Below, in pieces: positions 1-57,278 of a stretch of 57,278 nucleotides of DNA; position 1 is the first letter of the stretch; each line of letters begins with the position of its first letter. The stretch spans positions 1 to 57,278 of the forward strand of contig NZ_WTVQ01000029.1 of the NCBI RefSeq assembly GCF_012910955.1, read 5' to 3'. Below the pieces are notes generated by a model. That model had not been told where the DNA came from. It did not search any database and saw only the letters and a list, made by a program, of their open reading frames with translations. A program made the translations under genes and the position numbers. Source of the stretch: Aromatoleum diolicum (lineage in GTDB: Bacteria; Pseudomonadota; Gammaproteobacteria; Burkholderiales; Rhodocyclaceae).

Positions 1-190
1 AGTGTGCCATCGCGCCCCAGTTCTGGCGACCGTGCTTGCGCAACCAGACCAGAACCGTCGACCGGCCTTGAATGCCGTAACGCTCCTGCGCCTGCTTGTA
101 GGTCAGTTCGCCTTTTTCTACTTGCTCGACCACCGCCAGTTTAAAAGCCAGCGTGTAGTCCCGCTGTGTCCTCTTAATCCCCGTTTCCAT
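1..190 (-). CDS. IS3-family transposase OrfA, N-terminal part (runs off the window)
   Basis: Reading leftward from the ATG at 190 gives an open frame of 63 codons to the window edge with no stop. It begins [16 protein letters not shown] and continues through a helix-turn-helix-like stretch with [27 protein letters not shown] and KHGRQNWG. This is the usual N-terminal DNA-binding part of IS3/IS911-type OrfA proteins, which bind the element ends and, after programmed frameshifting, fuse to the DDE catalytic OrfB. The catalytic part is outside the window. A purine-rich stretch, GGAAAGAAAGGGGAAG, lies just upstream of the ATG and can serve as ribosome binding site. The family call rests on motif recognition; the exact IS name cannot be given. 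Confidence 0.8.
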
Positions 191-218
191 CTGACTTCCC
201 CTTTCTTTCCAGAAAAGG

Positions 219-243
219 TGTCAACTTCTTTCAGGACGGGTCA
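219..243. repeat. Probable terminal inverted repeat of the IS element
   Basis: On the minus strand this reads TGACCCGTCCTGAAAGAAGT followed by TGACA. Its position directly upstream of orfA and its 5'-TG fit an IS terminal repeat. The partner repeat is outside the window, so the repeat cannot be proven here. Confidence 0.45.
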
Positions 244-251
244 CACAAAAC

Positions 252-280
252 AAAAAAGCCACTCTTTCGAGTGGCTTTTC
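252..280 (-). terminator. Rho-independent terminator after tRNA-Pro
   Basis: AAAAGCCACTC and GAGTGGCTTTT form a near-perfect stem around a short TTTC loop, with a T-rich run on the minus-strand 3' side. It lies 11 bases past the tRNA-Pro 3' end and would stop transcription coming from ispB and tRNA-Pro. Confidence 0.85.
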
Positions 281-291
281 GCGGGAATCAT

Positions 292-368
292 TGGTCGGGG
301 AAAGAGGATTCGAACCTCCGGCCCCTGCGTCCCGAACGCAGTGCTCTACCAGGCTGAGCTATTCCCCG
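292..368 (-). tRNA. tRNA-Pro, anticodon CGG
   Basis: The minus strand folds into a full 77-nt cloverleaf: acceptor CGGGGAA paired with TTCCCCG, D arm AGCTCAGCCTGGTAGAGC, anticodon stem CTGCG/CGCAG with loop TTCGGGA (anticodon CGG, reading CCG codons), T arm with GGTTCGAATCC, discriminator A and encoded CCA. It begins 15 bases after the ispB stop codon, so it is probably transcribed as the tail of the ispB transcript or from a promoter inside ispB. Confidence 0.95.
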
Positions 369-383
369 ACGCCTGTGCAGAAA

Positions 384-1367
384 TCAGTAATTCCTGACAA
401 CTGCAAAGTCCGATAATTGTAGCAGCGCTTCTTTGAAAATGGAAGGGGGAAGTACGTCGATTGCGTCAATCGCCAGTTGCGCTTCAGCGCGCGCATAGCG
501 ACGGGCCTCCTCCAGCGCACCGGTCTGGCGGATCGCCGCCAGGATCGCTTCGAAATCGTCACGTCCGCCACTCTCGATGGCACCACGCACCAGCGCAGCC
601 TGCTCGGGCGTACCGTGCTGCATTGCATGAATCAACGGCAGCGTCGGCTTGCCTTCAGCGAGATCGTCGCCGAGATGCTTGCCCGTGGCCGCTTCATCGG
701 ATGAGTAATCGAGCACGTCATCGATCAGTTGAAACGCGGTGCCGAGATGCATGCCGAACGAGGCCATGCGAGCTTCGAGTGCCGCGTCGGCGCCACCGAG
801 AATCGCTCCCAGACGGGTTGCCGCCTCGAAGAGTTTGGCCGTCTTGTAGCGGATCACACGCAGATAGTCGTCGATTTCGACGTCTGCGTTGTGACAGTTG
901 AGCAGTTGCAGCACTTCGCCTTCCGCGATGACGTTGGTCGCATCGGCCAGCACCTGCATCACGCGCATGTTGCCAACACCCACCATCATCTGGAAGGCGC
1001 GCGAATACAGAAAGTCGCCAACCAGTACCGACGCCGCATTGCCGAAGGTCGCATTGGCGGTCTTGTTGCCGCGGCGCAGGTCGGATTCGTCGACAACGTC
1101 GTCGTGCAACAGCGTGGCCGTGTGAATGAATTCGACCACTGCGGCGAGTTCGTGGTGATGCACGCCCTGATAACCCATCGCACCGGCCGAGAACAGCACC
1201 AGCGCCGGGCGCAGACGTTTCCCCCCGCTGTGGATAATGTACTCCGCCACCTGGCGGATGAGCACGACGTCGGAGTGAAGACGCTGACGGATGACCGCAT
1301 CGACCGCTTGCATATCGGCGGAGATCGGCGCGTAGAGCTGCTGGGTCGACAAGGCTGGCGCGCTCAA
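384..1367 (-). CDS. ispB: Octaprenyl diphosphate synthase (trans-prenyltransferase)
   Basis: The 327-aa protein builds the all-trans polyprenyl diphosphate side chain of ubiquinone by successive condensation of isopentenyl diphosphate. Both Asp-rich Mg-diphosphate binding motifs are present: LLHDDVVDESD (DDxxD at residues 89-93) and LIDDVLDY (216-220). SGGKRLRP near residues 47-54 binds the homoallylic substrate. Length matches bacterial IspB (about 320-330 aa). The start is the first ATG, with a good promoter just upstream. In most proteobacteria ispB is divergent from rplU; here its upstream neighbour is ugpQ and rplU lies about 19 kb away. The chain length (C40) is assumed from the family, not visible in the sequence. 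Confidence 0.93.
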   Translation of the reverse strand: MSAPALSTQQLYAPISADMQAVDAVIRQRLHSDVVLIRQVAEYIIHSGGKRLRPALVLFSAGAMGYQGVHHHELAAVVEFIHTATLLHDDVVDESDLRRGNKTANATFGNAASVLVGDFLYSRAFQMMVGVGNMRVMQVLADATNVIAEGEVLQLLNCHNADVEIDDYLRVIRYKTAKLFEAATRLGAILGGADAALEARMASFGMHLGTAFQLIDDVLDYSSDEAATGKHLGDDLAEGKPTLPLIHAMQHGTPEQAALVRGAIESGGRDDFEAILAAIRQTGALEEARRYARAEAQLAIDAIDVLPPSIFKEALLQLSDFAVVRNY

Positions 1368-1382
1368 TGGAAAAAGGCGGAT

Positions 1383-1410
1383 GTTATGGGTGCAACTGGC
1401 GTGCCGTCAA
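1383..1410 (-). promoter_or_regulatory. Sigma-70-like promoter of ispB
   Basis: The minus strand carries TTGACG, 16 bases, then CATAAC (alternatively TAACAT at spacing 18), ending about 16 bases upstream of the ispB ATG. The -35 box is a 5/6 match. The leader would be very short. Confidence 0.5.
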
Positions 1411-1449
1411 GAAAAGCGGCCCGAACGGAACGGCGCACCGGGCGCGGAC

Positions 1450-2193
1450 TCACGGGCGCAAGGAGCGCACGATGTCGGGACGGTCGGTAATCACGCAATC
1501 AACACCCCACTCGAACAAGGTTCGCGCACGTAGCGGGTCATTCACCGTGTAGGCCACGACCCACAAACCGGCATCCCGCACCGCAGCGACATTCGTCGCA
1601 TCGAGGTGCTTGTGAGCAACATGCAGGGCCACCACACCGAGACGGCGACATCGCATCTGCCAGTCCTTCGGGATTGCGCTGACCAGCAGCCCCCTGCGCA
1701 ACTCGGGCGCCAATGTCGCAGCGACTTCCAGGGCCCGCTCGGAAAACGAGGACAGCAGCAACTCGGATGCGCCGGCCCACAACTCGCGCGCGCGTCGCAC
1801 AACGACCTCCGCGGTAGCCTCTTCCGCCCCCTCGGACGGTTTGATCTCGAGGTTGACTGCAAGCCCCAGCGCCTTGCAGCGCGCCGCAGCGGCTTCAAGC
1901 GTGGGTAGCGGCTCGCCGGCAAAACGCCGGTCAAACCACGCGCCGGCATCCAGTGCGCGGAGGATTTCGTCCGGGGTATCGGCAACAGGACCACGGCCGT
2001 TGGTCGTGCGCTCGAGCGTTTCGTCGTGGATCAGCACCGGCGAACCGCTGCCGCTGAGCATCACGTCGAATTCCACCCCGCCGCAGGCATTGCCCAACGC
2101 GGCGTCAAGCCCCGCCAGCGTGTTCTCGGGCGCCAGCGTACCGCCGCAGCGGTGCGCCAGCACCGCAGGGAGCGGCCAGTCGTGGCGGGGCAT
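1450..2193 (-). CDS. ugpQ: Glycerophosphodiester phosphodiesterase
   Basis: The 247-aa protein hydrolyses glycerophosphodiesters from phospholipid breakdown to glycerol-3-phosphate and an alcohol. It shows the GDPD hallmarks: AHRCGG then APENTL near residues 13-26, the metal ligands in VEFDV (about 40-44), VLIHDETLERTTNG (about 53-66) and NLEIKP. There is no signal peptide, as expected for cytoplasmic UgpQ. It starts 15 bases after the ugpB stop, so the two genes are one transcription unit. In enterobacteria ugpQ closes a ugpBAECQ operon; the transporter core genes ugpA, ugpE and ugpC are missing between B and Q here. Confidence 0.9.
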   Translation of the reverse strand: MPRHDWPLPAVLAHRCGGTLAPENTLAGLDAALGNACGGVEFDVMLSGSGSPVLIHDETLERTTNGRGPVADTPDEILRALDAGAWFDRRFAGEPLPTLEAAAARCKALGLAVNLEIKPSEGAEEATAEVVVRRARELWAGASELLLSSFSERALEVAATLAPELRRGLLVSAIPKDWQMRCRRLGVVALHVAHKHLDATNVAAVRDAGLWVVAYTVNDPLRARTLFEWGVDCVITDRPDIVRSLRP

Positions 2194-2208
2194 GCGCGCT
2201 CGCTCTGC

Positions 2209-3534
2209 TCAGCGGGGAATCGGGAGCAGAGCCTGCACGCGGCTGACCGCCGTATCTAGCGCTTCCTTGGCAGGTTTCCGGTCAGCCCACACGGCGCTGA
2301 GTTCTTCGTCGAGGATGCTCAGCACGCGCGCGCGCCCGACCATCGGCGATGAACTCGAGTCCACAGTCGCGGGTTTGTGGCTGAGCTGCGACACCGCCAC
2401 CTTGACGTTCTCGAGATCCGGCCCGAGAACCTCACTCTGCGCGGCAAATAGCCCGGCACGGTTGAGCGGCAGATAGCCGGATTCACGCTGCCAGGCGACC
2501 TGGTTCTCCGGCTGCAGCCAGAACGCGACAAAGCGTGCAACCCCCTTGTAGTCGGCTGTCGGTTTTCCGGCCGCGACCCACAGTGCCGCGCCATCCGCGA
2601 GCGTATTCTGCGGCGCACCGGGGAAATCATCGTGATAGGGCAGCGGCGCGACGCCGACCTCGAACGCTGCCTTGCGCCGGAAATCCGTCCAGCTCGACGA
2701 AGGCGCGGCGATCACGGCACACTCACCAGAAGCAAAACGCTGTTCGGCGTCGCTGTCGGCATCGAAGGTACGCAGATAGCGCGCCCGGTGCCAGCTGGCC
2801 ATCATCGCCACGTGCTTGACCTGCAACATGCCATTGAACGACGCGCGCTCGCCCTTGCCCTGGCGCGCCGCAACCGGTTCGTTATGCCAGGCACTGGTGT
2901 TTTCGATCATCACGCGACCGTGCTGCGACACCGTATAGGGACACTGGGAGCCGCCATCGAACAGCTGGCCAAGTACCTGTTGCAGATCGAACCACGTTTT
3001 CGGGGGAGCATCCGGATTCAGGCCGACGCGCTGGAATTCCTTGCGGTTGATGTACATCACCGGCGTCGACAATCCGACGGGCAGTGCCAGCAACTGTCCC
3101 TTCGCATCAACCAGCGCGCGGTTCATCATGGCGGGCGGCTTGAGCGTCTGCAGCGGCACGCCGGCTTCGCGCATCACGCTCGACAGTGCCTTGTAACGCG
3201 GCTTGCCGGCCAGGAACTGCTCCACCGCCTCGCCCTGCAGAATCGCCATGTGCGGCGTGTCGCCGTCGTTCCATGCACCGGCCTGCAGACTGAGGCGGTA
3301 CGCCTTGTTGCTCTCGTTGAAGCGCGTGACCAAGTTCTGCAGCGCTTCCTCGCGCTCCGGGCTCAGTTGGTGCACCAGACGAATTTCCTTGACGCCGCCC
3401 GTCTCCGCCGGCACCTTGGCTGCCTTCGGCTTGGCATGCGCCGCGCCCGACAGACCGATGAGAACGCCACCGCACAACAGGGCGGCAACTCCCGCCGTAA
3501 CACCATCTCGCAACACTCGAGCCAAGGGCTTCAT
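2209..3534 (-). CDS. ugpB: Periplasmic sn-glycerol-3-phosphate binding protein of an ABC transporter
   Basis: This 441-aa protein (from the ATG at 3534, preceded by AGGA) has a Sec signal peptide ending in GAAHA, then a mature type I extracellular solute-binding fold resembling UgpB. Typical UgpB stretches are present: LVHQLSPEREEALQNLV near the N terminus, ALPVGLSTPVMYINRKEF, MMASWHRARYL, FASGECAVIAAPSSSW and GVAPLPYHDD. Its role is capture of glycerol-3-phosphate or glycerophosphodiesters in the periplasm. An upstream in-frame ATG at 3621 would add residues before the signal peptide and is not favoured. The gene is followed directly by ugpQ; no ABC permease or ATPase gene is adjacent, so the membrane partner must lie elsewhere or be absent. 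Confidence 0.88.
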   Translation of the reverse strand: MKPLARVLRDGVTAGVAALLCGGVLIGLSGAAHAKPKAAKVPAETGGVKEIRLVHQLSPEREEALQNLVTRFNESNKAYRLSLQAGAWNDGDTPHMAILQGEAVEQFLAGKPRYKALSSVMREAGVPLQTLKPPAMMNRALVDAKGQLLALPVGLSTPVMYINRKEFQRVGLNPDAPPKTWFDLQQVLGQLFDGGSQCPYTVSQHGRVMIENTSAWHNEPVAARQGKGERASFNGMLQVKHVAMMASWHRARYLRTFDADSDAEQRFASGECAVIAAPSSSWTDFRRKAAFEVGVAPLPYHDDFPGAPQNTLADGAALWVAAGKPTADYKGVARFVAFWLQPENQVAWQRESGYLPLNRAGLFAAQSEVLGPDLENVKVAVSQLSHKPATVDSSSSPMVGRARVLSILDEELSAVWADRKPAKEALDTAVSRVQALLPIPR

Positions 3535-3686
3535 TCCTGCTTCCTTCACGACCGTAAAATGCGGAAAAGACAGAAGTATAGAACCACTTACCCCCACCGG
3601 CGTCGAGGGCTTGCAGGACATTGCATCAAGATTTTTCCTGGGATGACGTTAAAGACCTCATATCCAGTCGAAGGTATCCTCAAACC

Positions 3687-4094
3687 ATGTTCGCGCGACG
3701 CCTTTTTCCCCTCCTGCTACTGCTGACACTGTGTGGCTGCGAGCAAGTAAGCAACGCACTCGACCTCCCCGACCCGAAGAAGGCCGCGGCTTTAGCCGAG
3801 GCGGACGGCAAGGCGATCGGCAGCGCCTGCCGGCATGCCGGACGCTCGCTCGAGGATTGCTACGCACTCAACGCGAAAGCGCAGAAAGCGGCGGTGTTCG
3901 CCGGATGGCGCGAGATGAATGACTACATGATGCAGAACAACCTGCCGACGGTCCCGTCGCTTATCCAGAGCCCCGTGCAGGCGACACAGACGGCCCAATC
4001 TGCCACAGAGGCGTCACCCGCTGCTACGGAGCCCTCAAACACTGCGTCGCCAGCCGAACAGCGTCCCCCGCGCCGCTCGCGCGCCACGCAGTAG
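3687..4094 (+). CDS. Small lipoprotein of unknown function
   Basis: The 135-aa product starts MFARRLFPLLLLLTLCGCEQ, a lipoprotein signal with a lipobox-like LCGC, so it should be lipidated and anchored in the outer membrane or facing the periplasm. The body has a charged helical stretch with two Cys (SACRHAGRSLEDCYALN) that could form a disulfide, then a conserved-looking GWREMNDYMMQNN segment and a low-complexity Pro/Ala/Thr tail of about 45 residues. The earlier in-frame ATG at 3621 would bury the signal sequence, so 3687 is preferred. It is transcribed divergently from ugpB. I do not recognise a named family. Confidence 0.7.
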   Translation: MFARRLFPLLLLLTLCGCEQVSNALDLPDPKKAAALAEADGKAIGSACRHAGRSLEDCYALNAKAQKAAVFAGWREMNDYMMQNNLPTVPSLIQSPVQATQTAQSATEASPAATEPSNTASPAEQRPPRRSRATQ

Positions 4095-4237
4095 GCGCGC
4101 TACGCGGGGCACATGACCGTGCGTGCACAGCCGGCCGCAAACGCCGGACCTTTGCGACCGGACGCGCGCGGCTTATCATCCGCGGCGATCCCGCAAAACC
4201 GATACCACACGGCCAAGGCCGCAGCGAGCCCCAACTG

Positions 4238-5347
4238 ATGTCCCATACCCCACAAAATCGCCTCGGCCTTGCCGTGCATGGCCTGCTCGCGCTGTGCCGC
4301 GCCGGGTTTGAGAAGGAAGTCGCCGCCGAGCTCGACGAGCTTGCCACCGGACTCGGTCTGATGGGTTTTGTCCGGGCCCAGCCCGGCAAGGCTTTCGTCA
4401 CATTCGAGGCATACGAGCCGGTCGCATTCGCCGATCTGGCCGAACGCTGCGACTGGCGCAGCCTGACTTTTGCGCGTCAGCTCCTGCCCTGGTTTGCCCG
4501 CATCGACAACCTGCCGGAGCGCGACCGCGCGACACCGATCGTGGCGACCGCGCGCGCAGCTGAACAGCGCTTTGCCGAGTTGGTACTGGAAACACCTGAC
4601 ACTGACGATGCCAAGCAGCAGTCGGGCTTCTGCCGCCGCTTTGCGCTGCCGCTGCAACTCGAACTGGACAAGGCCGGCGTGTTCCGCGAACGGGCAAAAG
4701 GCCTTCCCGAACTGCACATCCTTTTTCCCGATGCCACCACGGCCTGGCTGTGCGCGGCCTTACCGGGACGCGCCGCACTTTGGCCAATGGGCATACCGCG
4801 TCTGCGCATGCTGCGTGAAGCAGCAAGCCGGTCGACGCTGAAACTCGCCGAAGCGATCTTCACGCTCCTCACCGAAGACGAGCGCAACGCCAGCCTGCGC
4901 GCCGGCCTGCGTGCCGTCGACCTGGGCGCCGCACCCGGCGGCTGGACCTGGCAACTGGCGCACCGTGGCCTGCGAGTCACCGCGATCGATAACGGCCCGA
5001 TGGCCCCTTCAGTAATGGCGACCGAAATGGTCGAACATATACGTGCCGACGGTTTCACCTGGCGCCCCCAGCGCCCCGTCGAGTGGATGGTGTGCGACAT
5101 GGTCGAGCAGCCGACACGCATCGCCGCGCTGGTCGCCGACTGGATTGCCACCGGACGTTGCCGCCGGACGATCTTCAATCTCAAGCTGCCGATGAAGAAG
5201 CGCCTCGAAGCAGTCGAGCAGTGCCGCGCAATCATCACCAAGCGCCTCGCCCAGGAGGGCCCGTTCGAGTTGCGCTTCAAGCACCTATACCACGACCGCG
5301 AGGAAATCACAGGTTACCTGGCCCTGCGCAATCCGCGCGGAGGCTGA
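4238..5347 (+). CDS. rlmM: 23S rRNA 2'-O-ribose C2498 methyltransferase
   Basis: The 369-aa protein methylates the ribose of C2498 (E. coli numbering) in 23S rRNA. Its N-terminal THUMP-like region (LLALCRAGFEKEVAAEL) is followed by a Rossmann methyltransferase domain with the SAM motif DLGAAPGGWTWQL at residues 228-240. The K-D-K-E type catalytic set is plausible from VCDMVEQP, FNLKLPMKKR and KHLYHDREEITGYL. The length is close to E. coli RlmM (366 aa). It stands alone, in an orientation shared with the rhlE gene after it. Confidence 0.9.
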   Translation: MSHTPQNRLGLAVHGLLALCRAGFEKEVAAELDELATGLGLMGFVRAQPGKAFVTFEAYEPVAFADLAERCDWRSLTFARQLLPWFARIDNLPERDRATPIVATARAAEQRFAELVLETPDTDDAKQQSGFCRRFALPLQLELDKAGVFRERAKGLPELHILFPDATTAWLCAALPGRAALWPMGIPRLRMLREAASRSTLKLAEAIFTLLTEDERNASLRAGLRAVDLGAAPGGWTWQLAHRGLRVTAIDNGPMAPSVMATEMVEHIRADGFTWRPQRPVEWMVCDMVEQPTRIAALVADWIATGRCRRTIFNLKLPMKKRLEAVEQCRAIITKRLAQEGPFELRFKHLYHDREEITGYLALRNPRGG

Positions 5348-5536
5348 CCCGCGCAGGCCGAAAAAACAGGACCGACGGCGCAACATTCGCACCGGATCCC
5401 GCATGTATAATGCTCGTTTTACAGCACCCGGCCTGCCGGTTGGCGCGAGCCCTTCCGGAACCCAAGCGTTCCGGTCATCGTTCATCCAATCGCCTCTCCT
5501 GGCGTCGCGCCCCACGCGGCAGGCCTCCATGGAAGA

Positions 5537-7024
5537 ATGGCGCCTATGAGTTTCGCCGACCTCGGGTTGATTCCCGAGCTGTTACGCGCAGTAACCGAGA
5601 CCGGTTACACCACCCCCACCCCGATCCAGCAACAGGCCATCCCGGTTGTGCTGGCGGGCAATGACATGATGGGCGGAGCCCAGACCGGCACCGGCAAGAC
5701 CGCCGGCTTTACGCTGCCGCTGTTGCAGCGCCTCGCCCGGCATGCCAGCACCTCGACCAGTCCGGCACGCCATCCGGTTCGGGCGCTGATCCTCGCGCCG
5801 ACGCGCGAACTGGCGATGCAGGTCTTTGAGTCGGTCAAGACCTACAGCAAGTATGTGCCGTTGCGCAGCACCTGCATCTACGGCGGGGTCGACATGAAGC
5901 CGCAGATCCAGGATCTGCGAAACGGCGTCGAAATCGTCGTCGCGACCCCGGGACGCCTGCTCGACCACGTGCAGCAGAAGACCATCCAGCTCGGGCAGGT
6001 CGAAATGCTGGTGCTCGACGAAGCCGACCGCATGTTGGACATGGGCTTCATCCCGGACATCCGTCGCATCCTCGACCTGCTGCCGGCCGCGCGCCAGAGC
6101 CTGCTGTTCTCGGCGACCTTTTCGGATGAGATCAAGAAGCTCGCCGACCAGATGCTGAAGGAGCCGCAACTGATCGAGGTCGCGCGCCGCAACATGGTGT
6201 CGGAGACGATCACCCACCGCGTGCACCCGGTCTCGGCTGGCCTGAAGCGAAACCTGCTCGCGCACCTGCTGCGGCACGAACCGGATACCCAGGCGCTGGT
6301 GTTCGTCGCGACCAAGATCGAGTGCGGACGCCTCGCGCACTTCCTCGAACGGCACGGCATTGCCGCCGACGCTATCCACGGCGACAAGGGCCAGGCGCAG
6401 CGCACCGATACGCTCGAAGCATTCAAGTCGGGCAAGCTGCGCGTGCTCGTGGCAACCGATGTCGCCGCCCGCGGGCTGGATATCGACGACCTGCCGTCGG
6501 TGATCAACTTCGAGTTGCCGCATACCGCCGAAGACTACGTGCACCGCATCGGCCGCACCGGTCGTGCCGGTCGCAAGGGACATGCGGTATCACTGGTCAG
6601 CACCGAGGAAAAACATCTCCTCGCAGATATCCAGAAGCTCATCAAGCTGGAAATTCCGCAGGAACTCGTGCCGGGCTTCGATCCGGAGCCGGACTTCTAC
6701 GAATCGGGCAGTCGTGGCAAACACGGCCGTCGCCCCGCGGCCGCGAAGGCGCCGGAAACGACGCATGAGACGCCCCGCGAGCTGCCCCCCACGCGCGCGC
6801 CGCGTGCCGCAAGCGCCGGAAAATCGACGGATGTGCGGCGACGCGGAAGGTCCACCGTTGCGGCCGACGGTTTCGATTACAGCAAGCCCTACGAACCGGT
6901 CAATCCGGTCGCCGAGGCTTCGACATCCGGAGCATCCGAGGCAGGCTTCGACACCCGATCCGGACTGCCGCGGCGCAACCCCCGCCCGATTGCGGTGCTG
7001 CTCGGTGGCCTGGGGCGCAAATAG
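5537..7024 (+). CDS. rhlE: ATP-dependent RNA helicase, DEAD-box, RhlE type
   Basis: The 495-aa helicase unwinds RNA during ribosome assembly or mRNA turnover. All core motifs are present in order: Q motif with PTPIQQQAIP (residues 27-36), motif I AQTGTGKT (48-55), PTREL (88-92), TPGR (137-140), DEAD (161-164), SAT (192-194), then the second RecA domain with ARGLDIDDL and HRIGRTGRAGRKG. From about residue 380 a low-complexity basic tail follows (KHGRRPAAAK, RRRGRST), typical of RhlE proteins and probably RNA-binding. The start could be the ATG at 5546 (MSFADLGL) rather than 5537. Confidence 0.9.
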   Translation: MAPMSFADLGLIPELLRAVTETGYTTPTPIQQQAIPVVLAGNDMMGGAQTGTGKTAGFTLPLLQRLARHASTSTSPARHPVRALILAPTRELAMQVFESVKTYSKYVPLRSTCIYGGVDMKPQIQDLRNGVEIVVATPGRLLDHVQQKTIQLGQVEMLVLDEADRMLDMGFIPDIRRILDLLPAARQSLLFSATFSDEIKKLADQMLKEPQLIEVARRNMVSETITHRVHPVSAGLKRNLLAHLLRHEPDTQALVFVATKIECGRLAHFLERHGIAADAIHGDKGQAQRTDTLEAFKSGKLRVLVATDVAARGLDIDDLPSVINFELPHTAEDYVHRIGRTGRAGRKGHAVSLVSTEEKHLLADIQKLIKLEIPQELVPGFDPEPDFYESGSRGKHGRRPAAAKAPETTHETPRELPPTRAPRAASAGKSTDVRRRGRSTVAADGFDYSKPYEPVNPVAEASTSGASEAGFDTRSGLPRRNPRPIAVLLGGLGRK

Positions 7025-7188
7025 GCGTTCGCGATGACCGATCGCTCCTCACGATCGATCGCACGGCCGAAGGTTGCAAACGTATGAGCGACTGGAAATA
7101 GGGCCAGCAAGCCCGCCTATTCCGCGCAATCGGATTGGCAGGTTCAAGTATTCTGGTGTGACGCCGATAAGTCACCCGAATACTTGGA

Positions 7189-9120
7189 ATGACCGCCCAG
7201 ATGAACGCAGCCCGTCGCCCCCAGGGCAACGAAAACCCCGAAGAGCCCTTCATCCCGGATTTTTCCGAGGGAGCGGAGACCGGCCTGTATCTCGCGCTGT
7301 TCGAACTTCTCGACGAAGGGCTCATCATCACCGGTGACGAAGTCGTGCTGGAAGCCAACAGTGCGGCGTGCCGGCTGCTCGAACGCGATTACCGGCAAAT
7401 CGCCGGTAAGCCGCTGGCGGACCTGTTCCCCTCCGAGCGTGACTTTCTCGATGCGCGTGCGCGCCTGTTCATTCAGGGGGAGATGCGCGGCAGCCTGCGC
7501 GTGTCGCTGCCGGGCGAACGGCATCGCAATCTGCGCTTCGTTGCCGCTGCGCGCATTCGCCCCGGCATTCATGCGCTGATCCTCAGCGCCGACGTGATTG
7601 CCGAAGCTTACGCGGATGCCCCGTTTACCGACGCCGCCCCGATCGACACCCTGTGGCCGCGACTGGCCGCGGCGCTCGAGCAACCAGTCATCGTCATCGA
7701 CGAGCAGGGCCGGATCGCCGCCGCCAATACCGCGGCACTCGGCACGCTCGGGCTGACTCGTGGCAGCATAGTTGGACAGGCGATCGACACTTGCATGGGC
7801 ATCGAATGGCCGGCCGCCGACGCAGCGCCGGTTGCCCGCCTGACCGTCCCCGGACGCAGGGCCGACATTGCCGCACGCGTACTTCCTGGCCCGAAACCGG
7901 ACTGGCGGCTGCTGGTCCTCCCGCCCGCCGAACGGACTACTGTGCGACCGGAGGCTCCTGTTCAAGCCCCCGCGACCAATCGCATTGTCCAGCCGGCAAC
8001 GCCTGGAGCCGGCAGTTCCGCGGACGACGTGCTCGAACGCATGTTTGCCGACAGCCCGCTACCTACCCTGTTGTGCGAGGGGCCGACCTTGCACATCTTC
8101 GCGGCCAACAATGCAGCGGCCAGAGTGTATGGCTACTCGCGCGAAGCGCTGTGCACGATGTGCGTCGGCGACCTGCGCGTCTGTCCTGGAGATGGGCGCA
8201 AACCGTCGGAGCCCGGTATCTGGCAGCACCGGCGCCAGGACGGCAGCACTTTCGACACCGACATCCTGACTTACCCGGTTCAATCCGCCTGCCACCCGGG
8301 CGCCACCGTGGTGATGCACGACCTGCCCGAAGCACCGCTGATGGCCTTCGAGACACGCCTGCGACATGCCGTCGATCTCGATCAGCTGGAAGTCCATTTC
8401 CAGCCACTGATCGACGCACGCAACGGCTCAATACGCGGCGGCGAGGCATTGCTGCGCTGGCATCACCCGGAACTCGGTCTGATTCCGTTTCAACGTTTCG
8501 CGGGCGTCGCGCGTGATGCCGGCCAGCTCATCCGCATGGGCGACTGGGTACTGCATGCGGCGTGCGCGCAAGCTGCCGACTGGACGCGCGCCGACGGCCA
8601 GGCGGTGCGCGTCACCGTCAATGTCGCAATCGAACAGATGCTGCATGGCGACCTCGCCGAGCGCGTTCGCCATGCGCTTGCCGCATCAGGCCTGCCGGCC
8701 GCGCAACTGGAACTCGATCTCGACGAACGCGTGCTCAAGGATGAAAATACGCCCCTGCTCACGACACTCAATTCGCTTGCCGAAATGGGCGTACAACTGG
8801 CCATCGATGATTTCGGCCGCGGCCTGGCATCGATCCCGCGATTGAAGCGCTACCCGCTGCGCGCCCTCAAGCTCGACCCTTTGCTGGTCGGCGAGGTTGG
8901 CGTGCGCGAGGACAGTGAAGCGATCGTCGAAGCGATTTCCAGCATGGCTGGCGTATTGGGGCTGGAAGTCCTGGCTCGGGGTGTTGCAGGTGAAGCGCAA
9001 CAATCCTTCCTGTCGGCACTTGGTTGCCACCTGCAACAGGGGCCGCTATTCGGTCAGCCAATGACGGCTGATGCCTTCCGCGCCTATCTGCAACAAACGG
9101 GCGCGCGCAAAGCTCAGTAG
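7189..9120 (+). CDS. PAS-EAL domain protein with a degenerate EAL active site
   Basis: The 643-aa cytoplasmic protein appears to have PAS-like modules (about 36-140, 155-245 and 280-385) and a C-terminal EAL domain (about 390-640). EAL domains hydrolyse cyclic di-GMP. The signature residues GGEALLRW (E419), VNVA (N478), DLDE (E513), DDFG (540-541), LKLD (K561) and QGPLF (Q617) are kept. The usual AEGVE motif, however, reads ARGVA at 596-600, losing both glutamates, and DDFGTGYSS reads DDFGRGLAS. The first of those glutamates is regarded as essential for catalysis in studied EAL enzymes, so the domain is more likely a c-di-GMP sensor or interaction module. No GGDEF domain and no membrane segment are visible. 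Its 3' end overlaps the convergent gene by 7 bases. Confidence 0.85.
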   Translation: MTAQMNAARRPQGNENPEEPFIPDFSEGAETGLYLALFELLDEGLIITGDEVVLEANSAACRLLERDYRQIAGKPLADLFPSERDFLDARARLFIQGEMRGSLRVSLPGERHRNLRFVAAARIRPGIHALILSADVIAEAYADAPFTDAAPIDTLWPRLAAALEQPVIVIDEQGRIAAANTAALGTLGLTRGSIVGQAIDTCMGIEWPAADAAPVARLTVPGRRADIAARVLPGPKPDWRLLVLPPAERTTVRPEAPVQAPATNRIVQPATPGAGSSADDVLERMFADSPLPTLLCEGPTLHIFAANNAAARVYGYSREALCTMCVGDLRVCPGDGRKPSEPGIWQHRRQDGSTFDTDILTYPVQSACHPGATVVMHDLPEAPLMAFETRLRHAVDLDQLEVHFQPLIDARNGSIRGGEALLRWHHPELGLIPFQRFAGVARDAGQLIRMGDWVLHAACAQAADWTRADGQAVRVTVNVAIEQMLHGDLAERVRHALAASGLPAAQLELDLDERVLKDENTPLLTTLNSLAEMGVQLAIDDFGRGLASIPRLKRYPLRALKLDPLLVGEVGVREDSEAIVEAISSMAGVLGLEVLARGVAGEAQQSFLSALGCHLQQGPLFGQPMTADAFRAYLQQTGARKAQ

Positions 9121-9437
9121 GCGAGCAGCGTCCGACAGCTTTCCGTGCGGCCGGTGATGCGGCTGAAACTCGCGAGCTGCGCCTTCACGAATTCGTCGGA
9201 CACGCGCTCATCGGCACAGTAATCACGCAGCTGCAGCGCGTAGGCGAGGTTTTGCATGTCGCGCACGGTGCGCGACAACGCAGGATAGCGGTAACCCGTG
9301 GTATCGCGGAATGACTCGACCGGTTTCCCGGCGCCCTCGGCAGTCGCAGCGGTGGCCGCACCCGACGGTGCTGGCTGGGCGCCGACGCCACCAGCCAGCA
9401 GCATTACAAAACACACGATCAGCGGGCGCGGCGACAT
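9114..9437 (-). CDS. Small exported protein of unknown function
   Basis: The 107-aa product starts MSPRPLIVCFVMLLAGGVGA, a clear signal peptide, preceded by a strong AAGGAGGG ribosome binding site that fixes this ATG over an upstream in-frame one at 9551. The mature part is short: an Ala/Gly linker, then a segment with YRYPALSRTVRDMQNLAYAL and two cysteines (LRDYCADE and TESCRTLL). The Cys pair suggests a periplasmic disulfide. It lies downstream of pntB in the same orientation reversed order (114 bases after the pntB 3' end) and converges with the PAS-EAL gene. No family is recognised. Confidence 0.7.
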   Translation of the reverse strand: MSPRPLIVCFVMLLAGGVGAQPAPSGAATAATAEGAGKPVESFRDTTGYRYPALSRTVRDMQNLAYALQLRDYCADERVSDEFVKAQLASFSRITGRTESCRTLLAY

Positions 9438-9551
9438 CTGCCTACCCTCCTTGAAGCACGCGATGTCCCTGTAACGGCATTCATCGCGGCCATCTTGAGG
9501 GCTGCGGCCGGCCACCCATGCAGCGGTGACCGGCACACGGCCCTTATACAC

Positions 9552-10925
9552 TCAGACCTCCAGCGCCTTCACGTGCGTGATCACCTCGCCGATGATCTGC
9601 TGCGCACTGCCGTACAGCATGCGGCAGTTGTCCTTGTAGAACAGCGCATTCTCGATGCCCGAGTAACCGGCCCCCTGGCCCCGTTTGACGACGATGACGT
9701 TGTGCGCCATATCCACGTTGAGGATCGGCATGCCGTAGATCGGGCTCGACTTGTCGGTGCGCGCGACCGGGTTCACGACGTCGTTGGCCCCGATCACCAG
9801 CGCCACGTCCGCCTGCGGGAAGTCGGCGTTGATCTCCTCCAGATCGAAGATCTTGTCGTAGGGCACGCCCGCTTCGGCCAGCAGCACGTTCATGTGGCCC
9901 GGCATGCGGCCCGCGACCGGGTGGATCGCGAACACCACCTCGACGCCGCCCTCTTCGAGCAGTTGCGCCATTTCCCACACCTTGTGCTGCGCACCGGCCA
10001 CCGCCATGCCGTAGCCTGGCACGATGATGACCTTGCCGGCATAGCGCATCACCGACGCTGCGTCGAGTGCCGAGAGCTCCTTCATCGAACCCTCGATCGC
10101 CTCACCGCCGCCGGCCGCCTCACCGGTTATCGGCGTGAAGATGATGTTGCGGATCGGCCGGTTCATCGCCTTTGCCATCAACTGCGTCAGCAGCGTGCCG
10201 GAGGCGCCGACAACGATACCGGCGACAATCAACGCGGGGTTGCCGAGCACATAGCCCTCGAGACCTACCGCCAGACCGGTGAAGGCGTTCAGCAGCGAGA
10301 TCACCACCGGCATGTCGGCACCGCCGATCGGGCTGGTGAGGATCGCACCGAGCGCCAGCGCAACGATAAAGAAGGCAATCACGATCGCGGACGGGGGCGT
10401 CTCGACGACCACGATTACCAGCCCCAGCACCACTGCGAGCGCGGCGAGCCCGAGGTTCACCATGTTCTGCGCCGGCAGCCGCCAGGCCTTGGTCATGATG
10501 CCCTGCAGCTTGGCGAAGGCAATGCACGAGCCGGAGAACGCCACCGAGCCGATCAGCGCACCAAGCACCGCCAGCGTGGTGGCGATGGCGCCGTGCGAGC
10601 CGCCGCGAGCGAACTCGAGTGCCGCGATCGCTGCTGCGGCGCCGCCGCCCATGCCGTTGTAGATCGCCACCATCTGCGGCATGTCGGTCATCTTGACGAC
10701 GCGCCCACTCCACCATGCGACACCGCCGCCGAGCACGATGGCGGTGATCATCAGACCGTAGTTCTGCATGCCCGGGGTGTAGAAGGTGACGAGCGTCGCG
10801 GCGATCATGGCGTAGCCGGCCCACACGATGCCCTTGCGGGCAGTCACCGGCGAGCTCATCGCCTTGAGGCCGAGGATGAACACCACGGCGACTGCGAAGT
10901 ACACCAACTGGATGACGCCGCTCAT
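9552..10925 (-). CDS. pntB: NAD(P) transhydrogenase subunit beta
   Basis: The 457-aa beta subunit contains the multi-helix membrane domain (GVIQLVYFAVAVVFILGL onward, roughly residues 1-260) and the soluble NADP(H)-binding domain III (about 280-457) with VIIVPGYGMAVAGAQHK, the GRMPGHMNVLLAEAGVPYD segment and LVIGANDVVNP. With the alpha subunits it couples hydride transfer between NADH and NADP+ to proton entry, supplying NADPH. Its ATG overlaps the stop of pntAB (ATGA), so the subunits are translated in a coupled way. The length matches PntB (about 460 aa). Confidence 0.95.
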   Translation of the reverse strand: MSGVIQLVYFAVAVVFILGLKAMSSPVTARKGIVWAGYAMIAATLVTFYTPGMQNYGLMITAIVLGGGVAWWSGRVVKMTDMPQMVAIYNGMGGGAAAAIAALEFARGGSHGAIATTLAVLGALIGSVAFSGSCIAFAKLQGIMTKAWRLPAQNMVNLGLAALAVVLGLVIVVVETPPSAIVIAFFIVALALGAILTSPIGGADMPVVISLLNAFTGLAVGLEGYVLGNPALIVAGIVVGASGTLLTQLMAKAMNRPIRNIIFTPITGEAAGGGEAIEGSMKELSALDAASVMRYAGKVIIVPGYGMAVAGAQHKVWEMAQLLEEGGVEVVFAIHPVAGRMPGHMNVLLAEAGVPYDKIFDLEEINADFPQADVALVIGANDVVNPVARTDKSSPIYGMPILNVDMAHNVIVVKRGQGAGYSGIENALFYKDNCRMLYGSAQQIIGEVITHVKALEV

Positions 10926-11224
10926 TTGGCACCTCCGGCCTTGGTGTCGCGCTTGAACATCGCGAGCATGCGTTCAGTCACCACGTAGCCACCGGCGGCG
11001 TTGGCCGCGCCGAGGAACACCGCGACGAAACCGATCGCAAGTTGCGCGGGATCGGCCGGATCGGCATGGCCGAGCACGACCATCGCGCCCACCAGCACCA
11101 CGCCGTGCACGAAGTTGGACCCCGACATCAGCGGGGTATGCAGGATCACCGGCACGCGCGAAATCACCTCGTAACCGGTGAACGCGGCCAGCATGAAAAT
11201 ATATAGTGCGCTTATGCCTTCCAC
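10922..11224 (-). CDS. pntAB: NAD(P) transhydrogenase subunit alpha part 2 (membrane domain)
   Basis: This 100-aa protein is the detached C-terminal membrane part of the alpha subunit, with hydrophobic helices ALYIFMLAAFTGYEVI, NFVHGVVLVGAMVVLG and LAIGFVAVFLGAANAAGG. In E. coli it is fused to the NAD-binding domain; the separate three-gene form is common in other bacteria. I place the start at the GTG at 11224 (VEGISALY) because GGAGG lies 8 bases upstream. A GTG at 11242 overlapping the pntAA stop is possible but has a weaker ribosome site. It overlaps pntB by 4 bases. Confidence 0.88.
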   Translation of the reverse strand: MEGISALYIFMLAAFTGYEVISRVPVILHTPLMSGSNFVHGVVLVGAMVVLGHADPADPAQLAIGFVAVFLGAANAAGGYVVTERMLAMFKRDTKAGGAK

Positions 11225-11238
11225 GATTGCGTCCTCCG

Positions 11239-12363
11239 TCACAGTCCCAGTACCTGTTTGACGCCCGCATGCCGCAACTCGCCCGCGTGGGTGAGGCAGC
11301 AACCGGCCATCACTTCGTCTTCCCAGTCGAGCGCAAGCGCTCCGTCCTTGATGAAGGGGGAGAGGAAGTTGTACAGGTTCTTGGCGTACATCTCGGACGC
11401 ATGCACCGGCATGCGACTGGCGATGTGGGTGGGGCCGATCACGAGCACGTCGCCCACCCACACTTTCTCGCCGGCAACCGAACCTTCGACGTTGCCGCCG
11501 GATTCAGCGGCCATGTCGACGATGACCGCGCCCGGTTTCATGCGTGCGACCATGTCGGCGGTGATGATGCGCGGCGCACGCTTGCCGGGAATTGCGGCAG
11601 TCGTGATCAGCGCGTCGCACTGGGCGACGGCTTTGGCGAGGCGCTCGGCCTGTTTCGCCTTCTCCTCGTCGGTGAGTTCGCGCGCGTAGCCGCCGGTCCC
11701 GGCTGCGGTAACGCCGGTGTCGACGAACTTGGCACCGAGCGACTCGATCTGCTCGCGCGTTTCGGGGCGCACGTCATAGGCTTCGATCATCGCGCCGATG
11801 CGGCGCGCGGTGGCGATGGCCTGCAGTCCGGCGACGCCCGCACCGATGACGAGCACCTTCGCCGGACGGATGGTGCCGGCGGCGTAGGTGAGCATGGGGA
11901 AGAACTTCGGACTGTGGTCCGCGGCGATCAGCGCGCATTCGTAGCCGGCCACCGCCCCCTGGCTGGAGAGCACATCCATGCTCTGCGCACGCGAGATGCG
12001 CGGCAGCAACTCCATGGCGAAGGACGTGATCTGCTTGTCCATCAACTGCTGCGCGCGCTCCGCGCCGGACCACGGCTGCAGCATGCCGATCAGCACGCTG
12101 CCAGGTTTCATCGCCGCGATCAACTCCGGCGATGGCGGCTGCACGCACAGCACCACGTCGGCCGTACTGCACACTTCGGCCCCGCTCGAGGCGAACTGCA
12201 CATCCGCAAACATCTCGTCGCGCAAGTGGGCCGACTGGCCGGAGCCAGACTGGATCACCACCTGAGCCCCGAGGCCTTGATACTTCTTCACAACATCCGG
12301 CATGACCGACAAGCGTCGTTCGCCGGGAATGGTTTCCGCTGGCACTCCGATTAACAGAGGCAT
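11239..12363 (-). CDS. pntAA: NAD(P) transhydrogenase subunit alpha part 1 (NAD-binding domain)
   Basis: The 374-aa soluble domain I binds NAD(H). It starts MPLLIGVPAETIPGERR with GGGAGA upstream; an ATG at 12432 is in frame but lacks support. The Rossmann motif VLVIGAGVAGLQAIATARRIG is followed by AYDVRPETREQIESLGAKF and the RQD-like conserved region around LPRISRAQSMDVLSSQGAVAGY. It lacks the C-terminal membrane helices, which are encoded by the next gene, in agreement with a split alpha subunit. It is the first gene of the pntAA-pntAB-pntB operon. Confidence 0.93.
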   Translation of the reverse strand: MPLLIGVPAETIPGERRLSVMPDVVKKYQGLGAQVVIQSGSGQSAHLRDEMFADVQFASSGAEVCSTADVVLCVQPPSPELIAAMKPGSVLIGMLQPWSGAERAQQLMDKQITSFAMELLPRISRAQSMDVLSSQGAVAGYECALIAADHSPKFFPMLTYAAGTIRPAKVLVIGAGVAGLQAIATARRIGAMIEAYDVRPETREQIESLGAKFVDTGVTAAGTGGYARELTDEEKAKQAERLAKAVAQCDALITTAAIPGKRAPRIITADMVARMKPGAVIVDMAAESGGNVEGSVAGEKVWVGDVLVIGPTHIASRMPVHASEMYAKNLYNFLSPFIKDGALALDWEDEVMAGCCLTHAGELRHAGVKQVLGL

Positions 12364-12637
12364 TGGCCGTTCTCCCTGACTGATTGGTGTGATGAACCCT
12401 CGCGCGGATCGACTCCGACGGTGGCTAGGCATGGCAACCAGGCTTCACGCCCGAACCGCCCCTGCCCAACTCCGGCGCTCCCCCGTATCCGCGGGCAAAT
12501 CTGCAGGTGAATGCGCCATCACCCTATTATTTTCCGATTGCCTCATGCCCACACAACCATGCAGTGCACAAGCGGCGCTTGATGGATAATACCGTTACAT
12601 TAATCGAGCGCAACCCTGATTCTGCAGGATCATTCCT

Positions 12638-13735
12638 ATGGGCACTCCTCGCGTCAATGCCAAACGCAGAAAATCGAAAGCCCTGACTGCTGCAAAAGCC
12701 GGACTGCCGCCGGGAACTCTGGTGCATGTCGGCGACGTCAAGACGGTGCAACCGCAGATCTCGCTGATCGCATATGACGACAGTGGCATAGAGGAGAAAC
12801 GCTTCTCCAGCATCGCGGAATCGCGGGCATACCAGCCCGGCCACGGCCGCGTGTGGCTCAACGTGTATGGGCTGCAGGATGCCGAAATCCTTGGTGAAAT
12901 CGGCCGGCGCTTTGGCCTCCACCCGCTGGTCCTCGAAGACATCCTCAATACTCACCAGCGCCCGAAGATGGAGGACTATGGCGACTACCTCTACTGTGTG
13001 GTGAGGGTATTCGAATACGATCCGGTCACCCGCACGCTCAACTCGGATCAGCTGAGCATCGTGCTCGGGGAAAATTTCGTCCTGACCTTCCAGGAGCGGC
13101 GCACCGGCACCTTCGAGCCGATCCGCGAACGCCTGCGCACGCCGCAGGCGCCGAACCTGAAGCACAGCGTCGACTATCTTACCTACACGCTGCTCGACGC
13201 GATCATCGACCAGTATTTCGTTGTCGTGGAGCAACTGGGGGATACCGCCGAACAACTAGAGGACGACGCCCTCGCCAGTCCCACGCCGACCTTGCTGCGA
13301 ACCATCAATCTGGTCAAGCACGACACCCAGATGCTGCGACGTGCCATCTGGCCGCTACGCGAAGTGCTCAACAGCCTTATCCGCGGAGAAAGCGCGTTCT
13401 TCCGGCCGGAAACACGGCTTTACCTGCGCGACATCTACGACCACACCATCCACGTTATCGAAACGCTGGACGCCGTGCGCGAGCTTCTCGGCGACCTGAT
13501 GGACATCTATCTGTCGGCAATCAGTAATCGACTCAACGTCGAGGTACGCATCCTCACCGTGCTGACCACGCTGTTCCTGCCCGCAACCCTGATCACCGGG
13601 ATCTTCGGCATGAATTTCACGCACATGCCGTTGCTGGCGGATTCACAAGGTTTCTATGTCGCACTCGCACTGATGGGCAGCGTTGCGACGGCGATGGCCG
13701 CGATGTTCTGGCGGCGCAACTGGCTACGCCTGTAG
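12638..13735 (+). CDS. corA: CorA-type magnesium/cobalt channel
   Basis: The 365-aa inner-membrane channel has a long cytoplasmic N-terminal domain with VWLNVYGLQD and LHPLVLEDILNTHQRPK, then two C-terminal helices. The first ends in the signature FGMN (GMN at residues 324-326), which forms the selectivity filter of the pentamer; TLFLPATLITGIFGMN is diagnostic. The last residues RRNWLRL are the basic cytoplasmic tail. The N-terminal KRRKSKAL extension is unusually basic. The 3' end overlaps the convergent phosphatase gene by 12 bases. Confidence 0.93.
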   Translation: MGTPRVNAKRRKSKALTAAKAGLPPGTLVHVGDVKTVQPQISLIAYDDSGIEEKRFSSIAESRAYQPGHGRVWLNVYGLQDAEILGEIGRRFGLHPLVLEDILNTHQRPKMEDYGDYLYCVVRVFEYDPVTRTLNSDQLSIVLGENFVLTFQERRTGTFEPIRERLRTPQAPNLKHSVDYLTYTLLDAIIDQYFVVVEQLGDTAEQLEDDALASPTPTLLRTINLVKHDTQMLRRAIWPLREVLNSLIRGESAFFRPETRLYLRDIYDHTIHVIETLDAVRELLGDLMDIYLSAISNRLNVEVRILTVLTTLFLPATLITGIFGMNFTHMPLLADSQGFYVALALMGSVATAMAAMFWRRNWLRL

Positions 13736-14485
13736 CGCGGGAGCGTCCACCAACTTGATCAGTGCAAGCGAAATATTGTCGCCACTGCCGGCGCCGCGCT
13801 GCCGCGCCCAGTCAATAAGAACCTCCGCCGCGTCGCGCGCGCGGCGTGTGGCGATTGCGGCACTCAGTTCTGCGTCGGACAGGTGCCCCCACAGGCCATC
13901 GGAGCAGAGCAGAAAACTGTCGCCGGCCTGCGGCCGGACCGGATTGCCCAAGGCTACCTCTGGCGCGCGTTCGCTGCCGAGGCAGGACAGCAATACATTG
14001 CGCTGCGGGTGGATACGCGCGCCCGCCTCATTGAGCCGTCCTCGACGCTGCAACTCTCCCACCAGCGAATGATCCTCACTGCGACTGACCAGCCTCGTGC
14101 CACGAAAGTGATAGAGACGCGAATCGCCGCAATGGGCCCAGGTCACCATCCCAGGCTGCAATATCAGGACGACGGCCGTGCTGTGCGGATCCTGTTCGCT
14201 GGTCAGACGCGTGAGGCGAATGACGACATGCGCCTCGTTGACGATCTCTTCGAGCAGCCCCCTGGGCGTCTCGCATTGCGGCGAGTAGTCTTCGAAATTT
14301 TGCTTCGCCCGCAGCAGCACCTGCTCCGCGGCCATTGCACCACCGCTGTGCCCACCCATGCCATCGGCAAGTACGGCCATCACCGTGCCACGCTGGCGCG
14401 GGTGCGCAAATACCCCGACCCGGTCCTGTTGCTCGCGCCGGTCTCCGATATGACTTGCGACACATGTTTCGACAGTGAGCGGCAT
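13724..14485 (-). CDS. PP2C-family serine/threonine protein phosphatase
   Basis: The 253-aa soluble protein has the metal-dependent phosphatase motifs: GDRREQQDRVG near the N terminus, VLADGMGGHSGG (D41), WAHCGDSRLYHF, HSLVGELQRRG, LLCSDGLWGHL and GSGDNISL. The Asp residues that bind two Mn/Mg ions are all present, so it should be active. Such single-domain phosphatases usually oppose Hanks-type Ser/Thr kinases or act in type VI secretion signalling, but no kinase gene is nearby. Stop codons of this gene and corA overlap in convergent orientation. Confidence 0.88.
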   Translation of the reverse strand: MPLTVETCVASHIGDRREQQDRVGVFAHPRQRGTVMAVLADGMGGHSGGAMAAEQVLLRAKQNFEDYSPQCETPRGLLEEIVNEAHVVIRLTRLTSEQDPHSTAVVLILQPGMVTWAHCGDSRLYHFRGTRLVSRSEDHSLVGELQRRGRLNEAGARIHPQRNVLLSCLGSERAPEVALGNPVRPQAGDSFLLCSDGLWGHLSDAELSAAIATRRARDAAEVLIDWARQRGAGSGDNISLALIKLVDAPALQA

Positions 14486-14634
14486 GATGGATAGCGAAGG
14501 TTATTGCGGCAGATGTTAGCGCCAGCTACGCCATTTGAGGTAGCCGCATCCGCCCTGCTAATCTGCCGCTCGTGACGTGAATCACACTCGAAAGCACTCT
14601 GCTTTCCAATTCCTTTACCACGACCGGGAGCCCT

Positions 14635-15078
14635 ATGTACCGAGGACGCGCATACAACGAAGTGAAAGTCGGCGACAGCTTCGAAACGACGATGACGCTA
14701 ACGGAAACCCACATCGTGATGGGTGCCGGCTTGTTCGGCGATTTCAATCCGCTGCACGTCAATCAGCGCGTTGCCGAGCAAAGCCGCTATGGCACGCGCA
14801 TTGCGCACGGCTACCTGACCACTTCGTTCATGGCCGCGCAACTGGGCATGGTGTTCCACGGCACGGCGATCGCCTACCTCGAACACACCTCGCGCTTCAC
14901 TGCACCGGTGCGCGCAGGCGACACGCTGACGATCACCTGGACGGTGGGCGCTCTCGAAGACAAACCGAAACACCAGGGCGGCATCGTCTCTCTGGCGGGC
15001 CTATGCATCAATCAGGAAGGAGAGAAGGTCGCCGAGGCCGAAGCCAAGATGCTGATCGCGGAAAATCCGCCGCGCTGA
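14635..15078 (+). CDS. MaoC-like hotdog-fold hydratase
   Basis: The 147-aa protein carries the hydratase 2 motif FGDFNPLHVN with catalytic D36 and H41, followed by RIAHGYLTTSF. This places it with (R)-specific enoyl-CoA hydratases and MaoC proteins, which add water across the double bond of 2-enoyl-CoA in fatty-acid oxidation, PHA supply or ethylmalonyl-type pathways. The substrate cannot be told from sequence. It is a single gene preceded by GACCGGGAG and followed by a hairpin. GGIVSLAGLCINQEGEKVAEAEA in the last third is typical of the dimer fold. Confidence 0.85.
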   Translation: MYRGRAYNEVKVGDSFETTMTLTETHIVMGAGLFGDFNPLHVNQRVAEQSRYGTRIAHGYLTTSFMAAQLGMVFHGTAIAYLEHTSRFTAPVRAGDTLTITWTVGALEDKPKHQGGIVSLAGLCINQEGEKVAEAEAKMLIAENPPR

Positions 15079-15114
15079 GCGACTGCACGCGGGAGGAGTC
15101 CCGCACGCAGTCGC
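15079..15114. terminator. Hairpin between convergent maoC-like and glcF genes
   Basis: GCGACTGC (15079-15086) pairs with GCAGTCGC (15107-15114), with an inner GCGGGA/TCCCGC stem around GGAG. It is a strong symmetrical hairpin in a convergent 43-base gap and can serve both strands. There is no U tract, so the mode of termination is uncertain. Confidence 0.55.
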
Positions 15115-15121
15115 CCCTCAG

Positions 15122-16366
15122 CTAGATCGGAAAGCCGTTGAGACGGCTATCCACAAGCTCGACCCAGTGACGCACCGGTGTCGCCGTACCGGCCTGCAGG
15201 TGGGTCATGCAACCGATGTTGGCCGACGCGATCAGCGACGCTCCGCCTTCGCCCAGTGCCGCGAGCTTGTTCTCGCGCAATTGCTTTGACAGCTCCGGCT
15301 GCAGCAGCGAATAGGTCCCCGCCGAACCGCAGCACAGATGCCCGTCACGCACCGGCGTTAGGGCAAATCCCGCGGCAGTCAGCAGTCCTTCGACGACACC
15401 GCGGATTTTCAACCCGTGCTGCAGCGTGCACGGCGACTGGAATGCCACGGCCAGCGCGTCGCCGCGACGGGTCTGCAACAATGCCGCAAGCTTCTCGCTC
15501 TCGGCTGCGACGATCTCGCTGACGTCGCGCGTGATCTCGGCAATACGCGCCGCCTTCTCGGCGTAGGCGGGATCCTGCACCAGCAGATGGCCGTAGTCCT
15601 TGACCTGCACGCCACAGCCCGAGGCGGTCATCACGATCGCCTCAACCTCGCCGCGCTCCACTGCCGGCCACCACGCATCGATGTTGCGCCGCGCGTCGGT
15701 ACGCCCGCCTTCCTGATCGTTGAGGTGGAAGCGCACCGCGCCGCAGCAGCCGGCACCGGCTTGCTCGACCAGGGAGATCCCGACGGCGTCGAGCACGCGC
15801 GCAGTTGCGGCATTGATCGACGGCGCCATCGCCGGTTGCGCGCATCCCGCCAGCGCAATCATGCGCCGTGCGTGGCGCGGCTTCGGCCAAGGGCCGGCCG
15901 GACGCAACGCAGGAACCTTTTCCTGCAGCGCTTGCGGCAACAGCGTACGCACCGCGCGACCGGCCTTCATCGCCATACCAAATACATCGCTGCGCGGCAC
16001 GAATTCGCGCAGCGCCCAGCGTTTGATGCGATCGGCGCCACGCCGCGGCACACGCTGCTCGACGATATTGCGGCCAATGTCGGCCAGACGACTGTAGTGC
16101 ACGCCCGACGGGCAGGTCGACTCGCACGAGCGGCAGGTCAGGCAGCGGTCCAGGTGCAGACGTGTCTTTTCGGTGACGTCATGGCCTTCGAGCAACTGCT
16201 TGATGAGGTAGATGCGCCCGCGTGGCCCGTCGAGTTCGTCGCCGAGCAGCTGGTAGGTCGGACAGGTCGCGGTACAGAAGCCGCAATGCACGCAGTTGCG
16301 CAGGATCGCTTCGGCCTCGCGCCCTTCCGGCGTGTCCTTGATGAAATCGGCAAGCTGGGTTTGCAT
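15122..16366 (-). CDS. glcF: Glycolate oxidase iron-sulfur subunit
   Basis: The 414-aa protein has two 4Fe-4S motifs, CVHCGFCTATCP (residues 25-36) and CLTCRSCESTCP (about 75-86), and the later Cys-rich CCG motifs GAGCCGAVRFHL and LCCGSAGTYSLL that bind further cofactors in this family. It accepts electrons from the flavin subunits GlcD and GlcE during oxidation of glycolate to glyoxylate and passes them to the quinone pool. It starts two bases after the glcE stop. Length fits GlcF (about 407 aa). Confidence 0.93.
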   Translation of the reverse strand: MQTQLADFIKDTPEGREAEAILRNCVHCGFCTATCPTYQLLGDELDGPRGRIYLIKQLLEGHDVTEKTRLHLDRCLTCRSCESTCPSGVHYSRLADIGRNIVEQRVPRRGADRIKRWALREFVPRSDVFGMAMKAGRAVRTLLPQALQEKVPALRPAGPWPKPRHARRMIALAGCAQPAMAPSINAATARVLDAVGISLVEQAGAGCCGAVRFHLNDQEGGRTDARRNIDAWWPAVERGEVEAIVMTASGCGVQVKDYGHLLVQDPAYAEKAARIAEITRDVSEIVAAESEKLAALLQTRRGDALAVAFQSPCTLQHGLKIRGVVEGLLTAAGFALTPVRDGHLCCGSAGTYSLLQPELSKQLRENKLAALGEGGASLIASANIGCMTHLQAGTATPVRHWVELVDSRLNGFPI

Positions 16367-16368
16367 GG

Positions 16369-17445
16369 TCAGAGTCCGTTGTAGAAGCGGCCGGGATTGA
16401 AGATGCCTGCAGGGTCGAAGGCCTGTTTCAGGCGGCCATGGATCACCATCAGCGGCGCAGCCAGCGGGTGAAACACCTCGCCCTCGCGGTCGAACCCGCG
16501 AAACGCCGTGGCGTGCCCGCCAAGGCTGGCGACACGCTCACGGATCGTGTCGGCCGCCGCATCCGAGCGCAGCCAGCGCAGCGCCCCGCCCCATTCGATG
16601 AACTGCTGCCCGGCGAGTTTCACCGGCGCCGCGGAACTCGGAAGCGACAGCCGCCACAGGACCTCGCCCGGCGCTGTGGCGGTGGCAAAGAAATCATCGG
16701 TGTGTTCGCGCACGCTCTGCCAGAAATTCCCCGCCATGTCGGCCGCCAGCACCTCGCCACCGAGCTTGCGTTCAGCTGAACGGACGGCCGCTTCCGCCCC
16801 CGACAAACGCAGGTGGAGCGCGCCTTCGCACCACGCCGAAGCGGACAAGGGCAGGGGCTGCCCGCCCCAGTCGTTGAGGCGATCGATCGCTTCCTTCTCC
16901 CCCATCGCGAAACGCAGCGTCGTCTCCGCGACCGGGCGTGGCAGCACCTTCAACGACACGTCGAGAATCAGTCCCAGGGTACCCAGGCTGCCCGCAATCG
17001 CGCGCGACACGTCGTAGCCGGCGACGTTCTTCATCACCTGGCCACCAAAGGACAACACATCGCCGCGTCCGTCGATGATCTTCACGCCAAGCACGAAATC
17101 CCGCAGCGCGCCCGCCGCGTGTCGTCGCGGGCCCGAGAGTCCCGCCGCGACGCAGCCTCCGACCGTCGCGCCGGCACCGAAATGCGGCGGCTCGAAGGCC
17201 AGCATCTGATTGCGCTCGGCCAGCAGCGCCTCGAGTGCCGCCAGCGGCGTACCCGCACGCACCGTCACGACCAGTTCAGTCGGCTCGTAGCTGACCACAC
17301 CCGCATGCCCGCGCGTATCGAAAACTTCGCCCGCCGGGTTGCGGCCGTAAAACCCCTTTGTCGCGCCACCGCGCAACTGCAGCGCCGTACCCGACGTCGC
17401 CGCGGCGCGCACCCGCTCGCACCATTGTTCAGTCAAATCGCTCAT
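16369..17445 (-). CDS. glcE: Glycolate oxidase FAD-binding subunit
   Basis: The 358-aa protein has a PCMH-type FAD-binding domain: LQLRGGATKGFYG, VVTVRAGTPLAALEALLAE, FGAGATVGGCVAAGLSGPRR and GGQVMKNVAGYDVSR. The C-terminal FDPAGIFNPGRFY is the usual flavoprotein end. It works with GlcD and GlcF as the three-subunit glycolate dehydrogenase. Its ATG overlaps the stop of a 52-aa membrane ORF (ATGA), so translation is coupled to that ORF. Confidence 0.93.
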   Translation of the reverse strand: MSDLTEQWCERVRAAATSGTALQLRGGATKGFYGRNPAGEVFDTRGHAGVVSYEPTELVVTVRAGTPLAALEALLAERNQMLAFEPPHFGAGATVGGCVAAGLSGPRRHAAGALRDFVLGVKIIDGRGDVLSFGGQVMKNVAGYDVSRAIAGSLGTLGLILDVSLKVLPRPVAETTLRFAMGEKEAIDRLNDWGGQPLPLSASAWCEGALHLRLSGAEAAVRSAERKLGGEVLAADMAGNFWQSVREHTDDFFATATAPGEVLWRLSLPSSAAPVKLAGQQFIEWGGALRWLRSDAAADTIRERVASLGGHATAFRGFDREGEVFHPLAAPLMVIHGRLKQAFDPAGIFNPGRFYNGL

Positions 17446-17600
17446 TCGCTCTCCGCCTTGCTCTGTACCTTGCTCCGCGCTTTACGCACATCCACTCTGT
17501 CCTCGCGCCGTCCGGCCATCGTCCGCAATGCCAACCACGAGCCGATCAACGACAACACCGGCACCACGACGAGGAGAAACTGGATCCAGCCCCGATCCAT
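17442..17600 (-). CDS. 52-aa membrane protein between glcD and glcE
   Basis: A short frame runs from the ATG at 17600 to a TGA at 17442. Its product has one transmembrane segment, FLLVVVPVLSLIGSWLAL (about residues 8-25), followed by a strongly charged cytoplasmic tail (GRREDRVDVRKARSK). The start overlaps the glcD stop (TGATG) and the stop overlaps the glcE ATG (ATGA), so it is translationally coupled on both sides. This arrangement argues that it is a real gene. A role as a membrane tether for the otherwise soluble GlcDEF complex is a guess from position. I recognise no family. Confidence 0.65.
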   Translation of the reverse strand: MDRGWIQFLLVVVPVLSLIGSWLALRTMAGRREDRVDVRKARSKVQSKAESE

Positions 17601-19111
17601 CAGAAACGGGGGATATCCGGATAGGGAATGTGGCCGTTGCTGACCCGCATGCGGCCATATTCCGCACAGCGATTCAGCGTCGGGATCGCCTTGCCCGGAT
17701 TCAACAAGCCCCGCGGGTCAAACGCGGCCTTCACGCGGAAGAACATCGTCAGCTCGGGGCGCGTGAACTGGCTGCACATCTGATTGATCTTTTCGATCCC
17801 CACGCCATGTTCGCCGGTGATCGTGCCGCCAAGGGCCACCGACAACTCGAGGATCTCGGCGCCGAAGCCCTCCGCCCGCTCCAGTTCGCCCTCCTGATTT
17901 GCATCGAACAGGATCAATGGATGCAGATTGCCGTCGCCGGCGTGGAACACGTTGATGCAGCGCAGCCCGTACTTGCCTTCCATTGCCTGGATCGCCTCGA
18001 GCATCTCGCCCAGGCGCTTGCGCGGAATCGTGCCGTCCATGCAATAGTAATCGGGCGAAATCCTCCCCGCCGCCGGGAACGCCGCCTTGCGGCCGGCCCA
18101 GAAGCGCATGCGCTCGGCCTCGTCGCGCGACACGCGGATCTCGGTCGCACCGCTACTCTCCAGCACCGCGCGCACGCGTTCGATCTCTTCGGCGACCTCC
18201 TCCGGTGTACCGTCGGACTCGCACAGCAGGATCGCCTTCGCGTCGAGCGGATATCCCGCATGCACGAACTGCTCGACCGCCGCAGTCGCCGGCTGGTCCA
18301 TCATTTCGAGGCCGGCGGGGATGATCCCGGCGGCAATGATCTCCGCGACCGCCGCGCCCGCCTTGATGACGTCGTCGAACGCCGCCAGCACGCACTGCGC
18401 GAGCTGCGGCTTCGGCGTCAGCTTGACGGTCACTTCCGTGACCACCGCCAGCATGCCCTCCGACCCGGTCACCAGCGCCAGCAAGTCGTAACCCGGCGCA
18501 TCCAGCCCATGGTTGCCGATCTCGACGATTTCACCGTCGATCGTCACACCGCGCACGCGCAACAGGTTGTGCACCGTCAGACCGTATTTCAGGCAATGCA
18601 CGCCGCCGGAATTCTCCGCGACGTTACCGCCGATGGTGCAGGCGATTTGCGATGACGGGTCCGGCGCGTAATACAACCCATGCGGCGAAGCAGCCTCGGA
18701 AATCGCAAGATTGCGCACCCCCGGCTGAACCACCGCCGTGCGTGCATGCGGGTCCAGATGCAGGATCCGGTTGAAGCGCGCCAGCGACAGCACCACGCCG
18801 AACTTGTGCGGCAGCGCTCCGCCCGACAGCCCGGTGCCCGCACCACGCGCCACCACCGGCACGCCGATCTCGCTGCAGATGCGCAGCGCCGCTACCACCT
18901 GCTCCTCGGTCGTCGGCAGGGCAACCACCATCGGCAACTGCCGATATGCCGACAGACCATCGCACTCGTAAGGATGCAGGTCTTCCGACTCGTACATCAA
19001 TGCGCCCGCAGGCAGCACCCGCGCCAGCGCCTCCACCACCCGAGCCTTGTCGACGGCCGAAAAGTCCGCCTCCTGCTCCCCCAGGATTACCGGGTCCGAC
19101 AACATGTTCAT
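17600..19111 (-). CDS. glcD: Glycolate oxidase FAD-linked catalytic subunit
   Basis: The 503-aa flavoprotein oxidises glycolate (or D-lactate) to the 2-oxoacid. Recognisable parts are PMVVALPTTEEQVVAALRI, VARGAGTGLSGGA, the FAD loop GGNVAENSGGVHCLKYG, VTGSEGMLAVVTE and the catalytic-region motifs VFHAGDGNLHPLILF and GTITGEHGVGIEK. The C terminus reads FDPRGLLNPGKAIPT. Its length equals that of E. coli GlcD (499 aa) within a few residues. The ATG overlaps the glcC stop (ATGA), tying the structural genes to their regulator. Confidence 0.95.
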   Translation of the reverse strand: MNMLSDPVILGEQEADFSAVDKARVVEALARVLPAGALMYESEDLHPYECDGLSAYRQLPMVVALPTTEEQVVAALRICSEIGVPVVARGAGTGLSGGALPHKFGVVLSLARFNRILHLDPHARTAVVQPGVRNLAISEAASPHGLYYAPDPSSQIACTIGGNVAENSGGVHCLKYGLTVHNLLRVRGVTIDGEIVEIGNHGLDAPGYDLLALVTGSEGMLAVVTEVTVKLTPKPQLAQCVLAAFDDVIKAGAAVAEIIAAGIIPAGLEMMDQPATAAVEQFVHAGYPLDAKAILLCESDGTPEEVAEEIERVRAVLESSGATEIRVSRDEAERMRFWAGRKAAFPAAGRISPDYYCMDGTIPRKRLGEMLEAIQAMEGKYGLRCINVFHAGDGNLHPLILFDANQEGELERAEGFGAEILELSVALGGTITGEHGVGIEKINQMCSQFTRPELTMFFRVKAAFDPRGLLNPGKAIPTLNRCAEYGRMRVSNGHIPYPDIPRF

Positions 19112-19935
19112 CGCTCACTCTCCAGTTCGTGCTGCGCTTGCACCGCACACACCGCCACCTTGCCCACCGCTGCGCCCCAACGCTGCGCATCCAGCCCCAA
19201 TCGCCGCGCCGCGCCGACCAGGTGCGCCACCGCGGCCGCGCGTGCTGCCACAGCGTCACCGGCCGCAATCGCGTCGAATATCCTCGCATGCTCCGCCTGC
19301 GCGTCGCGCGCACGGCCAATGCGGTGCCCCTCCGCACTCCAGGTCGGCGCCCGGGAATCCGAAAACTGCTGGCCCATGAAGACCTGAAAACGCTCAATCT
19401 GCGTGTTGTGTGTTGCCGCCGCGACCGCCACATGAAAGGCATCGTCGTCGGACACCGCATCCGCACCGGATACCAGCGCCTCTGCCATTCGCTGGAGAGC
19501 CGCAGCCATGCGCTCAAGATCGGTACCCGAGCGGCGCTGCGCGGCCAATTCGGCCGCCCCCGTCTCGACCAGATAGCGCAACTCGAAAATATCCGAAACT
19601 TCGCTGTCGGAAATCTCCGCCGCCGGCAACGCATGCGCACCCGACGACGCACGCACCAAGCGAAAGCTCCCCTGCCCCGGCAACGCAGCCACATACGCCC
19701 CTGAGCCCTGCCGAGTCATCACACACCCATCAGCCTTGAGGCGCGAAATCGCCTCGCGGATCACCGCCCGGCTCACGCCGAAGCGCTCGCACAGCACTTT
19801 CTCGGTCGGCAGTAGCGCCCCGCTCTGCAACCCTTGCTCGCTGATCCACCCTTCCAGCTGGCGCGCCACGACATCGCTCAAACGCGGCGCACGCTCCGAC
19901 CTCTCACTCGCCCCCATACGATTCGGCTCGCTCAT
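19108..19935 (-). CDS. glcC: FadR/GntR-family regulator of glycolate use
   Basis: The 275-aa regulator has an N-terminal winged helix (LPTEKVLCERFGVSRAVIREAISRLKADG, about residues 41-70, followed by the wing TRQGSGAYV) and a C-terminal all-helical FCD ligand domain with FELRYLVETGAAELAA and DDDAFHVAVAAATHNTQ. The glcD overlap suggests it controls this operon, with glycolate as likely effector. I start at the ATG at 19935; 19917 (MGASERSE) is an alternative, and neither has a strong ribosome site. Farther in-frame ATGs would lie inside or beyond the promoter, so they are rejected. A FadR-type operator sits just upstream, indicating autoregulation. Confidence 0.87.
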   Translation of the reverse strand: MSEPNRMGASERSERAPRLSDVVARQLEGWISEQGLQSGALLPTEKVLCERFGVSRAVIREAISRLKADGCVMTRQGSGAYVAALPGQGSFRLVRASSGAHALPAAEISDSEVSDIFELRYLVETGAAELAAQRRSGTDLERMAAALQRMAEALVSGADAVSDDDAFHVAVAAATHNTQIERFQVFMGQQFSDSRAPTWSAEGHRIGRARDAQAEHARIFDAIAAGDAVAARAAAVAHLVGAARRLGLDAQRWGAAVGKVAVCAVQAQHELESER

Positions 19936-19944
19936 CCAGGAAAT

Positions 19945-19955
19945 TTGTCTGACAA
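19945..19955. promoter_or_regulatory. FadR-family operator for GlcC
   Basis: TTGTCTGACAA matches the FadR-subfamily consensus TNGTNNNACNA at every fixed position and is an inverted repeat. It lies 7 bases downstream of the predicted -10 box, overlapping the expected transcription start, and 9 bases upstream of the glcC ATG. Binding there would block the glcC-glcD-glcE-glcF promoter. Confidence 0.7.
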
Positions 19956-19962
19956 CATCCGA

Positions 19963-19991
19963 ATCATAGATGTGCACCATCGCTCTGTCAG
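19963..19991 (-). promoter_or_regulatory. Sigma-70 promoter of the glc operon
   Basis: On the minus strand CTGACA (5/6 match) and TATGAT (5/6 match) are separated by exactly 17 bases. The next downstream element is the TTGTCTGACAA operator, so the layout is a repressible promoter. It is the best-formed sigma-70 promoter I see in the window. Confidence 0.7.
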
Positions 19992-20061
19992 CATAGGGAA
20001 TACCCGCGCCCCGCCGAGTCTCGCAGGCAAGCGCCCGAATCGCGCCTAAGTGCTGATTTCC

Positions 20062-20089
20062 TTGACGATTCCGCATCGATTCAGATAAA
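20062..20089 (+). promoter_or_regulatory. Sigma-70 promoter of rplU-rpmA
   Basis: TTGACG, 16 bases, GATAAA, placed about 40 bases upstream of the rplU ATG. It fits a strong constitutive ribosomal-protein promoter. Confidence 0.6.
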
Positions 20090-20130
20090 GTGCGCGATTC
20101 CTTTGCAAACCCATCAACTGGAGCAACACC

Positions 20131-20442
20131 ATGTACGCGGTGATAAAAACCGGCGGCAAGCAGTATCGCGTCGCAGCCGGCGAAAAGATCAAGGTAGAAC
20201 AGATACCGGCAGACGTGGGCTCCGAAATCACCATCGACCAGGTTTTCATGGTCGGCGAGGGTGAGTCGGTCAAGATCGGCACCCCGGTGGTTTCCGGCGC
20301 CACAGTAACGGCGACCGTGGTTTCCCACGGCCGTCACGACAAGATCAAGATTTTCAAGATGCGCCGCCGCAAGCATTACCAGAAGCACCAGGGGCATCGC
20401 CAGAACTACACTGAGCTTCGCATCGAAGCGATCTCGGCCTGA
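20131..20442 (+). CDS. rplU: 50S ribosomal protein L21
   Basis: The 103-aa protein begins [20 protein letters not shown], the standard L21 N terminus, and has the basic RNA-binding segment [17 protein letters not shown]. It binds 23S rRNA in the large subunit. It is first in the usual rplU-rpmA-obgE order, with 18 bases to rpmA. The divergent neighbour is glcC instead of ispB. Confidence 0.98.
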
Positions 20443-20460
20443 GTCCGGAGGTAATTCGAC

Positions 20461-20724
20461 ATGGCACACAAAAAAGCTGGCGGCAGTTCCCGTAACGGCC
20501 GCGACTCGGAATCGAAACGCCTTGGCGTCAAGCGCTACGGCGGCCAGTTCGTCCTCGCCGGCAACATCATCGTTCGCCAGCGCGGCACCGAGTATCACCC
20601 GGGCGAAAACGTCGGCATCGGCAAGGATCACACCCTGTTCGCGCTGACCAACGGCACCGTGCAGTTCACCGTGAAGGGCGCCCTGCGCCGCCGCACGGTC
20701 GTCATCGTGCCCGAAGCCGCCTGA
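20461..20724 (+). CDS. rpmA: 50S ribosomal protein L27
   Basis: The 87-aa product starts [20 protein letters not shown], the flexible N-terminal arm that reaches the peptidyl-transferase centre, then [20 protein letters not shown]. There is no N-terminal extension needing protease processing as in Firmicutes. A terminator follows directly. Confidence 0.98.
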
Positions 20725-20743
20725 TTTCCGGCGTTACGGTTCG

Positions 20744-21995
<1,252 letters not shown>

Positions 21996-22058
21996 ACGCC
22001 CACCGTGGCATTGCGCCACGATTCCCTCCCCGTTAGCCCACGCTTGCCGTCATCGATC

Positions 22059-23174
22059 ATGCGAAACAAGATCTGCAACGCACGCCGCCTGGTGGTCAAG
22101 GTCGGCAGCGCCCTCGTCACCAACAACGGTGCAGGCCTCGACAAGGCCGCAATGGCGGACTGGGCCCGACAGATAGCCGTACTGCGCAATGCCGGCAAGC
22201 AGGTGGTGCTGGTATCGTCCGGGGCAATTGCGGCCGGCATGCAGCGATTGGGCTGGACGAAGCGCCCGCATGAAATGCACAAGCTGCAAGCTGCGGCGGC
22301 CGTTGGCCAGATGGGGCTGGTCGAAGCCTACGAGGACGCCTTCTCGCGTCACGGCCTTCACACCGCACAGATCCTGCTGACGCACGAGGACCTCGCCGAC
22401 CGCAAGCGCTATCTCAACGCACGCTCGACGCTGACCACGTTGCTGGAACTGGGCGTCGTTCCGATCATCAACGAGAACGACACCATCGTCACCGACGAGA
22501 TCAAGTTCGGCGACAACGACACCCTCGGCGCACTGGTCGCCAACCTCATCGAAGCGCATGCACTGATCATCCTCACCGACCAGAAAGGCTTGTACACCGC
22601 CGATCCGCGTCAGGATCCGACCGCCACACTGATCTCCGAAGGTCGCGCCGAGGACAAGTCCTACGAGGCGATGGCCGGCGGCGCCGGCAGCGGCATCAGC
22701 AAGGGCGGCATGATCACCAAGATTCGCGCTGCCCAGCGTGCTGCGCGCAGCGGCGCCCACACCTGCATCGCCAGCGGCCATGAATCCGACGGCTTGATCC
22801 GCCTTGCCAATGGCGAACCGCTCGGCTCGCTGCTCTACGCCACCAGTTCGCCGCTGCAGGCGCGCAAGCAGTGGCTTGCCGACCATCTGCAACTCGCCGG
22901 CGACCTCGTGATCGACGACGGCGCCGTCGCCGCGCTGCGCAGTGGCCGCAGCCTGCTGCCCGTTGGCGTGATCGAAGTTCGCGGCGACTTCGAACGCGGC
23001 TCGGCAGTCGCCTGCCGCACACCGGGCGGCGAGGAGATCGCCCGCGGCCTCGTCAATTACAGCAGCACCGAATGCCGCCGCGTTGCCCGCAAGCCCAGCG
23101 TCGAAATCGAAAAACTGCTGGGCTATATCGACGAGCCCGAACTGATTCACCGCGACAACATGGTGTTACGCTAA
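22059..23174 (+). CDS. proB: Glutamate 5-kinase
   Basis: The 371-aa enzyme phosphorylates glutamate in the first step of proline synthesis. The amino-acid kinase domain shows [47 protein letters not shown] and [13 protein letters not shown]. The C-terminal PUA domain follows ([26 protein letters not shown]). I start at the ATG at 22059 ([13 protein letters not shown]) because family members begin shortly before this; an in-frame ATG at 22005 adds 18 unrelated residues. It is 63 bases downstream of obgE. Confidence 0.95.
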
Positions 23175-23203
23175 ACCTTGCTCAACGGCCGGCGTTCATA
23201 ACC

Positions 23204-24034
23204 ATGTCCGCAATCGACAGCCCCGCCCACCGCTTCCTGCTCGGAATCGCCGAGGATCTCTCCACCGGCGACGTCAGCTTCCCGACCTACCTCGACGTCG
23301 CCATGCGAATCCGCATGGCGTTGAACAGGCCTGACCTGACGGTCGATACTCTCAGCCGCGTCGTGGTCGCCGAACCACTGGTATCAGCCAAGGTCATTCG
23401 CTTGGCGAATTCGGCCGCCTTGAATCCGTCCGGCAAGGAAATCACCGATATCCGATCAGCCGTGATGCGGGTCGGCTTCTCTGCGATCCGCACTCTCGCC
23501 ATTTCGGTCGCGATCCAGCAGCTGATGCTGGAAAAGGAGATGGCCCCCTACCTCGACAAGGCCCGCACCCTGTGGGAGCACAGCCTTGACGTGGCCGCGC
23601 TCTCCTACGTCATCAGCCGGCGGATGACGCGGATCAATCCGGATGAAGCCATGTTCGCCGGACTGGTGCACGACATCGGCCACTTCTACCTGCTATCGCA
23701 GGTCGCCCGCCACCCCGAAGTCGTTCGCGACGCGGACGAACTCGGACGCATTCTCGACGAGTGGCATTCGAGTATCGGCCATGCCGTGCTCAGCGCCCTC
23801 GACGCTCCTGAATCCATCCTCCAGTCAGTCCGCGACCACGAAGCCCCATACGCCGGCGACCGACCGAAAAGCCTGGCGGAAGTGCTCTTCACCGCAAACG
23901 GTATCGCCACCCACGCAAATCCGTTCTCGGGCCCGCAGGGTGCCCCCCGTCCGGCCGTCGCCGATCACGTCATATCGATAATTGACGAGTCGCACCAGGA
24001 ACTGAATTCAATCATTGCAGCATTGGGGCCGTAG
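23204..24034 (+). CDS. HDOD domain signalling protein
   Basis: The 276-aa protein is nearly all HDOD domain, a helical fold related to HD phosphohydrolases and found in bacterial signalling and chemotaxis proteins. Typical features are LSRVVVAEPLVSAKVIRLANSA, IRSAVMRVGFSAIRTLAISV and GLVHDIGHFYLLS, so the HD pair is kept although the fold usually lacks full metal sites. The ATG at 23204 follows proB by 29 bases; co-transcription with obgE-proB is likely. Precise role unknown. Confidence 0.85.
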   Translation: MSAIDSPAHRFLLGIAEDLSTGDVSFPTYLDVAMRIRMALNRPDLTVDTLSRVVVAEPLVSAKVIRLANSAALNPSGKEITDIRSAVMRVGFSAIRTLAISVAIQQLMLEKEMAPYLDKARTLWEHSLDVAALSYVISRRMTRINPDEAMFAGLVHDIGHFYLLSQVARHPEVVRDADELGRILDEWHSSIGHAVLSALDAPESILQSVRDHEAPYAGDRPKSLAEVLFTANGIATHANPFSGPQGAPRPAVADHVISIIDESHQELNSIIAALGP

Positions 24035-24221
24035 CCGCCAGACGGGCGTCCAAGCCAAGCAGGGCCTCCCGACAGGATGTTCAACCGAAATCCGCACCTT
24101 GCCCCGACGAGACGAGATACGCGGCTCGGTGCATGCGCTAGTATGACAATTCGTGGCAGCGCGTATCTCCGGTCTCGCCATTGATTGAATCTATCCGTGT
24201 GAAACGGTGGAGGGACGTTTC

Positions 24222-25436
24222 GTGACACACCGAAAGCGCATCCTGTTCATCGCCGAGGCCGTTACACTCGCCCACGTCGCACGTCCTTATGCACTGGCCC
24301 GCGGCCTCGACGCGGCTGACTGGGAAATCGTCTTCGCCTGCGCGGACACCTATCTGGCGCTCTTCCCGGACTGGCCGTGGCAGCGGGTAGACCTCCAGTC
24401 AATCGCCCCGCAGGTGTTCATGCGGCGGCTGGCCCAGGGCCATCGCCTTTACCCGCGGGAAACACTCGAGCAATATGCCCGCGAGGATTTACGTCTTATC
24501 GACACACTGCGTCCGGACGTGATTGTCGGCGACTTTCGGCTCTCCCTGTCGGCAACGGCCCGTGCGGCTAGAGTGCCCTACGTCGCTCTGACCAACGCGT
24601 ACTGGAGCCCATATGCAACGAGGCGCCGCATTCCGGTACCAAGCCTGCCAATGACGCGGGCACTCGGCGTACCCCTCGCCTCGGCACTTTTCACCCTTTC
24701 TCGCCCTCTCGCCTTCGCCTGGCACACGCTGCCGCTCAATAGTCTGCGCCGCGAGTACGGCCAACCATCGCTCGGATTCGATTTACGTCGCGCATATACC
24801 GATGCGGACATCACTCTGTACGCCGATATACCGCAACTTGTACCCACCAGCGGACTGCCCGCGCACCATCGCTACATTGGGCCGGTCGAGTGGTCGCCAC
24901 CGATCCCGATGCCGGAACTTCCGCGGCAACAAACTGCGGATAAGCCTTTCGTCTATGTAACGATGGGCAGTTCGGGATCAGCCACGCTCCTGCCGACAAT
25001 TCTCAGTGCGCTATCGGGACTGGACTGCCAGATCGCCGTCGCTACAGGCGGCATTCGCATCCACGACGCCCCCGCCAATGCGATTGTGGCCGACTATCTT
25101 CCAGGCGATCGCATGGCCGATTGCGCGCGCCTCGTCATCTGCAATGGCGGCAGTCCAACCAGTCATCAAGCGCTCGCGCGCGGAGTACCGGTACTCGGAA
25201 TTCCTTCCAACCTCGATCAGCACCTGAACATGGAGTACGTAACGGCCTACGGCGCCGGCCTTTCGCTGCGCCCCGAGAGTGCCACGGTGCAGCGCTTGCA
25301 AGAAGCAATACGCACCCTGCTGCACGCCCCCGAATATCGGCGCCGAGCCGGCGATCTGGCCAACATCATGCGGGAGCAGAACCCGGCCGGAGCACTGGCC
25401 GGCACCATCACCGAAATCCTGGAGCTGCACTCATGA
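24222..25436 (+). CDS. GT1-type glycosyltransferase
   Basis: The 404-aa protein resembles UDP-glycosyltransferases of the MGT/GtfB type: an N-terminal acceptor domain starting KRILFIAEAVTLAHVARPYALAR and a C-terminal donor domain with VYVTMGSSGSATLLPTILSAL and the nucleotide-sugar motif ICNGGSPTSHQALARGVPVLGIPSNLDQHLNM. The start is the GTG at 24222, with GGAGG 8 bases upstream; a GTG at 24207 would be inside that ribosome site. Its stop overlaps the acyltransferase start (ATGA), so the two probably modify one product, perhaps a glycolipid. The acceptor is unknown. Confidence 0.83.
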   Translation: MTHRKRILFIAEAVTLAHVARPYALARGLDAADWEIVFACADTYLALFPDWPWQRVDLQSIAPQVFMRRLAQGHRLYPRETLEQYAREDLRLIDTLRPDVIVGDFRLSLSATARAARVPYVALTNAYWSPYATRRRIPVPSLPMTRALGVPLASALFTLSRPLAFAWHTLPLNSLRREYGQPSLGFDLRRAYTDADITLYADIPQLVPTSGLPAHHRYIGPVEWSPPIPMPELPRQQTADKPFVYVTMGSSGSATLLPTILSALSGLDCQIAVATGGIRIHDAPANAIVADYLPGDRMADCARLVICNGGSPTSHQALARGVPVLGIPSNLDQHLNMEYVTAYGAGLSLRPESATVQRLQEAIRTLLHAPEYRRRAGDLANIMREQNPAGALAGTITEILELHS

Positions 25437-26128
25437 GAAAAATATCGCCGGGTCAGATCGCAACTTTCATCACGATCCTCGCCATCGTCCTGATGCTCGC
25501 GGCGGGCACCGCGTGGGGAACGCTTGGAGCACTACCGCTAGGGGACTTCCGCGGCATCGCAATCGTGGCCGCAGCCGCGATCCTGGTGATCGTCTATGGC
25601 ATCGCTGCGTACAGATTGTTCCTGTGGCTGCAGCCCCTGCCCGAAGGGGAAATTCCACACAACTCGCGCGCCGAATTCATCTACCACGTATATCTGCTGT
25701 TCTTTCTCGTGCTTTTCTACCCCCTCATGCGCAGCGGCGCCGTCCCGGTTCCGATCCTTCGCCTGATCTACCTGGCACTTGGCGCACGCCTGGGTGAAAA
25801 CACGTACAGCTCCGGAATCATCCTGGATCCGATTTTCGTCGAGATCGGCAGCAACAGCATTGTTGGCCAGTTCGCCCTGCTCGTTCCCCACGTGATCGAG
25901 GGCGAGAAACTTGCACATTATCCAATCCGGATTGGCAATAATGTGACCATCGGCGCGCACTCGTGCGTGCTGTCCGGAGTCACTATCGGCGACGGCGCAA
26001 TCGTCGCGACCGGCGCCGTTGTCTCCAAGGGCACGCGGATCGCGCCCGGAGAGGTTTGGGGTGGCGTGCCGGCGCGGCGCCTTCAACCCCAGAGTCAGCG
26101 CGACAGCAGCACGGCGGCAAACAGCTGA
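25433..26128 (+). CDS. Membrane-anchored hexapeptide-repeat acyltransferase
   Basis: The 231-aa protein has hydrophobic segments at about 6-30, 40-65 and 84-115, then a left-handed beta-helix of hexapeptide repeats (residues about 120-215; VEIGSNSIVGQFALLV, IRIGNNVTIGAHSCVLSGVTIGDGAIVATGAVV) ending in the usual VWGGVPARRL. Such enzymes transfer acetyl or other acyl groups from CoA to sugars. The membrane part suggests a lipid-linked acceptor. It is translationally coupled to the upstream glycosyltransferase. Confidence 0.83.
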   Translation: MRKISPGQIATFITILAIVLMLAAGTAWGTLGALPLGDFRGIAIVAAAAILVIVYGIAAYRLFLWLQPLPEGEIPHNSRAEFIYHVYLLFFLVLFYPLMRSGAVPVPILRLIYLALGARLGENTYSSGIILDPIFVEIGSNSIVGQFALLVPHVIEGEKLAHYPIRIGNNVTIGAHSCVLSGVTIGDGAIVATGAVVSKGTRIAPGEVWGGVPARRLQPQSQRDSSTAANS

Positions 26129-26295
26129 TAGTGGCGACGCCTTTGCTCAGTCGTCCCCCAGTCTGGCCCTCGGCCGGCCACACTTGCCAATAAGGTCCGC
26201 ATCACGAGGCAACTTCAGGCCGGAGCCTTCCTCCGCTACAGCCCAGACCTTGTTCCGATTCACGCGAAAGCACCGCGAAATCGCCCGCTGTAGCC

Positions 26296-27426
26296 CTATA
26301 CGGAATAATCCCACTCGTCGAAGTACCTGCCCCATGCATCGGATATTCTTTTCTTCAACTGAGGCGACAAATCCGAAAGCTCGCTCTTTTGATAATTGCT
26401 GATCTTTCCCAGGTAGCTGCCCAGAGACGGCTTCATCGCCTCAAACCCGGGCAAACCGAAGTGCTCATAAATTGATTGAATCTGCAGCATCGGATGCTGC
26501 TCGATCTCTTCATAGGAAAGCTCAAAAAAGCGATTCTTGGGCACAAGGTCACGCTCTTCCAGGAACACATCGTGCATCGTCTTATATTGCTCGATGATTC
26601 TCGCCTCCAAGCCGCTGTTATCGGCCCGCTGCAGTTGCATCATCTCCTGCATGATCTTGATTGAGCGTGCGTACGACTTGAACACCACATAGGGATTTCG
26701 GTGGATATGGATGAAGAACGCGTCGGGAAACAGTTCGAGCAGTAACTTTATGCGACAGGTATGCGGCGGCGATTTCAGAATAAGTTGACGTCCGCTCAGC
26801 AGGGTCAGTTTCTTCATGAAAAGCAGAAAACCATCCTTCCAGCGCGACCGTTCATCATAGGACACGTCCCTGAAAGTCAAATACTTGTCGTACGCCAACC
26901 CCTCCAGTGGGAAAGCCACGTCCAGGATGGGAGACAGCCCGGTAAGCACCGCCAGCGCCACCTCATCCTCCATCGGCGAATCCAGGGTTGCCTCCATGTT
27001 ATCGATCAAGCGCGTCTTTGGAGAAAGCAGCTTGAAGGCCTTCGCATTTTTTGCCGCTGCCTCGGTGGTCAGGAACGTGTGCGGATTTGTGACCTGGTAA
27101 AAATTAGGATATGCAAACTGCGTATCCAGGGAAAGCAGGTTATGAAGGTGCGTGGTCCCGCTGCGCCAGTGTCCAAGAACAAATATTGGGGCTTTGATCT
27201 GAACGTCGCGAATTCTTGATTCAAACTCTCTCGATTCGCGAGCGCTCCGAACCGATGTTGCGATGCTGTTGAGCGTAACGAAGGCCGCCCGCGGCCAATA
27301 GCGCGGGGCGATCCTGAAGCCGTGTCGTCTAAGCAATGACATCCAGTCTGAAAATGTGAGTCCGCTCATGGGCGTGAACACATTCCTGACCAGAAATACC
27401 CTGAGCGCTTCAGCAGCGTGCTCCAT
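26296..27426 (-). CDS. Sulfotransferase-family protein
   Basis: The 376-aa protein has the 5'-phosphosulfate loop VLGHWRSGTTHLHNLL (about residues 83-98) and the 3'-phosphate binding segment IHIHRNPYVVFKSY (about 239-252), which bind PAPS. This family transfers sulfate to carbohydrates or other hydroxyl groups. The ATG at 27426 has GAGGAG 7 bases upstream; the in-frame extension to 27645 crosses non-coding sequence and the start of a terminator region and is rejected. The acceptor is unknown. It lies convergent to the glycosyltransferase/acyltransferase pair and downstream of the secreted-protein genes. Confidence 0.83.
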   Translation of the reverse strand: MEHAAEALRVFLVRNVFTPMSGLTFSDWMSLLRRHGFRIAPRYWPRAAFVTLNSIATSVRSARESREFESRIRDVQIKAPIFVLGHWRSGTTHLHNLLSLDTQFAYPNFYQVTNPHTFLTTEAAAKNAKAFKLLSPKTRLIDNMEATLDSPMEDEVALAVLTGLSPILDVAFPLEGLAYDKYLTFRDVSYDERSRWKDGFLLFMKKLTLLSGRQLILKSPPHTCRIKLLLELFPDAFFIHIHRNPYVVFKSYARSIKIMQEMMQLQRADNSGLEARIIEQYKTMHDVFLEERDLVPKNRFFELSYEEIEQHPMLQIQSIYEHFGLPGFEAMKPSLGSYLGKISNYQKSELSDLSPQLKKRISDAWGRYFDEWDYSV

Positions 27427-27628
27427 GCTAAGGCTCCTCAAACAGTTATTCAGGTGCGCTGGTTGCGGGGACGGTCTGTCCGGCAACTCGAAGGGTACTC
27501 CGATGCATGACAACGGCGCAAACGGTATCGCGAGCTTGCCTCGGGCAACGCAAGGGGAAGCGTAGCCACGGGCAAAGCCGCCGTTCCCAGTTCGCGCGAT
27601 ACCGCTGAGGGAAGTGCAGCCAGGCAAA

Positions 27629-27659
27629 AAAAAAAGGGGCAACAAGTTGCCCCTTTTTT
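27629..27659. terminator. Strong bidirectional terminator
   Basis: A run of A residues, GGGGCAAC, a two-base AA loop, GTTGCCCC and a run of T residues make a perfect stem with A/T tracts on both sides. It closes the transcript of the two secreted-protein genes (minus strand) and isolates the sulfotransferase gene. Confidence 0.92.
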
Positions 27660-27677
27660 GCTACAACCAAGCAGATT

Positions 27678-29213
27678 TCACTTAATCGGCGGATGGAGTT
27701 GAATATTGCCGCCGTCGATGAATCCACCTACCGAATAGATAACGGGACTCGCCGGATCGCTGGTCGCGTGGATTTCGATCGTATACACGTCCGCGCAGTT
27801 CGTGCAAATCTGAGCCGCCGTCGCATCGGTAGTGGGATCGCCAACAAGCGCGCCGATTTGATGGATGGTTTCACAAATCGGGTTGGAGACCTGTTTTCCA
27901 CCGGCGCCGGGTTCGCCAAGATCCTCGAAGTGGACTCTCACGAAGTGCAATGTGCCACCCTTGCCAGGAACCACCAACGGATCGTTCTTCAGCGGTCCGC
28001 TCTGCACGTTCTTGAACGCCCCGATACCCGTGAAATCAAGTTGCTTGAACGGGGCGGGCCGTGCCGGCTGACAGTTCACCGGGTCGACGCACGTGACGGT
28101 CACTACCTTCGTTTCCGCCGGCGCGCTCGCCGTACCCAGGTGCAAGACGAAGTCTCCCTGTGGTCCCTTCTGCTGATGGTGAGTCCATTCGCCAAACGGT
28201 TGCGGCTGGGAGGCCGTTGGTGCGCCAATCTGTCCGCCGAACGTATAACGATTGCCGCCGGTGGATATGGCGGTAGCGAGCTTGGCGAGCGTGATTTCGC
28301 CCTTCCCGTCAACGCCGCCGCCGGTCATGCGGCAACCTTCCTCAGTCACCTCGATGGCGGAAAACTCCGAATTGGCATCGGCCTTCAGCACCAGGTCGAG
28401 CGGCAGCACCACATAAGGTGTCTTTCCGATCGGATCACCATCAGGCACCGATGCGTCGAATGTGCCGATGAGCGTAATCAGGGTGTCGAAAGTGGTGTTG
28501 GAAAGACTTACGCCCGCGCCGGCCGGATCCGCCTCAATGTATTGCGTGTTGTAGCTGTCGACCGTGTTCCGGATCAGATTGTTGCCTCCGACCCCCTGCT
28601 GAAACAATCCTGAAACGCCCACCAGGGTGCCCTCCAGGAAAGCAATACCATCGATGAAATTGTTGTTTACAGGTCCCGGAGGGTTGGAATCCGTGTTGCC
28701 GACGTTCGAATCTGGCGTGTCGTCAAAATAGAATTTGTAGCTGCCGGTCAAAGTCGTGAACTGAATGATTCCCGGCGCAATCAGCGTAGCCGACTCCTCA
28801 CCGGAAAAGGCGGCTGTAACTTCAAAACACCCGCTACCCGCATCACAGGTTGCCCCATTCTTCGAAAGAGTATTAGGCGAAATATTACCGCCGTCCGGGG
28901 CCAGCATGGCGTTCAATCGGGCATGGCCATGGACGTTGACGATTACCGTGTTGCCAATGGATGCCAGGCCAACCCATTGGGCAAACGTCGTGACGGTATT
29001 TCCAGAAGCAATTGCTGGCACCGGCAAGGCATTGACGACCACCAGATCGCCGGACGACTGCCAGTCGAACTCATTGATGCCCGTCACATTGTATACGCCA
29101 TTTCCCGCAGTACTGAACTGAACGTCAGTGGGAAATTCCGCGTGTGTAGACGGCGAAATGGCGCAGAGCATGAAGCCCAGCGCCGCCGTAATTGCCTTGA
29201 TCGGCGTGTTCAT
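27678..29213 (-). CDS. Secreted protein, PEP-CTERM paralogue lacking the anchor, with a novel C-terminal domain
   Basis: The 511-aa protein has a signal peptide (about residues 1-25, ending STHA) and then about 260 residues clearly paralogous to the next gene's product: TGINEFDWQSSGDL, ARLNAML, ESATLIAPGIIQF, TTFDTL and KADANSEFSA are shared almost identically. At the point where the paralogue changes to its PEP-CTERM anchor, this protein continues with about 225 residues of another domain (MTGGGVDGKG, RYTFGGQIGAPTA, FGEWTHHQQKGPQGDF, HFVRVHFEDLG) containing seven cysteines after residue 290. No PEP-CTERM motif is present. The start ATG at 29213 has GGGGGAGG upstream. It is 77 bases behind the paralogue, probably in one transcript. 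Likely exported and soluble. Confidence 0.8.
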   Translation of the reverse strand: MNTPIKAITAALGFMLCAISPSTHAEFPTDVQFSTAGNGVYNVTGINEFDWQSSGDLVVVNALPVPAIASGNTVTTFAQWVGLASIGNTVIVNVHGHARLNAMLAPDGGNISPNTLSKNGATCDAGSGCFEVTAAFSGEESATLIAPGIIQFTTLTGSYKFYFDDTPDSNVGNTDSNPPGPVNNNFIDGIAFLEGTLVGVSGLFQQGVGGNNLIRNTVDSYNTQYIEADPAGAGVSLSNTTFDTLITLIGTFDASVPDGDPIGKTPYVVLPLDLVLKADANSEFSAIEVTEEGCRMTGGGVDGKGEITLAKLATAISTGGNRYTFGGQIGAPTASQPQPFGEWTHHQQKGPQGDFVLHLGTASAPAETKVVTVTCVDPVNCQPARPAPFKQLDFTGIGAFKNVQSGPLKNDPLVVPGKGGTLHFVRVHFEDLGEPGAGGKQVSNPICETIHQIGALVGDPTTDATAAQICTNCADVYTIEIHATSDPASPVIYSVGGFIDGGNIQLHPPIK

Positions 29214-29249
29214 TTGAGACCTCCCCCAAAAGACGCAACACACTCACAA

Positions 29250-29279
29250 GGGCTACCCACGCGCTGGCGCGGGCAGCCC
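29250..29279. terminator. Intercistronic hairpin between the two secreted-protein genes
   Basis: GGGCT and AGCCC enclose an imperfect GC-rich stem ending in CGCGC-TG-GCGCG. There is no T run, so it may be an RNA-stability or partial-termination element that lowers expression of the downstream anchor-less paralogue. Confidence 0.4.
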
Positions 29280-29290
29280 CTTTACGGCAC

Positions 29291-30235
29291 TCAAGCTACG
29301 CGCGCGGTTGCGCGGCGACGGAGTCCCGCGAGGCCCAGCAGGCCGCTACCCAGCAGAATCAGCGTGCCCGGTTCAGGAACCGGTGTAGCTGAAAACTCCG
29401 AATTGGCGTCGGCTTTACGGACCAGGTCACCCGCCACAACCACTCGTCCGGCGACCGTATCCCCGAGATCGTCGGCCGAAGCTTCGTTCAGGGAGACCAA
29501 GGACACCAGGGTATCGAAAGTTGTGCCGGACAGCGGTTGCAGGGACTGCGGATCGGACTGGATAAAGCTGGACAAATAGGCGTCGACGCTGTTGACCAGA
29601 TTATTGTTTCCGCCCGCGCCAAACTGGAAGGTTCCGTTTACCGACAGGAGACTGCCGGAAAGGAAATCTGTTCCGTCGGTAAATCCGGCACCGGTTTCCA
29701 CCACGGAGTCTGGCGATTCATCATAGAAGAACGAATACGTACCAGAAATGGTGTTGAACTGGAGAATTCCCGGCGCGATCAGCGTCGCCGATTCGGTGCC
29801 CGTCAGGGTCGCGGTGATCTCGAAGCCTGCGTCCCCGTCTACCGTGCCGTTGGTGTCCAGGGTGGCAGGTGCGACGCTGTTGCCCAAGGCGTCGAGCATG
29901 TCATTCAGTCTGGCCTGGGCCGCGATGTCGAAGGTCACCGTGTCGCCGACAACAGCGGTGGCCGCCCAAATGGCGAGCGAGTCGACAAGGACGCCATCCG
30001 CAAAGGAGCCAGTTCCGCTCAAGTTGTCCGAAATAAGCAAATCGCCCGACGACTGCCAATCGAACTCGTTGATTCCCGTGATGTCGTAATTACCTAGCGC
30101 GCCGTCATCAACACCTGTCCCGGTTCCCGTGGTGGAGAACTGGACCAGGGTATCCACGGCCTGAGCCTGCGGCGAAAGGGACAGCGCCGCCAGGAGTGCG
30201 CCAACCGCCGAAGCTGTCTTGAGTTTGGTTTTCAT
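29291..30235 (-). CDS. PEP-CTERM sorting-domain secreted protein
   Basis: The 314-aa protein has a signal peptide with cleavage near AQA (residues 24-26), a Thr/Ser/Asn/Asp-rich low-charge body, and a C-terminal PEP-CTERM module: VPEPG at residues 286-290, hydrophobic helix TLILLGSGLLGLAGL and the basic end RRRATARVA. Such tails are recognised by exosortase (XrtA/EpsH), which removes the anchor before release to the cell surface or exopolysaccharide matrix. ATG is preceded by a GGAGG site. A sigma-54 type promoter lies 75 bases upstream, matching control by the PrsK/PrsR system encoded in this window. Confidence 0.92.
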   Translation of the reverse strand: MKTKLKTASAVGALLAALSLSPQAQAVDTLVQFSTTGTGTGVDDGALGNYDITGINEFDWQSSGDLLISDNLSGTGSFADGVLVDSLAIWAATAVVGDTVTFDIAAQARLNDMLDALGNSVAPATLDTNGTVDGDAGFEITATLTGTESATLIAPGILQFNTISGTYSFFYDESPDSVVETGAGFTDGTDFLSGSLLSVNGTFQFGAGGNNNLVNSVDAYLSSFIQSDPQSLQPLSGTTFDTLVSLVSLNEASADDLGDTVAGRVVVAGDLVRKADANSEFSATPVPEPGTLILLGSGLLGLAGLRRRATARVA

Positions 30236-30309
30236 TGTTGCCTCCTACTTGATGCTGATGAGGAATGTTTGCGCGGGTCAGCGAAGCGGATCTGACGACA
30301 ACCAACCTA

Positions 30310-30325
30310 AGCAATCTCCAGGCCA
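30310..30325 (-). promoter_or_regulatory. Sigma-54 (-24/-12) promoter of the PEP-CTERM gene
   Basis: The minus strand reads TGGCCTGGAGATTGCT. It keeps the invariant GG and GC pairs at the required 10-base spacing and matches the TTGCW -12 box fully. The predicted start is about 62 bases upstream of the ATG. Genes for PEP-CTERM proteins are known sigma-54/PrsR targets in related bacteria, which supports the reading. The rest of the 338-base gap (30236-30573) shows no gene; an A/T-rich imperfect dyad at 30401-30417 (GTGTAAAATTTTCCGAC) is a possible activator site. Confidence 0.65.
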
Positions 30326-30573
30326 AATCTGTAGTGGCTTGTATTTACGTGAGAAATCCGTGCCCATACGACGCAGCGCGAGTGCAGGACAGGGCGAGTG
30401 TAAAATTTTCCGACGGCGACGAACGGCTAGAATCGTTATGGAATTTGCGCCGATTCGGCAACGCGCAAAAGCGCGCACAGGGCCGCTTGCCGGGCGAATC
30501 GGCAAGGGCATTTCCGGCGGGCCAGTGGTGTCACGGATGGGGCGCGGAAGTTGCGATGTGCAGCGATGTCGAA

Positions 30574-31644
30574 CTAGACGAGCAAGTCGCCCAGATCCTT
30601 GCGAAGCGATCGCGACGCGGGTGCTGCGGAGCGCCCCACCCGGCAGAAGAATACGAAGGGACTGCCCGCGTTTGCGCCCACCAGAGATTCGAAATCGCCA
30701 GCAAGCACGAGAGCTTGGCGACCGATTTCGGGCAAGGCCGAGAACGTCCTGCCGCAGCGGGCGTACCATCGAAAAATAACGGGCGTCATCTGCGGCTGCA
30801 AATGCAGACCGACGGCGCTCGCGGACAGCCAGAGACGCTGCATGGCGACGCCCGCGCGAACGTAGTCGGCGAGCCCGACGGGAGCCTCACGCGGGCGCAG
30901 CAGGACATGCGCGGCACAGCCCAGCGCCGGGAGGAAATCCAGCTGGATGCGGGGAGGAATCGTGCCCAACAGGTACCGGTTGAAAAATGCCACGCGCTCC
31001 CAACGCTGCATCACCCACTTCATCAGGCGGGCGGTAAGCGGATCGACCCCCACCGCCCCCTCCGGAATCCGGTCCTTGCTGTAACGCGCACCCCACTCGA
31101 TGATCTCCCGATGGACCGCATAGGCCTCCGGGCACGTCAGGCGGATATGCGCGTTGTCCCATAACAACCGCGCGACCTTGAGTCGATCGCGCGATGACTC
31201 CAGGAACTGCACGTCGTAGGCGGGCCCGGGCGCGGCCGCCAGCGCACTTCTTTGCACGGCCGTAAGCGGCTTGATCGACATCGGACGGCGTTGCACAACG
31301 CGCTGTTCGACAAAGCTCAAAAGCGGATCGACGGACACGCCAGACGACTCGCGAAGTAGCACATCGTAGATCGGGCAGCTGTCCTCCGCGGCGTTTCGCA
31401 CGCTCCAGCTGGCATCCAGCCCGAAGCCGGTCGCAGCAAGCCTCAGCGTTTCCAGCAACGCTCCGTGAGCCATGTGACTGGCATGGCCATCGAAATCGTA
31501 CAGACACCAGTCACGCGTGTCATAACCATGAATCGCGATGTGATCCGGCGCGACGATCTCGAACCGCCAAGGCTGTGTGTTGTCGCCGCTTGGCGCCCAA
31601 CGCGCGAGATCAAGAATGCGTAGCAGGGTTTCGCGCTCAGCCAT
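30574..31644 (-). CDS. Nitroreductase-fold protein paired with ThiF-like enzyme
   Basis: The 356-aa protein begins with a nitroreductase-type FMN-binding signature, LARWAPSGDNTQPWRFEI (residues 13-30), and has a second conserved block near 270-300 (ADYVRAGVAMQRLWLSASAVGLHLQPQM). It is longer than simple FMN nitroreductases (about 200-220 aa) and lacks a signal peptide. The start ATG at 31644 overlaps the end of the ThiF-like gene by 8 bases and has GGAGCG upstream; an ATG 15 bases earlier is possible. The same two domains occur fused in one polypeptide in the mycobacterial Rv1355c family, which suggests a joint reaction. Substrate unknown. Confidence 0.75.
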   Translation of the reverse strand: MAERETLLRILDLARWAPSGDNTQPWRFEIVAPDHIAIHGYDTRDWCLYDFDGHASHMAHGALLETLRLAATGFGLDASWSVRNAAEDSCPIYDVLLRESSGVSVDPLLSFVEQRVVQRRPMSIKPLTAVQRSALAAAPGPAYDVQFLESSRDRLKVARLLWDNAHIRLTCPEAYAVHREIIEWGARYSKDRIPEGAVGVDPLTARLMKWVMQRWERVAFFNRYLLGTIPPRIQLDFLPALGCAAHVLLRPREAPVGLADYVRAGVAMQRLWLSASAVGLHLQPQMTPVIFRWYARCGRTFSALPEIGRQALVLAGDFESLVGANAGSPFVFFCRVGRSAAPASRSLRKDLGDLLV

Positions 31645-32557
31645 GCTTCGCTCCGGCATTTTTCATTCGCCGTAACTGCTGACGCGCGATCCACAAGCCG
31701 AGGACCTGAAGCGGATTGCGATTTCCCCCAGGGCGCCATGTTCGGACAAGACGGTTTGTGTACGCGTCGAACTGGTAAGCCCGCGGCGCGGCGAACACCT
31801 TGCCGCGCCCGAGAAGGATCTTGAGCCCTTCAGCAGCCGTAACGCCGGCGCACAGCTGACATGCAACTATAGTGGATGGACCACGCCGTTCAGCAAGGTT
31901 TACGTACGAGGGATCGGCAAGATATCCGCGCTGCAGCATCGCCGGCGACAAGCCCAGGAGAAATCGTATCGCCATTTCCTCCTCGTCGCAGCCGTCGAGA
32001 CAGAAGTACTCTTCGAAACTCATCCCTCCGGGGAGAAATGCCAGCATCGCCGCCCCCATCCCGAGCGGTGCGGCCGTGACAGCCGGTATCCCCAGACGGT
32101 GGCAGGCCGCGAACGTTGCGCGGCGGGCTGCGAACGAGAAAAAATCGAGACCATCGACGTAAAGATCGACCCCTTCAAGGAACGCGTCAAGATTCTCGTC
32201 TGCCACACCCTGAGGGAAACGGCGGACCTCCAGCTCGGGATTGATATCGAGCGCCATCTCCGCCAGCACGTCAACTTTCGGACGCCCGAGCGTCGACATC
32301 ATTGCCCCGGCCTGCCGATTGAAATTCACGACGTCAAAACTATCGAAGTCGGAAATATTGAATGCGCCGATGCCGAGCCGCGCGAGCGTTACCAGATGTA
32401 CGCCACCGACCCCCCCCATGCCGGCAATCGCGACGCGCTTGCGCCGCAGAAGCCCTTGCTCCGCCTGGGTCACCCAACCGAGGTTCCGGACGAACGCGGT
32501 ATCGTAGTCGAACGTACTCACCACTCTTCCCCTTTGTTGGAGTGCCGCCTGAGTCAT
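31637..32557 (-). CDS. ThiF/MoeB/E1-like adenylyltransferase
   Basis: The 306-aa protein has the E1-like nucleotide fold: glycine loop IAGMGGVGGVHL (about 44-55), acidic SDFDSFDVVNFNRQ (69-82) with the conserved Asn-Arg-Gln, and a later ADP-contact region YVDGLD (133-138). Four cysteines are arranged as CLDGC (186/190) and CQLC (233/236), close to the zinc site of MoeB/ThiF but with one altered spacing. Such proteins adenylate the C-terminal carboxylate of a small carrier protein or another acid. No ubiquitin-like carrier gene (ThiS/MoaD) is nearby. The ATG at 32557 is chosen over 32746 because the extension shows no coding character. Confidence 0.82.
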   Translation of the reverse strand: MTQAALQQRGRVVSTFDYDTAFVRNLGWVTQAEQGLLRRKRVAIAGMGGVGGVHLVTLARLGIGAFNISDFDSFDVVNFNRQAGAMMSTLGRPKVDVLAEMALDINPELEVRRFPQGVADENLDAFLEGVDLYVDGLDFFSFAARRATFAACHRLGIPAVTAAPLGMGAAMLAFLPGGMSFEEYFCLDGCDEEEMAIRFLLGLSPAMLQRGYLADPSYVNLAERRGPSTIVACQLCAGVTAAEGLKILLGRGKVFAAPRAYQFDAYTNRLVRTWRPGGNRNPLQVLGLWIARQQLRRMKNAGAKHG

Positions 32558-32722
32558 GATAGAGAATTCATTCCATGAGAGAAACGTACGTCCACCGATA
32601 TTTGCGGCCCCGTTCGCGGAATCTGACACATACCCGCCGATACCAAGATGGACTATGATTACCCGGCAGGAGTCGCGGCGGGAGGATCTTGCAGGCCGGG
32701 ATCGGGACCTCCATTGGAGACC

Positions 32723-32738
32723 TGGCACCCTGGATTCA
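32723..32738 (+). promoter_or_regulatory. Weak sigma-54-like element upstream of the acyltransferase
   Basis: TGGCACCCTGGATTCA has a perfect TGGCAC -24 box but TTC where TGC is expected at -12. It lies 37 bases upstream of the acyltransferase start. The mismatch at an invariant position makes it uncertain. Confidence 0.25.
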
Positions 32739-32775
32739 ATAAGCATACCGGTAACAGAGCCAAAGGAGACTGCCG

Positions 32776-33570
32776 TTGCTTCTGTTCGACCGATTCAATC
32801 TCGGCCATGGATTCAGAAAATACTTCGAAATCCATCCAGCGACGACTGATTCGCTGCGCGATGACGTCTATCGTGTTCGGCATGAGGTGTATTGCGAAGA
32901 ACTCCGCTTCGAACCGGTTCGACCTGACCGGCGGGAAACCGACGAGTACGATTCGCATAGCCTTCACTGCCTGTTGAGCACAAGCACGGAACCGAGGAAA
33001 CCAGTCGGGTGTACCCGCGTCGTCCTGGCCAAGGCCAACGAACCGGATTACCTGCTGCCGTTCGAGCGCACGTGCGCGGCGACGCTGGACCGTTCGATCG
33101 TAGATCCGGCACGACTTCCCCGAGAGCAGATCGCCGAGGTTTCGCGGCTCGCGGTGCGCTCCGCCTACCGCCGCCGACGCGGCGAAACGGTGGCTGACGC
33201 GCCGATCCATGACGAAGACTTTGGTTCAACAATACAGCCGCGCTTCCCGTACATTCCGATCGGGCTGTATCTGGGTGCCATTGCCCTCGCTGCGCGGAGC
33301 GGAATCGAAACCCTTTTCGTACTGACCGAACCACGCCTTGCCTCGCATTTCGCCAAACTGGGGGTCGATGTGCGCCAGATCGGCGGGGCCGTCGAACACC
33401 GGGGGACACGCATTCCATCGATGATGGATGTGCAGGGCATTATCAAGGGCATGCGGTTCCTGCTGAAGCCGATGTGGCGGACCATTCAGGAAGAAATCGA
33501 GATGGCGTATGAGCAGTCCGCCGGCTCGGATCCAAAGGACAAACGAGCGCCTGATGACCCTCGCAAATAA
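32776..33570 (+). CDS. PEP-CTERM/exosortase-system-associated acyltransferase (LuxI-like)
   Basis: The 264-aa protein belongs to the GNAT/autoinducer-synthase-like family found with exosortase systems. Conserved points resemble AHL synthases: VYRVRHEVYCEELRFEP (about 31-47), DEYDSHSLH (57-64), GCTRVVLA (78-85) and EVSRLAV (121-127, the E-x-x-R pair). It starts at TTG 32776, with AAAGGAG 8 bases upstream. The C-terminal 20 residues are charged and probably disordered. It diverges from the ThiF/nitroreductase pair across 218 bases. Its product is not known. Confidence 0.83.
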   Translation: MLLFDRFNLGHGFRKYFEIHPATTDSLRDDVYRVRHEVYCEELRFEPVRPDRRETDEYDSHSLHCLLSTSTEPRKPVGCTRVVLAKANEPDYLLPFERTCAATLDRSIVDPARLPREQIAEVSRLAVRSAYRRRRGETVADAPIHDEDFGSTIQPRFPYIPIGLYLGAIALAARSGIETLFVLTEPRLASHFAKLGVDVRQIGGAVEHRGTRIPSMMDVQGIIKGMRFLLKPMWRTIQEEIEMAYEQSAGSDPKDKRAPDDPRK

Positions 33571-33600
33571 AAACCGCGCCCAGAGGCGCGGTTTTTATTT
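33565..33600. terminator. Bidirectional terminator
   Basis: AAAAACCGCGCC and GGCGCGGTTTTT form a 12-bp stem around CAGA, with AAATAA/TTATTT extensions on both sides. It serves the LuxI-like acyltransferase (plus) and prpE (minus). The acyltransferase stop codon is within the left arm. Confidence 0.92.
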
Positions 33601-33617
33601 GTTGATGCAACCAGCAA

Positions 33618-35510
33618 TCAGCCTGCGATTGCGTCCCGGATCTGTTCAAGCGTGCTCGGATCGTCGATCGTGGTCAGGTCGCCCGGATCGCGACCTTCGG
33701 CAAGGGCCTGGATGGAACGGCGCAGCATCTTGCCCGAACGGGTCTTGGGCAGGCCCGAGATGAAGTGTACGCGCGCCGGCCGGGCAATCGCCCCGAGCAG
33801 ATTGTCGACAGTCTTCATCACTTCCTTCTCCAGCCCGGCACGCTTCTCCGCGGAGTCGACACGCGAGGCATCCTTGACCACGGCGAAGGCCATCGGCATC
33901 TGTCCCTTGAGCTGATCGGCGACGCCAACCACGGCCACCTCGGCAATCGCCGAGTGCGCCTGGATGGCTTCCTCGATCTCGCGCGTCCCCAGACGATGAC
34001 CCGCAACGTTGATGACGTCGTCCATGCGCCCGAGGATGGTGTGGTAGCCATCTGCGTCCTTGATACCCCAGTCGGACGACGAGAAGATCACGGGGTCCTT
34101 GAACAGCGTGAAGTAGGTGCTGACGAAGCGGTCGTCCTGCCCCCACACGGTCGACAGGCAACCAGGCGGCAGCGGCGGCACGACACCGACGATTCCCTTC
34201 TCGTCCGCCCCGCACTCGGTCCCGTCTTCGCGGAAGATGCGCAGATCGTAGCCATAGGCCGGGAAGCTCGGCGAACCGTACTTGATCGGGGTCTTCTCGA
34301 TGCCACGGATGGCCGACAGCATCGGCCAGCCGGTCTCGGTCTGCCAGTAATTGTCGATGACGGGAATGCCCAACTCGTCCATGATCCACTTGTGCGTGGT
34401 CTCGTCGAGCGGCTCGCCGGCGAGGAACAGGTGTTTGAGCGAGGACAGGTCGTACTTCTTGAGGAAGGCCGGGTCCTGCTTTTTCAGCACGCGCACCGCG
34501 GTCGGCGCCGAGAACATCACGGTGACCTTGTACTTCTCGACAATCTGCCACCAGATGCCGGCATCCGGACGCAGCGGCGTGCCTTCGTACATGATCGTGG
34601 CCATGCCGGCGAGCAGCGGGCCGTAGATGATGTAGCTGTGACCGACGACCCAGCCGATGTCGGACGTCGAGAACATTGTTTCGCCGGCGTCGCCGGTGAA
34701 AATGTGCTTCATCGACGCGGCCAGCGCGACCGCGTAGCCGCCGGTGTCGCGCTGCACGCCCTTGGGCTTGCCAGTGGTGCCCGAGGTGTACAGGATGTAG
34801 CTCGGCTCGGACGATTCCAGCCACGTCACCGGCACCTTCGCGTCCATGTGTTTCGCGCGCAGTTCCGCATAATCGACGTCGCGGCCGGCGACCTTCGGGA
34901 AACCCTTGTCGAGGCCACGGTCGATGATCAGGACTTTCTTCGGCGGAAATTCTGCCAGCTTGCAGGATTCGTCCACCAGGTGCTTGTACGGCACCGGCTT
35001 GCCGTTACGCATACCAGCGTCGCTGCTCACCATCAGCACCGGTTTGGCGTCGTCGATGCGGGTCGCGAGCGAGCCCGCGGCGAAACCGCCGAACACCACC
35101 GAATGGATCGCACCGATGCGCGCGCAGGCGAGCATGGCAAATGCCGCTTCCGCAATCATCGGCATGTAGATCAGTACCCGGTCACCCTTGGTGACGCCGA
35201 GGTCTTGGTAAATCGCCGCCATACGCTCGACTTCGCGCTGCAGCTCGGCGAACGTATAGATCTTCTCTTCGTCGGTTTCAGTGGAAATATAGACGAGCGC
35301 GCGATCGTTCGGGCGCTGGGCTGCGTGGCGGTCCACCGCATTGAAGCAAAGGTTGGTTTCCCCCCCTTTGAACCACTTCACAAACGGCGGATTGGAAAAG
35401 TCGCAGATCTGCTCTGCGGGCTTGTTCCAGTCGATGAGCTGGCCCTGCTCGGCCCAGAATTCATCGCGCTTGTCGATGGAACGGCGGTGAAATTCCTTGT
35501 ACGTGGTCAT
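33618..35510 (-). CDS. prpE: Propionyl-CoA synthetase (acetyl-CoA synthetase family)
   Basis: The 630-aa AMP-forming acyl-CoA synthetase activates propionate (or acetate) to the CoA thioester. Motifs: WFKGGETNLCFNAVDRH near the N terminus, the AMP-binding loop YILYTSGTTGKPKGV, DNYWQTETGWPM, SSDWGIKDADGYHTILGRMDDVINVAGHRL and the catalytic-lysine end LPKTRSGKMLRR. The length (about 628) and the GGYAVALAASM segment are closer to PrpE than to Acs (about 650 aa). The nearby acrylyl-CoA reductase gene fits use of C3 acids. It has its own terminator. Confidence 0.85.
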   Translation of the reverse strand: MTTYKEFHRRSIDKRDEFWAEQGQLIDWNKPAEQICDFSNPPFVKWFKGGETNLCFNAVDRHAAQRPNDRALVYISTETDEEKIYTFAELQREVERMAAIYQDLGVTKGDRVLIYMPMIAEAAFAMLACARIGAIHSVVFGGFAAGSLATRIDDAKPVLMVSSDAGMRNGKPVPYKHLVDESCKLAEFPPKKVLIIDRGLDKGFPKVAGRDVDYAELRAKHMDAKVPVTWLESSEPSYILYTSGTTGKPKGVQRDTGGYAVALAASMKHIFTGDAGETMFSTSDIGWVVGHSYIIYGPLLAGMATIMYEGTPLRPDAGIWWQIVEKYKVTVMFSAPTAVRVLKKQDPAFLKKYDLSSLKHLFLAGEPLDETTHKWIMDELGIPVIDNYWQTETGWPMLSAIRGIEKTPIKYGSPSFPAYGYDLRIFREDGTECGADEKGIVGVVPPLPPGCLSTVWGQDDRFVSTYFTLFKDPVIFSSSDWGIKDADGYHTILGRMDDVINVAGHRLGTREIEEAIQAHSAIAEVAVVGVADQLKGQMPMAFAVVKDASRVDSAEKRAGLEKEVMKTVDNLLGAIARPARVHFISGLPKTRSGKMLRRSIQALAEGRDPGDLTTIDDPSTLEQIRDAIAG

Positions 35511-35646
35511 AAGCTTCCTCTCCCTTCAATGATCCCTGCACTTACTGACATGCCATCAGGCGCTTGACGGGCACCGTCACCAACCGGTTGTCCGTAGCGC
35601 CACCTTTTTTTACTGCTTTGTTTTTGTTGTATTGCGATGCTGCCAC

Positions 35647-36828
35647 TCAGGCCTTCTGTGTGCCCTGTGTGCCAGCCTCTGGGCCGGCATTGTAGTTATT
35701 CAAGCGTTCAAGCGGAATCCCGCAGGCGAGTCGGGATTCCATCAGTTGCAGCAACGGCATCAGCGTTGCTATCACCAGGGGCAACTGCGTGACAAGCTCG
35801 GCGGTCTCACCCGCCTTGATCTGGGAAAGTGCTTGATCGATGCTGATCACCTGTTTCAACAGGCGGTCGACGATCTCCTGGCTAACCTCACCCTGATCGC
35901 CGACCACCCGGTTACCACCTGCCTGCTTGCCCGCATCCACCCGTTTGACTGCAACACCGATCAACTCGCTGACGCTTTGTACGCCGTCCACTGCCGAACT
36001 GGCGACACCGACCGTGACGCTAATGCGGATACGGTCCTCGCGATAGGTCATGACCAGCTTTTCCATCGCCTTCTGCATGCGCAAGGCGAAGGCGCAACAG
36101 CCCGGGAGATCCGTGCTCGGCGACAGCACGACGAACCGTTCGGGAGCGAGTTGGGTGACCGTATCCTCCTTGCGCACCCGGGTCGAGAGAATGCCCGACA
36201 ACTTGCGGGTCACCAATTGAGCCACATGCGCGCCGTACGAGGCGGTCAGCTGGTCGTAGCGATCGATCTCGACAACCAGCGCACTGAGGTCGGCCTGATG
36301 GCGCCGCGCGAGGGCAAGCTCCTGCTCGCCGCGCCACTTCATGTAGGACTCGGTGGCAAGACCCGACACGGGATCGACAGGGCTCTGATTGGCGAGTGCC
36401 GCGCGGCTTTCTTCCAGTTCCCGACGCGCCTCCGCGAGTCTGGTGAGCGAGTCGAGGCGTGCCAGAAGTTCCGCGGCACCGATCCCCTTGGTGATGAAAT
36501 CGTTGGCGCCGAGCTGTCGCGCTCGCTCACGGGCACTATCGTCCTCGTCGCCGGAAATGACGATCACCGGCAATTCGTGCACTCGCGACAACTTGGAACT
36601 GCGTATCCGCTGCAATAGACCGTAACCGTCGAGTTGCGGCATGCCGATGTCGGTGAGCACCAGCTGGATCGTCGGGTCGACCAACAAGGCCTGCCAGCCC
36701 GCCTCGCCATCGACCTCCTCGCGGAATTCGAAGCGGCCGCGAATCAGCTTCACGATCGAGGCCCGCACCATGCGCGAGTCGTCGACGATCAGCACCTTGG
36801 GCAACGGCTGATGTTCTTGCTCGCTCAT
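35647..36828 (-). CDS. Response regulator with degenerate GGDEF domain
   Basis: The 393-aa protein has a receiver domain (VLIVDDSRMVR, phosphoacceptor D60 in LTDIGMP, K114 in FITKGIG), a coiled-coil-like linker and a GGDEF-type domain (about 150-300) with VVEIDRYDQLTASYG. The active-site GGDEF is replaced by APERF (228-232), so c-di-GMP synthesis is not expected. About 90 C-terminal residues follow with a helical leucine-rich stretch. The start ATG at 36828 (MSEQEHQPLP) is preferred over 36861. It stands between prpE and acuI with no partner kinase beside it. Confidence 0.85.
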   Translation of the reverse strand: MSEQEHQPLPKVLIVDDSRMVRASIVKLIRGRFEFREEVDGEAGWQALLVDPTIQLVLTDIGMPQLDGYGLLQRIRSSKLSRVHELPVIVISGDEDDSARERARQLGANDFITKGIGAAELLARLDSLTRLAEARRELEESRAALANQSPVDPVSGLATESYMKWRGEQELALARRHQADLSALVVEIDRYDQLTASYGAHVAQLVTRKLSGILSTRVRKEDTVTQLAPERFVVLSPSTDLPGCCAFALRMQKAMEKLVMTYREDRIRISVTVGVASSAVDGVQSVSELIGVAVKRVDAGKQAGGNRVVGDQGEVSQEIVDRLLKQVISIDQALSQIKAGETAELVTQLPLVIATLMPLLQLMESRLACGIPLERLNNYNAGPEAGTQGTQKA

Positions 36829-36853
36829 TGAGGCAGGTCTCCCGGAACGGGTG

Positions 36854-37852
36854 TCAGGCACCGATATTCACTACGGTACGGCCCTTGATCTCACCCTTTA
36901 TGAAGGCGTCGAAGGCGTTCGGCAAATCGTCGAACGCGATCGTCCGAGTCACTGCAGCCAGATGACGCGGCTTCAGGTCTGCAGCCAATCGGTCCCATAC
37001 ACGCTGCCGCGTGGGGAAACCCATGTAGCCCGAATCGACACCCAGCAGGCTGACCCCGCGCAGGATGAACGGAAACACTGTGGTATTCAGGTTGAAGCTG
37101 GCTGCGTTGCCAATACTTGCGACCGTGCCTGCCTGTTTCATGGTCGCGAGCACCCAGTGCAGGATTTGCCCACCGACGTTATCGACTGCACCGGCCCACT
37201 GCGCAGCCTCGAGCGGGCGCACCTTGTCGAAATCGATGCCGTTGCGCAGCCGCACCTCCGTGGCGCCAAGCATCTTCAGGTAATCGGTTTCTGATTCCTT
37301 GCCGGTCAGCGCGACCACGTGGTAACCGAGTCGCGCCAGCATGTCGATGGCCAAGCCGCCGACGCCGCCCGTGGCGCCAGTGACAACGACCGGTCCATTC
37401 GCGGGAGCAAGGCCGTTGTCTTCCATGCGAACGATCGCCAGCGCCGCGGTGAACCCGGCAGTCCCCAGCGCCATCGATTCAAAAAGATCAAGTCCGTCCG
37501 GCAACGGAATCACCCACCCCCCCGGAACGCGAGCGTATTCGGCATAGCCACCATGGTGTGCCACGCCGATATCGAAGCTGGTGGCAATGACCTTGTCACC
37601 CGGCCGGAATCGCACATCCGCGCTTTCGACCACCTCACCCGACAAGTCGATACCACCTGCGCAAGGAAAGCGCCGGATGATCTTGCCGGCACCGGTCGCC
37701 GCGAGCGCATCCTTGTAATTGATGCTGGAATACCGGACGCGGATCAGTACCTCGCCTGCGTCGAGCCCGTCCCTATCGAGTGTCGCCATGCCGCTGACGA
37801 CTTTCTTGTTCTCGTCCTGATCGATCAGGAACGCTTTGAACGGTGCATTCAC
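36854..37852 (-). CDS. acuI: Acrylyl-CoA reductase (NADPH), YhdH/AcuI type
   Basis: The 332-aa medium-chain dehydrogenase/reductase lacks zinc ligands and shows the family blocks SSINYKDALAATGAGKI, FPCAGGIDLSGEVVES, VVVTGATGGVGGLAIDMLARLG and ALTGKESETDYLKMLGA. AcuI reduces toxic acryloyl-CoA to propionyl-CoA in 3-hydroxypropionate and DMSP metabolism. The start is the GTG at 37852 (VNAPFKAFLIDQDENKK), which gives the family's usual length; an in-frame ATG at 37957 adds 35 unlikely residues. AGGAG lies 10 bases upstream. Confidence 0.87.
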   Translation of the reverse strand: MNAPFKAFLIDQDENKKVVSGMATLDRDGLDAGEVLIRVRYSSINYKDALAATGAGKIIRRFPCAGGIDLSGEVVESADVRFRPGDKVIATSFDIGVAHHGGYAEYARVPGGWVIPLPDGLDLFESMALGTAGFTAALAIVRMEDNGLAPANGPVVVTGATGGVGGLAIDMLARLGYHVVALTGKESETDYLKMLGATEVRLRNGIDFDKVRPLEAAQWAGAVDNVGGQILHWVLATMKQAGTVASIGNAASFNLNTTVFPFILRGVSLLGVDSGYMGFPTRQRVWDRLAADLKPRHLAAVTRTIAFDDLPNAFDAFIKGEIKGRTVVNIGA

Positions 37853-38021
37853 TTGCGGCCTACTCCTCTCCGGTTGCGGTGCGGTGCGGTGCACGAACGT
37901 GGTGTTTTTGGGGCCGATTATAGCGAATACCGGCGACCTTCCTTTCAACTCTCCCAATTACCCCTTCATTTCGCAGGATCCGAGGCCGATAATCCCGTCA
38001 TCAGCCTCCGGCACGACTTTC

Positions 38022-38879
38022 ATGGCCCTCATCGACGCCCCGCTCAATTCGGTCGACGCCTACGTCGATTTCATGTCTGCACAAAATGTGCCGGTACTGC
38101 GCCGCACGCTGCGGGAGTTCGAAGTCCTCGCCGTGGGGCAGGATTCCGTCAGCGGCAAGCAGATCGCCGCCGTCGTGCTGGCCGATCCGCTGATGACGAT
38201 GAAGCTGTTGACCACGCTGCAGGCCAACCGCCCCGCCAAGCAGAATCACGACATCACGACCATCGACCGCGCGATCATGATGATGGGCATCACACCCTTC
38301 TTCAACAAGTTCTCGGCGATGCCAACCGTCGAGGACACCCTGGCCGAGCACCCCAACGCGCTGATCGGTGTGCTCAAGGTCATTGGCCGCGCGCGCCGCG
38401 CCGCCCACTATGCGCGCGACTGGGCGATCCTGCGGCATGATCTGGATGTCGACGAGGTCACGGTCGCGGCGCTTCTGCTCGAAGCGGTCGAGATCATGTG
38501 CTGGACCTTCGCACCGACCCTCACCTTGCGCGTGTACGAAATGCAGCGCGCCAACCACTGGCTGCGCAGCACCGAGGCGCAACGCAAAGTGTTCGGCGTC
38601 AGCGAGCAGGAAATCCAGGTCGCCTTGGTGCGGGCGTGGAAGCTGCCGGAGTTGCTGATCACGCTAATGGACGACGCACACGCCGACAATCCGCGCGTGC
38701 GCAACGTCCAGCTCGCCGCGGACTTTGCACGCCACCTCGCGTCCGGCTGGGACAACGACGCACTCCCTGACGACATCGCCGAGATCGGAAAACTGGTGCA
38801 TCTGGGACGTGAGCCGCTTCTGGCGCGCCTGGGAACCCCTGCAGAAGAGCTTTACCGTTTCTTCCCACCCGCAACCTGA
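38022..38879 (+). CDS. HDOD-like signalling protein without the HD motif
   Basis: The 285-aa protein aligns over its length with HDOD proteins (VLADPLMTMKLLTTLQ, TTIDRAIMMMGITPFFNKF, VAALLLEAVEIMCW) but the place of the usual HDxG reads EAVE. It should be non-catalytic. The frame is open upstream to 37836, but that part overlaps the acuI start, so the ATG at 38022 (MALIDAPLNSV) is chosen. A 285-aa signalling adaptor is likely; partner unknown. Confidence 0.78.
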   Translation: MALIDAPLNSVDAYVDFMSAQNVPVLRRTLREFEVLAVGQDSVSGKQIAAVVLADPLMTMKLLTTLQANRPAKQNHDITTIDRAIMMMGITPFFNKFSAMPTVEDTLAEHPNALIGVLKVIGRARRAAHYARDWAILRHDLDVDEVTVAALLLEAVEIMCWTFAPTLTLRVYEMQRANHWLRSTEAQRKVFGVSEQEIQVALVRAWKLPELLITLMDDAHADNPRVRNVQLAADFARHLASGWDNDALPDDIAEIGKLVHLGREPLLARLGTPAEELYRFFPPAT

Positions 38880-38946
38880 AACGGAACCGGGCCACGTATG
38901 TGCGGGGCCCAAACGGGACGAGCGCGCGCGCCCGCGCTGGGACCGG

Positions 38947-38974
38947 TTTGCAGAGACGGGATTGCGTATATGAT
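38947..38974 (+). promoter_or_regulatory. Sigma-70-like promoter of lemA
   Basis: TTTGCA, 16 bases, TATGAT, about 28 bases upstream of the lemA ATG. The -10 box is a 5/6 match. Confidence 0.45.
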
Positions 38975-39001
38975 GCGGCGAAAATAACGGGAGGACACAC
39001 A

Positions 39002-39577
39002 ATGAGCATTTCTGCAGCTATTGCGTTCGGCATTCTTGTCGTTTCGCTGCTCTATGCGGTTGTCGCGTACAACGGGCTGGTGCAACTCAAGCACAACATT
39101 GCCAAGGCTTGGGCCAATATCGACGTGCTGCTCAAGCAGCGCCACGACGAGTTGCCCAAGCTGGTCGAAGTCTGCAAACAGTACAAACAGTTCGAACAGG
39201 CAACACTGCAACGGGTGACGGAAGCCCGCGCGCGCGTCGCCAGCGCCCGCGAACAGCAGGACGTCACCGCACTCGGCAAGGCCGAAGGCATGCTGCGCAT
39301 GGGCCTGGGGCAGATTTTCGCGGTTGCAGAGGCTTATCCCGAACTCAAGACGAACGAGCATTTCATGCAACTGCAGACCCGCATCACGGCGCTGGAAAAC
39401 AGCATCGCGGACCGACGCGAGTGGTACAACGAATCGGTCAATCTCCACAACGTGCGCATCGAGCAATTTCCTGATCTGTTCATTGCCCGGGTATTCCAGT
39501 TCGCAGCAAAGCCTCTGCTCGAATTCGCCAGCGCGGAGAAGACTGATATCGACCTGAAGGCGTTGTTCAGCGTCTGA
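39002..39577 (+). CDS. lemA: LemA family protein
   Basis: The 191-aa protein has one N-terminal membrane helix (AIAFGILVVSLLYAVVA) with a short outside end, then the LemA domain with AWANIDVLLKQRHDELPKLV, YPELKTNEHFMQLQ and RREWYNESVNLHNVRIEQFP. LemA proteins are membrane-bound coiled-coil proteins of uncertain function. GGGAGG lies upstream of the ATG. It is followed 22 bases later by the GIDE-domain gene, a frequent pairing. Confidence 0.92.
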   Translation: MSISAAIAFGILVVSLLYAVVAYNGLVQLKHNIAKAWANIDVLLKQRHDELPKLVEVCKQYKQFEQATLQRVTEARARVASAREQQDVTALGKAEGMLRMGLGQIFAVAEAYPELKTNEHFMQLQTRITALENSIADRREWYNESVNLHNVRIEQFPDLFIARVFQFAAKPLLEFASAEKTDIDLKALFSV

Positions 39578-39599
39578 TCCCGGTAGCGCCCCCCGCAGC

Positions 39600-40508
39600 A
39601 TGCTGACCCGCCTGCGCCGCGACACCGCGAACGTTACGCTGCCGACACTGCAGTTAGTCACGGTCGCAGCGATCGTTAAGACCCATCCTGGCTGGGGCTG
39701 GGTGGTCGGCTTCGGATTTCTGATGACAACGGGCCTGTATGGTTGGCTGCGCTCCATCAAGGCCGGCCGCCTCATCACCGACACCCCGACCTCACGCGTT
39801 GCGTCCGCCGCACAGGGTTATGTCGAACTGCGCGGACGCGGGCGCCCGCTCGACGGCACACCACTGCTGTCGCCCGTCAACGGCTTGCCGGTGCTGTGGT
39901 ACCGGGTACGCACCGAACGCAAACAAAGCGACGGCAAATGGCGCCACGTCGCCACCGACGAGAGCGATGCCTCCTTCCTGCTCGACGATGGCAGCGGTGT
40001 GTGTGCCGTTGATCCGGAAGGGGCCGACATGATGGTGAGCCGGCGTGAAGTGTTCCGTCAGGGCGAGCTACGCCACACTCAGTGGTGCCTGATTGCGCAG
40101 GACCGGGTGTACGTCATCGGCGATTTTGCGACGCTCGGCAGCATTTCGCCGGAGCTCGACACCGCCCGCCAGATCCGCGAACTGCTCGATTACTGGAAGT
40201 CCGACCGTAAGGATTTGCTGGCGCGCTTCGATCTGGACGGCGATGGGGAAATCGATCTGCGCGAGTGGGAGCTTGCCCGTAGTCAGGCACGGCGCGAAGT
40301 GATGAAGTTGCGCCACGAGGTACTCTCGGCGCCGGAAGCGCATGTTGTGCGCAAACCGGGGGCGAATCGTCTTTACCTCATCTCGGATCTCGATCCGGAC
40401 GGCCTGGCGAACCGTTACCGCCTGTGGTCGGCCTTCCATCTTGCGGTGTTTCTTGGCGCAATCGCCGCTGCCGCGTGGTTTCACGGCATCGGCGGTCTCT
40501 TGCGCTGA
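39600..40508 (+). CDS. GIDE-domain membrane protein with EF-hand
   Basis: The 302-aa protein has membrane segments at about 33-50 and 279-297 and, between them, a GIDE-like domain (GYVELRGRGRPLDGTPLLSPVNGLPVLWYRVR) known from mitochondrial MULAN/GIDE E3 ligases and bacterial relatives. No RING finger is present, so a ligase activity is not supported. Residues 211-222 form a perfect EF-hand loop, DLDGDGEIDLRE, with D211, D213, D215 and E222, suggesting calcium binding. It follows lemA in an operon. Function not known. Confidence 0.83.
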   Translation: MLTRLRRDTANVTLPTLQLVTVAAIVKTHPGWGWVVGFGFLMTTGLYGWLRSIKAGRLITDTPTSRVASAAQGYVELRGRGRPLDGTPLLSPVNGLPVLWYRVRTERKQSDGKWRHVATDESDASFLLDDGSGVCAVDPEGADMMVSRREVFRQGELRHTQWCLIAQDRVYVIGDFATLGSISPELDTARQIRELLDYWKSDRKDLLARFDLDGDGEIDLREWELARSQARREVMKLRHEVLSAPEAHVVRKPGANRLYLISDLDPDGLANRYRLWSAFHLAVFLGAIAAAAWFHGIGGLLR

Positions 40509-40516
40509 AGGCGGAG

Positions 40517-42433
40517 TCAGCCCGCACGGCCTTCCAGGATTTCCCAGCGCTCCATCGCCGCTTCAACCTCCGATTCCAGTGCGTCGAGACGCGCCTTGAT
40601 CCGGGTGATCTCCTGCGGGGCCTGCTGGTAGAGCACCGGGTCGCCCATGCGTGCCTGCAAGGCAGATTGCTCGGCCTCCAGCGCAGCGATGCGATCGGGC
40701 AAGGCGTCGAGTTCGCGCTTCTCATTGAACGACAGCTTGCCGGGACGTGGGGCCGGTGCAGACTTGACAGTGGTCGGCGAGGCCTGTCTTGCCTGCGTCG
40801 CAACCGAACGCGCCTGCTCCGCGTCACGTTCGGCTGCGGCCTGCGTGACCCGCTGCCAGTCGGCGTAACCTCCCGCGTACTCGCCCCAGCGACCATCGCC
40901 TTCGGCGGCGATGACCTGCGTGACGACGTTATCGAGGAACGCACGATCGTGGCTGACGAGAAACAGGGTGCCGTCGTAGCTCGCGAGAAGTTCTTCGAGC
41001 AGATCCAGGGTTTCGATGTCGAGATCATTGGTGGGCTCATCGAGCACCATCACGTTCGCCGGACGCGCGAACAGGCGTGCCAACAGCAAGCGGTTGCGTT
41101 CTCCACCGGACAGCGACTTGACTGGCGAACGCGCCCGCTGCGGCGCAAACAGGAAGTCGCCGAGATAACCGATGACATGCTTGCGCTCGCCGCCGATCTC
41201 GACAAAATCGGAGCCCGGGCTGATGACTTCGGTCAGCGGCAGTTCAGGGTCGAGTTGTGCTCGCAACTGGTCGAAGTACGCGACGGATTGACGCGTGCCG
41301 CGACGCACAGTCCCGGCATCTGCCTCAAGTTCGCCGAGAATCAGTTTGAGCAGGGTGGTCTTGCCGGCGCCATTCGGTCCAATGAGACCGACCCGGTCGC
41401 CGCGCATGATGCGCGTCGAAAAATCGCGCACCACGACCCGATCGCCAAAACGCTTGGTGACATTGGTTAGCTCGGCGACCATCTGACCGCTCTGCTCCCC
41501 CTTGTCGACGGCCAGCTTCACACTGCCGAGCCGATCACGTCGTGCCGCACGGTCCCGACGCAACGCCTCCAGGCGACGCACGCGGCCCTCGTTGCGCGTC
41601 CGACGGGCCTCGACACCCTTGCGAATCCACACTTCCTCCTGCGCGAGCACCTTGTCGAAGCGTGCGCTCGCCTTCGCCTCGGCATCCAACTCTTCGGCCT
41701 TGCGCCGCAGGTAGTCACTGAATCGTCCAGGGTAGCTGCCGAGCTTGCCACGGTCGAGCTCAATGATACGGGTGGCGATATTGTCAAGAAAGACACGATC
41801 ATGGGTAATCACGACCACTGCGCCGCGAAAGTCGCGGATCAGCGATTCCAGCCACAGGATGCCGTCGATGTCGAGATGGTTGGTCGGCTCGTCGAGCAGC
41901 AGGAGGTCCGGCTCGGCAACTAGCGCACGCGCCAGCGCGACGCGCTTGACCCCGCCACCCGACAGGCTGGAAATCAAGGCGTCGCCGGGTAGCGCAAGGC
42001 GGACAATGACTTCATCCACGCGCTGATTGAGCCGCCAGGCATCCGCAGCGTCGACTTCATGTTGCATCGCAGCCAAATGTGCCAACGCGTCCGGAGTCGC
42101 CGACTCCGCAACTGCGTGCATCGCGTCGTGATACTGCACCAACAGACGGGCCGCATCGCCCAGGCCGTCGGCGATCGTCGCAAAGACATCGCGCTCACGC
42201 GGGAAGTCCGCCTCTTGCGGCACATAGGCCACTTTCAGTCCGGACTGGCGCCACACCGTACCGTCATCGAGCATTGCCTCGCCTGCGATAGCCTTGAGCA
42301 GGCTCGATTTGCCCGAGCCGTTGCGCCCGATCAGCGCAACCCGCTCACCTGCGTCGAGCTGGAACTCCGCATGGTCGAGGAGATCGACGTGCCCATAGGC
42401 AAGGCAGGCATTGTCGACGGAGAGCAGAGGCAT
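40517..42433 (-). CDS. uup: ABC-F family ATPase, Uup type
   Basis: The 638-aa soluble protein has two ABC domains: GRNGSGKSSLLK, SLSGGGVKRVALARALV and LLLDEPTNHLD in the first, GPNGAGKTTLLKLILG, SLSGGERNRLLLARL and MVLDEPTNDLDIETL in the second, with the interdomain linker around RKGVEARRTRNEGRVRRLEALR. It has no membrane domain. The C terminus (about 560-638) is a coiled coil, as in Uup, which binds DNA or ribosome-related substrates. It converges with the LemA-GIDE operon. Confidence 0.9.
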   Translation of the reverse strand: MPLLSVDNACLAYGHVDLLDHAEFQLDAGERVALIGRNGSGKSSLLKAIAGEAMLDDGTVWRQSGLKVAYVPQEADFPRERDVFATIADGLGDAARLLVQYHDAMHAVAESATPDALAHLAAMQHEVDAADAWRLNQRVDEVIVRLALPGDALISSLSGGGVKRVALARALVAEPDLLLLDEPTNHLDIDGILWLESLIRDFRGAVVVITHDRVFLDNIATRIIELDRGKLGSYPGRFSDYLRRKAEELDAEAKASARFDKVLAQEEVWIRKGVEARRTRNEGRVRRLEALRRDRAARRDRLGSVKLAVDKGEQSGQMVAELTNVTKRFGDRVVVRDFSTRIMRGDRVGLIGPNGAGKTTLLKLILGELEADAGTVRRGTRQSVAYFDQLRAQLDPELPLTEVISPGSDFVEIGGERKHVIGYLGDFLFAPQRARSPVKSLSGGERNRLLLARLFARPANVMVLDEPTNDLDIETLDLLEELLASYDGTLFLVSHDRAFLDNVVTQVIAAEGDGRWGEYAGGYADWQRVTQAAAERDAEQARSVATQARQASPTTVKSAPAPRPGKLSFNEKRELDALPDRIAALEAEQSALQARMGDPVLYQQAPQEITRIKARLDALESEVEAAMERWEILEGRAG

Positions 42434-42546
42434 GGTGAGTTACTCGTTGTAAAGGAAACGCATTTTACCGGCCTGCTAAGATGGCGGGCATGATCACGAA
42501 TTGCGCATCGCAACATTGGTCAAAATCTTCCCCATCGCGAGACCAC

Positions 42547-44610
42547 ATGGAACAACTGCTGGAAAACTTTGGCGACGCGAATCACGACGAACTGACGCTG
42601 TGGGTACGCCTGATCGATCATCTGCGCCCGCTGCGTGCATCCGATACCGAACGCGCGATTGGCAACTTGCGCCAGCTTTCGGACACCCTGGCGCATCGAC
42701 CCGAGCTACGAGCACAGCTTAACAGTGCGTTCGGGCGGCTGTTTCGCGAACGCAAGCAGGTCTCGCTCTATGCGTCGTCCGGCCTGCTGCCGTCCACGGG
42801 CTTCTTTTCCGAAATCGCGCGGCGCATCGCGGGACGGCTGTTGCCCGACGTGATCGACACCGCGTACATGAAGGACGTCCTGGCAGTATTGTTTCCGCGC
42901 CGCGACGACGAAGAGTGGGTCAACGCCATCCCGGACGAACTTTGGCAAGCCGTCCTCCATACATTGCTCGCCGACGAAATACCGGCCGCGGAGACCGACA
43001 TCCGTACCTTGCCGCAAGGCATGGCGGAAATCCTTGAAGCCCTGCGCGTTCTGTCCTATCACGTCTCCGCAATCGGTCTGGACCCGGAGTTCATCCGCAT
43101 CGACCCGGACCTGGAGGAGCACGAATCCGCTTTTCTCGCCCAGAATGCCGAGCTGCTTGCCTACATCGACCATTACAAGAATTGGTGGGCCAGCCCGACC
43201 GAGCTTGTCGAGGACGAAAAACACCTCAAGGTCATGCTCGACCAGTGCGAGGAGGTTGTGCAGCGCGTGCGCCGCCGCGCGACCAAGCTCGGCACCAGTC
43301 TAACGCTGACGTTCAAGCTCGAGCGCCTGCGCCAGCATCTGCGACGCATTACGCGACTTCTCTCCTTACTCGACGGATTGCGCCGGCGCCGCATGCTGGC
43401 GGATGTTGCGCCGCAGATCGTGCTCCTGTTCAAAGAGCTGGTACGCTCCGAATGCCGCAAGAACCGCCTTTCCGACTACGTCGGCAAGAATGTCGAATTG
43501 CTGTCGCTGCGCATGACCGAAAGCGCCAGCAAGACAGGCGAGCGCTACATCACCTCGACACGTAGCGAGTATTTCGGAATCCTTAGGTCAGCCGCACTCG
43601 GCGGCGTTATCATCGCAATGATGGCGGGATTCAAGCTCGTCCTGGGCCGACAGGATTTCGCCCCCCTTACCGCCGCTCTCACTTTTTGTCTGAACTATGG
43701 CATCGGCTTCGTTCTGATCCACGTTTTGGGCGGCACCGTCGCCACAAAGCAACCGGCGATGACCGCCAACGCCATCGCCGCCTCGATTGGCGAGACGCGT
43801 GGCAAGGGCCGAGAACTGGAAAATCTGGTCGAACTCATCGCGCGCACCGTGCGCAGCCAGTTGGCAGCGATCATCGGCAACGTCGGCGTCGCGGTGCCGC
43901 TGGCAATGGTCGTCGCACTATGCATCGCGGCAAGCAGCGGAAATCAATTCGTCAGCCCGGACAAAGCCAAGCTGCTGCTCGACGAGATCGACCCCACTGG
44001 CGGCGCCCTGTTTTTTGCCGCAATTGCCGGCGTGTGCCTGTTTCTGTCGGGTCTGATTGCCGGCTACTACGACAACTTGTCCGCCTACGGACGCATTCCG
44101 CAGCGCCTGCTGCAACTAAGCTGGGCGCGTCGGGTGTTCGGCGAGGCCCGCATGCAGCGTATCGCCCGCTACGTCGAGAACAACCTTGGTGCGCTGGCGG
44201 GAAATTTCTTTTTCGGTTTTCTGCTTGGTGGCGTTACCGCGCTGGGCGTGCTCTTCGGCCTGCCACTGGATATCCGCCACATCGCATTTTCATCCGCCTA
44301 CGTCGGTTACGCCACGGTCGGGCTGGATTTCGAGCTCGGCTGGCGAATGGTGGTGCTGGCGGCATCCGGCATCGCATTGATCGGGCTGACCAACCTCGCC
44401 GTAAGCTTCTCCCTGACGCTATACGTCGCGATGCGCGCCCGCCGCATCACTTTTGCGCAGGGGCGCACCCTGATCGGGATGACCCTACTGCGCTTCCTGT
44501 CTCGCCCGCAGGATTTCCTGCTGCCACCGAGCAGCAACAAATCCGACGATCCTCCGCAATCCGGCCCCGCGCGTGAGGAAGTCAGAAGCAATGGTGCAAT
44601 CAACACGTGA
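42547..44610 (+). CDS. Large membrane protein of the 'Gcr site-specific recombinase' family
   Basis: The 687-aa protein has a soluble helical N-terminal part (about 1-330, rich in Arg/Leu) and at least five to seven hydrophobic segments in the C-terminal half (YFGILRSAALGGVIIAMMAG, LTFCLNYGIGFVLIHVLGGT, VGVAVPLAMVVALCIAAS, GALFFAAIAGVCLFLSGLIAG, FFFGFLLGGVTALGVLFG). It contains no recombinase motif (no R-H-R-Y or Ser nucleophile set), so the inherited family name is misleading. The start at 42547 (MEQLLENFGD) is chosen; an ATG at 42481 is also open. Role unknown. Confidence 0.75.
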   Translation: MEQLLENFGDANHDELTLWVRLIDHLRPLRASDTERAIGNLRQLSDTLAHRPELRAQLNSAFGRLFRERKQVSLYASSGLLPSTGFFSEIARRIAGRLLPDVIDTAYMKDVLAVLFPRRDDEEWVNAIPDELWQAVLHTLLADEIPAAETDIRTLPQGMAEILEALRVLSYHVSAIGLDPEFIRIDPDLEEHESAFLAQNAELLAYIDHYKNWWASPTELVEDEKHLKVMLDQCEEVVQRVRRRATKLGTSLTLTFKLERLRQHLRRITRLLSLLDGLRRRRMLADVAPQIVLLFKELVRSECRKNRLSDYVGKNVELLSLRMTESASKTGERYITSTRSEYFGILRSAALGGVIIAMMAGFKLVLGRQDFAPLTAALTFCLNYGIGFVLIHVLGGTVATKQPAMTANAIAASIGETRGKGRELENLVELIARTVRSQLAAIIGNVGVAVPLAMVVALCIAASSGNQFVSPDKAKLLLDEIDPTGGALFFAAIAGVCLFLSGLIAGYYDNLSAYGRIPQRLLQLSWARRVFGEARMQRIARYVENNLGALAGNFFFGFLLGGVTALGVLFGLPLDIRHIAFSSAYVGYATVGLDFELGWRMVVLAASGIALIGLTNLAVSFSLTLYVAMRARRITFAQGRTLIGMTLLRFLSRPQDFLLPPSSNKSDDPPQSGPAREEVRSNGAINT

Positions 44611-44637
44611 TAAATGCAGCCGAATAATGCGGCGCGC

Positions 44638-44666
44638 TTGGTCCTGAGCGCCCGAACGGCTAGAAT
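44638..44666 (+). promoter_or_regulatory. Promoter of tRNA-Arg
   Basis: TTGGTC, 17 bases, TAGAAT, ending 9 bases before the tRNA 5' end. The -10 box is a 5/6 match and the placement suits a tRNA promoter. Confidence 0.55.
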
Positions 44667-44675
44667 TGCGCGCCT

Positions 44676-44750
44676 CTCCTCGTAGTTCAATGGATAGAAC
44701 GAGCGCCTCCTAAGCGCTAGATGTGAGTTCGATTCTCGCCGAGGAGACCA
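44676..44750 (+). tRNA. tRNA-Arg, anticodon CCU
   Basis: A complete cloverleaf: acceptor CTCCTCG/CGAGGAG, D arm GTTCAATGGATAGAAC, anticodon stem AGCGC/GCGCT with loop CTCCTAA (anticodon CCT, reading AGG), T arm GTGAGTTCGATTCTCGC, discriminator A and encoded CCA. It reads a rare codon in GC-rich genomes. It is free-standing between the Gcr-family gene and a convergent protease gene. Confidence 0.95.
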
Positions 44751-44759
44751 CGCTACCGG

Positions 44760-45554
44760 TTATTGCAGCCCCTTGAGCAAGGCCTTGAGGTGCGCCACCG
44801 GAATGGCGTACGTAATGCCGGATGGATCACTGAGGGCACTTTCCTTGGTGTTCTTGACGAACACCATATTCACTATCCCGAGAATCTGACCCGTTTCAGT
44901 GTCGAACATCGGGCTGCCGCTATTCCCCGGATATGCTGTCGCGTCAAGCTGATAGACGCGGAACGCATCACTGGCGAGGCGCCGGATCAATGCGGGATTA
45001 AGCGCCCCGGAATTGGCCTGTGGAATGCCGATTGGCGTTATCGCGGCAACAATGCCACGGTGGGTCACAGGCGACAAACCCAGCACGCTGCCGATCGGAA
45101 ACCCGGTAAACGCGATGCTCTGCCCTTCACTCACCAACTCGCTATCCGCCAGCGGCAAAGCGGGCAATGGCGCTCCCTCCAGGCTCAGCACGGCCAAGTC
45201 GCTGTTCTTGTCGACCGACGTCTTGGTGACCTTGCGCACCATGCTCTGCACCTCACCGGGTAAGGCGATCACCAGCGATTCGAACTGCTCCGCCGGAGAC
45301 AACGCTGGAATAACATGCGCGTTGGTCGCGACGAGGAGGCCATTTCCAACCACGAAACCAGTCCCAAGAAATCGAAAGGGAGGGGTTCGTGTGCGCTGGT
45401 ACGTACCCACTGCCACGATCGACGGCTTGATGCGTGGCACGGTAGCGACAAGGTCAGCGGATGCGGTGCCGGGCCACGGTGCGCACAGCCATGCCAGAGT
45501 AAGCAACGGGATCCAGCGATTGCAACGCCGACAGCAGACTGAAGCTCGCCTCAA
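44760..45554 (-). CDS. Secreted trypsin-like serine protease
   Basis: The 264-aa protein has a signal peptide (WIPLLTLAWLCAPWPGTASA) and a trypsin-fold domain with catalytic triad H80 (ATNAHVI), D119 (KNSDLAVL) and S212 (YPGNSGSP). No PDZ domain is present, unlike DegP. It should act in the periplasm or outside. Its TTG start overlaps the stop of the lytic transglycosylase gene (TTGA), so the two are co-translated. The first 12 residues are Cys/Arg-rich. Confidence 0.83.
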   Translation of the reverse strand: MRRASVCCRRCNRWIPLLTLAWLCAPWPGTASADLVATVPRIKPSIVAVGTYQRTRTPPFRFLGTGFVVGNGLLVATNAHVIPALSPAEQFESLVIALPGEVQSMVRKVTKTSVDKNSDLAVLSLEGAPLPALPLADSELVSEGQSIAFTGFPIGSVLGLSPVTHRGIVAAITPIGIPQANSGALNPALIRRLASDAFRVYQLDATAYPGNSGSPMFDTETGQILGIVNMVFVKNTKESALSDPSGITYAIPVAHLKALLKGLQ

Positions 45555-46507
45555 GAATCCACCTCTCGCTGACTGACGAGTTCGAGTCCGGGCAACACGG
45601 TGCTGGGTTCCGTAATACTGCTGTCGTAAGGATGCTGACGACGCTTGACGAATGCCAGGATCCGTGCCACATAGGCTTTTGTTTCCGGGTATGGCGGCAC
45701 CCCACGGTAGCGATCCACGGCTCCTTCACCGGCGTTGTAACCTGCCGCCGCTAGCGCGATGTCACCGCGAAAATAAGCCAACAGCCACCGCAAATATGCC
45801 AGACCGCCCTTGATGTTATCAACCGGGTCGAACGGATTGCGAACATTAAAGCGCGCCGCCGTCGCCGGAATCAGCTGCATCACCCCCATCGCATTTTTCG
45901 GCGACACCGCGACCGGATTGAGGCCTGATTCGGTCAGGGCAATCGCGAGCGCAAGGCGCGGGCTGATGGCGTAATCGCGCGCCAGCTTAACGACCGTGCG
46001 GGCAATGCTCTGGCGCGGAGCCGCCAGTGCCTGAATATGGCTTTCTGCGCTCCAGCCCGCCTCGAGTTGCTGTTCGGACGGTGGCTGCAGACAGTCTGGC
46101 ACGTCGCCCACGTAATCGCCGGTAAAACGTCGCATCCGCTCGGCCTGTGCGTGTCCCAGAAACGCGGCCATCGCGAACAGCGTACCGGCATATGCATCAC
46201 TGCGCGGCAGACCACGTCCGTTCGCATACATCCAGCCCAACGAATGCATTGCTTCGGCATCACCCAACCGCGCCGCCTCGCAATACAGCGCAGCGGCCTT
46301 AACGGGATCACGCCCAACACCTTCGCCATGTTCGTGGGCGACAGCTTGTTCAAGAAGATAGCGTGCGCGCCCGGCAACCGCCCGATCTGGGAAGGACTCG
46401 GGTCCGTCCCTTTTCGCGATCGCGGCAGTGGATACCGCAACGCCCGCTGCCAGCAGCCACGGCGCAAGCAAGCGAAATCGTCGGTTGGCCCTGCATCGCT
46501 GCTTCAT
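45551..46507 (-). CDS. Lytic transglycosylase with Sel1 repeats
   Basis: The 318-aa protein has a signal/anchor sequence (about 11-31), Sel1-like repeats (AAALYCEAARLGDAEAMHSLGWMYANGRGL) at about 70-120 and an SLT domain from about 170 with catalytic E193 (ALTESGLNP), GVMQLIPATAARF and AAAGYNAGEGAVDRY. It cleaves peptidoglycan between MurNAc and GlcNAc, giving anhydro ends. The ATG at 46507 has GGAGGGG upstream; an ATG at 46579 is rejected. It is coupled to the protease gene. Confidence 0.87.
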   Translation of the reverse strand: MKQRCRANRRFRLLAPWLLAAGVAVSTAAIAKRDGPESFPDRAVAGRARYLLEQAVAHEHGEGVGRDPVKAAALYCEAARLGDAEAMHSLGWMYANGRGLPRSDAYAGTLFAMAAFLGHAQAERMRRFTGDYVGDVPDCLQPPSEQQLEAGWSAESHIQALAAPRQSIARTVVKLARDYAISPRLALAIALTESGLNPVAVSPKNAMGVMQLIPATAARFNVRNPFDPVDNIKGGLAYLRWLLAYFRGDIALAAAGYNAGEGAVDRYRGVPPYPETKAYVARILAFVKRRQHPYDSSITEPSTVLPGLELVSQREVDS

Positions 46508-46566
46508 CCTTGCCCCTCCCGGCCCGACCTGCGTCTGCGCCCTTACCTGCGTTCTAGCAGATCCGG

Positions 46567-47847
46567 CTAAAGCCGCCAAACAGTTACGCCTGCTGCCGCT
46601 AACGAGTGATGGTCATAGGTGGACTTAACATCCACGAAAATCCCGGCAGGCAGAAGCTTGTCAGTCATTCCTTCGAGCGGCATTTCGAGGTAGGCGCGGT
46701 GCGACACCGCGGCAACCACGGCTGCAGCACGCGGCAGTGCGTCCCATTCCGTCAGGCTGACGCCATATTCGTGCCTAGCCTCCGCCGACGCCGCGACGGG
46801 ATCATGAACATGTACCCGGCAGCCAAAACTCTCCAGCTCCCGGATCACGTCAATGACCTTGCTGTTGCGCAGATCGGGGCAGTTTTCCTTGAAGGTCAGC
46901 CCTAGCACTATCACGTCACAGCCGCGGATCGAATGGCCCGCCTGAATCATCTGCTTGACGGTCTGCTCGGCTACATATTTGCCCATACCGTCATTGATCC
47001 GACGCCCCGCAAGGATCACGTCGGAGTGATACCCAAGCATCTCGGCCTTGTGCGTCAGGTAGTACGGATCGACACCGATGCAGTGCCCGCCGACCAGACC
47101 CGGCCGGAACGGCAGGAAGTTCCACTTCGTTCCGGCTGCCTGCAACACTTCGAGGGTATCAATGCCGATCTTGTGAAAGATCACCGCCAGTTCGTTCATC
47201 AGCGCGATGTTCAGGTCGCGCTGGGTGTTCTCTATCACTTTCGCCGCCTCGGCCACCTTGATTGAACTTGCAGGATAGATGCCGGCGGTGATAATCGAAC
47301 CGTAGATGTCCTTGACTTTCTCCAGCGTCTGCGGGGTGTCACCGGAAACAACTTTGACGATCTTCGTGACGGTGCGCTCCTTATCACCCGGGTTGATCCG
47401 CTCGGGGGAATAACCGACGAAAAAGTCCTGCTTCCATTTCATCCCGGACTCACGTTCGATGATCGGGACGCAAACCTCTTCGGTCGCCCCCGGATACACC
47501 GTCGATTCGAAAACCACGACCGCACCACGCTTCAAATTGCGTCCAACTGTCCGCGATGCCCCGATCAACGGCGTAAAGTCGGGCTGGTGAGCGTGATCAA
47601 CCGGTGTCGGCACGGCGACGACGATGAAATCCGCCTCCGCGAGCACCTCCGGATCGGAATGACAGGACAATCGCGTCGCAGCACGCAAATCCTCGGACGA
47701 GACCTCTCCTGTCGGGTCGAAGCCTTCGCGATAAGCCGACACCTTCTCGGCCGACAGATCGAACCCCAGGGTCCGGAATTTCTTGCCAAATTCCACGGCA
47801 AGCGGCAGGCCCACATACCCCAGGCCAATGACAGCAAGTGTGGTCAT
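46567..47847 (-). CDS. UDP-N-acetyl-sugar 6-dehydrogenase (TviB/WbpO-like)
   Basis: The 426-aa enzyme oxidises a UDP-N-acetylhexosamine to the uronic acid for surface polysaccharide. It has the NAD motif VIGLGYVGLPLA (7-18), the conserved VPTPVD, KVIENTQRDLNIALMNELA and the catalytic cysteine C256 in GGHCIGVDPYYL. The KWNFLPFRPG block is typical of TviB-type enzymes acting on N-acetylated sugars rather than UDP-glucose dehydrogenase. It lies downstream of prsT and probably serves the exopolysaccharide made with the sugar transferase at 54245-55633. Confidence 0.87.
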   Translation of the reverse strand: MTTLAVIGLGYVGLPLAVEFGKKFRTLGFDLSAEKVSAYREGFDPTGEVSSEDLRAATRLSCHSDPEVLAEADFIVVAVPTPVDHAHQPDFTPLIGASRTVGRNLKRGAVVVFESTVYPGATEEVCVPIIERESGMKWKQDFFVGYSPERINPGDKERTVTKIVKVVSGDTPQTLEKVKDIYGSIITAGIYPASSIKVAEAAKVIENTQRDLNIALMNELAVIFHKIGIDTLEVLQAAGTKWNFLPFRPGLVGGHCIGVDPYYLTHKAEMLGYHSDVILAGRRINDGMGKYVAEQTVKQMIQAGHSIRGCDVIVLGLTFKENCPDLRNSKVIDVIRELESFGCRVHVHDPVAASAEARHEYGVSLTEWDALPRAAAVVAAVSHRAYLEMPLEGMTDKLLPAGIFVDVKSTYDHHSLAAAGVTVWRL

Positions 47848-47897
47848 GTGTCGACTTCCATAAAAAATTAACTGCTCTTACGCGCTGATGGGCCCAC

Positions 47898-50693
47898 TCA
47901 GAGCTTGTCCTTCAGCGCGCCCAACTCCGTGCGATGGGGACTGTCTGCCGGCAATTTTTCCAACAGCGTGGTAACTTCCTGGCGCGCTTCATCCTTGCGA
48001 CCAAGCCTTACGTACGTCTTGGCCAGATTGACCCGCATTGCCCAGCCGGTCGGAGCCAGCGATACCGCTCGACGCAGGTTCTCCACGCCTTTCTCGGCCT
48101 GCCCAAACTCCACCTGCAGCATCCCCAGCGTGTCCAGCACGGCTGGATTGTCCGGCGAAAGGCGCAATGCCCGTTCCGCCAGCGCAAGCGCTTGCGGATC
48201 CTTTCGCTGGCCGGCGATCCACGCGAGATTGTTGATGACCAGCGGAGCATCGGGCTTGATTTCATTCATCTTGCGGTAGAGCTTTTCAGCATCATCCAGA
48301 CGACGTTCAGTAAGCGCCCGGTCCGCGAGAAAAGCTCGCATTTTGATGTCATTAGGGTTTGCGCGGAGCCAGTCGCTCACTGTCTTCACCGCATCGGCGC
48401 TCTTACCGCTGTGCATCTGCGTCGCATACAGCTTGATCGCAACTTCCGACGTTTTTTCAAGGTCGAGCGCCTTGCGAAAAGCCGGCAATGCCAGCGCCCA
48501 GTTTTTCGTAAGAATATGGATATCACCTTCCAGCGCCCAACCGGTGGACATTTTCGGACGTTGCTTCTGAACCGTACGAGCGATTTCGAGCGCGTCGTTG
48601 GTCCGTTTGTCTTCGAGGTACAGCAATACCAATCTCCGCTGCGCGTCGACGAAATCAGGCTTGAGACTCAGTGCGCGCTTCAGGGATTGTTCCGCTCCCA
48701 CACGATCCTTTGTCAGACGCTGTGCGTCAGCCAGCTCGATCAGGGGTGACACGGCCTGAGGAAGCAAACCCACCTGCTTGCTGAACGCCGCGATTGCCTG
48801 CTGCTGATCACCCGCAGCAAACTGCGAACGTCCAAGCATGCGGAGCACCCTGGGATCATTGGGGTGTGCTGCGGCCACCTCCTGCACCATTGCCAGTGCC
48901 TTCTTCGTATCACGCTGCTCCAAGTCATGGTGCACAAGTGCCAGCTTGGGCGCGACGGCGGCCGGATCCGAACGGGTCGCACGCTCAAGCACCTCACGGA
49001 CCGCTTCGGGCTTGGCCCCGGTGCTTACAAGCAGATCTGCCAGGAGCAAGTAAGCTTGAATCCTTTTCGGATTCGCCGCGATGATTGCCTCGAAACGTTT
49101 TACCGCATCCTGCGGACGCTTCTCCATCAGATCCATCCGCGAGAGACTGAGGGCAGCAGGCAGATGATCGGCCTTCAGCGCGAGCGCCTTCTCCAGCGCC
49201 GCACGCGCACCGGTCAAATCCTTTTTCGCTGCAAGGATCCCGCCCTTGAGCGTATACGTCTGCGGACTATCCGGCTGTTTACTCTCGAGCCTACGCTGTG
49301 CGGCAAGTGCCTTGTCCAGCTCCCCACGTCGCAAATGCACCAGAATAAGGGCTACATCGGCCTCCCCGACACTTGTCGAAAATTGTGACGCCGCCTCAAG
49401 GTCGCTCATTGCGTCGACAGAATCGCCTGCGAACAACCGCGAAATGCCGAGTTGCATCCGCGCTACCGCGTCATCCGGCCTTGCTGCCGCGACTCTTGAA
49501 AAATTTTCTGATGCCTTTTCGATATCGCCGTTTGCGGCGTAGATCTGCCCAGCGAGTTTCAGCGTTTCCACGTCGGGCGCGTCGGCCTCGAGCAGGGGAT
49601 CCAATGTCTCCAACGCCGACAACGGCTCTCCTGAAGCCAGTTGCGATTGCGCCAGGGCCCGGCGTGCTACCGTCTGGCCCGGTGCCCGCCCAACGACCGC
49701 GGCCAAATGCTCCTGGGCAAGTACATGCTCATTGAGACGCGCATGGATCATTCCAGCCAGCACGCGGCCAGGCAGGAAGTCCGGTGTCAACCGGACAGTC
49801 TCAGAAATGTGCTCACGCGCCACCGACAATTTCCCATCGCGGAATTCGACCATGGCCTGCAGATACCGCGTAAGCGGATGAGCGGGGGCCACTTTCCGCA
49901 TCGCCTCGAGGCGCGGGCCCACCGCCTCGAAGTCCCCCTTCTGAAGCAACAACGAAATCAGCACGAAGTGATAATTGATCGCGCTGGGGCGAGCTTTCAC
50001 CGCAGCCCCTAATGCATCGATGGCCTCGCCGACCTGCTTGCGGGCCAACAGCACGTCCGCACGCAAGACATGTGCTTCGGCCTCATCACGCCCCCCCGGA
50101 CGCGCTGCCAACACCGCATCAGCCGCCGCCATTGCCCCATCGAGGTCAGCAGCAATGAGTTGTGTCCGTCCCAAGCCGATTTTGGACGAAGCATCCATCG
50201 GATTTGCGCTCAGCGCCGCTTCGAAGGCAGCTTTGGCGTTTGCGGTATTTTTCCGCCCCAGATGGGCATCCCCTACCGCCCCCAACACCAGCGCCTGGGC
50301 AGTCGGATCCTCAAGGCTCGTACCTTCGAACTCCTTCAGAACCTGATCGAACTCCCCTAGCTGCACCATTGCACGAGCCAGCGGCGGACTGACCTGAGCC
50401 GCAGGAAAACCCAACTCCCCCGCGCGGCGCAACTCCTTGACTGCGCCGGTCAGATTCCCCTGTTGCAAGTTAACCGTGCCCAGCAGAAAACGCGCCTCGG
50501 CCAGTTTGCCGTTTTCCTGTAACGCGTTCTTCAGCTGAATGCTTGCTGCGTTCAGATCATTTTTCGCCAGGTATTGCCGAGCCGATTCGACCATCGCTTC
50601 AGGACTGTCGCCGCACCCCGCCAGCAGCGCAACACACAGCGCCCCCAGCACGAGTCGTCGACCAGATGCAGGAAAAACCATCGCACGAGACAC
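47898..50693 (-). CDS. prsT: PEP-CTERM system TPR-repeat lipoprotein
   Basis: The 931-aa lipoprotein has a signal with lipobox LLAGC and is built almost wholly of tetratricopeptide-like repeats (for example AKNDLNAASIQLKNAL, RPDDAVARMQLGISRL, NPKRIQAYLLLADLL, SPDNPAVLDTLGML). It belongs to the large TPR proteins coded beside prsK/prsR in PEP-CTERM/exosortase organisms. I start at GTG 50693 because AAGGAG lies 8 bases upstream; a TTG at 50699 overlaps the prsR stop (TTGA), and an ATG at 50681 lies too far from the ribosome site. It is probably a scaffold for export of polysaccharide or PEP-CTERM proteins; the function is not proven. Confidence 0.9.
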   Translation of the reverse strand: MSRAMVFPASGRRLVLGALCVALLAGCGDSPEAMVESARQYLAKNDLNAASIQLKNALQENGKLAEARFLLGTVNLQQGNLTGAVKELRRAGELGFPAAQVSPPLARAMVQLGEFDQVLKEFEGTSLEDPTAQALVLGAVGDAHLGRKNTANAKAAFEAALSANPMDASSKIGLGRTQLIAADLDGAMAAADAVLAARPGGRDEAEAHVLRADVLLARKQVGEAIDALGAAVKARPSAINYHFVLISLLLQKGDFEAVGPRLEAMRKVAPAHPLTRYLQAMVEFRDGKLSVAREHISETVRLTPDFLPGRVLAGMIHARLNEHVLAQEHLAAVVGRAPGQTVARRALAQSQLASGEPLSALETLDPLLEADAPDVETLKLAGQIYAANGDIEKASENFSRVAAARPDDAVARMQLGISRLFAGDSVDAMSDLEAASQFSTSVGEADVALILVHLRRGELDKALAAQRRLESKQPDSPQTYTLKGGILAAKKDLTGARAALEKALALKADHLPAALSLSRMDLMEKRPQDAVKRFEAIIAANPKRIQAYLLLADLLVSTGAKPEAVREVLERATRSDPAAVAPKLALVHHDLEQRDTKKALAMVQEVAAAHPNDPRVLRMLGRSQFAAGDQQQAIAAFSKQVGLLPQAVSPLIELADAQRLTKDRVGAEQSLKRALSLKPDFVDAQRRLVLLYLEDKRTNDALEIARTVQKQRPKMSTGWALEGDIHILTKNWALALPAFRKALDLEKTSEVAIKLYATQMHSGKSADAVKTVSDWLRANPNDIKMRAFLADRALTERRLDDAEKLYRKMNEIKPDAPLVINNLAWIAGQRKDPQALALAERALRLSPDNPAVLDTLGMLQVEFGQAEKGVENLRRAVSLAPTGWAMRVNLAKTYVRLGRKDEARQEVTTLLEKLPADSPHRTELGALKDKL

Positions 50694-50695
50694 GG

Positions 50696-52054
50696 TCAAT
50701 TCTCCTTCTTCAAACCAAAGCGATTCATCAGGTCGTACAGTGATGGCCTGCTGATACCAAGAATATCGGCTGCCCGCGCGATGTTTCCGTTCGTGCGAGC
50801 AAGCACACGTACCACCGCGCGACGCTCCGCCTCGTCACGCACATGACGCAGATTAAGGTGCTCAAGGTCCGCCTCCACGGGGTCGAGTCCAAGATCCTCC
50901 GCGGTGATACGCGTTGAATCGGCCATGATGACTGCACGCTTGAGACAGTTTTCCAGTTCGCGGACATTACCTGGCCATCGGTGCGATTCGATGGCCGCCA
51001 ACGCATCATCGCCCAAATGCATGCCGCCTCTTCCGCTTTCCTTGGCAAAGCGCTGGATGAAGGCATGCGCGAGGAGGGTCGCATCCCCTTCCCGGTCACG
51101 TAACGGCGGGATGTCAATCACGATCTCGGCGAGCCGGTAATAGAGATCTTCGCGAAACAGGCCGGCACTGATCTGCGCCTTGAGATCGCGATGGGTTGCG
51201 CAGACCACACGCACGTCCACGGGAATTTCGGTGCGCCCGCCAATACGCTCAATTACCCGCTCCTGCAGAAAGCGCAACAGCTTCGCCTGAAGCGCCATTG
51301 GCAGATCGCCGATTTCATCGAGAAAGAACGTACCCTTATGCGCTGCTTCGATTTTCCCCAAGGTCTGTTTGGCCGCCCCGGTAAAAGCGCCTTTTTCGTA
51401 GCCGAAAAGTTCGCTTTCCAGAAGATTCTCTGGAATGGCGGCGCAATTGATCGCCATGAACCGTTCGCGCACACGAGGCGACAGCGCATGCAGACCACGT
51501 GCCAGTATCTCCTTGCCAGTGCCACTCTCACCCAATAACGCTACAGTCACATTAGCCGAAGCAAGTTTTTCAACCGTACGGCATATCTTTAGCATTGACG
51601 GGTCTCGGGTCAGGATGCCCGAGAGCGCGCTCCCCTGCTGCGCTTTAAGGCGCATGTTTTCCGCCTGAAGATCGTGCAACCGAAAGGCGCGATCGATCGT
51701 CAGCGCCAACAATTCAGGCTCAAAGGGTTTGCCGAAAAAATCGTATGCCCCCATCGCCACCGCCTTTACTGCATTCTCGCGGTCATGCTGGCCAGTCAAC
51801 ACAATCACCTTGGTATCCGGCGCCAACGCCAGCATCTCGCCTAACAACCGAAAGCCCTCAACCACATCATCCGGTGTCGGTGGCAGCCCCAGGTCCATCG
51901 TCACCACTGCGGGTTCGTGCCGCCGCAACTGGGCGATGGCACTCTCCCTGTCGTCGGCAACGATCGTCTCGAACGCATCGAACGCCCAACGCATCTGCTT
52001 CTGCAGTGCGGGATCGTCCTCGACTATCAGGAGAGTTCGTCGCTTGTCGTTCAT
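50696..52054 (-). CDS. prsR: PEP-CTERM sigma-54 response regulator
   Basis: The 452-aa NtrC-type activator has a receiver domain (EDD 12-14, phosphoacceptor D54, K109), an AAA+ domain with Walker A GESGTGKE (175-182), the sigma-54 contact loop GAFTGA (222-227), FFLDEIGD Walker B, and a Fis-type helix-turn-helix at the C terminus (NGNIARAADILGISRPSLYDLMNRFG). It should activate -24/-12 promoters such as the one at 30310-30325. It is encoded between prsK (30 bases apart) and prsT. Confidence 0.95.
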   Translation of the reverse strand: MNDKRRTLLIVEDDPALQKQMRWAFDAFETIVADDRESAIAQLRRHEPAVVTMDLGLPPTPDDVVEGFRLLGEMLALAPDTKVIVLTGQHDRENAVKAVAMGAYDFFGKPFEPELLALTIDRAFRLHDLQAENMRLKAQQGSALSGILTRDPSMLKICRTVEKLASANVTVALLGESGTGKEILARGLHALSPRVRERFMAINCAAIPENLLESELFGYEKGAFTGAAKQTLGKIEAAHKGTFFLDEIGDLPMALQAKLLRFLQERVIERIGGRTEIPVDVRVVCATHRDLKAQISAGLFREDLYYRLAEIVIDIPPLRDREGDATLLAHAFIQRFAKESGRGGMHLGDDALAAIESHRWPGNVRELENCLKRAVIMADSTRITAEDLGLDPVEADLEHLNLRHVRDEAERRAVVRVLARTNGNIARAADILGISRPSLYDLMNRFGLKKEN

Positions 52055-52084
52055 GATCCCTTCGTCATCATCGCAAGATTGCGA

Positions 52085-54151
52085 TCAACTGCCGCCCCCG
52101 CGAACCGCCGCCGGAAGCGTGACAGTTACCCGTGTTCCCCGCCCAGGTTCACTATCAAACAAGAGGCGACCACCGAGTTCGTGAATATACTGCTGGGCCT
52201 CAAATACGCCGAGCCCCATGCCACCCGCCTTGCTTGTCTGAAATGGCTTGGAAAGACGTTCACGGATAAACTCCTTTGTCATTCCGCAACCATTGTCCTC
52301 GACCAGAACACGAACTGCATCACCGTCAACCCGGGCCACCCGCGTCACTACACTACCATCCTCCGGCGTCGCGTCGAGCGCATTCTGCACGAGATGCCCA
52401 ATCACTCGCTCCAACCGTTCAGGATGCGCCAAAACCTCGATTGGCAATTCATCCGAGATATCCACTTCAACTTGCGGGCGGTGATGACGCTTGGCCACCT
52501 GCACACGCCCGATCAACGCACCCACCTCCACCCGCCGCGGAGGATCAATGGAACGCTTCTCCTGCAACTGGGCCATCAACGCGCGCATACGTGACTCCAC
52601 ATGAGCGACCGTTGCGAGCATATCCTCCTGAAACTCCGGGTTATGCTTGTGTCGCTCGGCATTTTTCAGCATCAGCGATAGCTGCGCGACAAGATTCTTC
52701 AGATCATGCACCACAAACGCAGACATGCGATTGAAGGAGTCGAACTTCCGCGATTCGAGCAAGGCCTCAGCAGCCTGCATCCGCGCGAGATAACTCGCCG
52801 CCTGCCGTTGTGCCGTCTTGAGTAGATCCAGCACCTCCCAGTTAACCTCGAAAGGCGTTCGTGGTGCATTCAGCACTGCGAAGCCAACCAGAGCGCCCGC
52901 TGACTTAAGTGGCAACACCAGCCAGGCGTCCGGCATCGACGACAGCCACTCGGGCAGCGTCAGACCCTCGTAGAGCCCGGGACGAGCACGAAACTCCTCA
53001 AGGTTGATGATCCACTCGCGTTCGTCAAGAAATCGACAGAACGCGCTGCCTTCATCCTCGATTGCATCCGATGCGATCTGGTTGAGACGCGCGTGTATGG
53101 AATAGCGCCCACCCGAGTCCCTCAACCAGAGCGCGCCGCCAGAACTTTCGACAAGGTCGGATAATGCCTTGATGACCGACTGACCGAGGTCCATTGTTCC
53201 ACCGGCAGCCGACATAGCCTGGGTAAAGCGCAACCACTCATTACGGTAATCGTAGCGATATGGAAACAGATGCTTGTTGAGGAACACACGCAGACGGGCC
53301 CGCTGAGCCCCCGAGAATAAAAAAACCCCGAGCAACAGCAGACCGGCGAACAACAACGCAAGCTGGAGCGCGCGCCCCCAGTCACCACCGACGTAGCGAA
53401 CGTAATAGCCGGCCCCGGCAATCACAAGCAGGTAAAGACCCGACAATGCCAAGGCCGTCGAGTGGAAAACCATCTCCCGTGATACCGTGATATGCAGTGT
53501 CCAGGCAGGGTTTCGGCCTGCCGACAACGCAATCAGCGGAATCGTCAGCGCATGCGCCACCCCTCGCACGCCCCAGACGTCGGCGTCCAGCCGGCCGAAC
53601 AGAAAACCATCCGCAAATAGATACAACTCAAAAATATACCCGGCTGATAGAGCCAGGCACAGTGGCTTCAAGCCCCACCGTGACTCACCCGGCATTCCGC
53701 GAAACAGCTGCTCGACCAACACCAGCCCCAGCACGGCCCCGCCAAGAAAACTTCCCAGCAGCAGTTTGGTCGCGACCTCCCCGAGCGCAAAGTCGAAGCC
53801 GGCATTAACGACCGCCAGGAGTTCCGCGAGAAGCACCCCGGTCGTCACCAGCACCGGCCAGCGCCGGCGTGCCGCCCCAAGCGGCTGTAGCAGAATGAGG
53901 AGAAACCCGAGCCAGCAGACCTGGCGCAGGATATCGAGCACCCAGCCCAACAGGCTGATCCAGGCAGCCGGATTCGCAACGACAAATGTGCTCGCGAGCG
54001 CCCACAAGGCGCTGCTCGCGACCGCCACTAGCAAGACCCCGCCGGCTACCCCGCCCCGCCACCCGTGCAAAAGGTAAACACCAAACAACACATAGGCACC
54101 GGAAGCAACGCCATAACCCAACCCCGCTGCGTTTGACAACTCAGCCCCCAT
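52085..54151 (-). CDS. prsK: PEP-CTERM system histidine kinase
   Basis: The 688-aa kinase has eight or more N-terminal membrane helices (about 5-285), a GAF-like domain (about 310-460), the H box MSAFVVHDLKNLVAQL with H482, N box QNALDATPEDG, G1 DNGCGM (619-624) and G2 GGMGLG (643-648). It should phosphorylate PrsR. The large membrane sensor suggests a signal in the envelope. The ATG at 54151 is followed by no in-frame alternative close by. Confidence 0.93.
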   Translation of the reverse strand: MGAELSNAAGLGYGVASGAYVLFGVYLLHGWRGGVAGGVLLVAVASSALWALASTFVVANPAAWISLLGWVLDILRQVCWLGFLLILLQPLGAARRRWPVLVTTGVLLAELLAVVNAGFDFALGEVATKLLLGSFLGGAVLGLVLVEQLFRGMPGESRWGLKPLCLALSAGYIFELYLFADGFLFGRLDADVWGVRGVAHALTIPLIALSAGRNPAWTLHITVSREMVFHSTALALSGLYLLVIAGAGYYVRYVGGDWGRALQLALLFAGLLLLGVFLFSGAQRARLRVFLNKHLFPYRYDYRNEWLRFTQAMSAAGGTMDLGQSVIKALSDLVESSGGALWLRDSGGRYSIHARLNQIASDAIEDEGSAFCRFLDEREWIINLEEFRARPGLYEGLTLPEWLSSMPDAWLVLPLKSAGALVGFAVLNAPRTPFEVNWEVLDLLKTAQRQAASYLARMQAAEALLESRKFDSFNRMSAFVVHDLKNLVAQLSLMLKNAERHKHNPEFQEDMLATVAHVESRMRALMAQLQEKRSIDPPRRVEVGALIGRVQVAKRHHRPQVEVDISDELPIEVLAHPERLERVIGHLVQNALDATPEDGSVVTRVARVDGDAVRVLVEDNGCGMTKEFIRERLSKPFQTSKAGGMGLGVFEAQQYIHELGGRLLFDSEPGRGTRVTVTLPAAVRGGGS

Positions 54152-54244
54152 TCACCCTCCACGGCAAGCCTTCGTCTGCGGCCGGCACGTTGGAATTCGG
54201 CGGCGCGGCACGCTGCACCCGGTCATACGTCACGGGAGATCTGC

Positions 54245-55633
54245 TCAGTGTGCCCCTTCTCCGGTCAGAACAACACGGACGGTCTCGAAAAGTACAAGCG
54301 TGTCGAGTACCAGATTGTGATTCTTCACGTAATAAAGGTCGTACTGGAGTTTCTGGATTGCGTCATCCACCGAAGCCCCGTACTGGTAACGGACCTGTGC
54401 CCAGCCGGTCACTCCCGGTTTCACACTATGGCGAACCGCATAAAAGGGTATCTCACGCTCAAGCTGGTCAACAAAATAAGGCCGTTCCGGCCGCGGACCA
54501 ACAAGGCTCATCTCACCGGACAGTACATTGAACAGCTGTGGCAACTCATCAATGCGCAATCTGCGGATCACCCGCCCCACACGCGTCACCCGATCATCGC
54601 CGGATGATGCCCAACGCGGCTTGCCATCCTTCTCGGCATCCCGCCGCATGCTTCGGAATTTGATTACGCGAAATACTCGACCCCGCTGGCCAACCCGTTC
54701 CTGCCGATAAAACACTGGCGCGCCATCCTCAAGCACGATCAGTACTGCGGTCAGAAGCATAGCCGGCAAGGCTACGACCAACAGCGTACCGGATGCGATC
54801 AGGTCAAAACACCGCTTTACGGCACTGCGTGCCAGCCCCTGCCGGAACCCGTCACCATAGATCAGCCAACTCGCCTTCAGTGAGTCGATCCGCACCTGCC
54901 CCTTCGCGCGCTCAAAAAACGACGACAAGTCCATCACGCAAACGCCGCGGAGTTTGCAGTCAAGCAATTCGCGAATTGGAAGGACCCCTCCGCGCCGCTC
55001 CTTTACAGCCACGATCACGTCATGGACGCGCCGCTGCCTGACAGCCTCGAGGAGCCCGTGATCGCCGGACACAATCTGAGCGGGATCGACATCAATCGAA
55101 TCCTCGTTTCCAGAGGGATAGAACCCGACAATCTCCATACCGCCCTGCGCCGGGCTACCGAGCGATCTCGCCACCGCCGCAGCCTCAGGCCCGGTACCGA
55201 TAATCAAGACGCGTGGAGCAAACGCCGACGTCGCCCGATGCCGATTCACCACTCCCCGCATCAGGAGTACAAGGCCAAGCAACAGCACAACGGATATCTG
55301 CATCGCCTCCGATGCAAAGTAATTCCATGGCAACACCGAAAACACGCCGAAAGCCAAGGGGATGCTGACCAAAATCGAGACCAGCACACGTGCCGTGGTG
55401 CTACGCACCGAGCCATCGCTCGACGTTGACCGGTACAAACCCAACGCACTATTGAGTACGATCATCACAGCAGCAAACAACAAAGCGGACGGAACGATGA
55501 CGCGCCAATCCACCGTTGTGCCGTGCACTTGAAAGGCAACCGCCAACAGGACTGCGACAAAGAGCACCGACGCATCGAAAACGATCTGCTGCAACGTATG
55601 CGATGGGAAATACTGGCTGAACACCCGTAGCAT
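54245..55633 (-). CDS. XrtA/PEP-CTERM-associated polyprenyl-phosphate sugar transferase
   Basis: The 462-aa protein resembles TIGR03013-type glycosyltransferases: four N-terminal membrane helices (about 20-130), a CoA-binding-like Rossmann segment (RVLIIGTGPEAAAVARSLG, 141-159) and a C-terminal bacterial sugar transferase domain with KRCFDLIASG, FRVIKFRSMRRDAE, RRLRIDELPQLFNVLSG and GPRPERPYF. It transfers the first sugar phosphate to undecaprenyl phosphate, starting exopolysaccharide repeat units. It is read just upstream of prsK, 93 bases apart. Confidence 0.92.
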   Translation of the reverse strand: MLRVFSQYFPSHTLQQIVFDASVLFVAVLLAVAFQVHGTTVDWRVIVPSALLFAAVMIVLNSALGLYRSTSSDGSVRSTTARVLVSILVSIPLAFGVFSVLPWNYFASEAMQISVVLLLGLVLLMRGVVNRHRATSAFAPRVLIIGTGPEAAAVARSLGSPAQGGMEIVGFYPSGNEDSIDVDPAQIVSGDHGLLEAVRQRRVHDVIVAVKERRGGVLPIRELLDCKLRGVCVMDLSSFFERAKGQVRIDSLKASWLIYGDGFRQGLARSAVKRCFDLIASGTLLVVALPAMLLTAVLIVLEDGAPVFYRQERVGQRGRVFRVIKFRSMRRDAEKDGKPRWASSGDDRVTRVGRVIRRLRIDELPQLFNVLSGEMSLVGPRPERPYFVDQLEREIPFYAVRHSVKPGVTGWAQVRYQYGASVDDAIQKLQYDLYYVKNHNLVLDTLVLFETVRVVLTGEGAH

Positions 55634-55853
55634 GGTACTCGTCCCCCGTTCCCAAGATCCGGCTTCCGATCGATGTCACGGCGACAATTAGCGCGCTATG
55701 CTGTCACCGTCGGTTCTCGGCACAGCCACGCGTCATCGCAGCAAGGACCTTGACGGACTCTAACGCCTGCAGCGAGAAGCTGTCGTTAAACACGTCACAG
55801 CCTCTCTATACACACTCGCTTGGCATTATTCATACCGCACAGAATGCAATTTT

Positions 55854-56822
55854 TTATCTTTTAGATTCAACAGATTGATAAATCTTTAAGACATCCTGCA
55901 AACGCCGTGAAATTTGCGCTACGACCTCCTCTGCCTCGTGAAAAAGCTTGCCCAATGTAATGAAGCCGTGAACCATCCCCTCTACTCCAAGATGCTCCAC
56001 CGCGCCGCCCTCCAAACGTACACGTTCCGCAAACGCAAGACTGTCATCGGTAAGCGGATCGCATTCTGCGGTAACTAGCAGCACCGGAGGCAAACCGGCG
56101 AGCGACTCAGCTCGCATCGGCGACGCCCGCCAATCCTCGACGTCCCCTTGTGGAAGGTATCGCTCGACGAACCATACAAGACTCTCTTGATCGAGAAAGT
56201 ATCCCTGCCCGAACAACTCCCGCGATGTCCTAGCACTCTGCATCTCCGTACTCGGATAAATCAACACCATGTAGCAGATAGGCACCGATCCACGATCACG
56301 CGCAAGCAGGGCCGTGACGATTGAAAGATTACCCCCCGCACTGTCACCCGCAAGCGCGATGCGATTCGGATCTACCCCTAACAGAGCGGCGTTCTCCCAC
56401 GCCCATTCAGCCGCAAACAAGCCATCCTCGATCGCCGCCGGAAATGGATGCTCAGGCGCAAGCCGATACTCTACGGAGAACACCGCACATCCCGAGGCAT
56501 TCGCGAGTTGCCTGCAAAGCGAGTCATGAGTTCCGACGTTGCCGACGCACCATCCGCCGCCATGAAAATAAATTACCAAGGGCAACACGTCGTCCGCAGC
56601 CGCCGCCAGAGGACGATATAGGCGGGCCAGCAGTGCCGCCCCATCGTCGCGCGCCATAGGTACCTCGGTCGTCGACGCCACCGGCTGCGGTGCGGCCCCG
56701 AACGCAAACTGCAACTTGCTGAACGAATGCCGTGCTTGCGCTACGGTCAATTCATGGAAACGTGGCGCGCCTACGCGATAAACCATATCAAGCAAGGTTT
56801 TCGCTTGTTCCGAAAGTGCCAT
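55854..56822 (-). CDS. Alpha/beta hydrolase, HSL/arylesterase type
   Basis: The 322-aa esterase has the oxyanion motif YFHGGGWCVG (HGGG 87-90), nucleophile S161 in GDSAGGN, D255 in ECDPLTDD and H285 in MVHGF, the hormone-sensitive-lipase set. The frame remains open to 57206, but the extension is rich in Pro/Arg/Cys and lies in the rRNA-operon flank, so I start at ATG 56822. No ribosome site is visible there, which leaves the start uncertain. Substrate unknown. Confidence 0.85.
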   Translation of the reverse strand: MALSEQAKTLLDMVYRVGAPRFHELTVAQARHSFSKLQFAFGAAPQPVASTTEVPMARDDGAALLARLYRPLAAAADDVLPLVIYFHGGGWCVGNVGTHDSLCRQLANASGCAVFSVEYRLAPEHPFPAAIEDGLFAAEWAWENAALLGVDPNRIALAGDSAGGNLSIVTALLARDRGSVPICYMVLIYPSTEMQSARTSRELFGQGYFLDQESLVWFVERYLPQGDVEDWRASPMRAESLAGLPPVLLVTAECDPLTDDSLAFAERVRLEGGAVEHLGVEGMVHGFITLGKLFHEAEEVVAQISRRLQDVLKIYQSVESKR

Positions 56823-57161
56823 CGTAAGGAGACGAACAACCCAGAGGTCCAGGTTGCTGCAATGGGAGTTCAAAGAAGATTGATTGTAACAGACCCCCCG
56901 AGCCGACCTTTCCTCTGACCTCTGCCCTTCGGCAACAGTCATCGGCTTCTTGCGGGGCAGGTCGCTCGCGCATGGTAAACCGTTCGGCGAATGGGAGGTG
57001 ATGTTGAAGGAGCAGCGCGAAGTGTCGGCGCAGGCCCAATATTGCCCCTGCCCCTCTCGCGCGTTGATGCTGTTGTCGGGAGGGGGCGGCCGTCCCGTTG
57101 TTTGCCGCCGATTGCAAGGCCTTTTGCGTTTTGGCGGAGGGTGTCTGTGTGGAGTTGACGT
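56823..57161. other. 339-base gap without convincing gene
   Basis: The region between the esterase start and the rRNA terminator contains a pyrimidine/GC-rich sequence and a GGGAGGGGG run. Open frames exist on both strands but none has a ribosome site, domain or codon pattern I can support. It may hold the esterase promoter. Confidence 0.4.
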
Positions 57162-57203
57162 AAAAAAGCCGCTGATCCTGTAGAGGAAGAGCGGCTTTTT
57201 TGG
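57162..57203 (-). terminator. Terminator of the rRNA operon
   Basis: AAAAAAGCCGCT and AGCGGCTTTTTT-like arms pair around an 18-base loop, with a T run on the minus-strand 3' side. It lies 7-8 bases after the 5S rRNA 3' end. Confidence 0.88.
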
Positions 57204-57210
57204 CATAGGT

Positions 57211-57278
57211 AGTCTGACGATGACCTACTTTCGCACCCACGAAGGGCACTATCATCGGCGCGGTCCTGTTTCACGGTC
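57211..57278 (-). rRNA. 5S rRNA, 3' part (continues beyond the window)
   Basis: The minus strand reads CGCCGATGATAGTGCCCTTC, then GTGGGTGCGAAAGTAGGTCATCG, which is the highly conserved 3' half of betaproteobacterial 5S rRNA. Only about 68 bases are in the window; the rest, and presumably 23S and 16S rRNA, lie to the right. Confidence 0.9.

Follow-up and report, generated by a model that had tools for sequence, protein, structure and literature searches.

A divergent gene trio of Aromatoleum diolicum predicted to direct acyl-oxazolone biosynthesis and its likely linkage to the exosortase/EPS system

What might an E1-like ThiF protein, a nitroreductase-superfamily protein and a LuxI-like acyltransferase, encoded side by side, make together? 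The three genes lie at 30574..33570 of the window, as we call positions 1 to 57,278 of contig NZ_WTVQ01000029.1 of Aromatoleum diolicum. A preliminary description of this DNA proposed an undescribed system in which an acid is adenylated, reduced by a flavin enzyme and then acylated. Judging from protein families, predicted structures and analogy with characterised relatives, we consider the trio very probably to be an acyl-oxazolone (tyrazolone-type) biosynthesis cluster of a split, divergent type.

The coordinates were re-read in the window, and the three open reading frames stand where they had been placed (Table 1). The nitroreductase has 356 residues as described when read from ATG 31644; an alternative ATG at 31659 would give 361 residues. 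Its gene overlaps that of the ThiF-like protein, which ends at 31637, by the 8 bases 31637-31644. The ThiF reading frame opens at 32746 and would encode 369 residues, with the family match beginning at residue 77. The ATG at 32557, residue 64 of this frame, is the likely start by sequence and gives a protein of 306 residues, in whose numbering the GMGGVG and NFNRQ motifs occupy residues 46-51 and 78-82. The acyltransferase starts with TTG 32776, has AGGAG 7 bases upstream, and contains the expected YRVRHEVY (residues 32-39) and EVSR (residues 121-124). Its gene does diverge from the ThiF gene, and a scan for sigma-70-like promoters in the 218 bp between them returned 0 matches.

Table 1. Features of the window discussed in the text.
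Feature	Position	Strand	Evidence
EryCIII/MGT-like glycosyltransferase	24207..25436	+	PF06722 above cut-off, TIGR01426 below cut-off
Hexapeptide acyltransferase	25121..26128 (ORF as listed)	+	PF00132
PEP-CTERM protein homologue without PEP-CTERM tail	27678..29243	-	PepA model, 27.5 bits (below cut-off of 80); tail absent from translation
PEP-CTERM protein (PepA-like), neighbour of recurrent kind	29291..30235	-	NF033554, 90.7 bits (cut-off 80); PF07589
Acg-type nitroreductase-superfamily protein (FDO), predicted N-acyl amino acid/oxazolone desaturase, 356 aa	30574..31644	-	PF00881, fold, profile
ThiF-like enzyme, predicted ATP-dependent cyclase, 306 aa	31637..32557	-	NF006077/PRK08223, conserved residues
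Intergenic region between divergent genes, 218 bp	32558..32775	.	Coordinates
TIGR03694 acyltransferase (NAS)	32776..33570	+	TIGR03694, fold
XrtA/PEP-CTERM block: prsT, response regulator, prsK, EpsB_2 sugar transferase	47898..55633	-	TIGR02917, TIGR02915, TIGR02916, TIGR03013, all above cut-off

Acyl-oxazolone biosynthesis has already been published for TyzACB (PMC10404671), TrzAS (PMC12856293) and, as cited in later papers, OxzAB. Work in the characterised relatives begins with the acyltransferase, which produces an N-acyl amino acid; the ThiF enzyme then closes the ring at the cost of ATP, and the nitroreductase-family member serves as an O2-dependent desaturase (PMC10404671, PMC12856293). 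The window acyltransferase scores 255.9 bits against TIGR03694, the PEP-CTERM/exosortase-associated family (cut-off, 111.95). Foldseek matched its predicted model (pLDDT 89.4) to the AHL synthases RpaI and BjaI (E 1e-9 to 2e-9) and to FeeM (2g0b; E 5.8e-7). A second acyltransferase-like match in the genome (L008) was set aside as an OlsB-like ornithine acyltransferase scoring below the cut-offs of those models. The nitroreductase scores 47.6 bits against PF00881 (cut-off, 23.5), and the Acg homologue 2ymv is both its best profile match (E 5e-22) and the best solved fold match of its predicted model (pLDDT 95.7; E 2.6e-14). The nearest solved folds of the trio include those published for TyzA (FeeM, BjaI) and for the TrzS desaturase domain (Acg 2YMV).

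The ThiF-like protein matches NF006077/PRK08223 with 486 bits (cut-off, 266). Residues G48, G49, G51, R81, K94, D135 and D138 are invariant in 106/106 rows of its family, window included; D135, the ATP-site Asp, lines up with the leading residue of the DCTDN stretch of E. coli ThiF. Given that the superfamily is the same and that E. coli ThiF, TcdA and MoeB are the best solved profile matches, the protein might be a housekeeping or ubiquitin-like E1 (thiamine, molybdopterin, t6A), or else a RiPP enzyme in view of two YcaO proteins elsewhere in the genome, with the other two genes as incidental neighbours. We regard this explanation, of which the preliminary description was already wary, as very improbable. 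On the ThiF, MoeB, MoeZ and TcdA models, whose cut-offs range from 152 to 647, the window protein scores 55-79 bits, and the genome encodes separate proteins of the superfamily, two MoeB-like ones and the TcdA-like kind; on these grounds an E1 with a ubiquitin-like carrier was rejected. In a quick tree, which carries a long-branch warning, the 11 paralogues fall outside a single clade made up of the window family (SH-aLRT 99). One CxxC is present in 90/106 family rows (CQLC in the window), and two CxxC pairs are found in 0/106, compared with 2/11 paralogues; this absence counts only against the MoeB/ThiF type, because the other nine paralogues also lack two pairs. An azole-forming RiPP (TOMM) cluster was likewise rejected, both YcaO matches lying on other contigs and so not beside the E1-like and flavin genes of the trio. 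The linkage of the ThiF gene to the other two also argues against incidental neighbours.

This linkage was surveyed within a radius of 8 kb, using our own cut-offs for neighbours, in two sets of ThiF loci. The near-kin set comprises the window and the best 80 of at least 355 confirmed ThiF relatives (81 loci) and is biased accordingly to near kin. The sampled set, from 274 genomes, comprises all 25 loci above the NF006077 cut-off other than the window's own, several of them of the same family. The controls were 11 ThiF paralogue loci from some of the same genomes, a subset of the paralogue places found. All neighbour counts are lower bounds, because contig ends cut many flanks. A nitroreductase accompanies ThiF at 16/25 sampled loci, 0/11 paralogues and 69/81 near-kin loci; for an NAS of either type (FeeM-type included) the counts are 19/25, 0/11 and 57/81. 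The two are fused, ThiF with nitroreductase in one reading frame, at 17/81 near-kin and 8/25 sampled loci. With flanks partly cut, the nitroreductase is missing within 8 kb at 9/25 sampled loci, and the same radius yielded no synthase at 24/81 near-kin and 6/25 sampled loci. The FeeM-type synthase of locus L058 matches residues 93-224 of PRK14852, and later parts of PRK14852 match ThiF and nitroreductase, so that PRK14852 appears to hold all three activities. The association of ThiF, nitroreductase and NAS is beyond chance. The proposal that the trio is a functional unit, most likely acting on a small molecule, has thus held up in the very comparison of neighbourhoods by which it was meant to be checked.

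The preliminary description had also compared the ThiF and nitroreductase proteins with the Rv1355c family, since characterised as TrzS (PMC12856293). The comparison was apt in that the Rv1355c/TrzS model NF005901 aligns with both window proteins, but both score far below its cut-off of 476 (nitroreductase, aligned over 5-357, 107.6 bits; ThiF, 59.2 bits). By this model they are therefore not TrzS orthologues, which is what the cut-off defines, rather than the wider acyl-oxazolone kind.

The reactions of the trio are carried over from the characterised relatives onto what was observed, namely family membership, predicted folds, conservation of the ATP-site residues, and linkage of the genes to one another and to exosortases; we infer the amino acid, the chain length, the fate of the ring and the role at the envelope. 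The TIGR03694 protein would N-acylate an amino acid, with tyrosine or phenylalanine as the probable substrate and acyl-ACP or acyl-CoA as the donor. The ThiF-like enzyme would cyclise the N-acyl amino acid at the expense of ATP, and the Acg-type flavin enzyme would use O2 to desaturate the alpha,beta bond, either ahead of cyclisation or following it. The resulting compound would be an acyl-oxazolone, or an N-acyl dehydroamino acid of the kyonggic/thalassotalic acid kind if the ring then opens, and probably acts at the cell envelope with the exosortase/EPS system. Compared with the characterised relatives, in which acylation comes first and cyclisation follows, the order and redox direction proposed earlier are reversed: the nitroreductase-family enzyme would oxidise rather than reduce, because its counterpart in the relatives is an O2-dependent desaturase (PMC10404671, PMC12856293).

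It is quite possible, though we favour it somewhat less, that the final product is a linear N-acyl dehydroamino acid of the kyonggic-acid type, with the oxazolone as a short-lived activated intermediate that facilitates desaturation before being hydrolysed. Producers of stieleriacine, kyonggic acid and thalassotalic acid have the same gene set and yield linear dehydro compounds; acyl-oxazolones were not seen there, and ThiF is described as having an enigmatic role in those clusters (PMC12479983). A cyclic intermediate opened by hydrolysis has already been proposed for the stieleriacines, and in TrzS cyclisation precedes desaturation. TyzACB and TrzAS, however, did yield intact oxazolones, and later papers attribute such products to OxzAB as well. 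Acid and methanol destroy oxazolones (PMC12856293), and since these compounds hydrolyse in acid and react with alcohols, the linear products may be artefacts of extraction.

The suggested connection to the exosortase/EPS system is likely to be correct. An exosortase is encoded in 25/26 genomes with this ThiF type versus 67/248 others among the 274 sampled (Fisher p 2.3e-12, uncorrected for kinship); the exception, G390, has the cluster and no exosortase match. On 7/9 long contigs carrying both, ThiF and exosortase are at most 50 kb apart (chance, 8e-7), the nine contigs (>300 kb) and the exosortase distances having been picked by hand and the distance in G535 reckoned as if the contig were circular. 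Within 8 kb of ThiF, a PEP-CTERM-type protein is encoded at 63/81 near-kin loci (window plus best 80 of at least 355), 15/25 sampled loci and 2/11 controls, and XrtA/prs genes at 42/81, 16/25 and 0/11, respectively. In the window the XrtA/PEP-CTERM block lies 14-22 kb beyond the NAS gene, and the genome has two exosortase matches above cut-off.

Lol-like ABC or MMPL exporter genes also recur near ThiF loci, the MMPL type often where the nitroreductase is missing. A LolA-like protein is encoded within 8 kb at 14/25 sampled loci and 0/11 paralogues, sets of FtsX, LolD-like and LolA-like genes occur at 6/25 and 0/11, and MMPL together with LolA-like at 8/25 sampled loci. A plain Fisher test of MMPL against missing nitroreductase gave p 3e-6, ignoring kinship and leaving out 6/106 rows near a contig end; the 900-bit line for MMPL was set after the scores had been seen, and L081 and L147 (about 300 bits) were counted as without MMPL. 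The tree-based test found only three independent pairs on well-supported branches, too few for significance. Desaturase-less loci retain the cyclase, which suggests a subtype expected to make a saturated oxazolone or a derivative of one.

These neighbours raise the idea that the oxazolone is an activated lipid rather than an end product, and that a Lol-like or MMPL exporter and a LolA-like periplasmic carrier deliver it as an N-acyl amino acid anchor to the C-terminus of a PEP-CTERM protein or to an exopolysaccharide. If true, the idea would account for the persistence of the cyclase alongside the exosortase even at loci that lack the desaturase. Besides the exosortase and exporter linkages, disruption of an exosortase-family NAS in Methylomonas LW13 speaks for it, having weakened a polysaccharide band that complementation restored; the band loss is not specific, because mutants of two unrelated genes lost the band too and the mutants failed to grow in the syringe. 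The acceptor, moreover, is guesswork. Neither a Lol-like nor an MMPL exporter adjoins the window cluster, and a search of the window's genome for LolA-like proteins gave weak or partial matches only (best, 33.5 bits for one piece), several exceeding the cut-off only when neighbouring pieces were summed; for MMPL there were 30 matches, 29 above cut-off. The oxazolone pathway also works in Actinobacteria, where we know of no XrtA system, and in G390 the cluster is present although no exosortase was matched. We therefore think lipid donation improbable and retain an acyl-oxazolone or its ring-opened derivative as the predicted product.

Further genes near the trio may contribute. The EryCIII/MGT-like glycosyltransferase and the hexapeptide acyltransferase, whose true start is probably near 25433, are possible tailoring enzymes; the former family occurs near 25/81 near-kin loci (window plus best 80 of at least 355) but only 1/25 sampled loci, the latter near 13/81 and 1/25. 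A PrpE-like propionate-CoA ligase (33618-35510) adjoins the NAS gene, passes its own model and was treated as an ordinary neighbour rather than a pathway member.

The physiological role of acyl-oxazolones is a major open question according to the authors of the TrzAS work (PMC12856293). Our survey connects one large branch of this biosynthesis with the exosortase/PEP-CTERM/EPS system as well as with two types of lipid-exporter gene, a setting that makes oxazolone function testable in concrete organisms, by gene deletion, as a role at the cell surface.

As to known systems, the window cluster is not an undescribed one: the gene set has been published as OxzAB, TyzACB, TrzAS and the N-acyl dehydrotyrosine clusters, and what is added here is the scale of the exosortase linkage. 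TyzACB of Mycobacterium tuberculosis (Rv2336, Rv2337c, Rv2338c; PMC10404671) likewise consists of one separate protein of each kind, with cyclase and desaturase in a predicted operon and the acyltransferase adjacent on the opposite strand, which is the divergent tyzCB/tyzA layout of the window. TyzACB adjoins mmpL9, whereas the window cluster has prs/PEP-CTERM genes instead; the word exosortase is absent from the TyzACB paper, whose available part assigns TyzA no TIGR03694 membership, unlike the window acyltransferase. OxzAB of Pseudoalteromonas rubra (de Rond 2021), as described in papers that cite it, combines the same N-acyltransferase, ThiF and nitroreductase activities to make tyrazolones and phenazolones, but OxzB is a ThiF-nitroreductase fusion. 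The tryptazolone pathway TrzAS (Rv1356c, Rv1355c and homologues; PMC12856293) uses the same reaction types, with a fused TrzS, tryptophan and short acyl chains, in contrast to the separate window proteins.

The kyonggic acid, thalassotalic acid and stieleriacine clusters of Massilia, Thalassotalea and Stieleria (PMC12479983, PMC7293339) contain NAS, ThiF and nitroreductase genes as in the window, and those of Massilia and Thalassotalea share its overlapping or tight gene spacing (PMC12479983). The Massilia loci L063, L080 and L088 belong to the same ThiF family as the window. The products of these clusters are linear N-acyl (dehydro)tyrosines, whereas that of the window is predicted only. The Stieleria cluster has a methyltransferase and several NAS genes, unlike the window; it includes a PEP-CTERM protein gene and has EPS genes upstream, for which a functional link has already been proposed. 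An exosortase-linked synthase described in citing papers shares both synthase and exosortase context with the window; in those passages the link concerns the synthase, with no mention of ThiF or nitroreductase.

The three genes lie where the preliminary description had placed them, and the motifs it quoted, the 8-base overlap of the ThiF and nitroreductase genes and the divergence of the acyltransferase gene, 218 bp from the ThiF gene, are all borne out. The tabulated ThiF start is preferred, since the family match sets in 13 residues downstream of it and does not extend into the first 76 residues of the longer open reading frame. The ThiF protein matches NF006077/PRK08223 with 486 bits (cut-off 266), and the acyltransferase, a predicted N-acyl amino acid synthase (NAS), matches TIGR03694 with 255.9 bits (cut-off 111.95). 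For a profile built from seven ThiF relatives, the top solved chain is E. coli ThiF; D135 of the family profile aligns with the first Asp of its DCTDN motif, and G48, G49, G51, R81, K94, D135 and D138 are invariant in all 106 family members. The C-terminal half of the Rv1355c family model gives a nearly full-length alignment with the window nitroreductase, at 107.6 bits and thus under the cut-off of 476. The predicted nitroreductase model (pLDDT 95.7) has the Acg homologue 2ymv as its nearest solved fold (E 2.6e-14; runner-up 3.6e-5).

Features in the window and in two surveyed ThiF loci (L017, L058)
Feature	Position	Strand	Remarks
EryCIII-like glycosyltransferase and hexapeptide acyltransferase	window 24207-26128		
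Sulfotransferase (PF13469)	window 26296-27645		just past the PEP-CTERM pair, same strand as the pair
Homologue of the neighbouring PEP-CTERM protein	window 27678-29243		without PEP-CTERM tail
Nitroreductase	window 30574-31644	-	356 aa from ATG 31644
ThiF	window 31637-32557	-	306 aa from ATG 32557
Acyltransferase	window 32776-33570	+	TTG start with ribosome-binding site
Two FtsX/MacB-type permeases	L017:7481-9930		Pfam check on L017
FeeM-type N-acyl amino acid synthase	L058:5269-6051		adjoins ThiF and nitroreductase

Acyl-oxazolone synthesis takes three activities: N-acyltransferase, ThiF-type cyclase and a flavin-dependent oxidase from the nitroreductase superfamily. Characterised pathways of this type are TyzACB and TrzAS (PMC10404671, PMC12856293), and OxzAB is cited as another (de Rond 2021, via citing papers). 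Massilia kyonggiensis and Thalassotalea, which produce N-acyl dehydrotyrosines, have NAS, ThiF and nitroreductase genes that overlap or lie <10 bp apart (PMC12479983). Analogy with these published pathways and clusters makes the window trio a member of an already known kind, a putative acyl-oxazolone-type gene set. The ThiF-nitroreductase fusion of the Rv1355c family, cited in the preliminary description, is TrzS, a ThiF-oxidase fusion (PMC12856293). The trio is not the undescribed system proposed there. The proposed order of adenylation, reduction and acylation has to be reversed, as acylation comes first in the characterised relatives. The window acyltransferase would N-acylate an amino acid, with cyclisation by the ThiF protein and desaturation by the nitroreductase-family oxidase to follow; cyclisation before desaturation is obligate in TrzS, but not in TyzCB (PMC12856293). 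The cluster most likely yields the oxazolone of an N-acylated aromatic amino acid, whose ring may or may not persist: acid and alcohols destroy oxazolones (PMC12856293), and the products isolated from Massilia and relatives are linear (PMC12479983).

A housekeeping role of the ThiF protein, one of the refuting conditions in the preliminary description, is not supported by its family scores. Including the window protein, four proteins of the genome exceed the Pfam ThiF cut-off. Two of the others exceed the cut-offs of the MoeB models NF006444 (L001) and PRK05690 (L002), and the third (L003) has TcdA as its best model, below the cut-off (274 vs 304); the window protein scores 55-79 bits with such models. 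A quickly built tree (117 rows) sets the 106 family members apart from 11 paralogues with an SH-aLRT of 99, with a long-branch warning for L150-L152 and L154. Two CxxC pairs were found in none of the 106 family members, and are absent from nine of the 11 paralogues, too. Both YcaO proteins of the genome are encoded on contigs other than the window's.

Gene linkage was surveyed in two sets of loci. The near-kin set comprises the window and the best 80 of 355 confirmed relatives from named genomes (81 loci). The sampled set, chosen to lessen nearest-kin bias, starts from 274 genomes sampled from the class; 26 of them, the window's own included, exceed the NF006077 cut-off, and the loci of the other 25 were used. 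As controls we took 11 loci of ThiF paralogues from some of the 26 genomes. Within 8 kb of ThiF, a nitroreductase is found at 69/81 near-kin and 16/25 sampled loci, and a NAS or FeeM-type synthase at 57/81 and 19/25; neither occurs at any of the 11 control loci, upholding the three-family co-occurrence that the preliminary description had put up for checking. Over the same distance there is a PEP-CTERM-type protein at 63/81, 15/25 and 2/11 loci, an XrtA/prs gene at 42/81, 16/25 and 0/11, and a LolA-like gene at 14/25 sampled loci and 0/11 controls. ThiF and nitroreductase are fused in a single open reading frame at 17/81 and 8/25 loci, with at least 13 changes between fused and split forms on the tree. 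The PRK14852 (NF011425) model seems to combine the synthase with cyclase and oxidase in a single polypeptide, because its residues 93-224 match the FeeM-type synthase of L058. An EryCIII-like glycosyltransferase accompanies ThiF at 25/81 near-kin loci and 1/25 sampled loci, a hexapeptide acyltransferase at 13/81 and 1/25; the two might modify the lipid made by the trio or a surface glycan.

Neither an FtsX-type nor an MMPL exporter lies beside the window trio, and the loci of its five nearest tree rows contain FtsX-type genes. Two FtsX/MacB-type permease genes separate NAS and ThiF at five loci of Thauera and relatives (L016-L019 and L028), and FtsX, LolD-like ATPase and PF17131 LolA-like genes all occur together within 8 kb at 12/81 near-kin loci, 6/25 sampled loci and 0/11 controls. 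Another eight of the 25 sampled loci have LolA-like and MMPL genes (with a DUF1302/SPOR-like protein between them at L142, the one locus checked). Seven of these eight have no nitroreductase nearby; L141 has both MMPL and nitroreductase. The ThiF loci with MMPL but without a nearby nitroreductase, mostly with a LolA-like gene, are L128, L139, L142, L143, L144, L151 and L152, and also L078, L089 and L068. The nine sampled genomes whose ThiF locus has no nitroreductase nearby were searched as a whole for one: six gave no match, two gave weak matches and one a fragment. The MMPL-bearing loci without a nearby nitroreductase possibly represent a cyclase-only subtype of the pathway. In the tree set, nitroreductase is absent from 7/8 MMPL loci vs 8/92 others (p 3e-6, kinship ignored), but kinship may explain the pattern, given only three independent pairs on well-supported branches.

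Among the same 274 genomes, 92 gave an exosortase match (PF09721, E up to 0.001): 25/26 with the window-type ThiF vs 67/248 others (Fisher p 2.3e-12; leaving out the window's genome, 6.6e-12; kinship ignored in both). The sole exception, G390 (locus L146), is an assembly of ~560 contigs. On 7/9 contigs of >300 kb carrying both, ThiF and exosortase are ≤50 kb apart (chance 8e-7 under random placement). Both exosortases of the window's genome are on other contigs; prsT, its response regulator, prsK and an EpsB-type transferase are in the window, 14-22 kb beyond NAS. In the boldest reading, which draws on the gene linkage and which we consider very unlikely, the oxazolone would be a lipid in activated form, donated to some surface acceptor belonging to the exosortase system.

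Literature searches for exosortase with ThiF or nitroreductase, for PEP-CTERM with oxazolone, and for NAS with ThiF, MMPL, LolA or exosortase revealed, in the passages covered, no survey of the link between these genes and exosortase systems and no word of the exporters; either may exist elsewhere. The NAS-exosortase link itself is published (Craig 2011, as cited in PMC7293339 and PMC11072679). In Stieleria maiorica, the proposed stieleriacine cluster contains four NAS genes, an oxidoreductase, a PEP-CTERM protein gene and a protein annotated as tRNA threonylcarbamoyladenosine dehydratase; EPS genes lie upstream, and a functional connection has been proposed for that one organism (PMC7293339). 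The ThiF-family and nitroreductase-family proteins of the cluster are named in PMC12479983. The idea of linking NAS clusters to PEP-CTERM and EPS is therefore not new here. In Methylomonas LW13, disruption of an exosortase-family NAS impaired a polysaccharide band, which complementation restored; O-acetyltransferase and hemerythrin mutants showed the same band effect, and all three mutants failed to grow in a syringe (PMC11072679). In the tyz cluster, tyzC and tyzB form a predicted operon and tyzA is adjacent on the opposite strand (PMC10404671), the same divergent layout as in the window trio. mmpL9 adjoins that cluster (PMC10404671), a possible parallel to the MMPL-bearing ThiF loci.
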